A stretch of DNA of 48,084 nucleotides from a marine bacterium B5-7 (GTDB lineage: Bacteria > Pseudomonadota > Gammaproteobacteria > Arenicellales > CAJQKF01). The notes under the pieces were generated by a model. That model made no database searches, was not told the DNA's origin, and saw nothing but the letters and a program-made list of their open reading frames with translations. Both the position numbers and the translations under genes were made by a program. Below are positions 1-48,084 of this stretch, piece by piece (positions within the stretch are counted from its first letter, which is position 1; every line of letters begins with the position of its first letter). The DNA is taken from positions 1 through 48,084 of the forward strand of contig BQJD01000027.1 of NCBI GenBank assembly GCA_021604525.1. Direction: 5' to 3'.

Positions 1-18
1 GGTTCGATATTTGTTGGC

Positions 19-1224
19 TCAGGATTCGCTCATCTTGTGACGTAATCGCTCGACAAACTGTTCGCACTTTGCAAGCTGTAGCTCGCTTACATATTCATCC
101 GCACGGTGTGCCTGACGTATGCTACCGGGTCCGCAAACAACTGAAGGGCAGTCAAGATATTGATGATAGCAACCGGCTTCTGTACCGAACGCGATCTTGA
201 TCGGTTGGCTCGCCTCGGAAAGTTCTGTTGCCAGTTGCGTGACTTCAGCATGAGGGTCTGTATCAAGCCCCGGGTAAGCATAGCGTCTCTCCAGTTCAAC
301 ACCGCATTGCTCGTCTACACTTTTCATCGATGGTGATATATCGTTGTCCAGCCACTGTCGAATAAGTTTTTCCGGTGCATCGTTATCCTGTTGTGGCAAG
401 GCCCGGTATTCGAATTCAACCTCGCAATGTGAAGGCACGATATTGACCTGGGTTCCACCATGGAACACACCGGTGTTTACCGTTGTATAGGCGACATCGT
501 AGTCTTCATCGAAAGGTCCCTGGTTAGCGAATCGACGACCCATTGCTGTCAGGCGGGTGACAAAATCCGCGGCGTTCTCGATAGCATTAACGGTTAATGG
601 CGCCAGGCTTGAGTGGGATTCTCGACCGGTAAAACAGGCACGATAGGCGCGTGCTCCCTTGTGTCCTATCGCAACCCGCATATCAGTCGGTTCGCCTACG
701 ATAGCGAGGCGAGGCTTGATCGACATGGAGCGCATTGCATCAATGAGATGTGGCACGCCGAGACAGCCGATCTCCTCGTCATAGGTTATGGCAATATGTA
801 GCGGTTCAGTGAGTCGGGCATTGGCGAATTTCTCTGCCGCTTCGATTACAACCGCCAGAAATCCCTTCATGTCACAACTGCCACGTCCGTAATATCTTCC
901 GTTGTTCTCGGTGAGTATGAACGGGTTGCTATGCCATTGCTGTCCTTCAACGGGTACGACATCGCTATGCCCGGATAGCATGATGCCGGGTTTGTTTAAC
1001 GGCCCGATTGTGGCGAGCAAGTTGGCCTTGCGGCCATCGCTGGACGGGGTGGTGATGCATGAAGCGCCGATTGATTGCAGATGATCGCGGATAAAATCGA
1101 TCATCTCGATGTTGGGTTTTGAACTTGTTGTATCAAACCCAATCAGTTTCTCAAGCAGCTCTATCGTTTCTTGCCTGGGTGTAACAGCTATTTCATCTCC
1201 TGTTGTTGAAGCTTCATTTGTCAT
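19..1224 (-). CDS. argE: ArgE-like M20 deacylase (acetylornithine deacetylase family)
   Basis: A 401-residue M20 metallopeptidase-fold amidohydrolase, the usual length for ArgE. The di-zinc set is visible: GHSD (His86, Asp88), GRGSCDMKG (Asp118), YDEE (Glu150/151), GEPTD (Glu178) and a late His near 374 in the AHRADE stretch. The family removes acyl groups from N2-acyl amino acids in the cytoplasm. Its ATG overlaps the stop of the upstream racemase-like gene (TCATG on the plus strand, 1221-1224), so the two are translationally coupled. That pairing favours an N-acyl amino acid deacylase role in a catabolic locus over arginine synthesis; no arg biosynthetic gene is adjacent. The family is certain; the substrate is inferred. 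Confidence 0.88.
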   Translation of the reverse strand: MTNEASTTGDEIAVTPRQETIELLEKLIGFDTTSSKPNIEMIDFIRDHLQSIGASCITTPSSDGRKANLLATIGPLNKPGIMLSGHSDVVPVEGQQWHSNPFILTENNGRYYGRGSCDMKGFLAVVIEAAEKFANARLTEPLHIAITYDEEIGCLGVPHLIDAMRSMSIKPRLAIVGEPTDMRVAIGHKGARAYRACFTGRESHSSLAPLTVNAIENAADFVTRLTAMGRRFANQGPFDEDYDVAYTTVNTGVFHGGTQVNIVPSHCEVEFEYRALPQQDNDAPEKLIRQWLDNDISPSMKSVDEQCGVELERRYAYPGLDTDPHAEVTQLATELSEASQPIKIAFGTEAGCYHQYLDCPSVVCGPGSIRQAHRADEYVSELQLAKCEQFVERLRHKMSES

Positions 1225-2333
1225 GATGATCGAACCAGTGCACGCTCGATGGTGAGTCGCTGCAGTCGCTCGATCACCGGTTTAAAGCCATGACCCGCGA
1301 TCGAAGGTGCGGTGACTTCCGAGGGAGCACTGAGTACGATGTCCGGCTCGGATAGATCTTGCGAATAGAGTCGGTCGCTTGGGAAGATATCGGCTGGATA
1401 GCGCATGTTGGGAAGGGTGGATAAGGCGAGGGATGGACCTTGACCGACTGCGGACTCAAGCATGCCGCCAACCCAGCACGGAGTATGTCGTTGCTTGCAG
1501 TAATCGTGTATCGCGATGGCATTGGTGAGACCGCCGACACGCCCCGGTTTTATATTTATCCAGCGACAGGCATCTATATCGATGGCTTTTCGCGCGCGGT
1601 CTATCGAGACGATGCTCTCATCGAGACAAATGGGCGTGATCAATTCGCTCTGCAGACGTGCATGATCGACCAGGTCGTCATGGGCAAGAGGTTGCTCGAT
1701 CATTGCGAGACCGAATGTATCGAGTTCGCGAAACATCGGCAGATCGTCCAGTGTAAATCCACTATTACAATCAATGTGGATAGTCGCGTCCGGGAATTGC
1801 TCACGAACCCGGGCAACCTTATCGACACCCAAACCTCTGCGAAACTTCAGCTTGGTGCGCTTGAACCCGGCTGATTGCGCCTTGTCTACTGCATCAATCA
1901 GATCTTCGACACTATCCATTACCGCAATATCGGCGCCAACTGTTACGACAGGTTGTTTACCGCCAATGAGACGCCAGAGTGGTTCACCTTGTAGCTTTGC
2001 ATAAGCATCCCACCAGGCATTGTCGATACCGGCTTTGGCGAACGGATTGCCTTTAAACGAACGCAGGATATTCTGAAGTTCGACACCGCTATTCACATTA
2101 CGTCCAACCAGTGACGGTGCGAGTACATCGCGCAACAGAACAAAAGCGCCGTCAGCCCATTCAGGAGAATACTGGGGAAGTCGATAGGGCGCTGTTTCCC
2201 CCCATCCGTCAACGCCTTCCATGGTGACTCGAACGAATACCACGTCAATTTCCGACTCTTCGCCAAATGCGGTTCGCCAGGGTTCTTTCATTGGCATGGT
2301 CACGCGGAATAGTTCTATCTCCTCAATTTTCAT
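1221..2333 (-). CDS. Enolase-superfamily N-acylamino acid racemase / dipeptide epimerase-like protein
   Basis: About 370 residues. The start is ATG at 2333, with an AAGGAG ribosome site 11 nt upstream; an upstream TTG (2357) would lie before that site. The muconate-lactonising subgroup catalytic set is complete: KLK (Lys161, Lys163), metal ligands Asp188 (DCNSG), Glu213 (IEQP) and Asp238 (LDES), and general base Lys262 (INIKPGRVGG). Lysines on both sides of the barrel allow 1,1-proton transfer, as in o-succinylbenzoate synthase/N-succinylamino acid racemase and Ala-Glu epimerase relatives. No menaquinone gene is near. The 4-nt overlap with an M20 deacylase supports racemisation of N-acyl amino acids before deacylation. 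The exact substrate cannot be read from sequence. Confidence 0.85.
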   Translation of the reverse strand: MKIEEIELFRVTMPMKEPWRTAFGEESEIDVVFVRVTMEGVDGWGETAPYRLPQYSPEWADGAFVLLRDVLAPSLVGRNVNSGVELQNILRSFKGNPFAKAGIDNAWWDAYAKLQGEPLWRLIGGKQPVVTVGADIAVMDSVEDLIDAVDKAQSAGFKRTKLKFRRGLGVDKVARVREQFPDATIHIDCNSGFTLDDLPMFRELDTFGLAMIEQPLAHDDLVDHARLQSELITPICLDESIVSIDRARKAIDIDACRWINIKPGRVGGLTNAIAIHDYCKQRHTPCWVGGMLESAVGQGPSLALSTLPNMRYPADIFPSDRLYSQDLSEPDIVLSAPSEVTAPSIAGHGFKPVIERLQRLTIERALVRSS

Positions 2334-2468
2334 TCTTGTTGTTGCTCCTTTGAACAAGCATATCTGCCTTTAAGTACATAGCGAATATCGCCGCGCTTGC
2401 TCGCTTGTGGATTTGCTTCGGAAAATGTCGTCGTACCAGGACTTGTCTCAAACAGTTTGAAATCGATC

Positions 2469-3350
2469 CTAGTTTGATATGTCGAGCTCCTGCATCTGTT
2501 CCATCAGGTCCTCTATGTGTGACAGATGTGATCTGGCTTGTTCACCTGCCTGTGCCGCTACTTCAGTGCATAAATAATTCAGCAAGCTGATGACGCCAAC
2601 ATAGGAATCGAATAAGGACATTCCGCGAATCTGGCAGGGGAAGTTCCACGTGGATAGTGCGGTGGTCGCAACCGCAACGCGATCTGTGACATAAGCAATG
2701 GGAACGCCTAAATCGTGCATAACCTGCATGAGTCGCAGCAGTTGTGGTGGCCTGCGCCGCAAGCCGATGGTGATCATCAAATCGTCCGCGGTTGCGGCAC
2801 CCATGTCTTCCATCAAAGTTTGACCGGCTGCTGGCAGCAAAACGACATCAGGCCTCGATTGAATAAGCTGGCGCCTGACGTAGGCGGCAAAAAAATGGCT
2901 GTTGCGAAAACCAACCACCCACACGCGGCGTGCCTTGATTATTCTGTCGACTACCGCATCGAGATCGTCGGGACTGAGCGATTCGAATGTTTGTTGCAGG
3001 TTCAACATGTCCTGCTTGAGATGCGCACCGAGACTGCTACCTTCACGTGCAGGCGTAACCAATGCCGTGTTGAGGTAAATGGGTTCACCCGCCTCTTGTG
3101 CCTGACGGGCCTCGCGCTGCATTTCGCCGTAGCTCTGGTAGCCGATACGTTTCACGAAGCGGGATACCGCTGCCTTCGATACGCCTGTGCGTTTGGACAG
3201 GGAAGTTGCTGAGTGCAGGAGGATATCTCCCGGATACTCGAGAATCAGATCGGCCAGAGGCCGCTCACTTCCGGGCATTTTCTTGTATTGGGCCTGGATT
3301 CTCTTTTCGAGTACCCGTGTCTCTCGCGGCTTTTTGGATCGCGCCATCAA
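2469..3350 (-). CDS. RpiR/MurR-family transcriptional regulator (HTH + SIS domain)
   Basis: A 293-residue protein, the typical RpiR length. An N-terminal helix-turn-helix covers roughly residues 20-90 (TSLSKRTGVSKAAVSRFVKRIGY is the recognition region, then the SYGEMQREAR segment). A C-terminal SIS sugar-isomerase-type ligand domain follows at about 130-260 (VWVVGFRNSHFFA, TIGLRRRPP). These regulators normally sense phosphosugars, but members beside peptide or amino acid transporters respond to other small molecules. The gene is transcribed away from the dipeptide-type transporter and towards the racemase/deacylase genes (135 nt gap), so it probably controls both. A perfect AT-rich inverted repeat lies in the divergent gap. 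Confidence 0.87.
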   Translation of the reverse strand: MMARSKKPRETRVLEKRIQAQYKKMPGSERPLADLILEYPGDILLHSATSLSKRTGVSKAAVSRFVKRIGYQSYGEMQREARQAQEAGEPIYLNTALVTPAREGSSLGAHLKQDMLNLQQTFESLSPDDLDAVVDRIIKARRVWVVGFRNSHFFAAYVRRQLIQSRPDVVLLPAAGQTLMEDMGAATADDLMITIGLRRRPPQLLRLMQVMHDLGVPIAYVTDRVAVATTALSTWNFPCQIRGMSLFDSYVGVISLLNYLCTEVAAQAGEQARSHLSHIEDLMEQMQELDISN

Positions 3351-3392
3351 TGTCTCCCATTCCGGTATCGGGCGATGTGGCTATTAAACCAG

Positions 3393-3422
3393 AAATTTTA
3401 ATAATTTGACAATTTAAAATTT
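3393..3422. promoter_or_regulatory. Candidate RpiR operator over a possible -35 box
   Basis: A perfect 9-bp inverted repeat, AAATTTTAA (3393-3401) and TTAAAATTT (3414-3422), with a 12-nt spacer, in the 162-bp divergent gap between the RpiR regulator and the binding-protein gene. A TTGACA match to a -35 element (3406-3411) lies in the spacer; the -10 is not clear (TATCAA or TCTAAT at poor spacing). RpiR-type operators are often AT-rich palindromes, so autoregulation and repression of the transporter is a reasonable inference. Function is unproven. Confidence 0.45.
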
Positions 3423-3512
3423 TTGTATCAATCTAATTATGGAAGTAAAGACGGTCTAAAGCATTAACCGTCGTAGAAGTATCGATAACCATGCATATGA
3501 GGAGGAGTTGAT

Positions 3513-5054
3513 ATGAATAAAACCGTTGTCATGGTGGCTTCCGGAGTAGCCGCTTATATGACATTAACCGCTACCGCCTATGCGGGAGATCTCGTCTGGG
3601 CACGGGATGGAGATATCGATTCTCTCGATCCTCACCGCGCGACATCGACACTATCAAGACAGCTTTGGTATCAAGTGTACGACTCATTGCTTGAATTCGA
3701 TGAACAGGGTCAACCTGTTCCCAATCTGGCGAAGGACTGGACGGTAAGCGATGATGGCACTGAAATTGTCTTCACGCTGCATGAAGGTATCAAGTGTCAC
3801 GATGGCAGTGCATTTGATACCAATGATGTTAAGTGGACAGCCGATCGCGCAATTTTCAGTGACAATCCGAGCCTGACCAAGGCCAGTTGGGGTCCGGTGA
3901 CGGCAGTTGAGAAAGTCGATGATCTCACTGTCAAGTTTACCTTGTCGAAACCGTTTGGTGCATTTGTGCCGTTTATGGCGGATCAGTTTACCTCGATGTT
4001 ATGCGATAGCAACAAGGACCATGATGACTTTGGTGTTGCATCAGCTATCGGTACGGGTCCATGGAAATTCGAAAGCTGGACCAAAGGTTCGCAAATCGTC
4101 CTGACGGCGAATCCTGACTATCAGAACTTTGGCCGACCGGTTGATAACCCGGGCAAGCCATATGCTGATCGCCTGATCGTACGCACCATGCCTGAAGCGC
4201 AAACCCGTGTTGCCGGACTGCAAACCGGTGAATTGCAAATTATCGTGCCGCCTATCCAGGAGGTTGAAGCGCTACAGGCGAATCCTGATGTCGAAATGCA
4301 TATCGCCGAGTCCACCGGGCAAAATATGTTCTTGCAGTTTTCAGCGCATCGTCCGCCTTTTAATGACGCCAAGGCTCGCCAGGCAGTGTCGTATGCCATC
4401 GATAAGGATCTGGCGCTCGATATTGTTTTTGGTGGTCTGGTCGTGAGAGAACGTTGCCCCGTCTCGGTGGGTGTATTCGGACACGATGAAAATTTTTGCG
4501 ACAAGTATGATCAGGACTATGATCCTCAAAAAGCCAGGGAGTTACTCGCAGAACTTGGTTATGGTCCTGATAATCCCATGCAGATCGTAATGGCGACCTG
4601 GACTGGTGACAGTCGTGAGAAAGTCCTGCAGGTTTTCCAGAACCAGTTAAAGCAGGTGGGTATCGAGGCCAGCATCGAAGTCATGGATATCGGTACGCTG
4701 AATGCGCGAGTGACCACTGAGAACAACAAGAAAGAAGGCCCTGGATTTATCAATCTGATGGGTTGGACCTGGTTCGATCCCGACGTCCTGTACTTGTTAT
4801 GGCATTCGCCGGGCGCATACGAAGGCTATACGCACCCGGATCTTGACGAACTGCTCGATCGTACCCGTACGACAGTCGACGCCGATGAACGTCGCGAGGT
4901 TGTTCAGCAAGTGTTTGAGCATTTGCTCGTCAACGCAGTGCATGTGCCCATCTATACACCCGGATGGCTTTGGATGTACGCTGTCACCAGCAAGGCGCCG
5001 GGTTTCACCATCGGCCCATTCAACCGACCTTTGTTTAACGCTGTGAAGTTTTAA
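3513..5054 (+). CDS. Dipeptide-type ABC transporter, periplasmic binding protein (SBP family 5)
   Basis: 513 residues with a Sec signal peptide (hydrophobic core at about 4-20, likely cut after TAYA at 24). The SBP_bac_5 fold follows, including the LDPHRATS start, the CHDGSAFDTNDVKWT motif and the DAKARQAVSYAIDKD motif. A strong AGGAGGAG ribosome site (3500-3507) lies 5 nt before the ATG. The protein captures substrate in the periplasm and delivers it to the following two permeases. It is first in a five-gene transporter run. Family 5 proteins bind peptides, nickel or many non-peptide amino compounds; the neighbouring racemase, deacylase and carbamoylase suggest an N-substituted amino acid or short peptide, but this is inference. 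Confidence 0.92.
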   Translation: MNKTVVMVASGVAAYMTLTATAYAGDLVWARDGDIDSLDPHRATSTLSRQLWYQVYDSLLEFDEQGQPVPNLAKDWTVSDDGTEIVFTLHEGIKCHDGSAFDTNDVKWTADRAIFSDNPSLTKASWGPVTAVEKVDDLTVKFTLSKPFGAFVPFMADQFTSMLCDSNKDHDDFGVASAIGTGPWKFESWTKGSQIVLTANPDYQNFGRPVDNPGKPYADRLIVRTMPEAQTRVAGLQTGELQIIVPPIQEVEALQANPDVEMHIAESTGQNMFLQFSAHRPPFNDAKARQAVSYAIDKDLALDIVFGGLVVRERCPVSVGVFGHDENFCDKYDQDYDPQKARELLAELGYGPDNPMQIVMATWTGDSREKVLQVFQNQLKQVGIEASIEVMDIGTLNARVTTENNKKEGPGFINLMGWTWFDPDVLYLLWHSPGAYEGYTHPDLDELLDRTRTTVDADERREVVQQVFEHLLVNAVHVPIYTPGWLWMYAVTSKAPGFTIGPFNRPLFNAVKF

Positions 5055-5070
5055 CAGGTCATGATGAACC

Positions 5071-5102
5071 GGGTACGTCCTGGCTTGCGCCTGGGCGTAT
5101 CC
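5071..5102 (+). other. Possible intercistronic stem-loop between binding protein and permease
   Basis: GGGTACG (5071-5077) can pair with CGTATCC (5096-5102) with one G-U wobble, inside the 108-nt gap after the binding-protein gene. Stem-loops here often stabilise the upstream mRNA and give the binding protein a higher yield than the permeases. The stem is short and there is no T-run, so it is not a convincing terminator. Confidence 0.25.
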
Positions 5103-5162
5103 GTTATCCGATAGCATGCGAATGTTCGACTCAGTACATCCGATTCAGCGTCACTGCCAGCC

Positions 5163-6086
5163 ATGCTGAACTACCTGATCAGGCGAATATTGTCTGCGGT
5201 CGTCACGATATTCGTTACGACCATCGCTGTTGCCATGTTGATACACCTGGTGCCTGGCGATCCGGTTCAGATCATGTACGCCCAGTCCCAGGGAACAACA
5301 CCCGAGCACCTTGAACAGGTCAGGCAATCGCTTGGCCTCGATCGCCCGCTTGTCGAGCAATACGTCATGTATATGCAGCGGGTGTTGCAGGGTGATCTGG
5401 GCCACACCATACGCGGCGAACAACCGGTACTCGATCTCCTTTTATTGCGTTTACCGAACACATTGCTGTTGACCGGGACTGCGTTATTGATCGCAGTTTC
5501 CATTGGGTTAACGTTTGGCTTCATCGCAGCCTACAAGCGAGGTAGCTGGGTCGATACAAGCCTTATGACCACGGCTATACTGGGTGTATCGATGCCGCAC
5601 TTCTGGCTCGGCCTGATTCTGCTGTTCTTCTTTGCGGTCAAGCTTCAGTGGTTACCCGTAGCGGGTAATAATCTCGAAAATCTGATATTGCCGGCAATTA
5701 CCTTGGGCGTAACCAATGCAGCAATCATCGCTCGCCTCACGCGCTCTTCAATGATTGATGTTTTTGATCAGGACTTCGTCCGTACCGCGCGAGCCAAGGG
5801 ACTGACACGCGCCGCGGTTCTGTACAAGCATGCCTTGCGTGCCGGCCTGGTGCCGATCGTAACCATGATCGGATTACAGTTCACCTACATGATGGGCGGT
5901 GCCATCGTGGTTGAGAACGTATTCGGCTGGAACGGTGTTGGACGCATGGCGATACAGGCTATTTTCCAACGCGACTATCCGCTTATACAGGGTTTCATCC
6001 TGATGTTCGCATTGGTGGTGGTTACCGTATCCATCATTCTGGATATCGTCTACGTGTGGCTCGACCCGCGTATCCGCTATGACTGA
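5163..6086 (+). CDS. Dipeptide-type ABC transporter permease, DppB-like
   Basis: 307 residues. The N-terminal IRRILSAVVTIFVTTIAV transmembrane segment and LVPGDPVQ motif are diagnostic of DppB/OppB, and about six membrane helices are visible. The ATPase-coupling EAA-type loop is ARAKGLTRAAVLYKHALR, near residues 213-230. It forms the inner-membrane channel with the next gene product. Its stop overlaps the next start by 8 nt (6079-6086), so the pair is translated together. No clear Shine-Dalgarno site precedes its ATG. Confidence 0.93.
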   Translation: MLNYLIRRILSAVVTIFVTTIAVAMLIHLVPGDPVQIMYAQSQGTTPEHLEQVRQSLGLDRPLVEQYVMYMQRVLQGDLGHTIRGEQPVLDLLLLRLPNTLLLTGTALLIAVSIGLTFGFIAAYKRGSWVDTSLMTTAILGVSMPHFWLGLILLFFFAVKLQWLPVAGNNLENLILPAITLGVTNAAIIARLTRSSMIDVFDQDFVRTARAKGLTRAAVLYKHALRAGLVPIVTMIGLQFTYMMGGAIVVENVFGWNGVGRMAIQAIFQRDYPLIQGFILMFALVVVTVSIILDIVYVWLDPRIRYD

Positions 6087-7005
6087 TACAAACGTACAGG
6101 CAACCAGCGTAGTTGCTGATCCTGAAATTCGTCCTGTTATCAACGGCGGACAACGATCGGGCCGTGGCCGAACGATACGATTCATGCAAGCGGTATTCGG
6201 TAACCGTGGTGCAGCCATTGGCTTCATTCTTGTTCTGACGCTTGTGCTGGTTGCTATTTTTGCATCCTGGATCGCACCCTTTGACTCGGATCAAATGGGT
6301 GCAGGCAAACGTCTATCGCCGCCCGATGCATCACATTGGTTTGGCACGGATGAGTTCGGTCGTGACATGTTCAGCCGGGTTGTGTTTGGTGCCCGGTTGA
6401 CTATCCAGGTGGGTGTCATCGCAGTCAGTATTTCATTGACGATCGGCATGTTACTGGGATTGATAGGTGGATATGCCGGTGGGTGGCTGGAAAAAATCCT
6501 GATGCGTAGTGTCGATGTTCTGTTTTCATTTACTGAAACGCTAATAGCACTGGCTGCCGTCGCCGTACTTGGACCAAGCCTTACCAATGCCATGATTGCT
6601 GTTGGGATCGCCGCCATTCCATTTTATGCGAGGGTTGCCTATAGCGTCACGCTGGTAGAGCGCAATCGTCCTTACTTCGAAGCGGCAGTCGCTGCCGGCG
6701 CCGGACATATGCGGTTACTTTTCAGGCACCTCCTGCCCAATATCATTCCGCCGTTAATCGTTGTCGCCACCCTTGGTGTATCGGCCGCAGTGCTGGCTGC
6801 TGCCGGTTTGAGTTTTCTTGGGCTGGGCGCACAACCTCCTTCTCCAGAGTGGGGGGCGATGCTTTCTTCCGGCAGGGATTATTTCAATCGAGCACCGTGG
6901 ATCATGTTGTATCCGGGACTTGCAATCATGATTACCGTGCTGGCATTCAATCTGCTGGGCGATGGTATTCGTGAAGCGCTCGATCCTCGTCAGCGTAATA
7001 CCTGA
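6079..7005 (+). CDS. Dipeptide-type ABC transporter permease, DppC-like
   Basis: 308 residues. It has an N-terminal cytoplasmic tail and a first helix followed by WIAPFDSDQ. The periplasmic FGTDEFGRDMFSR motif, the hallmark of DppC/OppC, comes next. The coupling loop is EAAVAAGAGHMRLLFRH, and the GLGAQPPSPEWGAML motif lies before the last helices. It is the second half of the membrane channel with the preceding permease, which it overlaps. The ATPase gene follows after 9 nt, continuing the operon. Confidence 0.93.
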   Translation: MTDTNVQATSVVADPEIRPVINGGQRSGRGRTIRFMQAVFGNRGAAIGFILVLTLVLVAIFASWIAPFDSDQMGAGKRLSPPDASHWFGTDEFGRDMFSRVVFGARLTIQVGVIAVSISLTIGMLLGLIGGYAGGWLEKILMRSVDVLFSFTETLIALAAVAVLGPSLTNAMIAVGIAAIPFYARVAYSVTLVERNRPYFEAAVAAGAGHMRLLFRHLLPNIIPPLIVVATLGVSAAVLAAAGLSFLGLGAQPPSPEWGAMLSSGRDYFNRAPWIMLYPGLAIMITVLAFNLLGDGIREALDPRQRNT

Positions 7006-7014
7006 GCAGTAGCC

Positions 7015-8067
7015 ATGAGTACGACCGCCGCAGAAATGGAAACCTCTGAATCTTCACAGGCAGAAATTACTCCAACACTTCGTGTGTCTTCCTTGCGTGC
7101 CGAGTTTCGTACCGACAGCGGCACCGCGATTGCTGTTGATGGTATGTCTTACGATGTCCATGCAGGAGAAACACTCGCCATCGTTGGTGAGTCGGGTTCG
7201 GGAAAGAGCGTCACTTCGCTGGCGATCATGGGTCTCATACCCAATCCACCCGGTCGCGTCACCGCTGGTGAGGTGTGGTTCGAGAATCATGATCTTCTCA
7301 AGCTGTCTGAACGTGAGATGCAGAAAATTCGCGGCAACAAGGTCTCCATGATTTTTCAGGAGCCAATGACATCGCTAAACCCCGTGCTGTCGATTGAGCG
7401 GCAGATGGTGGAAGGTATTATCGAGCATCTTGATCTCAGCCCGCATGCTGCCCGTCAACATGCCCTCGACATGCTAAAAAGAGTACACATCCCGGATCCG
7501 GAGTCTCGCCTGTCCGAGTTTCCGCATCAGCTCTCCGGCGGAATGTTGCAACGGATCATGATTGCCATGGCGCTGTCATGTAACCCGATGGTTTTACTAG
7601 CCGATGAGCCAACCACCGCACTCGACGTTACGATTCAGGCGCAGATTCTTAATATCATGTGCGATCTTCGGGACGAGTTTGATACGGCAATTGTGCTGAT
7701 CACTCACGACATGGGCGTAGTGGCAGAAATGGCGGATCGGGTAATCATCATGTATGCCGGACGCAAGGTCGAGGAAGGCACAGTCACGAATATATTTCAA
7801 AATCCGCAGCACCCATATACACGCGGCTTGCTTGGTGCCTTGCCCAAGCTGGGCTTTGCCGGACCGGTGGGGTCTCAGACGCTTAACGAGATACCCGGCA
7901 TCGTGCCGGCGCTCACCGACTTGCCGGCGGGTTGCCGCTTTGCGGCACGCTGTAGCTATGCCACCGAACAATGCGTTGCGCAATATCCTCCATTCGAAGA
8001 AAAGACTACGGCGCATTGGGCCGCTTGTTGGGAGTCAGCGAATCTGCCGGAAGGTAATCAGGAATGA
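7015..8067 (+). CDS. Dipeptide-type ABC transporter ATPase, DppD-like
   Basis: 350 residues with a complete ABC nucleotide-binding domain: Walker A GESGSGKS, Q-loop FQEPMTSLNP, signature LSGGMLQR, Walker B LLADEPTTALD and switch His in LITHDMG. The C-terminal oligopeptide-transporter extension carries a Cys-rich GCRFAARC..C pattern typical of this family, which can hold an iron-sulfur cluster in some members. It pairs with the next ATPase. Its stop overlaps the next start by 4 nt (8064-8067). Confidence 0.93.
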   Translation: MSTTAAEMETSESSQAEITPTLRVSSLRAEFRTDSGTAIAVDGMSYDVHAGETLAIVGESGSGKSVTSLAIMGLIPNPPGRVTAGEVWFENHDLLKLSEREMQKIRGNKVSMIFQEPMTSLNPVLSIERQMVEGIIEHLDLSPHAARQHALDMLKRVHIPDPESRLSEFPHQLSGGMLQRIMIAMALSCNPMVLLADEPTTALDVTIQAQILNIMCDLRDEFDTAIVLITHDMGVVAEMADRVIIMYAGRKVEEGTVTNIFQNPQHPYTRGLLGALPKLGFAGPVGSQTLNEIPGIVPALTDLPAGCRFAARCSYATEQCVAQYPPFEEKTTAHWAACWESANLPEGNQE

Positions 8068-9044
8068 ATACACTTGCGTCGGGCCCGCTACTCAAGATCG
8101 ACCGACTATCCAAGCGCTTCCCGGTACGGGGCGGTGTTTTGCGACGTGTCGTTGGAAAGGTCAATGCGGTCGATGATGTATCGTTCGAGATTAATCGCGG
8201 TGAAACACTTGGGTTGGTTGGTGAAAGCGGTTGCGGCAAGTCAACTGTCGGCAAGACCATATTAAAACTGCACGAGCCAAGTGGTGGCGCAATCTGTCTT
8301 GATGGCAAGGATATTTCCCAATACTCTCCAAGACAGATGCGTGGCGTCAGACGTAAGCTGCAGATTGTGTTTCAGGATCCATACTCATCGCTTAATCCGC
8401 GGATGACGGCTGCAGATATTGTCGGTGAACCACTTGCGATTCACGGTTTGGCGCATCGTCGGGATCAACGACAAAGAGTTGCGGAAATGTTCGAGCGGGT
8501 TGGGCTCAGGCCCGATCAGATGGATCGCTTCCCCCATGAATTTTCAGGCGGCCAGCGACAGCGAATCTCAATTGCCCGGGCGCTGGCTGTCGATCCTGAA
8601 ATAATCATTGCTGATGAATCGGTTTCAGCGCTTGATGTATCCATTCAGGCATCGGTGATCAATCTGCTCATCAGGCTGCAACAGCAAACAGGGGTGTCTT
8701 TCTTGTTCATTTCGCATGACATGAGTGTCATCGAACATATCAGCCATCGGGTAGCGGTTATGTATCTCGGCCGTATCGTTGAGATTGCAGAGCGCTCGAA
8801 AGTGTTTGCGCATCCGCTACATCCCTATACTGAAGCACTGCTGTCGGCAGTACCAGTGCCTGATCCGGCAACACGTCGTAAAAAACGCATCCTGCTGTCC
8901 GGGGATGTGCCGTCTCCGATCAAGCCGCCGCCCGGCTGCCACTTTCATACGCGTTGTCCGATTGCCGAAGCGCGTTGTCGGATTGATGTACCAGCTTTAC
9001 GGGAGATCGCCCCCGGCCATATGGCGGCGTGTCACTTGCGCTGA
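8064..9044 (+). CDS. Dipeptide-type ABC transporter ATPase, DppF-like
   Basis: 326 residues: Walker A GESGCGKST, signature FSGGQRQR, Walker B IIADESVSALD (catalytic Glu present, Pro of the usual DEP replaced by Ser) and switch His in FISHDMS. The C-terminal oligopeptide extension GCHFHTRCPIAEARC is present. It completes the two-ATPase dipeptide transporter and is coupled to the preceding ATPase by ATGA overlap. The unknown-function gene starts 14 nt after its stop. Confidence 0.93.
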   Translation: MNTLASGPLLKIDRLSKRFPVRGGVLRRVVGKVNAVDDVSFEINRGETLGLVGESGCGKSTVGKTILKLHEPSGGAICLDGKDISQYSPRQMRGVRRKLQIVFQDPYSSLNPRMTAADIVGEPLAIHGLAHRRDQRQRVAEMFERVGLRPDQMDRFPHEFSGGQRQRISIARALAVDPEIIIADESVSALDVSIQASVINLLIRLQQQTGVSFLFISHDMSVIEHISHRVAVMYLGRIVEIAERSKVFAHPLHPYTEALLSAVPVPDPATRRKKRILLSGDVPSPIKPPPGCHFHTRCPIAEARCRIDVPALREIAPGHMAACHLR

Positions 9045-9058
9045 ATGAGTCATACGTC

Positions 9059-10012
9059 ATGACAATCGGCATTGCCGCTTATGGACCAAGAGCAGGGCTG
9101 GGTGTGTTCTGTGCACTTGAGGCCGTGGAGAAAGTAGCCACGGGATCGATTGGTGGCTACGCTACCTTCGCAACGCTCGATAGCCAAGGCAGGTTATATC
9201 GTGCCGAAACCCAACGCGGCGGTACGACGACATTGTTTGTCGACGGAGAAACCACCGGTGTCAGACCCCCTGACGAAATCGCTCAGGCAACCATGGCCGG
9301 TGTAATGTCGAGCGGGCCAGATCGGCCGACACCGCTTGCCCAGTATTTGCCTGTGGAACCGGGTGCCGGACTGGTTACGGGACATCGCTTGCCGAACGCA
9401 CACGGAGTTAATGATCGTGCGGTGAATTTGCAAGTACTCGATCTGCTGCGCCAGGGTTTTAATGCCCGTGTTGCCGTTAATAAAGTATTCGATGCCGAGC
9501 CTGATGTGGATGCCGGTATTATTGCTGTGGACGTATCAGGCGGTGTATTCAGTCGTAATAGCGATCGGGTTCTACAGCGTCCCGACCTTGGTCATGCACG
9601 ACTCCATGATTCATCAACCGGTGCTGTCATTGAAATATTGCACAACGCTATATCACCGATCGGATCTATCGCTGCACTGGCTGCAGAGATTGGTATGGCG
9701 GCCATGCTTGAGGTGGAGGAAGTCGACGGCGAGATCACCGTTATGGAAAACGTTCCGGTGGTGGCGGGGACGATGAATCGAGTATTGATTGATGATAAGG
9801 GTGTCGCACTTCAGATAGAAACGACAGATTCAAGAATTCTCACGGGTCGACATAATTGCGCTGCCATCTATCTGCGATCACTGGTTGTTCACAACGATAG
9901 TATCCTTGGCGAAACTGTGTTTGAACCCAATGTCGTTGTCGATGGCGGGCGGATTGTCACTTTAAACAATCAAAAACAGATGCGGATTGGTTACCGCAAA
10001 AGCGACCGATAG
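9059..10012 (+). CDS. Conserved protein of unknown function (DUF6963-like)
   Basis: About 317 residues from ATG 9059; an in-frame GTG at 9029 would overlap the ATPase gene and adds a non-conserved leader. It begins MTIGIAAYGPRAGLGVF and is rich in Gly and Ala, with no signal peptide or membrane helix. Segments that look conserved are GSIGGYATFA, RGGTT, GLVTGHRLPN and NAISPIGSIAAL. From memory it resembles DUF6963 proteins found beside dipeptide transporters; I could not verify this. The position between the transporter and an M20 hydrolase suggests a cytoplasmic enzyme or accessory factor of the same pathway. No catalytic motif is recognised and no function is assigned. Confidence 0.7.
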   Translation: MTIGIAAYGPRAGLGVFCALEAVEKVATGSIGGYATFATLDSQGRLYRAETQRGGTTTLFVDGETTGVRPPDEIAQATMAGVMSSGPDRPTPLAQYLPVEPGAGLVTGHRLPNAHGVNDRAVNLQVLDLLRQGFNARVAVNKVFDAEPDVDAGIIAVDVSGGVFSRNSDRVLQRPDLGHARLHDSSTGAVIEILHNAISPIGSIAALAAEIGMAAMLEVEEVDGEITVMENVPVVAGTMNRVLIDDKGVALQIETTDSRILTGRHNCAAIYLRSLVVHNDSILGETVFEPNVVVDGGRIVTLNNQKQMRIGYRKSDR

Positions 10013-10038
10013 TTGAAAATCACGCCAACAAGAAATAG

Positions 10039-11280
10039 ATGAACGTGAACATCGTGCGTATTCACGCACACATCGACGCACTGGCGAACTTCACTGCCAC
10101 ACCTGGCGCCGGCTCGACGCGCTTGAGCTTTTCATCGGAATACCGTGCTGCCTGTGATTACCTGATTAATGTCGCAGAATCCTCTGGTCTGAGTGCACGT
10201 TTTGATGCTATCGGTAATCTGCGTATTCGACTGGACGGGGCTCAATCCAATCTACCGGTAGTCGTGGTTGGATCGCATATAGATACTGTGATCCATGGCG
10301 GAAATTTTGATGGCATCCTTGGTGTGGTCAGCGGTCTTGAAATATTGAGTACGTTGGTTGAGGAGAATATTCAGCCAATACATCCGATAGAGGTCGTGAA
10401 TTTCGTAGAAGAAGAAGGCACGACCTTTCGCTGCCCGCTGACGGGCAGCAAGGCGTTGACCGGTCAGCTTGATGAAGATGCGCTAAAGACGTTAAAGGAT
10501 GACGATGGCAGAACTTTTCATGAGGCGGCGATTGCCTTTGGACTCGACCCAAGCCGTCTTGATGAAGACCGGTTTTACAAAGACACAATCAAGTCGATGC
10601 TTGAGCTTCATATAGAGCAGGGTGCGGTACTGGAGTCTCTCGGTATTCCAGTGGGTATAGTCAACGATATTGCCGGAAGCGAGAACTATCGTATCCGTCT
10701 TTATGGCAGGGCAAACCATGCCGGAACCACGCCGATGTCCCTGCGATTTGACAGTCTCGCCTGCGCCGCTGAATGTATCACCCTGATTGAACGCATTGCC
10801 CGGGATCCGAAGCGTACCAACACGGTTGCGACCGTCGGTCGTATCAGTTGTTTGCCCAACGCGGTAAACGTTATACCGGCTTCAGTGGAATTCAGTATTG
10901 ATGTTCGCGATACGAGCGAAGACCGTATCGAAGACGCGAGCAAAGAAATCCTTCATGGGATAGAAGCAATCGCGCATCAGCGAAACATCCGCTTTGAATG
11001 GGAGTTGACCGCAAAGTCGACGCCAAAACCCATGTCGCCGAGCATGGTCGCGGAATTGACTGTGCTGTCGGAGACTGCGGGTATCGCCAGTCATATAATG
11101 ACCAGTGGTGCGCTACATGATGCAGCAATGATGTCAGACATCGCTCCTACGGCAATGATTTTTGTACCGAGTAAAGACGGCCGTAGCCATACACCGAAAG
11201 AGTCGACCCGATACGAGGATATTGAACACGGCGCTAATCTTTTACTCGCCGCGGTGCTACAACAGGCCGGCTCGAATTGA
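10039..11280 (+). CDS. M20-family N-carbamoyl-L-amino acid hydrolase / allantoate amidohydrolase-like
   Basis: 413 residues, the usual length of the HyuC/AmaB/AllC/beta-ureidopropionase group. Motifs in order are GSHIDTV and GGNFDGILG (metal His/Asp), FVEEEGTTF (Glu pair), LELHIEQGAVLE, GRANHAGTTPM in the dimerisation domain, and a late SHTPKES (metal His). The LHIEQG and AGTTPM signatures separate it from ArgE and peptidase T. It hydrolyses the C-N bond of N-carbamoyl amino acids or related ureides. It is last in the plus-strand operon, 26 nt after the unknown-function gene, and converges on the dehalogenase gene. Substrate within this group is not decided by sequence alone. Confidence 0.88.
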   Translation: MNVNIVRIHAHIDALANFTATPGAGSTRLSFSSEYRAACDYLINVAESSGLSARFDAIGNLRIRLDGAQSNLPVVVVGSHIDTVIHGGNFDGILGVVSGLEILSTLVEENIQPIHPIEVVNFVEEEGTTFRCPLTGSKALTGQLDEDALKTLKDDDGRTFHEAAIAFGLDPSRLDEDRFYKDTIKSMLELHIEQGAVLESLGIPVGIVNDIAGSENYRIRLYGRANHAGTTPMSLRFDSLACAAECITLIERIARDPKRTNTVATVGRISCLPNAVNVIPASVEFSIDVRDTSEDRIEDASKEILHGIEAIAHQRNIRFEWELTAKSTPKPMSPSMVAELTVLSETAGIASHIMTSGALHDAAMMSDIAPTAMIFVPSKDGRSHTPKESTRYEDIEHGANLLLAAVLQQAGSN

Positions 11281-11310
11281 CACCGGACAAGCCATTGTTT
11301 GTTTGCAATC

Positions 11311-14300
11311 TTAAATCTCGATTTCGATAACGCCGTCAGCATCCTGAGCACGTGAGCAACACAGGGTGAGTTTATGTTTGCGCTCAGCGTTGCTGAGAAC
11401 GTAGTCACGATGTTCCACCGAGCCGTACGAATAATTTGCAACACATACGCCACAAATACCGTCCGCGCACTTGGTTTGAATGTGTATGCCGATACGCTCC
11501 AGGGCATCACTCGCTGACTCATCTGCACTGACCACAACTTCACGGTCGCTATCCTTTAGCTTTAAAACGAATGGCGTATTTATATAGTCGCCTTCTTCAG
11601 GGACTGCAAAGAATTCCCGATGCAACGTTTCCACCGGCCAACCGCAGCATGCGGCATGATCAAGGATTGCGGACATATATCGATCCGGGCCACAGGTATA
11701 AAGATGCCAGCCGCTGTGCCAGTTTGGAATATCGCAACAGACATCAAGACGTGAGCCTTCGTCGGAAAAATGAAATCGCACTCGCCGCATGAATGAAGCT
11801 TTACCCAGTTCGTCGACAAATGCCGCAGCCGACCGGTTTGTGGCTGAATAATGTAGTTCGAATTCGGCGTTTATATTGTCAAGTCGGTGTGCCATGGACA
11901 ACATCGGGGTAATGCCGATGCCGCCGGCAAACAACAGTGTAAAAGTCGCGTCCTCTTCCAGCTCGAAATGATTGATCGGACGTGACACGAATACACGCCG
12001 GCCTTCGTTGAACATGCGATGCATCAGCGCCGAACCACCACGTCCGTTTTGCTCGTTCAGTACGGCAGTCAGATAGCGGTCGTTGTCCAGCGGGTTGCCG
12101 GCAAGACTGTACTGACGAAAGAATTCCGGCGCCACTACGACATCGATATGCGCACCTGCTTCGAATGGTGGCAGCGGGCCGCCATCGGCTGCACGAAATT
12201 CATACAGTTTAATATTCTCGGCTGAATCTATAACGCGACTCACACGGGTCGCAATCACCGGTGATTCGCTGGCACTATCATCTCGGACGGTTACGAGTCC
12301 ATCCACCTCGCCACGAGCGAGTCGCGCCCGGTATTCTGTTGGTTCAAGCATCCGCTGGTAGGCTTTGATGCCTTTTTCGCGATCCATTGGAAACGGAAAT
12401 GGATAGGGTGGCGGCGTGAGGTCGGCCGGATATACCGCCAGCGTCTGGTCCTCGTATTTCAAATCGAGATCGAGGTTGAGCTCGCGCTGATTTGTCTGCA
12501 TGGCAGGCACGTAATTGCCGATATCGGTCAGTTCGATATCCCACCACCATTTCTTCACCGGATTGATGCGTCCGCGGCCGATGGCATCGTCAAATTTTGC
12601 CAACCAGCGGGCGGCGCGCGGCACACGCATGGCCAACGCTCGAAACGGTGCTTCACTGAATATGCCTTCCAGATTCCACGGGCAGGTTTTCATGCAGCGA
12701 CCGCACATGCTACCGGCAGTTTGGCCTATTCGGTAGCGGGCGCATTTCTCTGAATCCGACTTCCAGATCTCATAACCGTTGAACATGAGTTTGGGTCCGG
12801 CGGTAATCGCACCCGATGGACATTCACGCGCGCACTTATTGCAGTTCTCGCAAAAATTCTGCAAGCCGAAATCAATCGGACGATCATGGCGCATGGGCAT
12901 GTCGGTGGTGACGACTCCCGATTTCAGACGCGGCCCGAGAAACGGGTTGAGAATCACTTCGCCAATCCGACTCACTTCGCCGAGTCCTGATAGCAGCAAT
13001 AGAGGAGGCTGTAAAATTTCGCCATCGAGTACCGAGTGCACTCTGGCCGAGTAGCCGAGGCTGCGAATATGGTGAGCGACGATACCGCCGATCAGCGACG
13101 TACGAAGATACGCACGCATGCTTTGCGCACCGGAAATCCAGTCATCACCGCTGGCGCCTTCCATGGTCTCGAAACCCTGATCGATCAGAATCGAGATGGC
13201 ATTTTCATGGTAGGGTTTGATGGGGTCGCCGGCGGCGTCGTGTGAATACCATGTCCACGCCGGTGCAGCCGATAAACCAACGGCATCGGCGCCAAGGAAA
13301 TACAGCGAGCCCTTGATGTTATCGGCGTTGCGATCCGGGTCCTTTGCGTCTGCTGATAGGGTGGTACTGACATCACCGTCCTGTCTCAGGATCAATGCAC
13401 CCAGTAATCTGCGCGAACAATAGCCGAGCGGATTTTTCAGAATGTATTTGCCGTTGCGCGCGCCTTCCTGCAGCGCTTTGCCCATATCGCCGAACAAGGC
13501 ACGGGCAAACATGTCGGTACGTTTTGGAACCCGTGGCACGCGAGGCTTGTCGATAAATGTAGTGGGTGCGTCACGCCGCTTGAGTTTTTCGAACGGGTAG
13601 GCACCGTCGCGAAAATGCCGTCGCTTGTATGGTCTATAGTTGAAGGCATTTTTCATTGTACCGATACCACTTATCCATCTTGCATCGGCATTACGGGGCT
13701 TTATCTCATCGAGTGGCTGGTCGACTTCAAGCATAAGTGGCGTAGTGAGGGCTGCCAGTGAGTAGTCTTCGCCAAGATAGGGATTGATCGCACCGGCACT
13801 ATTTTTCCCTTTACCTATAGAGCACAGACCCGCAGCGATCGATAGACGGTCGAGATCGACATCGCTACTGGTTACGGTATGAGCGCGAGCCTCGAATCCC
13901 ATGATGCGAAAATAATTGGCAAGCACCACTGCCGTTTCGGCTGCGCGTACCGCCGACCGCTGATCGATACTTTCCTGAATCCAGTCGCAACCGGGTTCTT
14001 CAGCGCATGGCTGGCGCGGGTGCTCCACCAGAAACACCACGGCGTAACGATGATGATCGATGGGTTCCGGCCGCGCTCCCGCGGCCTCGCGGACATCGGC
14101 CATTACCACGTCAATACCGCTTGCCAGGGTATTGGGTTGCGCGGTTTTCAATTCCTCGGCAAGTGCATCAAGATCCGGGTTGTGAATGGAGGTAGCTAAT
14201 CGAGCATCGGGTGGGATCTCACAGATACCCACCTGACTGGCATCGAAGTAGTAGCCGGCAGCCTTGATATGACGGGCACGTTCTGCCGGGTCGTCGGGAA

Positions 14301-14523
14301 TAACCGAGGGCTGCGAATTAACGGCACCGATGCGTACCGCATCCAGTAATGTAATGAACGTCGCCAGGGCATGGTTAAGCGATAACGGATCACTACCATT
14401 GAATTTCATCCTGCAAGCATCTTTCAGCGATGCCATATCGGGCAGATTCGGTTGCCGTGATAATCGTTCAAGCGGATACGGTCCGAGATGAACCGGTCGG
14501 TGTCGGGTTGAAAATGGCCGCAT
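11311..14523 (-). CDS. Self-sufficient catabolic reductive dehalogenase (BhbA-type B12/Fe-S/flavin fusion)
   Basis: 1070 residues in one frame. Residues ~80-275 and ~395-545 look like two copies of a cobalamin-binding half; the second leads into TTDMPMRHDRPID, typical of RdhA. Two [4Fe-4S] sites follow: Cys558/561/564/568 and Cys594/607/610/614. Residues ~755-975 form a phthalate-dioxygenase-reductase-like flavin/NAD module (RQYSL, FAGGIGITPM, YTCGP). A C-terminal [2Fe-2S] ferredoxin has Cys1019/1024/1027 and Cys1055 or 1056. There is no twin-arginine signal and no rdhB anchor, so it should be cytoplasmic and non-respiratory, like BhbA of Comamonas and NpRdhA of Nitratireductor, which act on brominated 4-hydroxybenzoates. 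NAD(P)H would supply electrons internally. AAGG lies 10 nt before the ATG. Halide removal is inferred; pobA lies 2.4 kb away. Confidence 0.9.
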   Translation of the reverse strand: MRPFSTRHRPVHLGPYPLERLSRQPNLPDMASLKDACRMKFNGSDPLSLNHALATFITLLDAVRIGAVNSQPSVIPDDPAERARHIKAAGYYFDASQVGICEIPPDARLATSIHNPDLDALAEELKTAQPNTLASGIDVVMADVREAAGARPEPIDHHRYAVVFLVEHPRQPCAEEPGCDWIQESIDQRSAVRAAETAVVLANYFRIMGFEARAHTVTSSDVDLDRLSIAAGLCSIGKGKNSAGAINPYLGEDYSLAALTTPLMLEVDQPLDEIKPRNADARWISGIGTMKNAFNYRPYKRRHFRDGAYPFEKLKRRDAPTTFIDKPRVPRVPKRTDMFARALFGDMGKALQEGARNGKYILKNPLGYCSRRLLGALILRQDGDVSTTLSADAKDPDRNADNIKGSLYFLGADAVGLSAAPAWTWYSHDAAGDPIKPYHENAISILIDQGFETMEGASGDDWISGAQSMRAYLRTSLIGGIVAHHIRSLGYSARVHSVLDGEILQPPLLLLSGLGEVSRIGEVILNPFLGPRLKSGVVTTDMPMRHDRPIDFGLQNFCENCNKCARECPSGAITAGPKLMFNGYEIWKSDSEKCARYRIGQTAGSMCGRCMKTCPWNLEGIFSEAPFRALAMRVPRAARWLAKFDDAIGRGRINPVKKWWWDIELTDIGNYVPAMQTNQRELNLDLDLKYEDQTLAVYPADLTPPPYPFPFPMDREKGIKAYQRMLEPTEYRARLARGEVDGLVTVRDDSASESPVIATRVSRVIDSAENIKLYEFRAADGGPLPPFEAGAHIDVVVAPEFFRQYSLAGNPLDNDRYLTAVLNEQNGRGGSALMHRMFNEGRRVFVSRPINHFELEEDATFTLLFAGGIGITPMLSMAHRLDNINAEFELHYSATNRSAAAFVDELGKASFMRRVRFHFSDEGSRLDVCCDIPNWHSGWHLYTCGPDRYMSAILDHAACCGWPVETLHREFFAVPEEGDYINTPFVLKLKDSDREVVVSADESASDALERIGIHIQTKCADGICGVCVANYSYGSVEHRDYVLSNAERKHKLTLCCSRAQDADGVIEIEI

Positions 14524-14649
14524 AACGACAGTGCCTTGGGGTGTGCAATTCGAGATACTATTCGTATAACCTGATTACCCGTTTGGTTTCAATGCCGCTA
14601 ACCTGAATCTACCGCCATTGAGACGCTCGATATTTTTTGGAGCCAGCCC

Positions 14650-15975
14650 ATGTCGTCGCCGAACGCGAGTCGAAAATCCCTGCTGTACATGAATGATCAA
14701 CCGGGTCGCTATCCGCAGTCCTGGTATGCAGAAACAGCCGACACTCTACCCGAGCAGCCGGCTCTCAAGGGCGAACACAGTTATGACATCGCGGTAATAG
14801 GCGGAGGTTATTCAGGATTATCGTGCGCACTCGATTTGGCCGAACGCGGTTATCGTGTCGCACTTATCGAAGCTCACCGGGTCGGCTGGGGTGCGTCGGG
14901 ACGAAACGGCGGTCAGATCGGAACCGGTCAGCGACTCGAACAGGACGAGCTTGAAGATCTGGTGGGTGACGAGCTTGCCCGAGCCGCGTGGGATATCGCT
15001 GAACAGGCTAAGGCGCGGGTCTATTCGCTCATCGAAAAATTCGACATACAGTGTGATTTGAAACCAGGTGAGTTACATGTCAATCATCGCCCGCGTTTTG
15101 ATCGACATTCAAAATCCTACGCTGAGTTTGTTGCAACATGTTACGGCTACAACAAGATACGTTATGTCGAACCGGATGAAATTTCCGCGATGCTCGGTAC
15201 GCACGATTATTCCGGTGGTACTCTCGACATGGGCGCCGGACATCTGCACCCGTTGAATTATGCTTTGGGGTTGGCCCGCGCGGCGCTTTCTAAAGGGGTC
15301 GATATATTTGAACGTTCGGAAGTTTCCCGCATCGAACCAGGTGACCGGGTTGTTGTACATGGCGAAAGTGGCAAGGTTTCCTGCCGCTACCTGGTGTTGG
15401 CGTGTAACGGTTATCTTGGCGATCTGGAAACCCGTGTTGCCGAGCGGGTCATGCCCATCAACAACTTTATTATCGCCACTGAACCGTTGGGCCAGGAGGT
15501 AGCACGATCACTGATTCGCGATGATGTCTGCGTTGCCGATTCGCGCTTCGTTATCAATTACTATCGTCTTTCTGCAGATCATCGCCTGCTGTTTGGCGGC
15601 GGCGAAAATTATGGATACCGCTTCCCTGCCGATATCAAACAATTCGTTCGCCCGCACATGCTCAAGATTTACCCACAGCTTGCCGATACGCAGATCGACT
15701 ATGGCTGGGGCGGTACGCTCGCCATTACCCGTAAGCGTCTGCCGCATTTCGAGCGATTAGCCGGCAACATTCTATCGATTTCGGGTTACTCGGGATCAGG
15801 GGTCGCACTGGCCACGGGTGCTGGGGCCATAGCCGCCGAAGCCATTGATGGGGTAGCTACCCGTTTCGATGTGATGAACAAACTGCCCACACCAAAATTT
15901 CCCGGTGGTTCCAGATGGCGCTCTCCGCTACTGGTGTTGGCCATGATCTGGTTTTCCTTGCGCGATCGGTTCTAG
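14650..15975 (+). CDS. FAD-dependent amine oxidoreductase, DAO family (PuuB/OrdL-like)
   Basis: 441 residues. An N-terminal WYAET segment precedes the FAD Rossmann motif IAVIGGGYSGLSCALDLAERG at ~48-68. GWGASGRNGGQIGTGQ follows, the hallmark of gamma-glutamylputrescine oxidase-like proteins. The C-terminal FAD contact GYSGSGVALATGAG is present, and the C-terminus is hydrophobic (LLVLAMIWFSL). A GGAG site lies 7 nt before the ATG. The family oxidises secondary or primary amines to an aldehyde or imine plus H2O2. It is divergent from the dehalogenase (126-bp gap), so they may share control, but no chemical link is evident. Its stop and that of the convergent nuclease share one CTAG. Confidence 0.87.
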   Translation: MSSPNASRKSLLYMNDQPGRYPQSWYAETADTLPEQPALKGEHSYDIAVIGGGYSGLSCALDLAERGYRVALIEAHRVGWGASGRNGGQIGTGQRLEQDELEDLVGDELARAAWDIAEQAKARVYSLIEKFDIQCDLKPGELHVNHRPRFDRHSKSYAEFVATCYGYNKIRYVEPDEISAMLGTHDYSGGTLDMGAGHLHPLNYALGLARAALSKGVDIFERSEVSRIEPGDRVVVHGESGKVSCRYLVLACNGYLGDLETRVAERVMPINNFIIATEPLGQEVARSLIRDDVCVADSRFVINYYRLSADHRLLFGGGENYGYRFPADIKQFVRPHMLKIYPQLADTQIDYGWGGTLAITRKRLPHFERLAGNILSISGYSGSGVALATGAGAIAAEAIDGVATRFDVMNKLPTPKFPGGSRWRSPLLVLAMIWFSLRDRF

Positions 15976-16868
15976 TCAAGTGAGCGTATGAGGTATCCGG
16001 CCAGACGCGTACCGGCTTGCTTGATACGCTTCATCACAATCGTTTGCGCATAGCGACGGTAGTCGTTATCGATATTCAAAGTTTCGCCGTTGGACATGCA
16101 GACGGTTTGGATCAGCTTACGTTGCCAATCACAATAGCCGGTTAGAGCATTGGTGGTGATGTCATAGGATTCCTGGGCCCAGACAATGGGTTGGTCTGTG
16201 CGCCACTTGAGCATGCTTTCGTTGCTGATCGCCTCGTTCAGTCGCCTGGCAAAATCCCACCAGTCATCATTGCCAAGCGCTGTACGAAGGATATCCGTGT
16301 CCCATAGCGCATGCAGGTTTGTGCTTCGATAGATACTCGATTGAATTTTTATCCGGTTGCCGCCGTAGTCATCCTCAAAAGCGATATGCAGCGGCTGATG
16401 GGCGTCGCCTATGAAATGACTCAACATGAGCAACGCTTGCGCACGATCTGCCTCGGTCCGATCGCGGTTGGCAAAATTCTTGAAGTGGTAGTCGATGGCG
16501 TACAGCACGCAATCCTCATGACAAAGGCTGGCTGATATCCGCCGGGTCGATCGCGGTCCATTCATGAAATGCCAGTTGTTGTATATCGCATATCGGGACC
16601 AGCCACGCGCGCCGGAACGCGCCTTTCCCCGTGCGGTATCAGCGAAGGTACATCCTTGGGTAAAGTAGCGGTAAGATCGACCGTCAGGTGTCTTGAAACG
16701 TGCAGCGAGGCGATCGATTTCAGCACGTTGATCGGGTGTCAGTTGCATCAGCGCTATGGCGCAGATCATGCGATGGGCAAGGTGGCCCCAGGCATGTGCC
16801 GGGTTGGATGCCCACATTGAGATGGGTAGCAATAGCATAGCGGCAAGCGTCAGGCGCAGTGAACGCAT
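15972..16868 (-). CDS. Secreted S1/P1-type zinc nuclease
   Basis: 298 residues with a signal peptide cut after PAHA (26), leaving Trp as the first mature residue. All nine trinuclear-zinc ligands of the S1/P1 family can be placed: mature Trp1 and His6 (WGHLAH), an Asp in TFADTAR, His in NWHF, the HFIGDAHQPLH run (His, Asp, His) and LHALWD (His, Asp). The family degrades single-stranded DNA/RNA and 3'-nucleotides outside the cytoplasm, for phosphate or nucleotide scavenging. It is a single gene, 57 nt after pobA on the same strand, and converges with the flavoprotein gene. No phosphate-regulation signal was recognised. Confidence 0.9.
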   Translation of the reverse strand: MRSLRLTLAAMLLLPISMWASNPAHAWGHLAHRMICAIALMQLTPDQRAEIDRLAARFKTPDGRSYRYFTQGCTFADTARGKARSGARGWSRYAIYNNWHFMNGPRSTRRISASLCHEDCVLYAIDYHFKNFANRDRTEADRAQALLMLSHFIGDAHQPLHIAFEDDYGGNRIKIQSSIYRSTNLHALWDTDILRTALGNDDWWDFARRLNEAISNESMLKWRTDQPIVWAQESYDITTNALTGYCDWQRKLIQTVCMSNGETLNIDNDYRRYAQTIVMKRIKQAGTRLAGYLIRSLD

Positions 16869-16925
16869 CGGGTAGTCCTTCCGTGGTTTGATCAGTCCGA
16901 ACGTTAACGGCGTTCGCGTGTCGGT

Positions 16926-18152
<1,227 letters not shown>

Positions 18153-18154
18153 TT

Positions 18155-18176
18155 ATAGCGAGACCTTGCTATCGCT
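18155..18176. promoter_or_regulatory. Candidate operator between pobA and the DUF1330/fadH-like operon
   Basis: Two overlapping inverted repeats share this 22-bp stretch: ATAGC (18155-18159) with GCTAT (18168-18172), and AGCGA (18157-18161) with TCGCT (18172-18176). It lies in the 169-bp divergent intergenic region, about 50 nt upstream of pobA. Which regulator binds is unknown; no PobR gene is seen nearby. Confidence 0.3.
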
Positions 18177-18276
18177 GCCTGGATGCAGTCTGGACCGGTT
18201 GCCTTTGACTTGATCCAGATCAGCAGCGACACTTTGCTGCCCGACTTTATAAACAACCAAACAGGAAATTGAAAAT

Positions 18277-18588
18277 ATGGCTGCTTTTCTGCTGGCCGAT
18301 GTCGAAGTACCCGATATGCAGGCTTATATTGATTGTGGATACATTGAAAATGTGCCGAAGATCGCTGCTCGATATGGTGGTGTGTATCGTGCTCGCGGTG
18401 GTGACATGGAAGTCCTCGAGGGTGACTGGACGCCAACCCGCATGATCATCATTGAGTTCCCTGACATGGAATCCCTGAAGGCCTTATACGATGATCCTGA
18501 GTATTTGCCGTATCGCGAGATACGGCAGAAACTGACGATATCCAAAATTGTTGCTGTGGACGGATTGTCTACACCTCTGAAAGTATGA
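18277..18588 (+). CDS. DUF1330 family small protein
   Basis: 103 residues of a ferredoxin-like alpha/beta barrel (dimeric barrel) protein. The pattern ADVEVPDMQAYIDCGYIENVPKIAARYGGVYRARGG, then VLEGDWTP and IIIEFPDMESLKALYDDPEY, matches the DUF1330 family. The function of the family is unknown; some relatives are monooxygenase-like or act beside flavin enzymes. Its stop overlaps the FadH-like start by 4 nt (ATGA at 18585-18588), so both are co-translated and it may assist or process a substrate of that reductase. Confidence 0.88.
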   Translation: MAAFLLADVEVPDMQAYIDCGYIENVPKIAARYGGVYRARGGDMEVLEGDWTPTRMIIIEFPDMESLKALYDDPEYLPYREIRQKLTISKIVAVDGLSTPLKV

Positions 18589-20609
18589 GCGACGCCTACC
18601 CGAGATGTTTCGAGCCCCTTGATCTCGGCTTCAGGAGTTTAGCTAATCGCCTGATCATGGGGTCGATGCACACCGGGCTTGAGGAGATCGAAGACGGTTA
18701 TCGCAAGCTGGCTGTGTTCTACGCAGCGCGGGCTGCAGGCGGTGCCGGGTTGATCGTGACCGGCGGCTTGTCGCCCAACCGTGATGGCATGCTGGGTCTC
18801 GGTCCGATGGAACACAGTTTCCCCGACTGTTACCACGAACACCGTCAGATTACCCAGGCAGTGCATGCCGCAGGCGGGGTCATCGCCCTGCAGTTGCTGC
18901 ACGCCGGGCGCTACGCGCGACACGATCATCCGGTGGCACCGTCAGCCATTCAATCACCCATCAATCGACATGCGCCGCGATCCATGACCAAGGACGAGAT
19001 TGCTGGCACCATCGAAGATTTCGCTGCCAGCGCAGTACTGGCGCGCGAGGTGGGGTATGACGGCGTCGAGATCATGGGTTCGGAAGGTTACCTGGTGTCA
19101 CAGTTTTTATGCGAGCGCACCAATCAGCGTGACGATGAGTATGGTGGTAGCTGGGAACATCGCAAACGACTTGCCGTGGATATCGTCCAAGCGGTGCGCA
19201 AGGCAGTCGGTTCCGACTGGATCATCATGTTTCGACTATCGGTGATCGATCTCATCGAGGGCGGCATGACGGCGCAACAGACGATGGACCTGGCGCGCTC
19301 GGTCGAAGCGGCAGGTGCCAACCTGCTCGACTCGGGTATCGGCTGGCACGAGTCACGGGTGCCGACCATCATGGGTGGCGTGCCCCATGGAGCGTTTGCC
19401 CACTACACCCGCCGGGTCAAACAAGCGGTATCGATTCCGGTGGCGGCCTGTAACCGCATCAACCGACCCGATATTGCCGAATCACTGCTGGTCAACGGCG
19501 ATGCCGATCTGATATCCATGGCGCGGCCGTGGCTTGCCGATGCGGACTTTGGCAGCAAGGCAGAGGCAGGGCGGGCAGATGAAATCAATACCTGCATTGC
19601 CTGCAATCAGGCGTGTCTCGATTTTATCTTCAGCGGCCGGGCCGCCAGTTGCCTGGTCAATCCGCTGGCGGCACGTGAGACCGAGATTCCGCTATCGACC
19701 ACAGCCTCGCCGCAACGAATAGCGGTGGTTGGCGCCGGGCCGGGCGGACTCGCCTGCGCCGTCACCCTGGCCGAGCGTGGCCACGAGGTAGAGTTGTTTG
19801 AGACGGCCGAGCGGATCGGTGGACAGTTCAACCTGGCGCGGGTGATTCCAGGCAAGTCCGATTACGCCGAGACCATTCGCTACTTCGAGCGGCGGCTTCT
19901 CTCGTTCGATAATGTGACTATCCATTGCGGCACGCAGGTTGGTGCGACGGAGCTGATCGATGAAGGTTTTGATTCGGTGGTGATTGCCACTGGAGTGCGC
20001 CCGCGTCAGCCATCGATCGAAGGAATCGATCATCCCATGGTCATCGGCTATCAGCAGTTACTTGAAGGCGCCAGTGCCGGGGCGCGAGTGGCGATCATCG
20101 GTGCTGGCGGCATCGGCTTCGATGTCGCTGAATATCTGACCCATCCCAGTGGTGACAATGTGGTTCAAGAGTACGAGCAAGTCTGGGGTATTGATCCATC
20201 GCCGAATAACGCCGGTGGCCTCGTCGACAATTCGAATGTGTACGTGACATCGGCACGCAGCGTCTATCTGTGCCAGCGTAAGCCCGGGCGATTCGGTGCG
20301 ACTCTTGGCAAGTCCACCGGTTGGGCGTTGCGCGAAGGGTTGCGGAAAAAAGGCGTGGAAATGATCGCCGCTGTGGATTATCGCCTGATCGACGATCGCG
20401 GTCTGCATATCGAAGTCGACGGTACTCCACGACTGCTTGAAGTCGATACTATCGTGGTTTGTGCCGGCCAGGATTCTCTGGACGATTTATATGCGCCGTT
20501 GCTGGACGCTGGCATTCAAACCCGGCTGATTGGCGGCGCGCGCAAGGCCTCCGAGCTGGATGCGCGGCAGGCGATAGATGAGGCCGTCCGTTTGGCCGCG
20601 CGTTTATAA
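18585..20609 (+). CDS. fadH: 2,4-dienoyl-CoA reductase-like (FadH / Old Yellow Enzyme with Fe-S and FAD domains)
   Basis: 674 residues; E. coli FadH has 672. An N-terminal FMN TIM barrel carries Tyr169 (SEGYL) and His255 (GIGWHE), matching the catalytic pair of FadH. The [4Fe-4S] ligands are Cys337, 340, 344 and 356 (CIACNQAC...C). A FAD domain with VVGAGPGG (~382-388) and an NAD(P) motif VAIIGAGGIG (~498-507) follow. The enzyme reduces 2,4-dienoyl-CoAs with NADPH in beta-oxidation of unsaturated fatty acids. Being operonic with a DUF1330 gene and divergent from pobA, it could act on a dearomatised or other enoyl intermediate. FadH itself remains the simplest call, since the SEGYLVSQFLCERTNQR stretch is characteristic. 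Confidence 0.85.
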   Translation: MSDAYPRCFEPLDLGFRSLANRLIMGSMHTGLEEIEDGYRKLAVFYAARAAGGAGLIVTGGLSPNRDGMLGLGPMEHSFPDCYHEHRQITQAVHAAGGVIALQLLHAGRYARHDHPVAPSAIQSPINRHAPRSMTKDEIAGTIEDFAASAVLAREVGYDGVEIMGSEGYLVSQFLCERTNQRDDEYGGSWEHRKRLAVDIVQAVRKAVGSDWIIMFRLSVIDLIEGGMTAQQTMDLARSVEAAGANLLDSGIGWHESRVPTIMGGVPHGAFAHYTRRVKQAVSIPVAACNRINRPDIAESLLVNGDADLISMARPWLADADFGSKAEAGRADEINTCIACNQACLDFIFSGRAASCLVNPLAARETEIPLSTTASPQRIAVVGAGPGGLACAVTLAERGHEVELFETAERIGGQFNLARVIPGKSDYAETIRYFERRLLSFDNVTIHCGTQVGATELIDEGFDSVVIATGVRPRQPSIEGIDHPMVIGYQQLLEGASAGARVAIIGAGGIGFDVAEYLTHPSGDNVVQEYEQVWGIDPSPNNAGGLVDNSNVYVTSARSVYLCQRKPGRFGATLGKSTGWALREGLRKKGVEMIAAVDYRLIDDRGLHIEVDGTPRLLEVDTIVVCAGQDSLDDLYAPLLDAGIQTRLIGGARKASELDARQAIDEAVRLAARL

Positions 20610-20667
20610 CGTGTTGGCACGCAACACTATCCCAAGCGATATTGGTTTTTATACCGATCAGGATTAA

Positions 20668-21150
20668 GTGGCTGATTCCGCCAGAAACGCACTGCACTAC
20701 CCGTTGCCGCGAGTACGGCACTTGCCCGGCTCAGGCAGTGTTGCCGACCATGAAGTTCTCGATGCCGTGCTGGCTCAGTGTCCGCTACAAACCGAAGTCG
20801 ATAAATGGTACGCGCATTCGGTTTACCTGTACGGCTGGCGAATGCTTCAAGGCGGCTTTTACTGGGAGGCCCATGAGATCTGGGAGTGTGTCTGGCAACG
20901 CTGTCCGGCCAACAGTCTTGAAAAGTTGTTGATGCAGGCGCTTATCCAGACAGCTAATGCCTTATTGAAGCGTCGTCTTGGGCAAGATCGCGCACAATGC
21001 CGATTGATAGCCCATGTGCTGTCATTGTTTGACGAGATTCAAAGACGCAGCCCCGAACCGACCCATCTGATGGGCGTGAATACGACCGCATTCTCGCAGA
21101 TGCTCATCTCGCTAAACACATACTTATGTCAGTCGATAAGTGCAAAATAA
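20668..21150 (+). CDS. DUF309 family protein
   Basis: 160 residues with an apparent GTG start preceded by AGGA only 4 nt upstream; no in-frame ATG precedes the conserved core. The helical core GGFYWEAHEIWECVWQRCP...LEKLLMQALIQTANALLKRRLG matches the DUF309 pattern (FYxAHExLExxW, then LQxLIQxA). The family has no assigned function. It lies 58 nt after the FadH-like gene on the same strand and 103 nt before boxC. The TGCA-N6-TGCA element overlaps its 3' end, so it may lie at the boundary of the box operon rather than within it. Confidence 0.72.
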   Translation: MADSARNALHYPLPRVRHLPGSGSVADHEVLDAVLAQCPLQTEVDKWYAHSVYLYGWRMLQGGFYWEAHEIWECVWQRCPANSLEKLLMQALIQTANALLKRRLGQDRAQCRLIAHVLSLFDEIQRRSPEPTHLMGVNTTAFSQMLISLNTYLCQSISAK

Positions 21151-21154
21151 TGCA
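21141..21154. promoter_or_regulatory. TGCA-N6-TGCA element, candidate BoxR operator
   Basis: TGCA (21141-21144), AAATAA, TGCA (21151-21154), with a further TGCA at 21214-21217 just downstream of a weak TTGATT (21181-21186) / TATTAA (21206-21211) promoter-like pair. The TGCA-N6-TGCA layout is the recognition pattern reported for BzdR/BoxR, the benzoyl-CoA-responsive repressors of benzoate operons in Azoarcus. It sits 100 nt before the boxC ATG. A chance match to eight fixed bases is expected about once per 65 kb, so position is the main support. No boxR gene is in the window. Confidence 0.4.
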
Positions 21155-21253
21155 TTTGTCGTGAATTCATATTCAAAATATTGATTTATTAAGTCATGTA
21201 AGGTGTATTAAAATGCACTGAGGCAAAACAACTCAGTAGCTCATACCACGAAA

Positions 21254-22903
21254 ATGAACATCGACTTTCAAACCGATCCCTCCAAATATCGTCACTGGCG
21301 CGTACGCTACGATGGCCACACCGCGCATCTCATCATGGATGTCGACCCGTCTGCAGGACTGTTCGAAGGCTATGAGTTAAAGCTGAACTCCTATGATCTG
21401 GGTGTTGACATCGAGTTATACGACGCCATGATGCGACTCCGTTTCGAGCACCCCGAGGTCAAGGTGGTGATTCTTGAATCCGCCAACGACAAGGTGTTCT
21501 GTGCTGGCGCCAATATTCGCATGCTGGCCGGCGCATCACATGTTCACAAGGTCAACTTTTGCAAGTTCACCAACGAGACCCGTAACGCCATTGAGGAGTC
21601 CGGCGCCAAGTCCGGACAGAGTTATATTGCTGTTGTATCCGGTGCCTGCGCCGGTGGCGGGTACGAACTCGCCCTGGCCACCGATCACATCATTCTCACC
21701 GATGACAGTACCTCCTCGGTAGCGCTGCCTGAGGTTCCGCTATTGGCGGTTCTGCCGGGTACCGGCGGACTCACCCGGGTTACGGACAAACGCAAGGTGC
21801 GTCGCGACCGAGCCGATATATTCTGTTCCATCGAAGAAGGCGTGAAAGGTCAGAAGGCTGCTGAGTGGCGGCTGGTGGATGAAGCAGTGCCGAACTCGAA
21901 AATCGACGCAGTGGTGGCAGAGCGAATCGAGGAATTCGCGGCTCGATCCGATCGACCATCCGATGCCGGCGGTATTGGGTTCGGTCCACTGAATCGCCGG
22001 GTAAGTGATGACAGTATTGATTACGATACGGTGTCCGTTGCCATCAATCGCGCTGCACGGGTTGCCACTATCACCATCAAGGGGCCGGATGGCCCACCGG
22101 TGGATGATGTCGTATCAATGGTCGAGGCAGGGGATGCATTCTGGCCGCTGAGACTCGCTCGCGAGCTGGATGATGCGATTTTGCACCTGCGGCTCAACGA
22201 GACCGGTATCGTGGCTATGGTTTTCCGCAGCGAGGGTGATGCCGGGCAGGTACTTGCATACGACGCGTTTCTTGAAAGTAACGAGAATCACTGGCTGGCG
22301 CGCGAGATATTGCTGTACTGGGCGCGGGTACTGAAACGCATCGATCAAACCTCCCGCACCCTGGTCACGCTGGTTGAGCCGGGTAGCTGCTTCGCCGGTA
22401 CCTTGGCTGAAATTGTTTTCGCAGCCGATCGTGCCTTCATGGCGGAAGGCGAATTCGAGGACCGTGACGGTGAAGCAGCACTGACGCTGAACACAATGAA
22501 TTTTGGTCGCTATCCCACGGTCAACGCCATCAGCCGGCTTGAATCGCGTTTCTATGGCGAACCGGATTCTGTTGACGTTGCCCGAGAGCATATCGACAAG
22601 TCCCTCGATGCCGTGACTGCCGAGAAGCTTGGCCTCGTCACCGCCGCCTATGACGACATCGACTGGCAGGAGGAAGTGCGAATTTTTCTTGAAGAGCGCG
22701 CAAGCTTTTCACCTGATGCCTTGACCGGCATGGAAGCAAACCTTCGCTGTGTCGGACCTGAAACCATGGAAAGCAAAATTTTCGGCCGCCTCACCGCCTG
22801 GCAGAACTGGATTTTTCAGCGTCCCAATGCCGTTGGAGAAGAAGGCGCACTGCGTCGTTATGGCAGTGGCGTCAAGGCGGCTTACAACACGGAGCGCGTA
22901 TGA
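21254..22903 (+). CDS. boxC: 2,3-epoxybenzoyl-CoA dihydrolase (benzoyl-CoA-dihydrodiol lyase) BoxC
   Basis: 549 residues, the length of BoxC, a double-length crotonase. The first crotonase half (~30-240) shows VFCAGANIRMLAG and SGACAGGGYELALATD, the oxyanion-hole signatures. A second diverged half (~260-500) includes PGSCFAGTLAEIVFAADRAF. It opens the 2,3-epoxide of benzoyl-CoA hydrolytically to give 3,4-dehydroadipyl-CoA semialdehyde and formate. First gene of boxCBA, all on the plus strand. The semialdehyde dehydrogenase (BoxD) and benzoate-CoA ligase expected for the pathway are not in the window. Confidence 0.95.
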   Translation: MNIDFQTDPSKYRHWRVRYDGHTAHLIMDVDPSAGLFEGYELKLNSYDLGVDIELYDAMMRLRFEHPEVKVVILESANDKVFCAGANIRMLAGASHVHKVNFCKFTNETRNAIEESGAKSGQSYIAVVSGACAGGGYELALATDHIILTDDSTSSVALPEVPLLAVLPGTGGLTRVTDKRKVRRDRADIFCSIEEGVKGQKAAEWRLVDEAVPNSKIDAVVAERIEEFAARSDRPSDAGGIGFGPLNRRVSDDSIDYDTVSVAINRAARVATITIKGPDGPPVDDVVSMVEAGDAFWPLRLARELDDAILHLRLNETGIVAMVFRSEGDAGQVLAYDAFLESNENHWLAREILLYWARVLKRIDQTSRTLVTLVEPGSCFAGTLAEIVFAADRAFMAEGEFEDRDGEAALTLNTMNFGRYPTVNAISRLESRFYGEPDSVDVAREHIDKSLDAVTAEKLGLVTAAYDDIDWQEEVRIFLEERASFSPDALTGMEANLRCVGPETMESKIFGRLTAWQNWIFQRPNAVGEEGALRRYGSGVKAAYNTERV

Positions 22904-22942
22904 CCGACGCGCTTGTTTAGTTGTCAAACGAATCAGATAACG

Positions 22943-22955
22943 CGGACACTGTCCG
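22943..22955. other. Perfect palindrome in the boxC-boxB gap
   Basis: CGGACA, C, TGTCCG: a 6-bp perfect inverted repeat around one base in the 84-nt gap between boxC and boxB. A one-base loop is too tight for an RNA hairpin without opening the inner pairs. It could act as an mRNA-processing structure or a protein site, or be chance. Confidence 0.25.
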
Positions 22956-22987
22956 TCATCAAAACATACGATACAAGGTTATAAATC

Positions 22988-24433
22988 ATGAACGAGCTCA
23001 ATGTCAGTTACGATACTTCTATCCCCAACAACGTCGGTCTCGCCGATGATCGTCGCGTTCTGAAAGCCCTGGAGAAGTGGCATCCTGGTTATCTGGACTG
23101 GTGGAAGACCATGGGACCAGAGGGCTTTCAGGAGTCCATGGTGTATTTGCGTACGGCAGTCAGTGTCGACCCCAAGGGCTGGGCACAGTTCGGTTACGTG
23201 AAAATGCCCGAATACCGTTGGGGTGTGTTGCTCGCTCCGCAAGAAGAAGGCCGCACGATTCCATTTGGTAATCATATGGGTGAGCCTGTCTGGCAGGAAA
23301 TACCCGGCGAGTATCGTGCCATGCTGCGACGTCTGGTTGTCATCCAGGGCGATACCGAACCAGCCTCGGTCGAACAGCAGCGTCACCTCGGCGCTACGGC
23401 ACCGTCGTTATACGACATGCGCAACCTGTTCCAGGTCAATGTCGAGGAGGCTCGTCACCTGTGGGCGATGGTTTACCTGCTGCAGAAATATTTTGGCAGC
23501 GATGGTCGTGAAGAATCGGCCGAACTGTTGCGTCGTCGCTCAGGCGATGTCGACAAGCCGCGAATGCTTGGTGCGTTCAATGAAGCGACGCCTGACTGGC
23601 TGTCGTTCTTCATGTTCACCTACTTCACCGACCGCGATGGCAAGATGCAGTTGGAGAGCCTAGCCCAGTCCGGGTTCGATCCACTGTCACGTACCTGTCG
23701 CTTCATGCTCACTGAAGAGGCTCATCACATGTTTGTCGGTGAATCCGGTATCTCGCGCGTAGTGCAGCGTACCTGCGAGGCCATGAAGGAAGCGGGTATC
23801 ACGGATCCCTATGACATCGAAGCGATTCGCAAACTGGGTGTCATTGATCTGCCGACTGTGCAGAAGAAAGCCAATCTGCATTACACGCTGTCGCTCGATC
23901 TGTTCGGTTCGGAGATCTCCACCAATGCCGCCAATGCATTCAACGCGGGTCTGAAGGGTCGATATCAGGAAACGAAAATTGACGATGATCATCGCCTGCT
24001 TGACGCCACCTATCCGGTGATGAAACTGATCGATGGCAAGCCGACCCTTGTGAATGAACCGGCCCTGACGGCAATCAACATGAGATTGCGCGATGACTAC
24101 TCCGCCGATGCAGCCAAGGGCGTGCAACGCTGGAACAAGGTTATTTCCAAGGCAGGTGTCGACTTTGAGTTGACTCTGCCGCACACCGCCTTCCACCGAC
24201 ACATCGGTGAATTTGCCAACATCAATGTCACCCCGGATGGTGAACTGGTCGATAACGAATCGTTCTCCAGGCAGCGTGATCGATGGCTGCCGTCGGTAGA
24301 AGATGGCGAGTACATCGCGTCGTTGATGAAAGGCTGCATGGAGCCCGGCAAATACGCCAACTGGATCAGCCCACCGAAGGTCGCTATCGACAACCTGCCA
24401 GGTGATTTCGAGTTCGTCCAGATCGCCGCATAG
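22988..24433 (+). CDS. boxB: Benzoyl-CoA 2,3-epoxidase, diiron subunit BoxB
   Basis: 481 residues, the length of BoxB. A ferritin-like helical core carries two E-x-x-H sites typical of class I diiron oxygenases: VEEARHLW (~152-159) and TEEAHHMF (~242-249), with further acidic residues between them. The enzyme inserts O2-derived oxygen into the benzoyl-CoA ring, receiving electrons from BoxA. It is followed 9 nt later by boxA, so the oxygenase and its reductase should be made together. Motifs such as WHPGYLDWWKTMGPEGFQ near the N-terminus fit BoxB and not PaaA. Confidence 0.96.
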   Translation: MNELNVSYDTSIPNNVGLADDRRVLKALEKWHPGYLDWWKTMGPEGFQESMVYLRTAVSVDPKGWAQFGYVKMPEYRWGVLLAPQEEGRTIPFGNHMGEPVWQEIPGEYRAMLRRLVVIQGDTEPASVEQQRHLGATAPSLYDMRNLFQVNVEEARHLWAMVYLLQKYFGSDGREESAELLRRRSGDVDKPRMLGAFNEATPDWLSFFMFTYFTDRDGKMQLESLAQSGFDPLSRTCRFMLTEEAHHMFVGESGISRVVQRTCEAMKEAGITDPYDIEAIRKLGVIDLPTVQKKANLHYTLSLDLFGSEISTNAANAFNAGLKGRYQETKIDDDHRLLDATYPVMKLIDGKPTLVNEPALTAINMRLRDDYSADAAKGVQRWNKVISKAGVDFELTLPHTAFHRHIGEFANINVTPDGELVDNESFSRQRDRWLPSVEDGEYIASLMKGCMEPGKYANWISPPKVAIDNLPGDFEFVQIAA

Positions 24434-24442
24434 GCACAGACA

Positions 24443-25630
24443 ATGAGCAAGGCGAAACGACAACATCTGATCGATCCGGAAATCTGCATCCGCTGCTATA
24501 CCTGCGAGGATGCCTGTCCGATCGATGCGATTACCCATGACGACAACAATGTCGTCGTCGATGCGAGTATCTGCAATTTTTGCATGGATTGTATTTCGCC
24601 TTGTCCAACGGGCTCGATTGACAACTGGCGGTTCGTGACAAAAGCCTACAGCCTGGATGCGCAATTCGAATGGGACGAACTGCCTGAACAGGAAGACATT
24701 GGCGACGATAATGATAGCCTGGGTGAGGCGATCGAAGATGACATCGGCGCACTGATTTCCAAAGCCCATGCCGGCACTGGCGGTCGCCCTGTGGCACCGG
24801 CGTCCGCGTCCAAGGCGTCAATCAATCTGTTCAGCCGGGCGAACCCTGTGGTGGCCACGGTTCAGGGTTCCTACCGGATTACTGACGCGGACGCGGAAAA
24901 CGATGTTCAACATATTATTTTAGGTCTTGGTGACACCGTTTTTCCGGTGCTTGAAGGCCAGAGTGTCGGCATCGTACCACCGGGGACCCGGGATGACGGT
25001 CGGCCTCACGACTTCAGGTTGTATTCTATTTGCAGTGCCCGCGATGGCGAAAAACGCAATGGCAATAACATTGCGTTAACCGTGAAGCGAGTGGACGGTG
25101 GCTTGTGTTCTGAATATCTGTGCAATCTCAAGCGGGGCGATAAGGTTGAGATAACAGGTCCCTTCGGCAGTACTTTCCTGATGCCCAACGATCCCAACTG
25201 CAATATCGTCATGATTTGCACGGGAACGGGTTCAGCTCCGTTTCGCGCATTTACGGAACGACGCCGACGCGCCATGCCGGGCGCCAGTGGAAAACTGGTG
25301 ATGTATTTTGGTGCACGCACGCCCGGTGAATTGCCGTATTTCGGTCCGCTCAAGAAAGTCCCGACATCTGTGCTTGAACAGCATCTGGTCTATTCGCGTC
25401 TCAAAGATCAACCCAAGGAATATGTTCAGGATCGCATGCGCAAACATGCTGATTCACTCACGGAACTGCTGACCTCAGAGCAAACCCATATCTTCATCTG
25501 CGGACTTAAGGGCATGGAGACCGGAGTCGATGAAGCACTGGCTGATGTTTGTCGCGGCAAGGGACTTGTATGGGACGAGATCAAACCACAGATGCGTCGG
25601 CAAGGACGCTATCACGTGGAAACCTACTGA
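24443..25630 (+). CDS. boxA: Benzoyl-CoA epoxidase reductase component BoxA
   Basis: 395 residues. Two N-terminal [4Fe-4S] motifs hold Cys15/18/21/25 (CIRCYTCEDACP) and Cys44/47/50/54 (CNFCMDCISPCP). After an acidic linker (~85-105) comes a ferredoxin-NADP reductase module with FRLYSICSARDG (FAD), MICTGTGSAPFRA (NADP) and FICGLKGME. It passes electrons from NADPH to BoxB. Last of boxCBA; a possible terminator lies 60-120 nt after the stop. Fusion of bacterial ferredoxin and FNR domains is normal for BoxA. Confidence 0.95.
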   Translation: MSKAKRQHLIDPEICIRCYTCEDACPIDAITHDDNNVVVDASICNFCMDCISPCPTGSIDNWRFVTKAYSLDAQFEWDELPEQEDIGDDNDSLGEAIEDDIGALISKAHAGTGGRPVAPASASKASINLFSRANPVVATVQGSYRITDADAENDVQHIILGLGDTVFPVLEGQSVGIVPPGTRDDGRPHDFRLYSICSARDGEKRNGNNIALTVKRVDGGLCSEYLCNLKRGDKVEITGPFGSTFLMPNDPNCNIVMICTGTGSAPFRAFTERRRRAMPGASGKLVMYFGARTPGELPYFGPLKKVPTSVLEQHLVYSRLKDQPKEYVQDRMRKHADSLTELLTSEQTHIFICGLKGMETGVDEALADVCRGKGLVWDEIKPQMRRQGRYHVETY

Positions 25631-25693
25631 TTACGTCGATTCAATCCTTAACCTGCTGAGCGTCAGGTACTTGCTGCCATAGAGCGTGAAATA

Positions 25694-25751
25694 GCAGGAC
25701 CGTCGGTGTCGGAATCACCGGGAATCTGGCAGTCCAAAGCCCTGCTTTTTT
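25694..25751 (+). terminator. Possible terminator after boxCBA
   Basis: GCAGG (25694-25698) can pair with CCTGC (25741-25745), directly followed by TTTTTT (25746-25751). An inner stem CGGTG/CACCG (25704-25708/25716-25720) lies in the loop. The outer stem is short and the loop long, so this is a weak candidate. Confidence 0.3.
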
Positions 25752-25790
25752 ACATACAAGTCACGCACAAGTCGTGCCTGACAGGGACGT

Positions 25791-26426
25791 TCAGTTTTGC
25801 AGCAGCCAGGCATTTTCATTTGCGACACATTTGCCTTTCAGTCCGCCAGGTACATCGATACTTGCAACGAGATTTAATTCGTAATGATCTTCATAGTGCC
25901 GCTCTACTTCCTTCTTGCCAACTGAAAAAGGCGGACCTTCCATCAATCGTTGGTCATACTCGAAACAAAGGAGGAATTGCGGTGCCTTATTGGTGATCTC
26001 AATAAGGTGCTCTGTATATTTACTGCGCATGTCTTCGGGTAGGGCAACCAAGGCCGCTCTGTCATAGGTGGCATCGACTGGGCCGAGAATATTACTTGTC
26101 AGATCAAAAAAATCGCCGACAAATATGTCGACGTTTTCTATTGAGTAGCACTTGAGTTTACCAGTCCCCGACACCCTCGGTTCCACGCCAAGATCCATAA
26201 ACAGTTGTCTAATCGCTATCTCACTCAAATCAATTCCAGCAACGCGATATCCTTTGGCCAGTAGCCATGCAATGTCAGTTGTCTTGCCACACAACGGCAG
26301 GAATACCCGACTGCTTTTTTCAATAGAAAGCGCATTGAAGTATTTAACGAGTAATGTGTTGGGTTCGCTCTCGTGGAAAGCGATTTCATTTTTTGCCCAT
26401 CTTCGATACCAAAAATCTGCGTCCAT
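25791..26426 (-). CDS. tpm: Thiopurine S-methyltransferase
   Basis: 211 residues, normal for bacterial TPMT. Diagnostic segments are the N-terminal DADFWYRRWAKNEIAFHESEPN, the SAM region RVFLPLCGKTTDIAWLLAKGYRVAGIDLSE, and DATYDRAALVALPEDMR. It methylates thiols or oxyanions such as selenite and tellurite in bacteria, using SAM in the cytoplasm. It stands alone, convergent with the box operon and 170 nt downstream of the dodecin gene on the same strand. No special regulation is visible. Confidence 0.93.
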   Translation of the reverse strand: MDADFWYRRWAKNEIAFHESEPNTLLVKYFNALSIEKSSRVFLPLCGKTTDIAWLLAKGYRVAGIDLSEIAIRQLFMDLGVEPRVSGTGKLKCYSIENVDIFVGDFFDLTSNILGPVDATYDRAALVALPEDMRSKYTEHLIEITNKAPQFLLCFEYDQRLMEGPPFSVGKKEVERHYEDHYELNLVASIDVPGGLKGKCVANENAWLLQN

Positions 26427-26596
26427 GTTATCTCCCGGCTAGATCTCACGTTTAAAATTGACGTATTTTGCCACTTCAAGTCAACTTGAGTTCAAGCATG
26501 AGAGGCATGGATATCAGTGCTGATAAAACTCTCATTGAGCTTTACAGAATTGGCACTAAAATTCCTATATCAGAATCGAGATATCGTCGGTGATTT

Positions 26597-26803
26597 TCAG
26601 TCGAGACGAAAACCGACCTTGATCGTCACCTGGAAGTGACCGACTTCTCCTTCAACAATATGGCCGCGAGTTTCCACCACCTCGAACCAGTCCAACTGAT
26701 GCACCGACTCGGACGCCTTGGAAATAGCATTACGAATTGCCTGATCACTACCCTCGGGCGATGAACCGGTGATTTCAATGATTTTGTATGTATGATTCGA
26801 CAT
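26597..26803 (-). CDS. Dodecin, flavin storage/sequestration protein
   Basis: 68 residues, the standard dodecin size. The beta-alpha-beta-beta layout is clear: [13 protein letters not shown], then the helix [13 protein letters not shown], then [16 protein letters not shown] and [11 protein letters not shown]. Trp39 and Arg46 lie in the flavin-stacking region (WFEVVETRG). Twelve copies form a hollow sphere that binds FMN/FAD or lumiflavin pairs and protects against light or redox damage. Many flavoenzymes are encoded in this window, but no operonic link exists. Confidence 0.95.
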
Positions 26804-26968
26804 AACCGAATACCTCTTGAGACAGGTTCCAGTAACTTAACGAGGTTTTGGTCTGTCTGCAAATACTTAGTGACCATTTCGTATCAACTGATTTTGTCAA
26901 AGAGTCATATTGCGAATACACCATATGCTGGCGGCGATAATGGTCGATCAATTCGCGTAGCGAATGGA

Positions 26969-27412
26969 TCAGGTGATATTGAACCCATGATCAGGGCTGG
27001 TTACATAGACTTGGTGGTAGAGGCCGAGCGTGGAACTGCGAGTCAGGGCAACAGCAACGATATAGCCGAATGTCGTGAGCGCCAGAATAAAAGCCATTAT
27101 TCGTATACGGCGCGACTTGCCCCTCTTCAAGGCGATACTGCCAACAATGATATAGACCAGAAGGGCAACAATCTTGGTCGCCACCCACGGGGCCGTGGTG
27201 GGGTATTGCGCCGTCATGGTCATCAGCGTCAGTGCAGACAGCAACAGCACGGTGTCGATAATATGAGGCAGCACCCGCGTCAGACGATGTTGTAGTAATG
27301 GGGAATCGTTCAGCATCCATATGCCGCGAAGCAAAAATCCTGAACCTGATGCAATGACAGATGCAACGTGAATCGTCTTGATGATGGCGTAGGCTGACAT
27401 GACATTACTCAA
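26969..27412 (-). CDS. SirB2-family integral membrane protein
   Basis: 147 residues with four predicted membrane helices. The first contains AYAIIKTIHVASVIASGSGFLLRG; HIIDTVLLLSALTLM and WVATKIVALLVYIIVGSIALKRGK follow. The His in the first helix and the HIIDT pattern match SirB2 proteins, named from Salmonella invasion-gene regulation but of unclear biochemical role. The gene overlaps the 3' end of the aminotransferase by 8 nt on the same strand, so it is co-transcribed. Confidence 0.85.
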   Translation of the reverse strand: MSNVMSAYAIIKTIHVASVIASGSGFLLRGIWMLNDSPLLQHRLTRVLPHIIDTVLLLSALTLMTMTAQYPTTAPWVATKIVALLVYIIVGSIALKRGKSRRIRIMAFILALTTFGYIVAVALTRSSTLGLYHQVYVTSPDHGFNIT

Positions 27413-28607
27413 GGGTTTCGCAAAAGGTTCTTAAACGACTCAACGCCTCATCAAGAAGTGAGTCAGAGGCAGCATAGGACAAGCGTATATTCGGACTCAA
27501 TCCGTAAGCGCCACCGTGAACGGTGGCGACGCCGTGCTCTTCCAGCAGCGCCCTGGCGAAGTCGGCATCGGAATCAATTCTTGCACCGGCTGGTGTCTTC
27601 TTGCCAAGGCAACCCGATATGTCAGGGTAGACATAAAACGCGCCACTTGGCAGCGCGCATGTTATTCCATTAATACGTCCAAGCATCTCGCACACCTTGT
27701 CGCGTCGTTGCATAAAGATGTTGCGATAACCGTCGATAACGTTGGATGGTATGGACAGCGCTGCGCAGGCAGCCCATTGACTGATACTCGACGGGTTACC
27801 GGTAGACTGTGACTGGATGGTTCGCATGGCATTGATCAGCGACGGTGTTGCGGCGCCGTAACCAATGCGCCAACCAGTCATGGCATAGGTTTTTGATACG
27901 CCGTTGACGGTCAGGATGCGACCGCCGAGATCGCCAGCAACTGAGGCAAGAGTAGCGAAACGTGCTGGCACGTAGGTCGTATGTTCGTAGATGTCATCGC
28001 ACAAAATTCGAACGTCGGGATAATTGCGGAGTACGTCGGCAAACTTCTGCAGCGCTTTTGCGTCGTATACCGCGCCGGATGGATTACAGGGGCTGTTTAA
28101 TATCAGCCAGCGACTGTTTGCATTAAGCGCCGCATCGAGCTGTGACGCGGTCATCAGGAAGCCGTTATCTGCCGTGGTGTTAACGAAAATCGGACGCGCA
28201 TCGCAAAGCCGTGTGATATCCGGATAGCTGACCCAGTACGGTGCTGGAATAACCACTTCGTCGGATGGATTGAGTGTCGCGCGAAGGGCGTTGTAGATGA
28301 CTTGTTTTCCGCCGGCGCCGACCAGGATATTACTGCGATTGAAGTCGAGGCCGTTATCACGACGGAATTTCTCGATGATGGCGTCTTTCAACTCGTCGAT
28401 ACCATCGACGCGTGTATAGCGCGTCTTGCCTTCGCGGATAGCCTTTATCGCCGCCTCGCACACGGGCTCCGGGGTATCGAAGTCGGGTTCTCCTGCCGCC
28501 AGCGAAAGTATTTTCCGGCCGGCAGCAGCGAGTTCCAGCGCGCGCGACTGAATGGCAATGCTGGCAGCGAGTCCGACCCTGTCGAGGGCGCTGGCGAATG
28601 TAGGCAT
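27405..28607 (-). CDS. Class I pyridoxal-phosphate aminotransferase (aspartate aminotransferase, gamma-type)
   Basis: 400 residues. PLP-binding Lys239 lies in NGVSKTYAMTGWRIGY; the substrate/PLP motifs LNSPCNPSGAVY and CDDIYEHTTY are present, and the C-terminal Arg is in NIRLSYA. The N-terminal SLAAGEPDFDTPEPV is typical of thermophile- and proteobacterial-type (I-gamma) aspartate aminotransferases, some of which also use prephenate. It is cytoplasmic. It heads a two-gene unit with sirB2 and is divergent from the Cys-rich secreted protein gene (184-bp gap). Confidence 0.9.
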   Translation of the reverse strand: MPTFASALDRVGLAASIAIQSRALELAAAGRKILSLAAGEPDFDTPEPVCEAAIKAIREGKTRYTRVDGIDELKDAIIEKFRRDNGLDFNRSNILVGAGGKQVIYNALRATLNPSDEVVIPAPYWVSYPDITRLCDARPIFVNTTADNGFLMTASQLDAALNANSRWLILNSPCNPSGAVYDAKALQKFADVLRNYPDVRILCDDIYEHTTYVPARFATLASVAGDLGGRILTVNGVSKTYAMTGWRIGYGAATPSLINAMRTIQSQSTGNPSSISQWAACAALSIPSNVIDGYRNIFMQRRDKVCEMLGRINGITCALPSGAFYVYPDISGCLGKKTPAGARIDSDADFARALLEEHGVATVHGGAYGLSPNIRLSYAASDSLLDEALSRLRTFCETLE

Positions 28608-28791
28608 GACACGTTCTCCGACCTGTTTGTGATGCGCACATTAATCAGTACGCTTGCTCATCGACTGCGGTTTATAGACTCCCCGGACGCTGCCGTCAAA
28701 CCAGGTAGATCCATTCAGCGTACGCTCAGCAACCGCCAGTGACAATGGATGCTCTTCCATCATTCGCAATCGGCGATAAGGAACACACATC

Positions 28792-29304
28792 ATGAAAACC
28801 ATCATAGCGTTTGTCTTGCTATTGCTAACACCCCTGGCGTATGCCGCTAACGAATGTAGCAACACGCCATATCGTAAACTGGGCTTATCCTGTGCAGATC
28901 TGGGTCTTGATAGCAACCGCCCGGTGTGCCGACGGGGAGACCAGTATGCGCGCTTATGCGACGACACGTATTCGGGTCAGGTTCGAACCTGTGCGAGCAG
29001 TTTGCGTTGCAACAATAGTTCTGACAATTACACCGATAACCAGCACTACGGAGCAAAGGGCGGCAAGGGTCACGGAAAGTACTACGACGATTATTCCTAT
29101 AACGACTACGACAATTACTATGGTGACTTTCCGTACCAGGATCCCCGTTATAACAGCAGCAGGCCACGGCGTCATGGTGTCTATTTTGCCGGGGCATATC
29201 GATCCTGTAGTGTCCTTGAATTCGACCGAAAGGGCAGACCACGGGATTTCTGCGGACGTGGCACTATCAATCGTGACTGTCAGGGTCGCTGCGAGAGATA
29301 TTGA
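28792..29304 (+). CDS. Small secreted Cys-rich, Tyr/Asp-rich protein of unknown family
   Basis: 170 residues with a Sec signal peptide (hydrophobic run 4-13, cleavage after AYA at 18). The mature part has ten cysteines (22, 34, 46, 56, 67, 73, 139, 154, 163, 167), an even number suiting disulfides, in an N-terminal group of six and a C-terminal group of four. A low-complexity linker at ~79-120 is very rich in Tyr, Asp and Asn, after a GAKGGKGHGK patch. I do not recognise the family. It should be periplasmic or extracellular. Transcribed alone, divergent from the aminotransferase. Confidence 0.75.
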   Translation: MKTIIAFVLLLLTPLAYAANECSNTPYRKLGLSCADLGLDSNRPVCRRGDQYARLCDDTYSGQVRTCASSLRCNNSSDNYTDNQHYGAKGGKGHGKYYDDYSYNDYDNYYGDFPYQDPRYNSSRPRRHGVYFAGAYRSCSVLEFDRKGRPRDFCGRGTINRDCQGRCERY

Positions 29305-29416
29305 CCAAAGCTGACTCTGTGTTCCTGATAGCATTTATTAAATATATTGGGCGTTTGCGGGTTGTATTGCTGCTGTTATCGAACGCTGCAACACGGTATT
29401 ATTCCCGACCGTTTTT

Positions 29417-29556
29417 AGAACCTGGGTCAATACGAGCGAAGGCCATCAGGACAAGGCAAATGGGAGAGAAAACGCGCAGTTTACAAGTGTAAATGGGCAT
29501 TTGAGCGAACATTTGACACCGCATTGGTGGGTTGCAGTCATTTTGAGCCGGGTTCT
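29417..29556. repeat. MITE-like dispersed repeat, copy 1
   Basis: A 140-bp element with imperfect terminal inverted repeats (AGAACCTGGGTCAATACG at 29417-29434, and 29539-29556, which read in reverse starts AGAACCCGGCTCAAAATG). The core, GAGCGAAGGCC through AAACGCGCAGTTTACA, is shared almost base for base with copy 2 at 45822-45976. It has no coding capacity. TA dinucleotides flank the ends (TAGAACC...GGTTCTA). It fills most of the 286-bp gap before the agmatinase gene. Confidence 0.75.
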
Positions 29557-29590
29557 ACGCAGATTGCTGAATAATTAACAGGTGTGACCC

Positions 29591-30508
29591 ATGTCGGAAG
29601 ACTTCGCCAGCTACGGGATTTTCGGGAATAATTTTGGCTATCTCGGCAGGCCTCTGTCACGCGGGAGCAAAGATGCCGATGTCGCCGTACTTGGCGTACC
29701 TTATGACATGGGTACCTCGGGTCGAGCTGGTACCCGTCACGGTCCGCAAGGTATCCGTTCGGCTTCTGCCAATTTGCGTTGGGAAGAACGACGCTGGCCG
29801 TGGCGGTTTAACCTGTTCGACCGGCTAAATGTCATCGATAGCGGCGACCTCGAATTTCCCACGGGTGAAAGCGGCAAGATGGTCGAGCTGCTCGAAGCAG
29901 AGGCAGCGCGCCATCTTGAGGCTGGCCGTGTACTGCTTACATTGGGTGGCGATCATTTCATCACGTTGCCGTTGCTGCGTGCCTTCAGCAGGCACTTCGG
30001 TCGACCGCTGCGCATGATTCATTTCGATGCCCATACCGACACCTACTCGAATGACGAGAGCAGATACGATCATGGTTCAATGTTTTACCATGCACCCCGT
30101 GAAGGTATCCTCGATGCAGAACACTCGGTGCAAATTGGTATTCGCACCGAGTACGACTATGAAGATCATCCTTTCACGGTTATTGATGCCGAGCGGTTTG
30201 CATCCATGGGTATCGATAAGGCGATTGCCGAGGTCCGTGAAGTCGTTGGCACTGAACCTGTCTACATCACGTTCGACATCGATTGCCTGGATCCAGCCTT
30301 TGCTCCCGGTACCGGTACGCCGGTTGCTGGCGGCCTGAGTTCGATCGACGCACTGCGCATGCTGCGTGGATTCCAGGGTCTCAATCTTGTGGGTATGGAT
30401 ATCGTCGAGGTCGCACCCTCTTACGATCACGCCGAGATTACCTCTTTGGCCGCCGCGACGCTTGGTCTGGAATTTCTTTACCTGTTGGCGGCTGAAAGAG
30501 GCGAGTGA
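29591..30508 (+). CDS. speB: Agmatinase / ureohydrolase (arginase superfamily)
   Basis: 305 residues, agmatinase length. Binuclear Mn ligands are all present: His122 (GGDH), Asp146-His148-Asp150 (HFDAHTD), and Asp229 and Asp231 (TFDIDCLDPAFAPGTGTPVAGG). GTRHGPQGIR near residue 50 is typical of the SpeB branch. It hydrolyses agmatine to putrescine and urea, or a related guanidino compound; newer members use guanidinobutyrate or guanidine, so the substrate is probable, not proven. No arginine decarboxylase is nearby. Confidence 0.88.
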   Translation: MSEDFASYGIFGNNFGYLGRPLSRGSKDADVAVLGVPYDMGTSGRAGTRHGPQGIRSASANLRWEERRWPWRFNLFDRLNVIDSGDLEFPTGESGKMVELLEAEAARHLEAGRVLLTLGGDHFITLPLLRAFSRHFGRPLRMIHFDAHTDTYSNDESRYDHGSMFYHAPREGILDAEHSVQIGIRTEYDYEDHPFTVIDAERFASMGIDKAIAEVREVVGTEPVYITFDIDCLDPAFAPGTGTPVAGGLSSIDALRMLRGFQGLNLVGMDIVEVAPSYDHAEITSLAAATLGLEFLYLLAAERGE

Positions 30509-30645
30509 GTGGCTCGATTATCTTAAAAGAAATCATCCCACAGCAGATATTCGCTGCCAATTGAATAATCGACGTTAGCAAGATATCACGACCGCGCGGA
30601 TAGAAATTAACATGACAAAATCCAGCCACCTCGAGGATCAACGTC

Positions 30646-31296
30646 ATGTCCGATAGCGAACAGTTGCATGCCTGGTTAAATCGTATGCCCGATACTGAAT
30701 CCGTGGCCAGGTTCTGCGGCAACGAGGATATCCGTCGGCTGGATCTCAAGTTCGATATCTGTGCGCTCAAAAACGCCCTTGAAGATGCGATGCGAACGAT
30801 GGGATTTTGCGATCTTGGCAGTGGATTTGGTGTAATTCCGATCAACCGTCGGCCGGGGGTCGAAGGCGCTGATCCAACGGACTTATCCGGCCGCTACTAC
30901 CTGAGGCCCGATGAATCCCTGACAGAAGTGGCTCGTGAGGACATTGTCGACGAGGCTGCATTTTGTGAATTCGAACCGAAACTCCGCGGAACCTACTTCG
31001 AAGAGGTTTATAATACCCTGCAACAACGATTCAAAATTGGCCGGGTGAGGGTATTGAGCAAACAGGTTTACAATTGTAATTCGTGGCACCGTGATCCCGA
31101 GCCGCGGCTGCATATACCGATTATCAGCAACCCCGGCTCGCTGTTTATTGTCAACCACCACTGCACCCATTTACCGGCCGATGGTTCCGTATACTTTACC
31201 GATACGCGCGGCTATCATACGGCACTTAATGGCGGTGAAAGTCCGCGTGTACATCTTGTCGCTGCGTTGCCCATAAACACACACGATGCCATGTAA
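30646..31296 (+). CDS. Aspartyl/asparaginyl beta-hydroxylase-like Fe(II)/2-oxoglutarate protein
   Basis: 216 residues. The C-terminal half (~140-210) has a jelly-roll hydroxylase pattern: WHRDPEPRLHIPI gives His148-x-Asp150, FTDTRGYHTALNGG gives the distal His191, and Arg201 in SPRVHLVAALP would bind 2-oxoglutarate. This is the facial-triad arrangement of the Asp/Asn beta-hydroxylase family. The N-terminal half (~1-135) has no recognised domain. It may hydroxylate a protein or an arginine-derived small molecule. It lies between agmatinase and a PmtA-like methyltransferase on the same strand, with gaps over 130 nt, so an operon is uncertain. Confidence 0.72.
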   Translation: MSDSEQLHAWLNRMPDTESVARFCGNEDIRRLDLKFDICALKNALEDAMRTMGFCDLGSGFGVIPINRRPGVEGADPTDLSGRYYLRPDESLTEVAREDIVDEAAFCEFEPKLRGTYFEEVYNTLQQRFKIGRVRVLSKQVYNCNSWHRDPEPRLHIPIISNPGSLFIVNHHCTHLPADGSVYFTDTRGYHTALNGGESPRVHLVAALPINTHDAM

Positions 31297-31432
31297 CAAT
31301 AATCTCATCCAATGTGTCGCAGCTATGGGCTTTTTGCGGATCACAGAAACATGAATCCTGGTCATGGACCGGGGTTTTGAAACCTTCAGAATAATTTATG
31401 GATGATTTAAACGTAATATCAAGGAACCATCG

Positions 31433-32005
31433 ATGACATTGAATCTTGCCGAGCGCTCACATTTTTTCAGGCAATGGATTCGCGCTCCCCTGGTAACAGC
31501 ATCCATTATTCCGTCGGGCCAGGCACTGGCCGTTAACATGACCCGATCAATTGTCGTCGACGGTTCACCTGTGGTTGAACTGGGCGCGGGCAGTGGAGCG
31601 ATTACCCGACAATTATTGCATCATGGTGTCGCTGAGAAAGACCTTGTCCTTGTCGAGTGCAATCGGTATTTCGCCGACCGTCTGCGCCAGCAGTTCCCGC
31701 GTGCAACGATCATTCGCAACAGTGCCGAGATGCTTGATCAGCAGAATTTTGAGATTGATCCGGGTTTTGTTGTTAGTAGTCTGCCGTTGCTGTCGATGCC
31801 CAATGAACTGGTCACTGCCATATTAAGAGCTGCCTTTGTCAAACTTCGGCCGGGCGGATGTTTCATCCAGTTCACATATGCACCGCGTTGCCCAGTTAAC
31901 CATTACATTCGCAAACACCTCGGCCTGTCGGCCGTGCTCGATATGGTGGTCTGGCGTAACGTGCCCCCCGCGCGTGTGTATCATCTCAAGCGATTCGGTG
32001 AATAG
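31433..32005 (+). CDS. SAM-dependent methyltransferase, phospholipid N-methyltransferase (PmtA)-like
   Basis: 190 residues. FFRQWIRAPLVTASIIPSGQALA at the N-terminus is the membrane-binding signature of Agrobacterium/Rhizobium-type PmtA and related rRNA-dimethylase-like enzymes. The SAM motif I is VVELGAGSGAITRQLL, followed by VLVECNRYF (acidic ribose-binding Glu). The post-SAM motif is SSLPLLSMP. An AAGGA site is correctly spaced before the ATG. It probably methylates phosphatidylethanolamine at the inner membrane towards phosphatidylcholine, but small relatives with other substrates exist. Confidence 0.78.
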   Translation: MTLNLAERSHFFRQWIRAPLVTASIIPSGQALAVNMTRSIVVDGSPVVELGAGSGAITRQLLHHGVAEKDLVLVECNRYFADRLRQQFPRATIIRNSAEMLDQQNFEIDPGFVVSSLPLLSMPNELVTAILRAAFVKLRPGGCFIQFTYAPRCPVNHYIRKHLGLSAVLDMVVWRNVPPARVYHLKRFGE

Positions 32006-32059
32006 TTCGCTACTGCAGCCGTGTTTGCGGCAATAAATTTTCACCAATAAGCGATATCA

Positions 32060-32914
32060 ATGACACGCACAGTCTACGTCAACGGCGAGTTCGTTAGTGA
32101 ACATGAAGCGACCGTTTCGGTGTTTGACAGGGCCTTCCTGTTTGCCGACGGCGTGTATGAGGTGACCTCTGTTATCGACGCAAAAATGATCGACAATAAC
32201 GCGCACCTGGCGCGACTTGAAAGATCGTGTCGCGAATTACGCATGGAGTTGCCTTGTTCTCCTGAAGATATGGAGGTGATTCAGCGCCAGCTTATCGAAC
32301 GCAATGATCTCGAAGAAGGGGTGATCTATCTACAGGTAACTCGCGGCACGGCCGATCGGGATTTCAAGTTTCCCAAGGATGCCAAACCGACGTTGGTTAT
32401 GTTTACTCAGGCCAGAGCACTGATTGACGATGCGCTTGCGCAGCGCGGCTTGAGTGTAATTACCGTTCCGGATATTCGCTGGAAACGCCGGGATATCAAA
32501 ACCGTCGGACTGCTGGCAGCATCGCTGGCCAAGCAGCAGGCGGTCGAGGAAGGTGCCGACGATGCGTGGATGGTTGAAGATGGCTTCATCACAGAGGGCA
32601 GCTCCAATAATGCCTATATCGTCGAAGCTGATGGGACAATCATCACCCGCCAGCTCGGTAGTGAAATCCTCCACGGAATCACCCGCGCGGCAGTACTTGA
32701 GTTATGTGGTCGCGATAACATTAGCGTAGTGGAACGACCGTTTTCAGTGGATGAGGCTGTGGCCGCGAAGGAGGCGTTTATATCAAGCGCCTCGGCATTC
32801 ATATCACCGGTGGTGCGGATTAACGATCATCCAATTGGTGACGGCAAGCCGGGTCCGTTGGTGCAAAGACTGCGTGAGATATATATCGAGATGGCGCGCT
32901 CACTGGCGACCTGA
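32060..32914 (+). CDS. dat: D-amino acid aminotransferase (class IV PLP enzyme)
   Basis: 284 residues, the length of Bacillus-type D-amino acid transaminase. It starts TVYVNGEFVSEHEATVSVFDRAFLFADGVYEV; the catalytic Lys147 is in WKRRDIKTVGLLA, and TEGSSNNAYIV binds the cofactor phosphate. IYLQVTRG near 89-96 favours Dat over branched-chain IlvE. It interconverts D-alanine and D-glutamate or other D-amino acids with 2-oxoacids. It stands 54 nt after the PmtA-like gene. The TMA methyltransferase-like gene converges with it. Confidence 0.87.
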   Translation: MTRTVYVNGEFVSEHEATVSVFDRAFLFADGVYEVTSVIDAKMIDNNAHLARLERSCRELRMELPCSPEDMEVIQRQLIERNDLEEGVIYLQVTRGTADRDFKFPKDAKPTLVMFTQARALIDDALAQRGLSVITVPDIRWKRRDIKTVGLLAASLAKQQAVEEGADDAWMVEDGFITEGSSNNAYIVEADGTIITRQLGSEILHGITRAAVLELCGRDNISVVERPFSVDEAVAAKEAFISSASAFISPVVRINDHPIGDGKPGPLVQRLREIYIEMARSLAT

Positions 32915-33014
32915 CTGGAGCCAGACGGATTGCTCTGGCATGCAGGGCGCGCGGTATGTATCTTGCTATTCCCCTGTTGCATTCTTAACCTATAAATACT
33001 TGTTCCTGATTCGT

Positions 33015-34589
33015 TCAGGATCTGCTGGTATCGAGCAGGATGTTGTAGTGATTTCGAATCCAGCGATCCATGCTGGCATCGAGATATTCGGGATGATGCG
33101 AATCGAGCATGCTGCGGACCTTGACTGTCGCCCGTGTTGATATGTCCAGCGCCCCCTCTTGCCGCCAGGTTTCCGGCTCGTTGCGATCCGCCAGTGAGGG
33201 ATAGAAGTGATCGCGTTGCATGGCCGCAATTGTATGCGCACCACCCAGAAAATGGCCGTCGCCGAGTGCAGCCTCGCGGATGGCTTGAAATCCCAGTGTG
33301 TCATCGTTGACTTCAATCCCGCGGATTACACGGTAGACGTGTGACAGCATTTCATCGTCAATGACAAAGGCTTCAAATGATGCACCGAGAAGGCTTGCCA
33401 TCATTCCCGAAGACTCATACACCATGTTGGCACCGGCCAGACCGGTGGCAAGTGATGATATCGCTTTTTCGAGTCCCATTTGAGCATCGACTGCCTTGGC
33501 GTCGGCCATGCTGCAAGCGACGCCTGATGGCAGCCCAAGCCAGTTGGAAATCTGCGCGGATGCTGCATTCAACAGGCTGATTTCTCCACCGCCGCCGGCG
33601 AATGATCCGCTGCGAAGATCGATAACCAGTGGCCAGTTGGAAAAGATCATCGGGTAACCCGGCGCGAACAGATTGACCATGGCGAGAGCAGCCAGCGTCT
33701 CTGCCAGTGTCGAAGCAAGCATGCCGGCGAGGGTTGCCGGGGCGGTAGCGCCAGACTGCGCAGCGACGATGTTATTGATCGGTACATTGCGATTGATGCA
33801 GGCGAGCGCGACATCGACTGCATCCGCACCGAAGCGTAGCGGTGAAATGACCGGACTGATATGTGCCTTTAAAAATGGTCGCTCAGTAAAACCGCCGGCC
33901 GATGTCGTTAATCGATCGAGCATGTCGATAATCGGATCGACATGCTCGGCGAGAGTAAAGCTGGTACCCACCGGCTTGATGGTGCCGCGCATCAGGGCAT
34001 AGACTGTGTTGACATCCAGATCGAATATATCGACGACATCGGTGGCGATACAGCAACGGGTAAACCAGCTTACGTTGTTCAGTTGATCCGCCAGACGGGT
34101 GAAGTCGTACAGGTCTTTGAGCGTGGACGGGCGGTAAACTCTTGAATCCATGTCGAGGACTTTCACCGCCGCCCCGCCAGTACCGAAGTAGACCCGCTCA
34201 CCGCCGACTTCCACGTCATGTTGGCTGTCGCGGCCATATAGAACGAACGACTTGCAGGCGCCGGCGATGACATCTTCGACAAGACTTGCCGGAAAACACA
34301 GACGGTTCTCGTTGTTCAGATAGGCACCCGCTTCAAGGGCGCGGTGTTGTAACACCTCGGGTGTTTCACCCATTCCGACTTCAGCCAGAATGCGCAGCGC
34401 GGTTTCGTAAATGGCCTTTATATCGGTTGTCGATAGCGGCCGATAGGCGCCACCGATGGCACCGGGCGGGCAGGGGTTATCAGGTGGTGGTAGTGCACGC
34501 CGGGCATGCATTGCTTCGCGAGAGCTCATGCCGCCATGTCTTCGCTTTCGGGTGCCGACTGCCGGCGACGTTTCGCCGTTCAATGTCAA
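33015..34589 (-). CDS. MttB-family (COG5598) methyltransferase, non-pyrrolysine type
   Basis: About 524 residues from a TTG (34589) that overlaps the dehydrogenase stop (TTGA); an ATG at 34529 is an alternative, and neither has a strong ribosome site. The C-terminal TIM-barrel region, with VALACINRNVPINNIVAAQSGATAPATLAG and MVYESSGMMASLLGASFEAFVIDDEM, matches the trimethylamine methyltransferase family. No in-frame amber codon interrupts it, so it is a pyrrolysine-lacking member, like glycine betaine methyltransferase MtgB. Such enzymes move a methyl from a quaternary amine to a corrinoid protein. None is encoded here. Coupling to a dimethylglycine dehydrogenase-like enzyme suggests betaine demethylation. 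Confidence 0.85.
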   Translation of the reverse strand: MTLNGETSPAVGTRKRRHGGMSSREAMHARRALPPPDNPCPPGAIGGAYRPLSTTDIKAIYETALRILAEVGMGETPEVLQHRALEAGAYLNNENRLCFPASLVEDVIAGACKSFVLYGRDSQHDVEVGGERVYFGTGGAAVKVLDMDSRVYRPSTLKDLYDFTRLADQLNNVSWFTRCCIATDVVDIFDLDVNTVYALMRGTIKPVGTSFTLAEHVDPIIDMLDRLTTSAGGFTERPFLKAHISPVISPLRFGADAVDVALACINRNVPINNIVAAQSGATAPATLAGMLASTLAETLAALAMVNLFAPGYPMIFSNWPLVIDLRSGSFAGGGGEISLLNAASAQISNWLGLPSGVACSMADAKAVDAQMGLEKAISSLATGLAGANMVYESSGMMASLLGASFEAFVIDDEMLSHVYRVIRGIEVNDDTLGFQAIREAALGDGHFLGGAHTIAAMQRDHFYPSLADRNEPETWRQEGALDISTRATVKVRSMLDSHHPEYLDASMDRWIRNHYNILLDTSRS

Positions 34590-37006
34590 ACTCGCCCGCT
34601 GAGCAGTTTGTTGTCAGGATCGTACTGACACGGCTCGACAATAATTGCCGGGTATCGCTGACCCAGTACGCCGATCTCGACCGCTTCTCCTGGATTGGCA
34701 TGGCCTGGATCGATATAGGCGAAGGCAATATTTTTCTGAATCCGGTGTCCATACCCGCCTGAGGTCACCGTGCCGGTATGTCGGTTGTTAGCGAAGACCG
34801 GATCACCCGCCTGGGCCGAAGCAAGATCGCACGCCATGTTCATGGCGACGAATCGTTTCCGCAGACCTTGAGCGCTCTGCTTAACAAGTGTCTGTTTACC
34901 GATGAACTTCGACTTGTCAAGTTTGACGAATCGTTCGAGCCCGGCCTCGAGCGGGTTGTACTCATCAATCAGGTCGGCCTTCCAGTGCCGATATCCCTTT
35001 TCGAGTCGCATGGATTCGGTGGCATACAGGCCGAATGGTTGTAAACCAAACGGTTCCCCAGCCTCCTTAAGCAAATTCCACACAAGGAGCAACTGCGCAT
35101 TAGGTATATGAAGCTCAAAGGCAAGCTCACCACAATAGCTCACACTCATGGCCATCACTTCAGCATGACCCATGTACATTCTGCGTACCTGTAGCCAGGG
35201 AAATGCATCGCTTGACCAATCGCAACGTGGCGAAAGCGATTGCAACAGTTGTCGTGACCTCGGGCCTGCAATAACCAGGATCGTATAGTCGTTGGCGAGT
35301 TCGGTGAGTGTGACACCGCCTGGCATAAATCGCTCAAGCCAGTCGCGATCATGCCACTCCGATGCCGCCGCGGAACCATACCAGTAGCGATCCTGATCGA
35401 GTTTTGCAATAGTCGCTTCCGACAACACATGACCGTGCTCATTGAGCAGATAACATAGCCCCACTTTGCCAATGACTGATGGCAAATTCCCGCATACCAT
35501 CGTGTCAAGAAATTCGGCTGCTTTATGGCCTTGTATTTCAAATCGGTTAAATCCGGATACCTCCATTATGCCGACTCCATCGACCATGGACCTGACTTCC
35601 CGCGCGATGACATCGAACGTTTCTGTAAACCGGTAACCGGGAACATCGACAAAATCAGCGGAAGGTTTGAAGAACAGGACTCGTTCCCAGCCGTTGACCG
35701 TGCCGAACTCGGCATTCATGTCTTTCAACAACGAGTACAGAGGAGTCGTTCGAGCAAGCCGTGCAGCCGGACGATATTCGCCCGGCAGGTGATAATGGAA
35801 TTCGCGCTGGTAATCTTCGATTGCTTTCAGGACGGTATGTTCGGTATTGGCGTAGCCGGTAAAACGGCGTGGGTCGAGAAACCATGCATCCCATTCCGAT
35901 TGACCGTGGACAATGATTTCGGCGAGTACCTTGCCGTGACCGCCACCCTCGCCGATGCCGGCGCGAAGGCCGATGCACGCATAGGCATTGGTCACACCGG
36001 GAATCGGACCGACCAGTGGTGCGCCGTCAATGGTGTAGGTGATCGGACCATTGATCACGGTATGAATCCCTGCCTCGGTCAGACAGGGAAGACGTTTAAA
36101 TATCCCCTCCATATTATCGAGGCAGCGATCGAGATCCGATGGACACAGTGACTTGGTGAAGCCGGGATCGATTCCGGTCAATCCGAATGGCTTGCAACCT
36201 TGTTCATACACACCCACCAGCAAGCCGTGTTTTTCCTGGCGGGAATAGAAGTCATCTCCTGGATCGCGAATGATTGGTATGCGATGATCCAACGCTTCAA
36301 TCTCGGCGATGGTGTCGGTGAGAAAGTACATATGTTCCATCGACGTGACCGGGTGGCGCACGCCGAGCATTGCGCCAACTTCATTGACTCGATAGCCGCC
36401 GGCATTAACAACAATCTCGCAGACGATGTCGCCGTTTTTAGTATGCACTATGAACTCGCCGTTTGACTTGCGGGTAATATCTTCTACCGGGTTGAAGCGA
36501 TAGATTTCAGCGCCCCCCTGACGAGCGCGTCTGGCCAGTGCAAACGTGAGTTGTGCCGGATCGATATCGCCATCGAGGGGGTCCCACCATGCACCAAGCA
36601 GATCATGGGTATCCATAAGCGGGTGACGTCTGCCGACCTCATCGGCATCGATGAATTCGAACTCTACGCCGACGCCCATAGCCATGCCGATGAGGTGTCG
36701 ATAGGTATCCACCTGGTCCCTGGTGTATGCGAGACGCATACCGCCGGTGATGTGGTAATTGATTGGAAATTCTTCATCGCTGGCTAATTCGCGATAGAGA
36801 TTGATGCTGTGGCGCTTTAAGGCAACCATGGTCTGATTGGCGCCGAATTGGGTCACCTGGGCTGCGGCGTGCCAGGTGGAGCCGGAAGTCAGTTCATCAC
36901 GCTCTACCAAAACCACATCGTCCCATCCCTCGCGGGTGAGATGAAACAGGGTCGAACAACCGGCGATACCACCGCCAATCACAACTGCTCGGGCGTGACT
37001 CTTCAA
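34586..37006 (-). CDS. Dimethylglycine/sarcosine dehydrogenase-like flavoprotein with GcvT domain
   Basis: 806 residues. An FAD-dependent DAO domain (~1-370) begins VVIGGGIAGCSTLFHL and has SGSTWHAA; His46 is the position of the covalently flavinylated His in mammalian DMGDH. A GcvT-type folate-binding domain (~430-700, with ESMRLEKGYRHWKADL) and its C-terminal beta-barrel follow. It oxidatively demethylates N-methyl amino acids, and the C1 unit goes to tetrahydrofolate. The start is TTG at 37006, supported by GGAG 8 nt upstream; the nearby ATG (37020) is out of frame. It is coupled to the methyltransferase and divergent from a LysR gene. Confidence 0.88.
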   Translation of the reverse strand: MKSHARAVVIGGGIAGCSTLFHLTREGWDDVVLVERDELTSGSTWHAAAQVTQFGANQTMVALKRHSINLYRELASDEEFPINYHITGGMRLAYTRDQVDTYRHLIGMAMGVGVEFEFIDADEVGRRHPLMDTHDLLGAWWDPLDGDIDPAQLTFALARRARQGGAEIYRFNPVEDITRKSNGEFIVHTKNGDIVCEIVVNAGGYRVNEVGAMLGVRHPVTSMEHMYFLTDTIAEIEALDHRIPIIRDPGDDFYSRQEKHGLLVGVYEQGCKPFGLTGIDPGFTKSLCPSDLDRCLDNMEGIFKRLPCLTEAGIHTVINGPITYTIDGAPLVGPIPGVTNAYACIGLRAGIGEGGGHGKVLAEIIVHGQSEWDAWFLDPRRFTGYANTEHTVLKAIEDYQREFHYHLPGEYRPAARLARTTPLYSLLKDMNAEFGTVNGWERVLFFKPSADFVDVPGYRFTETFDVIAREVRSMVDGVGIMEVSGFNRFEIQGHKAAEFLDTMVCGNLPSVIGKVGLCYLLNEHGHVLSEATIAKLDQDRYWYGSAAASEWHDRDWLERFMPGGVTLTELANDYTILVIAGPRSRQLLQSLSPRCDWSSDAFPWLQVRRMYMGHAEVMAMSVSYCGELAFELHIPNAQLLLVWNLLKEAGEPFGLQPFGLYATESMRLEKGYRHWKADLIDEYNPLEAGLERFVKLDKSKFIGKQTLVKQSAQGLRKRFVAMNMACDLASAQAGDPVFANNRHTGTVTSGGYGHRIQKNIAFAYIDPGHANPGEAVEIGVLGQRYPAIIVEPCQYDPDNKLLSGRV

Positions 37007-37108
37007 GATCTTCTCTCCATTGATACGGGCCGGATGGCAATCATAACCACTGCCATATAGTCATATCATGAAAATTGGCTGGCAGTATTGGCAATGGAAA
37101 AAAATTGC

Positions 37109-37136
37109 ACTATGGTTTAGTATTTTTAAACTATGG
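37109..37136. promoter_or_regulatory. Candidate LysR binding region
   Basis: ACTATGG occurs at 37109-37115 and again at 37130-37136, exactly 21 bp apart (two helical turns). Between them lies GTTTA (37115-37119) with its inverted match TAAAC (37127-37131). It sits in the divergent region between the dehydrogenase and the LysR gene, 55 nt before the likely LysR start. This fits an autoregulatory LysR site, but is unproven. Confidence 0.4.
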
Positions 37137-37190
37137 CTCGATGCATTCCTGTTGGATCGAATCGATGTTGCAGCAAGAGTATGGGTCACG

Positions 37191-38123
37191 ATGAAACACA
37201 CACTGCCGCCGCTTGATAGCCTGAAGGTATTTGAATCTGCTGCCCGTCATCTGTCATTCACGCGGGCTGCCGATGAATTGTGTATTACCAAGGGCGCGGT
37301 GAGCTATCAGATCAGACGTCTCGAAGAGCGGCTTTGCGTCAGTTTGTTCAAGCGCGGGATCAGACAGGTTTTTCTGACCGATGCCGGACAGCTTCTTTAT
37401 CACTCAACAGAACGTTGGTTCAGGGAATTGTCCGATACGGTTAGCAAGATTAATCGAGCGGGAGAAAGATATCTGTCGATCGCTGCCACGACGTATGTCG
37501 CAGCACGTTGGTTGTCGCCTCGAATCGCCGGGTTCACCGCAAGCTATCCCGATGTGTCGATCGTGTTTCATCATACAGTCAACGGACCGGAATTTTCCCT
37601 GGACACGGTCGACATAGCCATACGCTGGCAACGCTGTATCAACTGTATCAACTGTATCAATAGTGACGATACCGATGATCATGCACGTGGTCATGAAGTA
37701 ACTGATTCGATAAACGATGTTGGTTATCTGCATGAGATGCCGATGTCGTTATATCCTGTTGCAGCGCCCTCGTTGGTCAGGGATATGCAGGCAAAGTCAA
37801 ACAAGGAATTATTTAAATCTCAAACCCTGTTGTGTGAAGAACGCGATCTCGATCTGTGGCGTGAATGGGATGACGGTCGTGGCTTGATCAACACTTGCAC
37901 ACGACGTGTCATCGCCGATGCCAACGTGCGTGTTCAGGCAGCAATCGATGGGCAGGGCTTGATACTGGCCGATGAATTAATGCGCGCTGAACTCGATAGC
38001 GGTGTGTTGATCAGGACTCATGAACATCAACTGGACGGTTACGGTTATGTCATCATGAGTTCGCCGCACCGCATCGCTGGCAGCGATGCAGCCACGCTGG
38101 TTTCATGGTTGATGGTGTCGTGA
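37191..38123 (+). CDS. LysR-family transcriptional regulator, GcvA-like
   Basis: About 310 residues from ATG 37191; an upstream in-frame ATG (37068) would place the candidate operator inside the gene and adds 41 atypical residues. The winged helix at ~1-60 (LPPLDSLKVFESAARHLSFTRAADELCITKGAVSYQIRRLEERL) is typical of GcvA/AmpR. The effector domain begins near 90 (DVSIVFHHTV). An unusual Cys-Ile-Asn repeat and a polar, acidic, His-rich insert follow IAIRWQR; the repeat is encoded by three perfect 9-bp units at 37634-37660. It probably controls the divergent dehydrogenase/methyltransferase pair and perhaps the transporter downstream. Confidence 0.86.
   Translation: MKHTLPPLDSLKVFESAARHLSFTRAADELCITKGAVSYQIRRLEERLCVSLFKRGIRQVFLTDAGQLLYHSTERWFRELSDTVSKINRAGERYLSIAATTYVAARWLSPRIAGFTASYPDVSIVFHHTVNGPEFSLDTVDIAIRWQRCINCINCINSDDTDDHARGHEVTDSINDVGYLHEMPMSLYPVAAPSLVRDMQAKSNKELFKSQTLLCEERDLDLWREWDDGRGLINTCTRRVIADANVRVQAAIDGQGLILADELMRAELDSGVLIRTHEHQLDGYGYVIMSSPHRIAGSDAATLVSWLMVS
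37634..37660 (+). repeat. Three perfect 9-bp tandem repeats inside the LysR gene
   Basis: CTGTATCAA is repeated three times without a gap (37634-37642, 37643-37651, 37652-37660). It keeps the reading frame and encodes consecutive Cys-Ile-Asn units in the loop of the effector domain. Slippage during replication could change the copy number without a frameshift. Confidence 0.8.
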
Positions 38124-38443
38124 AATCAGGGCACGACGTAGTCCAGTCGAGTTAAACCATTACCAACTTTAATCAAGTATTCAGTATCCCGGGTTTTTAA
38201 ATATGATTAAGTCATTGGTATTCACTAATCAGGCCGACGGATATCTGAAGACTACAGGTCACGTTCGAAGGATGTTCGGGCGTGTGCGGTGGCCATTTAT
38301 TGACCGTTACGGTTAATAGTGCTTAACTGTTAGCAGGATTAAATCTGCTTGTCGGTACACGCGCACGAAGTTTTGATCATGAAGTCGCGCCAGGGCAAGC
38401 CGATTGGTGACATAAAATAATTCCGAATTTGAGGAGCAACATC
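38124..38443. other. Gene-free stretch between LysR gene and second transporter
   Basis: 320 bases with no convincing reading frame. Near its middle is a near-palindrome TTGACCG-TTA-CGGTTAA (38300-38316; 6 of 7 pairs). Its TTGACC could be a -35 box with TTAACT (38323-38328) as -10 after 17 bp. This would be the promoter/operator of the transporter operon, about 115 nt upstream of the start. A GAGGAG ribosome site (38431-38436) ends the stretch. Apart from these I see nothing. Confidence 0.35.
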
Positions 38444-40030
38444 ATGAACGAGATCCAACGTCTTCAGAAAAAATTCGAGGCAGGTCGCATAAGCCGTCGC
38501 GAATTTATCTCACGCGCAACTGCCATCGGCGCTGCTGCAGCGGTACCGGGTTCACTGTTCAGCGGGCCTGCCGCCGCTGCGCCGAAGAAGGGCGGACATT
38601 TCAAGCTTGGCCTTGGTCAGGGTTCAACCACTGACTCGCTCGATCCGGCTACCTATCTCGATACCTACATGCAGACTATCGGTAACGCCGTCTACAGTTA
38701 CGTTGCGGTAGTCGACAATAACGGTGATATCGCTCCGGATCTTGCCGAAAGTATCGAACCATCACCCGATGCCAAGGTGTGGACCGCGAAGATACGCAAG
38801 GGCGTTGAGTTTCATGATGGCAAACCGGTTACCCCCGAAGATGTGATCGCAACCTATCAATATCACATGGGCGAGGAATCCAAGTCAGCAGCGAAGTCGT
38901 TACTCGCAGCAGTGACAGACATGAAAGTCGATGGGGACAACGTTGTATTTACGCTCTCTGCAGGCAACGCTGATTTTCCGTATATCATGACCGACTACCA
39001 TCTCGGTATTTTGCCCACGAAGGATGGCAAACCTGTTGATCCAACATCCGGTATCGGTTCAGGCGGTTATGCGGTAGAGACATATGATCCGGGCGTAAAG
39101 TCAATATTAAAGCGCAATCCCAATTACTATAACGACGATAACGCGCATTTTGATTCAATCGAATCATTGGTGATCAAGGATGTAGCGGCTCGCACTACCG
39201 CTCTGACCACGGGTGAGATTCATGCCATGAATCGTTGTGATCTCAAGACGGTACATTTGTTGAAGCGTCAAAAAGGTTTGCAAGTAATACAAACCACCGG
39301 TACCCAGCACTATTCGATGCCGATGATCACCAAGCAGGCGCCATTTGATGACAACAATATTCGCATGGCACTGAAACATGCGATTGATCGTGAGACGATC
39401 GTAAAAACCGTGTTACGTGGCTATGGGCAAGTAGGTAACGATCACCCCATTGGTCCGTCGCAGAAGTACTTCAATAAGGATTTGCCACAACGTGCCTATG
39501 ATCCGGACAAAGCCAGGTACTACCTGAAGCAGGCTGGTCTTGACTCGCTGAAGATTGATTTGTCGGCAGCCGATGCGGCATTTGCCGGTGCGGTTGATAC
39601 GGCAGTGCTGTTCAAGGAACATGCCGCCAAGGCTGGTATCGATGTTAACGTCATTCGAGAACCCGACGACGGTTATTGGTCGAACGTTTGGATGAACAAA
39701 CCGTTTTGCATGTGCTATTGGGGCGGCCGACCTACGGAGGACTGGATGTTCACCACTGCCTATGCTGCCGGTGCCGAATGGAACGATTCCTTCTGGTCGA
39801 ATGATCGATTCAATGAGTTGTTGCTGGCAGCCCGAGCCGAGCTGGATGAAAGCAAGCGTAGAACCATGTACTACGAGATGCAGGAAATCGTCAGCAACGA
39901 AGGTGGTGTGATGGTGCCGATGTTCGCCAGTTATGTTATGGCGGCTTCCGACAAAATCGGTATGCCCAAGCTGGCAGCCAACTGGGATATGGACGGTCTG
40001 AGGGCAATGATGCGGTGGTGGATGGTCTGA
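38444..40030 (+). CDS. Dipeptide-type ABC transporter binding protein with Tat signal (second system)
   Basis: About 528 residues from ATG 38444, with GAGGAG 7 nt upstream; an in-frame TTG at 38429 lies before that site. The N-terminus carries a twin-arginine motif, GRISRREFISRATAIG, and a cleavage region SGPAAAAP near 45, so the protein is probably exported folded. SBP family 5 features are DSLDPATYLDTY, EFHDGKPVTPEDVIATYQ and NNIRMALKHAIDRETI. It is first of four transporter genes. The adjacent betaine-type demethylation genes suggest a methylated amino compound as ligand, but family 5 proteins are too diverse to say. Confidence 0.9.
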   Translation: MNEIQRLQKKFEAGRISRREFISRATAIGAAAAVPGSLFSGPAAAAPKKGGHFKLGLGQGSTTDSLDPATYLDTYMQTIGNAVYSYVAVVDNNGDIAPDLAESIEPSPDAKVWTAKIRKGVEFHDGKPVTPEDVIATYQYHMGEESKSAAKSLLAAVTDMKVDGDNVVFTLSAGNADFPYIMTDYHLGILPTKDGKPVDPTSGIGSGGYAVETYDPGVKSILKRNPNYYNDDNAHFDSIESLVIKDVAARTTALTTGEIHAMNRCDLKTVHLLKRQKGLQVIQTTGTQHYSMPMITKQAPFDDNNIRMALKHAIDRETIVKTVLRGYGQVGNDHPIGPSQKYFNKDLPQRAYDPDKARYYLKQAGLDSLKIDLSAADAAFAGAVDTAVLFKEHAAKAGIDVNVIREPDDGYWSNVWMNKPFCMCYWGGRPTEDWMFTTAYAAGAEWNDSFWSNDRFNELLLAARAELDESKRRTMYYEMQEIVSNEGGVMVPMFASYVMAASDKIGMPKLAANWDMDGLRAMMRWWMV

Positions 40031-40059
40031 GTTACCGACATCAAGCCGGTTAAGACCTG

Positions 40060-41016
40060 ATGCACAAGGTTCTCATGTTGATAGCCCAGCGCCTCGCGCT
40101 GGGCTTCCTTGTCTTGTTTGTCGTCTCGCTGATCATCGCGGCAGGTGTCGACGCCCTACCGGGTGACCTGTGCCAGGAGATGCAGGGACAGGGTGCAACC
40201 GTTGAGACTCTCAAGGCATGCCGCGAGGAAATCGGACTCGATAAATCGCTACCGGTTCGTTATGTGGAATGGCTGGGCGGAATGCTCAAGGGAGACTTTG
40301 GTACTTCCCTCGCCAATGGCCGGGAGATCTCCGAGCTGATCGGCACGCGTCTTCAGAACACGTTTTTCCTTGCCATTCTTGCGGCACTGATATCCGTGCC
40401 GCTGGCATTGGTGCTGGGAGTGCTGGCTGCGCTATATAGAAACGGTATCTATGATCGCGCGGTCAATGTAGTGACCCTATCGTCAATTTCATTTCCGGAA
40501 TTTTTCATTGCCTATATTCTGATCCTGTTTTTCTCTGTCAATCTCGGTTGGTTTCCAAGTCTGTCCAACATCAGTCCGGAAATGTCCATTGCCGAAAAAG
40601 CCTACAAGAGCTTGTTGCCGGCGTTGACCCTGACGTTGGTGGTGGTCGCTCATATGATGCGAATGACTCGTGCGTCAATTATCAATCTTCTGGCTAGCCC
40701 GTATATCGAGATGGCAACTCTCAAGGGCATGACTCGTCGACGAATTATTGTCAAACACGCCTTGCCCAATGCCTGGGCGCCGATCGTTAATGTGGTTGTA
40801 CTCAACCTCGCCTATCTGATCGTCGGTGTAGTCATCGTCGAAGTGGTATTTGTCTATCCGGGTCTCGGCGAGTTGATGGTGGACTCGGTGCGCAAGCGGG
40901 ACATTCCGGTGGTTCAGGCCTGTGCAACTATTTTCGCGGCCACATACATCCTGTTGAATATGACCGCCGATATCCTTTCGATTATTACCAACCCACGGAT
41001 GCTGCACCCGAAATAG
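40060..41016 (+). CDS. ABC transporter permease, DppB-like (second system)
   Basis: 318 residues. The first transmembrane segment includes LALGFLVLFVVSLIIAAGVDALPGD, with the DppB-type ALPGDLCQEM in place of the usual VPGDP. The coupling loop is EMATLKGMTRRRIIVKHALPNAW (~226-248). About six membrane helices are visible. It forms the channel with the next gene product, which starts 9 nt after its stop. It differs clearly from the permease at 5163-6086, so the two transporters are separate systems, not a recent duplication. Confidence 0.92.
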   Translation: MHKVLMLIAQRLALGFLVLFVVSLIIAAGVDALPGDLCQEMQGQGATVETLKACREEIGLDKSLPVRYVEWLGGMLKGDFGTSLANGREISELIGTRLQNTFFLAILAALISVPLALVLGVLAALYRNGIYDRAVNVVTLSSISFPEFFIAYILILFFSVNLGWFPSLSNISPEMSIAEKAYKSLLPALTLTLVVVAHMMRMTRASIINLLASPYIEMATLKGMTRRRIIVKHALPNAWAPIVNVVVLNLAYLIVGVVIVEVVFVYPGLGELMVDSVRKRDIPVVQACATIFAATYILLNMTADILSIITNPRMLHPK

Positions 41017-41025
41017 ATAGCTAAC

Positions 41026-41973
41026 ATGACCGACAATAAAGACACATTGGGACAAACTGCCGACGCGGTGGCGCCGCCACCGCCGCGAAAGCGTCGTCTG
41101 TCGGATACGCTGAAAGCGCTTCGTAAAGCACCGCTATCGGCAAAGTTTGGCCTGGTAGTTATTGTCTTTTATGTCGTCATGGCTATTTTCGCGCCGGTAT
41201 TGACGCCCTTTGGTGAATCAGAAATCGTCTCTAATGAATATGAGCCCTGGGGTGTGGAAGTAGCGCATGAGACGGCAGGCGGTGGCAGCGAAACGGTGAC
41301 GTTAATGCTGGGCACCGACAACCTCGGTCGCGACATGCTCACCCGGTTGCTCTATGGTGCCCGCAATACAATCGGTATCGCCCTTCTCACTACCTGTCTT
41401 GCATTTCTACTGGGTGGAGTCGGCGGCATACTGGCAGCCACTCTCGGCGGATGGCCAGATCAAATACTGAGTCGTATTATCGATGTATTGATGGCGATAC
41501 CGGCGCTTATTTTTGCATTATTGTTACTGACCATTTTCGGTACCTCGGTCACTACACTGGTACTGGTTATTGCAGTACTCGATTCCACTCGTGTCTTCCG
41601 GTTGGCACGTGCCGTCAGTTTGAATGTTGTGGTGATGGATTTTATCGAGGCCGCTCGTCTGCGAGGTGAAGGGCTCGGCTGGATCACCCTTCGCGAAATA
41701 CTCCCTAACATTATGCCGCCACTGGTAGCCGAGTTCGGCCTGCGATTTTGTTTTGTCTTTTTGACAATCGCATCGTTGAGCTTTCTGGGGTTGGGTCTGC
41801 AGCCCCCCACAGCCGACTGGGGCAGTATGGTGCGCGATAATGCGACCCTCATCACTTATGGCGATATCACACCGTTGCTGCCGGCTGCTGCGATCGCATT
41901 GTTGACGGTAGGTGTTAATTTTGTCGTGGATTGGTTCTTGCACAAGACCAGCGGGTTACGCGATGACCAGTAG
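41026..41973 (+). CDS. ABC transporter permease, DppC-like (second system)
   Basis: 315 residues. A Pro-rich, basic cytoplasmic N-terminus (APPPPRKRRLSDTLKAL) precedes the first helix. The DppC hallmark GTDNLGRDMLTRLLYGARNT, coupling loop EAARLRGEGLGWITLREILPN and GLGLQPPTADWGSMV follow. The periplasmic segment after helix 1 is about 30 residues longer than in the first system's DppC. It overlaps the ATPase gene by 11 nt (41963-41973), indicating coupled translation. Confidence 0.92.
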   Translation: MTDNKDTLGQTADAVAPPPPRKRRLSDTLKALRKAPLSAKFGLVVIVFYVVMAIFAPVLTPFGESEIVSNEYEPWGVEVAHETAGGGSETVTLMLGTDNLGRDMLTRLLYGARNTIGIALLTTCLAFLLGGVGGILAATLGGWPDQILSRIIDVLMAIPALIFALLLLTIFGTSVTTLVLVIAVLDSTRVFRLARAVSLNVVVMDFIEAARLRGEGLGWITLREILPNIMPPLVAEFGLRFCFVFLTIASLSFLGLGLQPPTADWGSMVRDNATLITYGDITPLLPAAAIALLTVGVNFVVDWFLHKTSGLRDDQ

Positions 41974-43618
41974 CGATAATCATGACATGTTGCTGACGAT
42001 GCGCGGATTGCGTATCGAGGGACAGTCCGACGATGAGTGGAGTGAGATCGTCAAGGGAGTAGATATCGATCTGCATCGTGGCGAGGTGTTGGGACTGATC
42101 GGTGAATCCGGCGCCGGCAAGTCGACCATAGGGCTTGCAGCGATGGGTTATGCGCGACCGGGTTGCAAGATCTCAGGCGGGGAGATTATTTTCGATGGCA
42201 TCAACCTGCTTGAGATCAGTGAAGATGAGCGGCGCAAGCTTCGCGGCGTGCGAATTGCCTACGTGGCGCAAAGTGCTGCGGCATCGTTCAATCCCGCCCA
42301 TAGACTCATCGAGCAGTTTACCGAAGGTCCGGTAGAACATGGCGTCAGCAATCGCGCCACTGCTGAATCTGACGCCAAAACGTTATACGGAAAACTGCTC
42401 CTGCCCGATCCCGATAACATCGGCTATCGTTATCCGCATCAGGTTTCCGGTGGTCAGTTACAGCGTGCCATGACGGCGATGGCAATGGCTTGCCGACCCG
42501 ACCTCATTATCTTCGATGAACCAACGACGGCGCTTGATGTCACCACCCAGATCGAAGTGCTTGCGACCATCAAGAATATCGTTGAAGAATTCAACACTGC
42601 TGCGATTTACATTACTCACGATCTCGCCGTGGTTGCGCAGATGGCTGATCGAATCAAGGTGCTACGGTTTGGCGAAACGGTTGAGGAAGCCGATACGCGA
42701 ACGATCATGTCCCATCCAACGGAAGACTATACAAAAACATTGTGGGCTGTTCGAAGTTTCAAGAAAGAATCAGAAGGTGTCGCCAAGAGTGTCAAGCCGC
42801 TGGTCAGCGTGAAAAATGTAACGGCCGCCTACGGCGATGTTCCGGTATTGCATGAAGTATCGTTCGATATATATCGCGGTAAAACGGTGGCAGTTGTTGG
42901 TGAGTCCGGTTCCGGCAAGAGCACCACCGCACGCGTGATAACCGGCCTGTTACCGCCGCGTGAAGGCGCGGTGTATGTGAATGAATCAAAATTGCCGGGT
43001 GATTATCGACGGCGCAGCAAGGATCAGCTTCGACATGCCCAGATGATCTACCAGATGGCCGATACCGCGGTGAATCCACGACATCGGATTCGCGACATCA
43101 TCGGTCGCCCGGTGGCATTTTATCTGGGGCTGTCCGGCAACCAGCTTGAGCAGCGCATCCGTGACCTGCTGTCGATGATAGAGCTTGAGCCGGATGTTTA
43201 CATTGATCGTTATCCGGGTGAGTTATCTGGTGGTCAGAAGCAGAGAATCTGTATTGCCAGGGCATTGGCCGCAGAGCCCGAGTTCATTATCTGTGACGAA
43301 GTTACCTCGGCACTCGATCAGATTGTGGCTGAAGGCATTCTCAAACTACTGGACAGATTGCAGCGCGAGCTGGATCTTGCTTATATGTTTATTACCCACG
43401 ATCTTGCCACGGTGCGGGCGATCTCCGACGAAGTGGTGGTGATGCTCGAGGGTCGGATTGTAGAACAGGGTCCGCGTGAAGAAATGTTCAAGCCACCCCA
43501 TCACAAATACACCGACTTGTTGTTATCGTCCGTGCCGGAAATGGATCCGGACTGGCTGGATGAACTGATGGCGCAACGTCAGCGCGAAGGCGTCATGGAA
43601 TCGGCTTCCAGTTCCTGA
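41963..43618 (+). CDS. Fused double ATPase of the second dipeptide-type transporter (DppD-DppF fusion)
   Basis: 551 residues from ATG 41963; an earlier in-frame start at 41912 would lie deep inside the permease gene. Two complete ABC domains are joined in one chain. The first has Walker A GESGAGKST, signature VSGGQLQR and Walker B IIFDEPTTALD. The second, after ~residue 275, has GESGSGKST, LSGGQKQR and IICDEVTSALD. Both have switch-His ITHDLA. Between them the Cys-rich oligopeptide extension is reduced. The single chain replaces the two ATPases found in the first transporter and energises both permeases. Confidence 0.92.
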   Translation: MTSSDNHDMLLTMRGLRIEGQSDDEWSEIVKGVDIDLHRGEVLGLIGESGAGKSTIGLAAMGYARPGCKISGGEIIFDGINLLEISEDERRKLRGVRIAYVAQSAAASFNPAHRLIEQFTEGPVEHGVSNRATAESDAKTLYGKLLLPDPDNIGYRYPHQVSGGQLQRAMTAMAMACRPDLIIFDEPTTALDVTTQIEVLATIKNIVEEFNTAAIYITHDLAVVAQMADRIKVLRFGETVEEADTRTIMSHPTEDYTKTLWAVRSFKKESEGVAKSVKPLVSVKNVTAAYGDVPVLHEVSFDIYRGKTVAVVGESGSGKSTTARVITGLLPPREGAVYVNESKLPGDYRRRSKDQLRHAQMIYQMADTAVNPRHRIRDIIGRPVAFYLGLSGNQLEQRIRDLLSMIELEPDVYIDRYPGELSGGQKQRICIARALAAEPEFIICDEVTSALDQIVAEGILKLLDRLQRELDLAYMFITHDLATVRAISDEVVVMLEGRIVEQGPREEMFKPPHHKYTDLLLSSVPEMDPDWLDELMAQRQREGVMESASSS

Positions 43619-43639
43619 CTCGTACACACAAGCCCGGCG

Positions 43640-44425
43640 TTATTTAGTCCCTTCACGGTAAGATTCATCCGAACTTACTGACTTATGTAGCACGACCGTG
43701 TTCGGTGCGGTGCCTCGTATCCGGATGTTAAGCATCTCGACCGCGACCGAGAAGGCCATGGCAAAGTAGACATAGCCTTTCGGGACATGGAACCCAAGTC
43801 CTTCTGCGATCAACGTTACACCCACCAGAATCAAAAATGAAAGCGCCAGCATCTTGATGGTTGGATGCTCGTCGACAAACTCGCTGATGGGTTTCGCCGC
43901 AAGCAACATCACCCCGACTGCACAGACAATAGCGATAGCCATGATCGAAACCTGATCTGCGAGTCCGACGGCGGTGATAACTGAATCTAGCGAGAATACA
44001 ATATCCAGAAGGGCGATTTGCACCAGCACCGAACCCATGGTGGCAGCCACCATGCCCTGATGGTCACTGCTGTTGCCTTCGAGACTGTTATGGATTTCAT
44101 GAGTCGACTTGGCAAGTAAAAACAACCCGCCGCCAATCAGAATAATGTCACGTCCTGAGATCATGTAACCGACAATCTCAAACAGCGGCCTGGTCAGGCT
44201 CATGATCCAGACGATGGAAAAAAGCAGTCCAAGGCGTGCCAGCATGGCCAGGCCAAGACCAAGATTGCGTGCCATGGCGCGCTGGGACTCCGGGAGTCGG
44301 GATACCAGTATCGAGATGAAAATGATGTTATCGATACCAAGCACGATCTCAAGTGATGTTAGTGTCGCCAGCGCTATCCAGGCTTCGGGACTGTTGATCC
44401 ATTCAAACATGCTTATGTAACTCAT
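43640..44425 (-). CDS. TerC-family integral membrane protein
   Basis: 261 residues with about seven membrane helices. The TerC signature LEIVLGIDNIIFISILVSRLP near residues 25-45 and IALLDIVFSLDSVITAVGLAD near 135-155 hold the conserved acidic residues within helices. Length and pattern match the YgdQ/YkoY-type branch. TerC proteins are linked to metal ion (manganese, calcium) homeostasis and export; tellurite resistance is only the historical name. It stands alone, convergent with the second transporter operon (21-nt gap). Confidence 0.9.
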   Translation of the reverse strand: MSYISMFEWINSPEAWIALATLTSLEIVLGIDNIIFISILVSRLPESQRAMARNLGLGLAMLARLGLLFSIVWIMSLTRPLFEIVGYMISGRDIILIGGGLFLLAKSTHEIHNSLEGNSSDHQGMVAATMGSVLVQIALLDIVFSLDSVITAVGLADQVSIMAIAIVCAVGVMLLAAKPISEFVDEHPTIKMLALSFLILVGVTLIAEGLGFHVPKGYVYFAMAFSVAVEMLNIRIRGTAPNTVVLHKSVSSDESYREGTK

Positions 44426-44900
44426 CTGTTTTTCAAGGGTTAGCGGATATGTTGAACTTTAATTCAACATTGAGACAGGCTGTTGATCACAGAATAATAA
44501 GCCTTGCCCGGGATAGACTGAATATACAATGGATAACAACTACGTTATCGTCATCGATTGCTATAAATTTTCAGTGAGTGTGTATGACGTATCTACGACA
44601 GGTTGAACTTTTGGCGTCGTACATAGCGGCCGAAGTCGGCCCGCATCGAACTGGCATATTGTCGGCTGCGATGTTCCGACCAGCCGTAGTCATCGCAAAC
44701 CCCGAACGTTTCGAAATTGCGTTGTGATTCCCGCGGCGTTTAACCCGAAGCGAGCAAGTATCTTTGGCCCATATTGCATGTCAAATCTCTATGATCGCTG
44801 GAATCGAAACGTTGGATAATTGATTGAAGTTGGTGTCAGGCCAGTCGTTCAATTCAATCTCTGGCTGAAATCCGGATACCTGTTATGCCTGATCAAGGGG
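44426..44900. other. 475-bp region without a clear gene, holding a decayed coding remnant
   Basis: Upstream of terC (minus strand) is a perfect inverted repeat, GTTGAA (44451-44456) with TTCAAC (44463-44468), a possible operator about 25 nt from the start codon. A minus-strand open stretch at 44593-44739 is described separately. The rest (about 44740-44900) shows no convincing frame, RNA gene or terminator. Confidence 0.4.
44593..44739 (-). pseudogene. Possible 3' remnant of a lost gene
   Basis: A 48-codon open stretch ending in TAG (44593-44595). It begins directly after a TAA and has no start codon near its beginning; the only in-frame ATG is 17 codons from the end. The encoded sequence (for example GVCDDYGWSEHRSRQYASSM, then DFGRYVRRQKFNLS) has ordinary protein composition and ends naturally, as the tail of a truncated gene would. 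The parent family was not recognised. It could be chance. Confidence 0.25.
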
Positions 44901-45311
44901 TTATTTTGTTGAGTTTTTATCCCATAGTCGATCAAGTATCTCCACAGCATCCGCTGCACGATCACTCGGTACAAACAGATGGTCGTGGTGAAAACCTGCA
45001 ACCATATTGGCGCTAATGCCTTTATCTGCCAAAGCGGCTGAAACCACGGCCGTGAGTCCCACCGATTCAAGGCTTGAAAAAACGTTTAGAGTGATCATTT
45101 TATAGATACAGTCATACGACAGACCGGCGGCATGCGCTTTTGATTCAGGAACTATCAGGGTCAGGCTTTCATGCTCGGAAATCGCTGCAAACGGCTCAAG
45201 GTGGCCGTAATCGCCGTATCCGGCTTCTGCAAGCGTACAGAAAACATAGTCTATATCACCGACAATCGGCTCCAGATTGCGTAATATATCGTCAAGATCA
45301 AAGCGTGGCAT
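44901..45311 (-). CDS. ACT-domain protein (COG3602-like)
   Basis: 136 residues with two tandem ACT-like repeats: residues ~1-65 (DLDDILRNLEPIVGDIDYVFCT) and ~66-136 (MITLNVFSSLESVGLTAVVSAALADKGISANMVAGFHHDHLFVP). The second half, with VGLTAVVSAAL and the GISANMVAGFHHDHLFVP stretch, matches uncharacterised ACT proteins of COG3602. ACT domains bind amino acids and regulate enzymes; this stand-alone form has no known target. It is a single gene. Confidence 0.85.
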   Translation of the reverse strand: MPRFDLDDILRNLEPIVGDIDYVFCTLAEAGYGDYGHLEPFAAISEHESLTLIVPESKAHAAGLSYDCIYKMITLNVFSSLESVGLTAVVSAALADKGISANMVAGFHHDHLFVPSDRAADAVEILDRLWDKNSTK

Positions 45312-45432
45312 AACTAACCCTTAAGGACCATGTTGAATCTGGTTGGCCGTGTAGTGAATATTTGATCATGCAGTTTAAATACTGGACAATGAACACAATA
45401 TTCCCCGAACCACTTTATAAGGCGAATGCAAA

Positions 45433-45762
45433 ATGACCACATCAAGACGTGACTTTATTCGTGGCGCGGCGCGAACAGCCACCGCTGCCGCTATACCCAT
45501 GGCTGGTGCTGCGTGGGCGACCAGTACGGACGTTTACGACAGCCTCGCCGAGAAAATGTCGGCGACGGCAGTCAAGCTCGAATCCGGCCTCAAGCAACTT
45601 TCGGGCAACGTCCGTAGCGTGGCACAAAGGGTCGATTATCTGGAAGCCCGCTATCGTCTGATAATGGCATTGCTCATTGTATCCATGATGATCGACGGCG
45701 GCCTCAGTTGGATGTTGTTAGGCGGTCATGCACTGCCATTGGCCGTGCCCATGATCGGCTAA
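45433..45762 (+). CDS. Small Tat-signal protein with C-terminal membrane helix, unknown family
   Basis: 109 residues. A twin-arginine signal is plain: SRRDFIRG, then a moderately hydrophobic Ala-rich stretch to AAWA (29). The middle (~33-72) is an amphipathic, probably coiled-coil segment (DVYDSLAEKMSATAVKLESG, LKQLSGNVRSVAQRVDYLEARY). A hydrophobic segment (~73-95, LIMALLIVSMMIDGGLSWMLL) follows, and then a short hydrophobic tail. The protein would be exported by Tat and held in the membrane by its C-terminus. I do not recognise the family. A terminator-like structure follows its stop directly. Confidence 0.7.
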   Translation: MTTSRRDFIRGAARTATAAAIPMAGAAWATSTDVYDSLAEKMSATAVKLESGLKQLSGNVRSVAQRVDYLEARYRLIMALLIVSMMIDGGLSWMLLGGHALPLAVPMIG

Positions 45763-45764
45763 AC

Positions 45765-45810
45765 AAACCTGGCCGGCAACACCGTAGTGTGATTCGTTTC
45801 AGGTTTTTTT
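45765..45810 (+). terminator. Rho-independent terminator after the small Tat protein gene
   Basis: AAACCTG (45765-45771) pairs with CAGGTTT (45800-45806), and TTTTTTT (45804-45810) overlaps and follows the stem. An inner stem ACAC/GTGT (45779-45782/45787-45790) around CGTA shortens the loop. It starts 3 nt after the stop codon. Confidence 0.55.
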
Positions 45811-45821
45811 AGACAATCTGC

Positions 45822-45976
45822 GGAACTCATCTCAAACTGAGCGAAGGCCGTCAAGACAAGGCAAATGGGAGCGAAAACGCGCAGTTTACATTTGAGTAAA
45901 TGAGCATTTGAGCGAGCATTTAACACCGTGTTGGTGGGTTGCAGCCAGTTTGAGTAGCCAGTTTGAGATGGGTTCT
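45822..45976. repeat. MITE-like dispersed repeat, copy 2
   Basis: A 155-bp element with strong terminal inverted repeats: 45822-45839 (GGAACTCATCTCAAACTG) and 45959-45976, whose reverse complement starts AGAACCCATCTCAAACTG (16 of 18 positions identical). It shares the core GAGCGAAGGCC...CGCGCAGTTTACA with copy 1 at 29417-29556. It carries a partial duplication of the right arm (CAGTTTGAGTAGC before the terminal CAGTTTGAGATGG). Its right end overlaps the hslO stop codon. No coding capacity. Confidence 0.78.
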
Positions 45977-46856
45977 AGTGAATGGTCGTGCCCCTCGGCG
46001 CCACCTCCTCTTCAAACACGCTCTTAACGTCTTCGTTGCTGAAAAGGTAACGTGCATGGCAAAACTGGCAATCAATCTGCACTTCACCCTGCTCATCGAT
46101 CAGCGTCATAGCATCGTCGAACCCCAGAAATTTAATGGCATTGGCAGACCGCTCGCGCGAACAACTGCAATGAAAGCGCAGTGAACGTGGATCGAATGTT
46201 CGCACCTCTTCCTCGTGAAACAGGCGCGTCAAGGTTTGCGATGCCTCAAGATCGAGGAGTTCCTCATTGCGAACCGTCTCGGCAAGCAGTGTAACCCGCT
46301 GCCAGTCTTCTTCCGATACCGGTATCGATGGCAGATTTTCCCGTGGTGGCAGGCACTGCAACATCAGGCCGCCGGCGCGGCGTGCATCGGCCGCCAGCCA
46401 AAGGCGGGTATTGAGCTGTTCCGACTGGCGGAAGTAATTTTCCAGCGCCCTGGCGAGCGAACCCTGCTCGAAATTGACGATACCCTGGTAGCGATTCCCG
46501 TCGTCCGGTTCAATTGTAATTACCAGCTTGCCTTCACCGAGCTTAACGTCACTGGTTGACTCCAGGGTTTCATCAAGGCGTGCGATAGCACGCAGGTCCG
46601 CCTGATTGCGGCATTCCGCCATTAACAGACGTACCCGACCGTCGGTATTGACCTGCAAGCTGAGTGATCCACTGAACTTGACGGTCGATGACAAAAGGGC
46701 GGTTGCCGCCAGTAACTCGCCAAGAAGAATCCTGACTTCATCAGGGTATTCGCATTGCTCGAGAACTTCCTGATAGGTTGATTCGAGACGGGCGATCTGG
46801 CCGCGGACATTGAAGTCCTCAAAGGTAAATCTCAAGATCGCATCGTGACTTTGCAT
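45975..46856 (-). CDS. hslO: Redox-regulated chaperone Hsp33
   Basis: About 293 residues from ATG 46856, with AGGA 10 nt upstream; an in-frame extension to 47075 would be non-homologous. The N-terminal chaperone domain begins DAILRFTFEDFNVRGQIARLE and includes LLGELLAATALLSSTVKFSGSLSLQV. The C-terminal zinc redox switch is complete: CSC in FHCSCSRER and CQFC near the end. Oxidation of the four cysteines releases zinc and activates holdase function in the cytoplasm. The TAG stop (45975-45977) is made by the end of the adjoining MITE-like repeat. Confidence 0.93.
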   Translation of the reverse strand: MQSHDAILRFTFEDFNVRGQIARLESTYQEVLEQCEYPDEVRILLGELLAATALLSSTVKFSGSLSLQVNTDGRVRLLMAECRNQADLRAIARLDETLESTSDVKLGEGKLVITIEPDDGNRYQGIVNFEQGSLARALENYFRQSEQLNTRLWLAADARRAGGLMLQCLPPRENLPSIPVSEEDWQRVTLLAETVRNEELLDLEASQTLTRLFHEEEVRTFDPRSLRFHCSCSRERSANAIKFLGFDDAMTLIDEQGEVQIDCQFCHARYLFSNEDVKSVFEEEVAPRGTTIH

Positions 46857-47095
46857 GTGGCAAGAATCCTGTTCGTAAATGGTATCCGGTAAATATCTGG
46901 CCGGCTCAATGCACCCGCACAACGGCCAGACACCGAAAGGATACAACATAGGTTGCTTTGCCACAGAGTTCAAGCACGTTAAGCAACGATGATATGGTGC
47001 GTCATCGACGGCGATCATGCGGACGTTGCAGGACTTGTACCGGGCGACATGTTTGCCTACGATGTCGATCATCATATCCGGATTGGAGAACGATC

Positions 47096-47878
47096 ATGAG
47101 CACTGGTCAGGTAAACGTCTTGAATAGACACGCGGGCGATGCAACACGAGCTGGTTTTCTCGAGGAGCGCGCCGATCTGGCAGCAGCATTTCGTTGGGCT
47201 GTCCGAATGGATCTGCATGAAGGGGTAGCCAACCACTTCAGCCTGGCCGTGTCCGAATGTGGCAGCCGTTTTCTTGTGAACCCTAACCAACGTCACTTCA
47301 GTCTCATCCGTTCAAGCGATCTGCTGTTGATCGATGCCAATGACGCCGATGTCATGAGACGTGCCGATGCTCCCGACCCGACGGCCTTCGGGTTGCACGG
47401 ATCCATACATCGGCGTTGTCCCAACGCCCGTTGCGTGATGCACGTGCATTCCGTTCATGCGACGGTGCTCGCCTGCCTTGAAGACAGCAACCTGCCTCCA
47501 ATAGATCAGAATACGGCCATGTTTTTCGGTCGTACTGTGATCGACGAGACCTATGGCGGACTTGCCTTCGAAGCGGAAGGCGAACGCTGTGCCGATCTTC
47601 TCAATCGCTCCGATGCCAAGGTGATGATCATGGGTAATCACGGCATCATGGTGATCGGTAAAACCGTCGCCGAGACGTTTGACCGGCTGTACTATTTCGA
47701 ACGTGCCGCGCAAACGTATATCAAAGCACTCATGACCGGCCGTCCATTGCGTGTAATGAGCGATGAACTCGCCCGACGAGTATCAAATGAGATCGCTGAA
47801 TACCCGGGCTCGGCGGATCGTCACTTCACCGATCTCAAGGAGATACTCGATCGTGAATCGCCGGATTACCGCGACTGA
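47096..47878 (+). CDS. Class II aldolase/adducin family protein
   Basis: About 260 residues from ATG 47096, with GGAG 7 nt upstream; a longer in-frame reading from 46958 has no homologous look. Zinc-site motifs of the FucA/AraD fold are seen: HGSIHRRCPNARCVMHVHSVHATVLACL (His pair) and MIMGNHGIMVIGKTVAETFDRLYYFERAAQTYI (third His). The N-terminal RWAVRMDLHEGVANHFSLAV is typical of the decarboxylase/aldolase-like subgroup common in proteobacteria. Substrate is unknown; it acts on a hydroxy-carboxyl or sugar-phosphate type compound in the cytoplasm. It is divergent from hslO. Confidence 0.88.
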   Translation: MSTGQVNVLNRHAGDATRAGFLEERADLAAAFRWAVRMDLHEGVANHFSLAVSECGSRFLVNPNQRHFSLIRSSDLLLIDANDADVMRRADAPDPTAFGLHGSIHRRCPNARCVMHVHSVHATVLACLEDSNLPPIDQNTAMFFGRTVIDETYGGLAFEAEGERCADLLNRSDAKVMIMGNHGIMVIGKTVAETFDRLYYFERAAQTYIKALMTGRPLRVMSDELARRVSNEIAEYPGSADRHFTDLKEILDRESPDYRD

Positions 47879-48084
47879 CTACCATCGGAAATCTCAGAAT
47901 CATTCCAGTGCATGGGGCTGATGAGCACAAATATTTATTAGCCGATGGCGGCCTGCGGGTTTACTCCGCCAATTCCGTACTCGACAAACCACGCGTTCAT
48001 TCGATTTAAAACTGTTCATCCGATATAAGAAACCATTTATCGGGTTGATTCCTAAATGGTGGAATAATCGGTCCGCCTGGTTAA

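Follow-up and report, generated by a model that had tools for sequence, protein, structure and literature searches.

Gene and domain organization

The analysed window comprises 48,084 nt and contains, on the minus strand between positions 11311 and 14523, one frame of 1070 codons. The same frame had been recognized in the first-pass annotation, to which the strand is now added; the plus strand of this interval contains many stops. In an alignment, the ATG start is in register with the starts of seven fused relatives and of NpRdhA (Nitratireductor pacificus; structures 4RAS and 6ZXU). The gene, hereafter rdhA, is present as a single copy in its own genome. Scanning for promoters and terminators gave signals no more than in shuffles, and no tRNA genes are found within the window. 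The features referred to below are the following (PDR, phthalate dioxygenase reductase):

11311..14523, minus strand: rdhA, predicted coding sequence of a self-sufficient (PDR-fused) catabolic reductive dehalogenase of 1070 residues (frame, profile, structure matches, relatives)
13708..14292, minus strand: N-terminal RdhA-like repeat, presumably vestigial, residues 78-272 (second stretch of TIGR02486, 46.2 bits, E 7.5e-12 alone)
14056..14196, minus strand: residues 110-156, without partner in the phmmer alignment to NpRdhA (gap between two aligned stretches)
12586..13209, minus strand: functional RdhA core with Fe-S region, residues 439-646 (TIGR02486, 154.1 bits, E 1.1e-44)
13108..13110, minus strand: Tyr472, equivalent to NpRdhA Tyr426, proposed proton donor (gapless alignment, 81/81 rows)
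12922..12924, minus strand: Lys534, equivalent to NpRdhA Lys488 (alignment, 81/81 rows)
12820..12852, minus strand: first [4Fe-4S] motif, Cys558/561/564/568 (Pfam, 81-row alignment)
12682..12744, minus strand: second [4Fe-4S] motif, Cys594/607/610/614, including Arg598, equivalent to NpRdhA Arg552 (81-row alignment)
11314..12261, minus strand: PDR-type flavin / NAD(P) / [2Fe-2S] module, residues 755-1070 (profile, sequence, and fold matches)
14650..15975, on the higher-coordinate side of rdhA: FAD oxidoreductase
16926..18107, minus strand: pobA, 4-hydroxybenzoate 3-monooxygenase (TIGR02360, 673.5 bits, cut-off 538.7)

The protein had been described as devoid of a Tat signal and of an accompanying RdhB anchor gene, and both statements hold: no RR pair occurs within residues 1-60, and the gaps to the listed neighbour genes (30 and 126 bases) are too short for an RdhB gene, such that none lies beside rdhA. 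Respiratory PceA, by comparison, is Tat-exported and membrane-linked. A respiratory RdhA was considered and rejected, since the Tat signal and the adjacent RdhB gene are both missing and the reductase is fused to the core. PceA (4UR0 and others) shares the core fold at 20-24% identity, whereas it is described as having neither a PDR module nor a duplicated core (PMC10463259, in excerpt).

Concerning the family assignment, the NCBIfam profile for reductive dehalogenases (TIGR02486) scores 198.6 bits (E 2.1e-58; cut-off 160.35) as a sum over the whole protein; its best single stretch (154.1 bits) stays below the cut-off, which is passed only by the sum. NpRdhA is the best sequence match among solved structures (phmmer, E 6e-166), and the best solved structures for residues ~760-1067 are two P450 proteins (6kbh, 6laa) and the phthalate dioxygenase reductase 2PIA (E 3.3e-49). 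The matches to TIGR02486, to NpRdhA, and to 2PIA are far beyond chance. Both the RdhA core and the presence of a flavin/NAD reductase with a [2Fe-2S] ferredoxin in the same chain had been proposed from the letters alone; the former is confirmed by the profile sum and by NpRdhA ranking best in sequence and in fold, the latter by 2PIA and by the [2Fe-2S] motif Cys1019/1024/1027/1055. A Pfam search of the protein matched 4Fe-4S and 2Fe-2S domains, and PF13486 (Dehalogenase) did not match it at E <= 0.1. The same profile found nothing in the own genome and nothing in 14 controls either, so this search is uninformative.

The two [4Fe-4S] motifs lie exactly where the first-pass annotation had placed them, and all twelve cluster cysteines are invariant in 81/81 rows of an alignment consisting of the query and the best 80 of at least 564 relatives from a genome collection. 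The PDR module contains RQYS at residues 803-806 and GGIGIT at 867-872, which we take to serve its flavin / NAD(P) functions. While the domains given earlier are all present, two elements had been overlooked: the N-terminal RdhA copy and the stretch around residues 110-156 that has no counterpart in NpRdhA. Catabolic RdhAs possess a duplicated core with a vestigial N-terminal copy (PMC10463259, in excerpt), and residues 78-272 are taken, by their profile match, to be this copy; the structure model tracks NpRdhA from residue 1, which fits a duplicated N-terminal core. PDR fusions are further described to carry an insert that folds over the active site (PMC10463259, in excerpt), and residues 110-156 perhaps represent it.

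Structure model and active site

An AlphaFold2 model, built from the 81-row alignment without cofactors, has a mean pLDDT of 83.9 and a pTM of 0.87, its weak parts being residues 455-459 and 571-590. NpRdhA chains occupy ranks 1 to 14 in Foldseek (TM normalised by target 0.90-0.92), and the best of them is superimposed by VIA-align over 672 residues at 41% identity (Z 39.4, 2.3 Å). An overlay on NpRdhA had been suggested as a check, with a structure or alignment lacking the corrinoid pocket named as evidence against an RdhA; the fit of the cofactor-free model is close, the NpRdhA fold and the key catalytic residues are present, and the overlay points to a corrinoid pocket. The PDR 2PIA, a free-standing protein, matches residues 755-1070 including the C-terminal [2Fe-2S] part and aligns with the model over 306 residues (Z 29.9) at an rmsd of 12.5 Å (VIA-align), whereas the fit is 2.1-3.2 Å for reductases whose match spans roughly residues 755-975. 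The high value may be read as a different placement of the domains in the model, which therefore does not establish how the parts of the PDR module are placed relative to one another or to the core.

Query residues 461-666 align without a gap to NpRdhA residues 415-620 (offset +46). The active-site residues listed for NpRdhA, i.e., F291, S422, M423, Y426, K488, and R552 (PMC10463259, in excerpt), correspond to F339, S468, M469, Y472, K534, and R598 of the query, each of which is kept in 81/81 rows (query included). The alignment of the catalytic Tyr, Lys, and Arg recommended earlier hence recovers all three, as Y472, K534, and R598. The accompanying hint that Tyr426 of the query (in WTWY) might be the catalytic residue was mistaken: this Tyr is present in 81/81 rows, yet the aligned partner of NpRdhA Tyr426 is Tyr472 (in SMRAY).

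Among further pocket residues of NpRdhA (F290, K307, F310, P311, A419, N452; PMC7565698, in excerpt), F290 is replaced by M338, F310 by Y360, P311 by I361, A419 by G465, and N452 by V498; the partner of K307, next to a gap in the alignment, is N357. The replacements are mostly usual for fused relatives (M338 in 73/81 rows, Y360 in 78/81, V498 in 79/81; N357 in 26/81), and I361 is found in the query alone. At position 465, Gly occurs only in the query and the 6 Pseudovibrio rows, while 64 rows have Val, 7 have Cys, and 3 have Ala; the equivalent Ala419 lines the pocket for a second halogen in NpRdhA (PMC7565698, in excerpt). These five or six differences would leave the assignment unaffected and the substrate not fixed. 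Altogether, there are only 14 positions at which the query departs from a residue that at least 93% of the other 80 rows share.

Relatives and genome context

In the plasmid collection, 9 records match at E 1e-60, 8 of which cover at least 80% of the query, with a best identity of 57.7%; BhbA on plasmid pBHB is matched over its full length at 48.8%. The genome collection contains at least 564 relatives at E 1e-3 or better among 593 pattern-matched stretches, not all of which need be fused. The best 80 of these at least 564 match nearly the whole query at 54 to 63% identity, and their record titles are mostly from Alphaproteobacteria and few from Gamma- and Betaproteobacteria. Full-length fused relatives align at 49-63% identity among the matches listed; Jhaorihella is absent among the plasmid and genome matches listed. 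The rarity implied by the first-pass annotation is overstated: full-length relatives are many, and one fused enzyme has already been purified and its kinetics studied (PMC10463259, in excerpt). A Roseobacter debrominase has been reported as well, with bhbA homologues widespread in that clade (PMC13101508, in excerpt).

Of 109 genomes from the order to which the window belongs, 8 (own genome included) match at E 1e-60 or better: beyond the own genome, G002 and G071 match at full length, G025 matches in two pieces located on separate contigs, and G078, G080, G081, and G108 match only inside residues 151-730. Among the genomes listed, the two from the same genus and the one from the same family gave no match, one of these three being only 76% complete. 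In a tree of 63 of the 89 rows (quick method, SH-aLRT support only, midpoint root), the query shares a group of 11 rows (support 82) with Pseudovibrio, Pelagibius, Denitrobaculum, and a plasmid protein of Aminobacter, and the order-mates L009 and L010 are situated on other branches, separated by supports of 100 and 99. This placement apart from order-mates and the patchy spread within the order suggest that rdhA may have moved horizontally.

Toward higher coordinates, rdhA is flanked by the FAD oxidoreductase, an S1/P1 nuclease, pobA, an OYE-like reductase, a DUF309 gene, boxC, boxB, and boxA (the three box genes all over their profile cut-offs), and toward lower coordinates by an M20 amidase, a DUF6963 gene, and a peptide-type ABC transporter. 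The pobA gene lies 2.4 kb from rdhA, the two not being adjacent. Its product would probably catalyse the next pathway step after dehalogenation. Flanks were compared (tblastn, 60% coverage) at 90 loci with an rdhA match over 60% of the query; five of these loci have flanks of at most 1.5 kb, and many others a contig end close by. In these partly short flanks, pobA occurs at 5/90 loci (absent in 85/90), ligB and ligA at 2/90 each, and ligK at 3/90, and boxABC and the OYE-like gene at none (0/90, same coverage). At two loci (L033, L076), the pobA match starts 32 and 90 bases past the end of the rdhA match on the same strand, and in Nitratireductor sp. OM-1 and Comamonas 7D-2, matches to pobA and ligAB are found within 4 kb of the fused rdhA. 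The link between rdhA and pobA is nonetheless a loose one here, since the genes are not adjacent, the lig genes lie on another contig, and pobA is missing in 85/90 flanks. In clustering, the FAD oxidoreductase falls together with genes from 16 other loci; these are 29-32% identical and lie about 1-3 kb off, and because of this identity and distance it is not counted as linked. A small upstream gene common to 13 other loci (annotated as MarR in L017) has no counterpart at rdhA here.

Elsewhere in the genome, contig C42 carries ligA and ligK, both exceeding NCBIfam equivalog cut-offs, and ligB, which exceeds a subfamily one. A Gfo/Idh/MocA oxidoreductase and two amidohydrolases stand in the same run and by position alone would be ligC-, ligI-, and ligJ-like. 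This gene run fits protocatechuate 4,5-cleavage; PcaH (protocatechuate 3,4-dioxygenase beta) was not found in the genome, which pointed to LigAB. Concerning the corrinoid, a cobalamin riboswitch precedes btuB, cobU, and cobT on contig C17, and cobS is located on contig C31; all four genes exceed their NCBIfam cut-offs, btuB barely (602.0 vs 599.7). CobN was not found in the genome. On this gene set, B12 is probably imported and salvaged.

Proposed function and alternative readings

The enzyme type is already published, namely as the fused, NADPH-driven JtRdhA of Jhaorihella thermophila (WP_104007082; PMC10463259, in excerpt). This enzyme uses FMN, couples 1:1 also in air, and removes bromine and iodine; in the same excerpt, chlorinated compounds are stated not to be reduced. 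By that description, the present protein shares with JtRdhA the single chain of RdhA and PDR, the absence of a Tat signal, the duplicated core, two [4Fe-4S] and one [2Fe-2S] clusters, and the Y/K/R active site; activity is established for JtRdhA and predicted for the present protein. BhbA of Comamonas sp. 7D-2 (WP_015585978.1), which belongs to a bromoxynil-degradation cluster (PMC10463259, in excerpt), has the same full-length architecture at 49% identity but is plasmid-borne, lies on another tree branch, and has Ser at the position of Gly465. NpRdhA shares the RdhA fold and the six listed active-site residues at ~40% identity, whereas neither the fused PDR module nor the residue 110-156 stretch is present in it, and several other pocket residues differ.

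Sequence, model, and relatives together support the initial reading of a self-sufficient catabolic RdhA that is cytoplasmic and of the same kind as BhbA and NpRdhA, and by analogy its action would be NAD(P)H-driven and oxygen-tolerant like that of JtRdhA. It very probably removes bromine or iodine from phenolics, e.g., bromo-hydroxybenzoates, at the expense of NAD(P)H. Following JtRdhA (PMC10463259, in excerpt) and NpRdhA (PMC7565698, in excerpt), hydride from NAD(P)H would pass to the flavin of the PDR module (FMN in JtRdhA), and single electrons from there via the [2Fe-2S] ferredoxin domain and the two [4Fe-4S] clusters to base-off cob(II)alamin. The substrate, an ortho-halogenated phenol, would bind with its halogen on the cobalt and its phenolic oxygen held by Ser468, Lys534, and Arg598, and Tyr472 would supply the proton while the C-halogen bond breaks. 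Bromo- or iodo-4-hydroxybenzoates and related phenols would be the likeliest substrates; the resulting 4-hydroxybenzoate could then be converted by PobA to protocatechuate and by LigAB through meta-cleavage, the presumed role in vivo being to yield carbon. We are highly confident of a cobalamin-dependent catabolic RdhA with its own reductase. Sequence and model directly show its architecture and fold, the key catalytic residues, the cluster cysteines, and the presence of pobA, ligA, ligB, ligK, and genes of B12 salvage; the electron path, the substrate, the choice of cofactor, the oxygen tolerance, and the role in vivo are inferred.

The same enzyme might instead act on a free halophenol or a halogenated natural product, such as brominated phenols of sponges or algae, with a product that bypasses PobA. 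Pseudovibrio, Pelagibius, and others among the nearest tree rows are genera that often live on marine hosts. Gly465 is shared with the 6 Pseudovibrio rows at a position where 64/81 rows have Val and where NpRdhA has Ala419 of the second-halogen pocket, and JtRdhA accepts several ortho-bromo and -iodo phenols (PMC10463259, in excerpt). Against this stand the nearby pobA and the single run of ligA, ligB, and ligK elsewhere in the genome, and we regard such a substrate as possible but somewhat doubtful. Still further, Gly465 might open the second-halogen pocket and, together with the unique Ile361 and the lack of adjacent MarR-like or lig genes, indicate bulkier or other halophenols (brominated natural products of marine hosts) or even chlorinated ones, which appears unlikely.

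RdhA and QueG are both class III cobalamin enzymes (PMC10463259, in excerpt), and the QueG profile TIGR00276 touches residues 501-617. It does so with 21.7 bits against a cut-off of 200, far worse than the 198.6 bits of TIGR02486, and the overlay is with NpRdhA; the placement of the core with epoxyqueuosine reductases that had been named as contrary to an RdhA did not come about, and a QueG-like enzyme is exceedingly improbable. A decayed or inactive relic could be suspected from the single copy and its patchiness within the order, but the open frame spans 1070 codons, neither the cluster cysteines nor any of the six listed active-site residues has been lost, and the departures from conserved residues amount to the 14 positions given above, such that we consider a relic very improbable.

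As a catabolic RdhA with its own reductase, the protein is a divergent member (at most 63% identity among the matches listed) of a family useful for removing phenols that carry bromine or iodine under aerobic conditions. The difference at residue 465 offers a simple comparison on whether fused enzymes are restricted to brominated compounds, a question left open in the excerpt of PMC10463259. Apart from rdhA, a separate weak relative is situated on contig C53 of the same genome and may be its QueG.

Genes around rdhA, including a possible aromatic-catabolism island

21254-25630, +, boxC, boxB and boxA (aerobic benzoyl-CoA epoxidation)
18585-20609, OYE-like reductase gene, near boxC, boxB and boxA

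A DUF309 gene and pobA (4-hydroxybenzoate 3-monooxygenase) are also situated close to these box genes, such that, taken together with the OYE-like reductase gene, the stretch looks like an aromatic-catabolism island. Neither the box genes nor the OYE-like gene had a match beside rdhA in 90 other loci (rdhA match covering 60% of the query) when the fetched flanks were searched by tblastn at 60% coverage, with flanks of at most 1.5 kb in five of these loci and many others lying near a contig end. The start of the window is occupied by two gene groups on opposite strands:

19-3350, opposite strand to the following group, M20 peptidase, enolase-family gene and RpiR regulator
3513-11280, +, peptide-type ABC transporter, DUF6963/DUF7259 protein and M20 hydantoinase/carbamoylase-type amidase, consecutive

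rdhA-related loci in other contigs

In the same genome, a separate frame (L005, G000:C35:3816-4712) exhibits 37% identity to residues 761-1060 of the C-terminal PDR module. In five Pseudovibrio assemblies (loci L022, L024, L025, L028 and L055), the contig ends within about 3 kb of the fused rdhA, which may hint at adjoining repeats or mobile DNA.

MTTB-family methyltransferase

33015-37006, -, MTTB-family methyltransferase and adjoining fused FAD oxidoreductase/GCV_T protein

This adjacency suggests demethylation of a methylated amine. Within the MTTB gene, the Rfam pyrrolysine insertion element PYLIS_3 is matched at 33410-33509 (41.8 bits vs. a gathering threshold of 38); since translation with table 11 meets no in-frame stop, the match may reflect resemblance to mttB sequence only.
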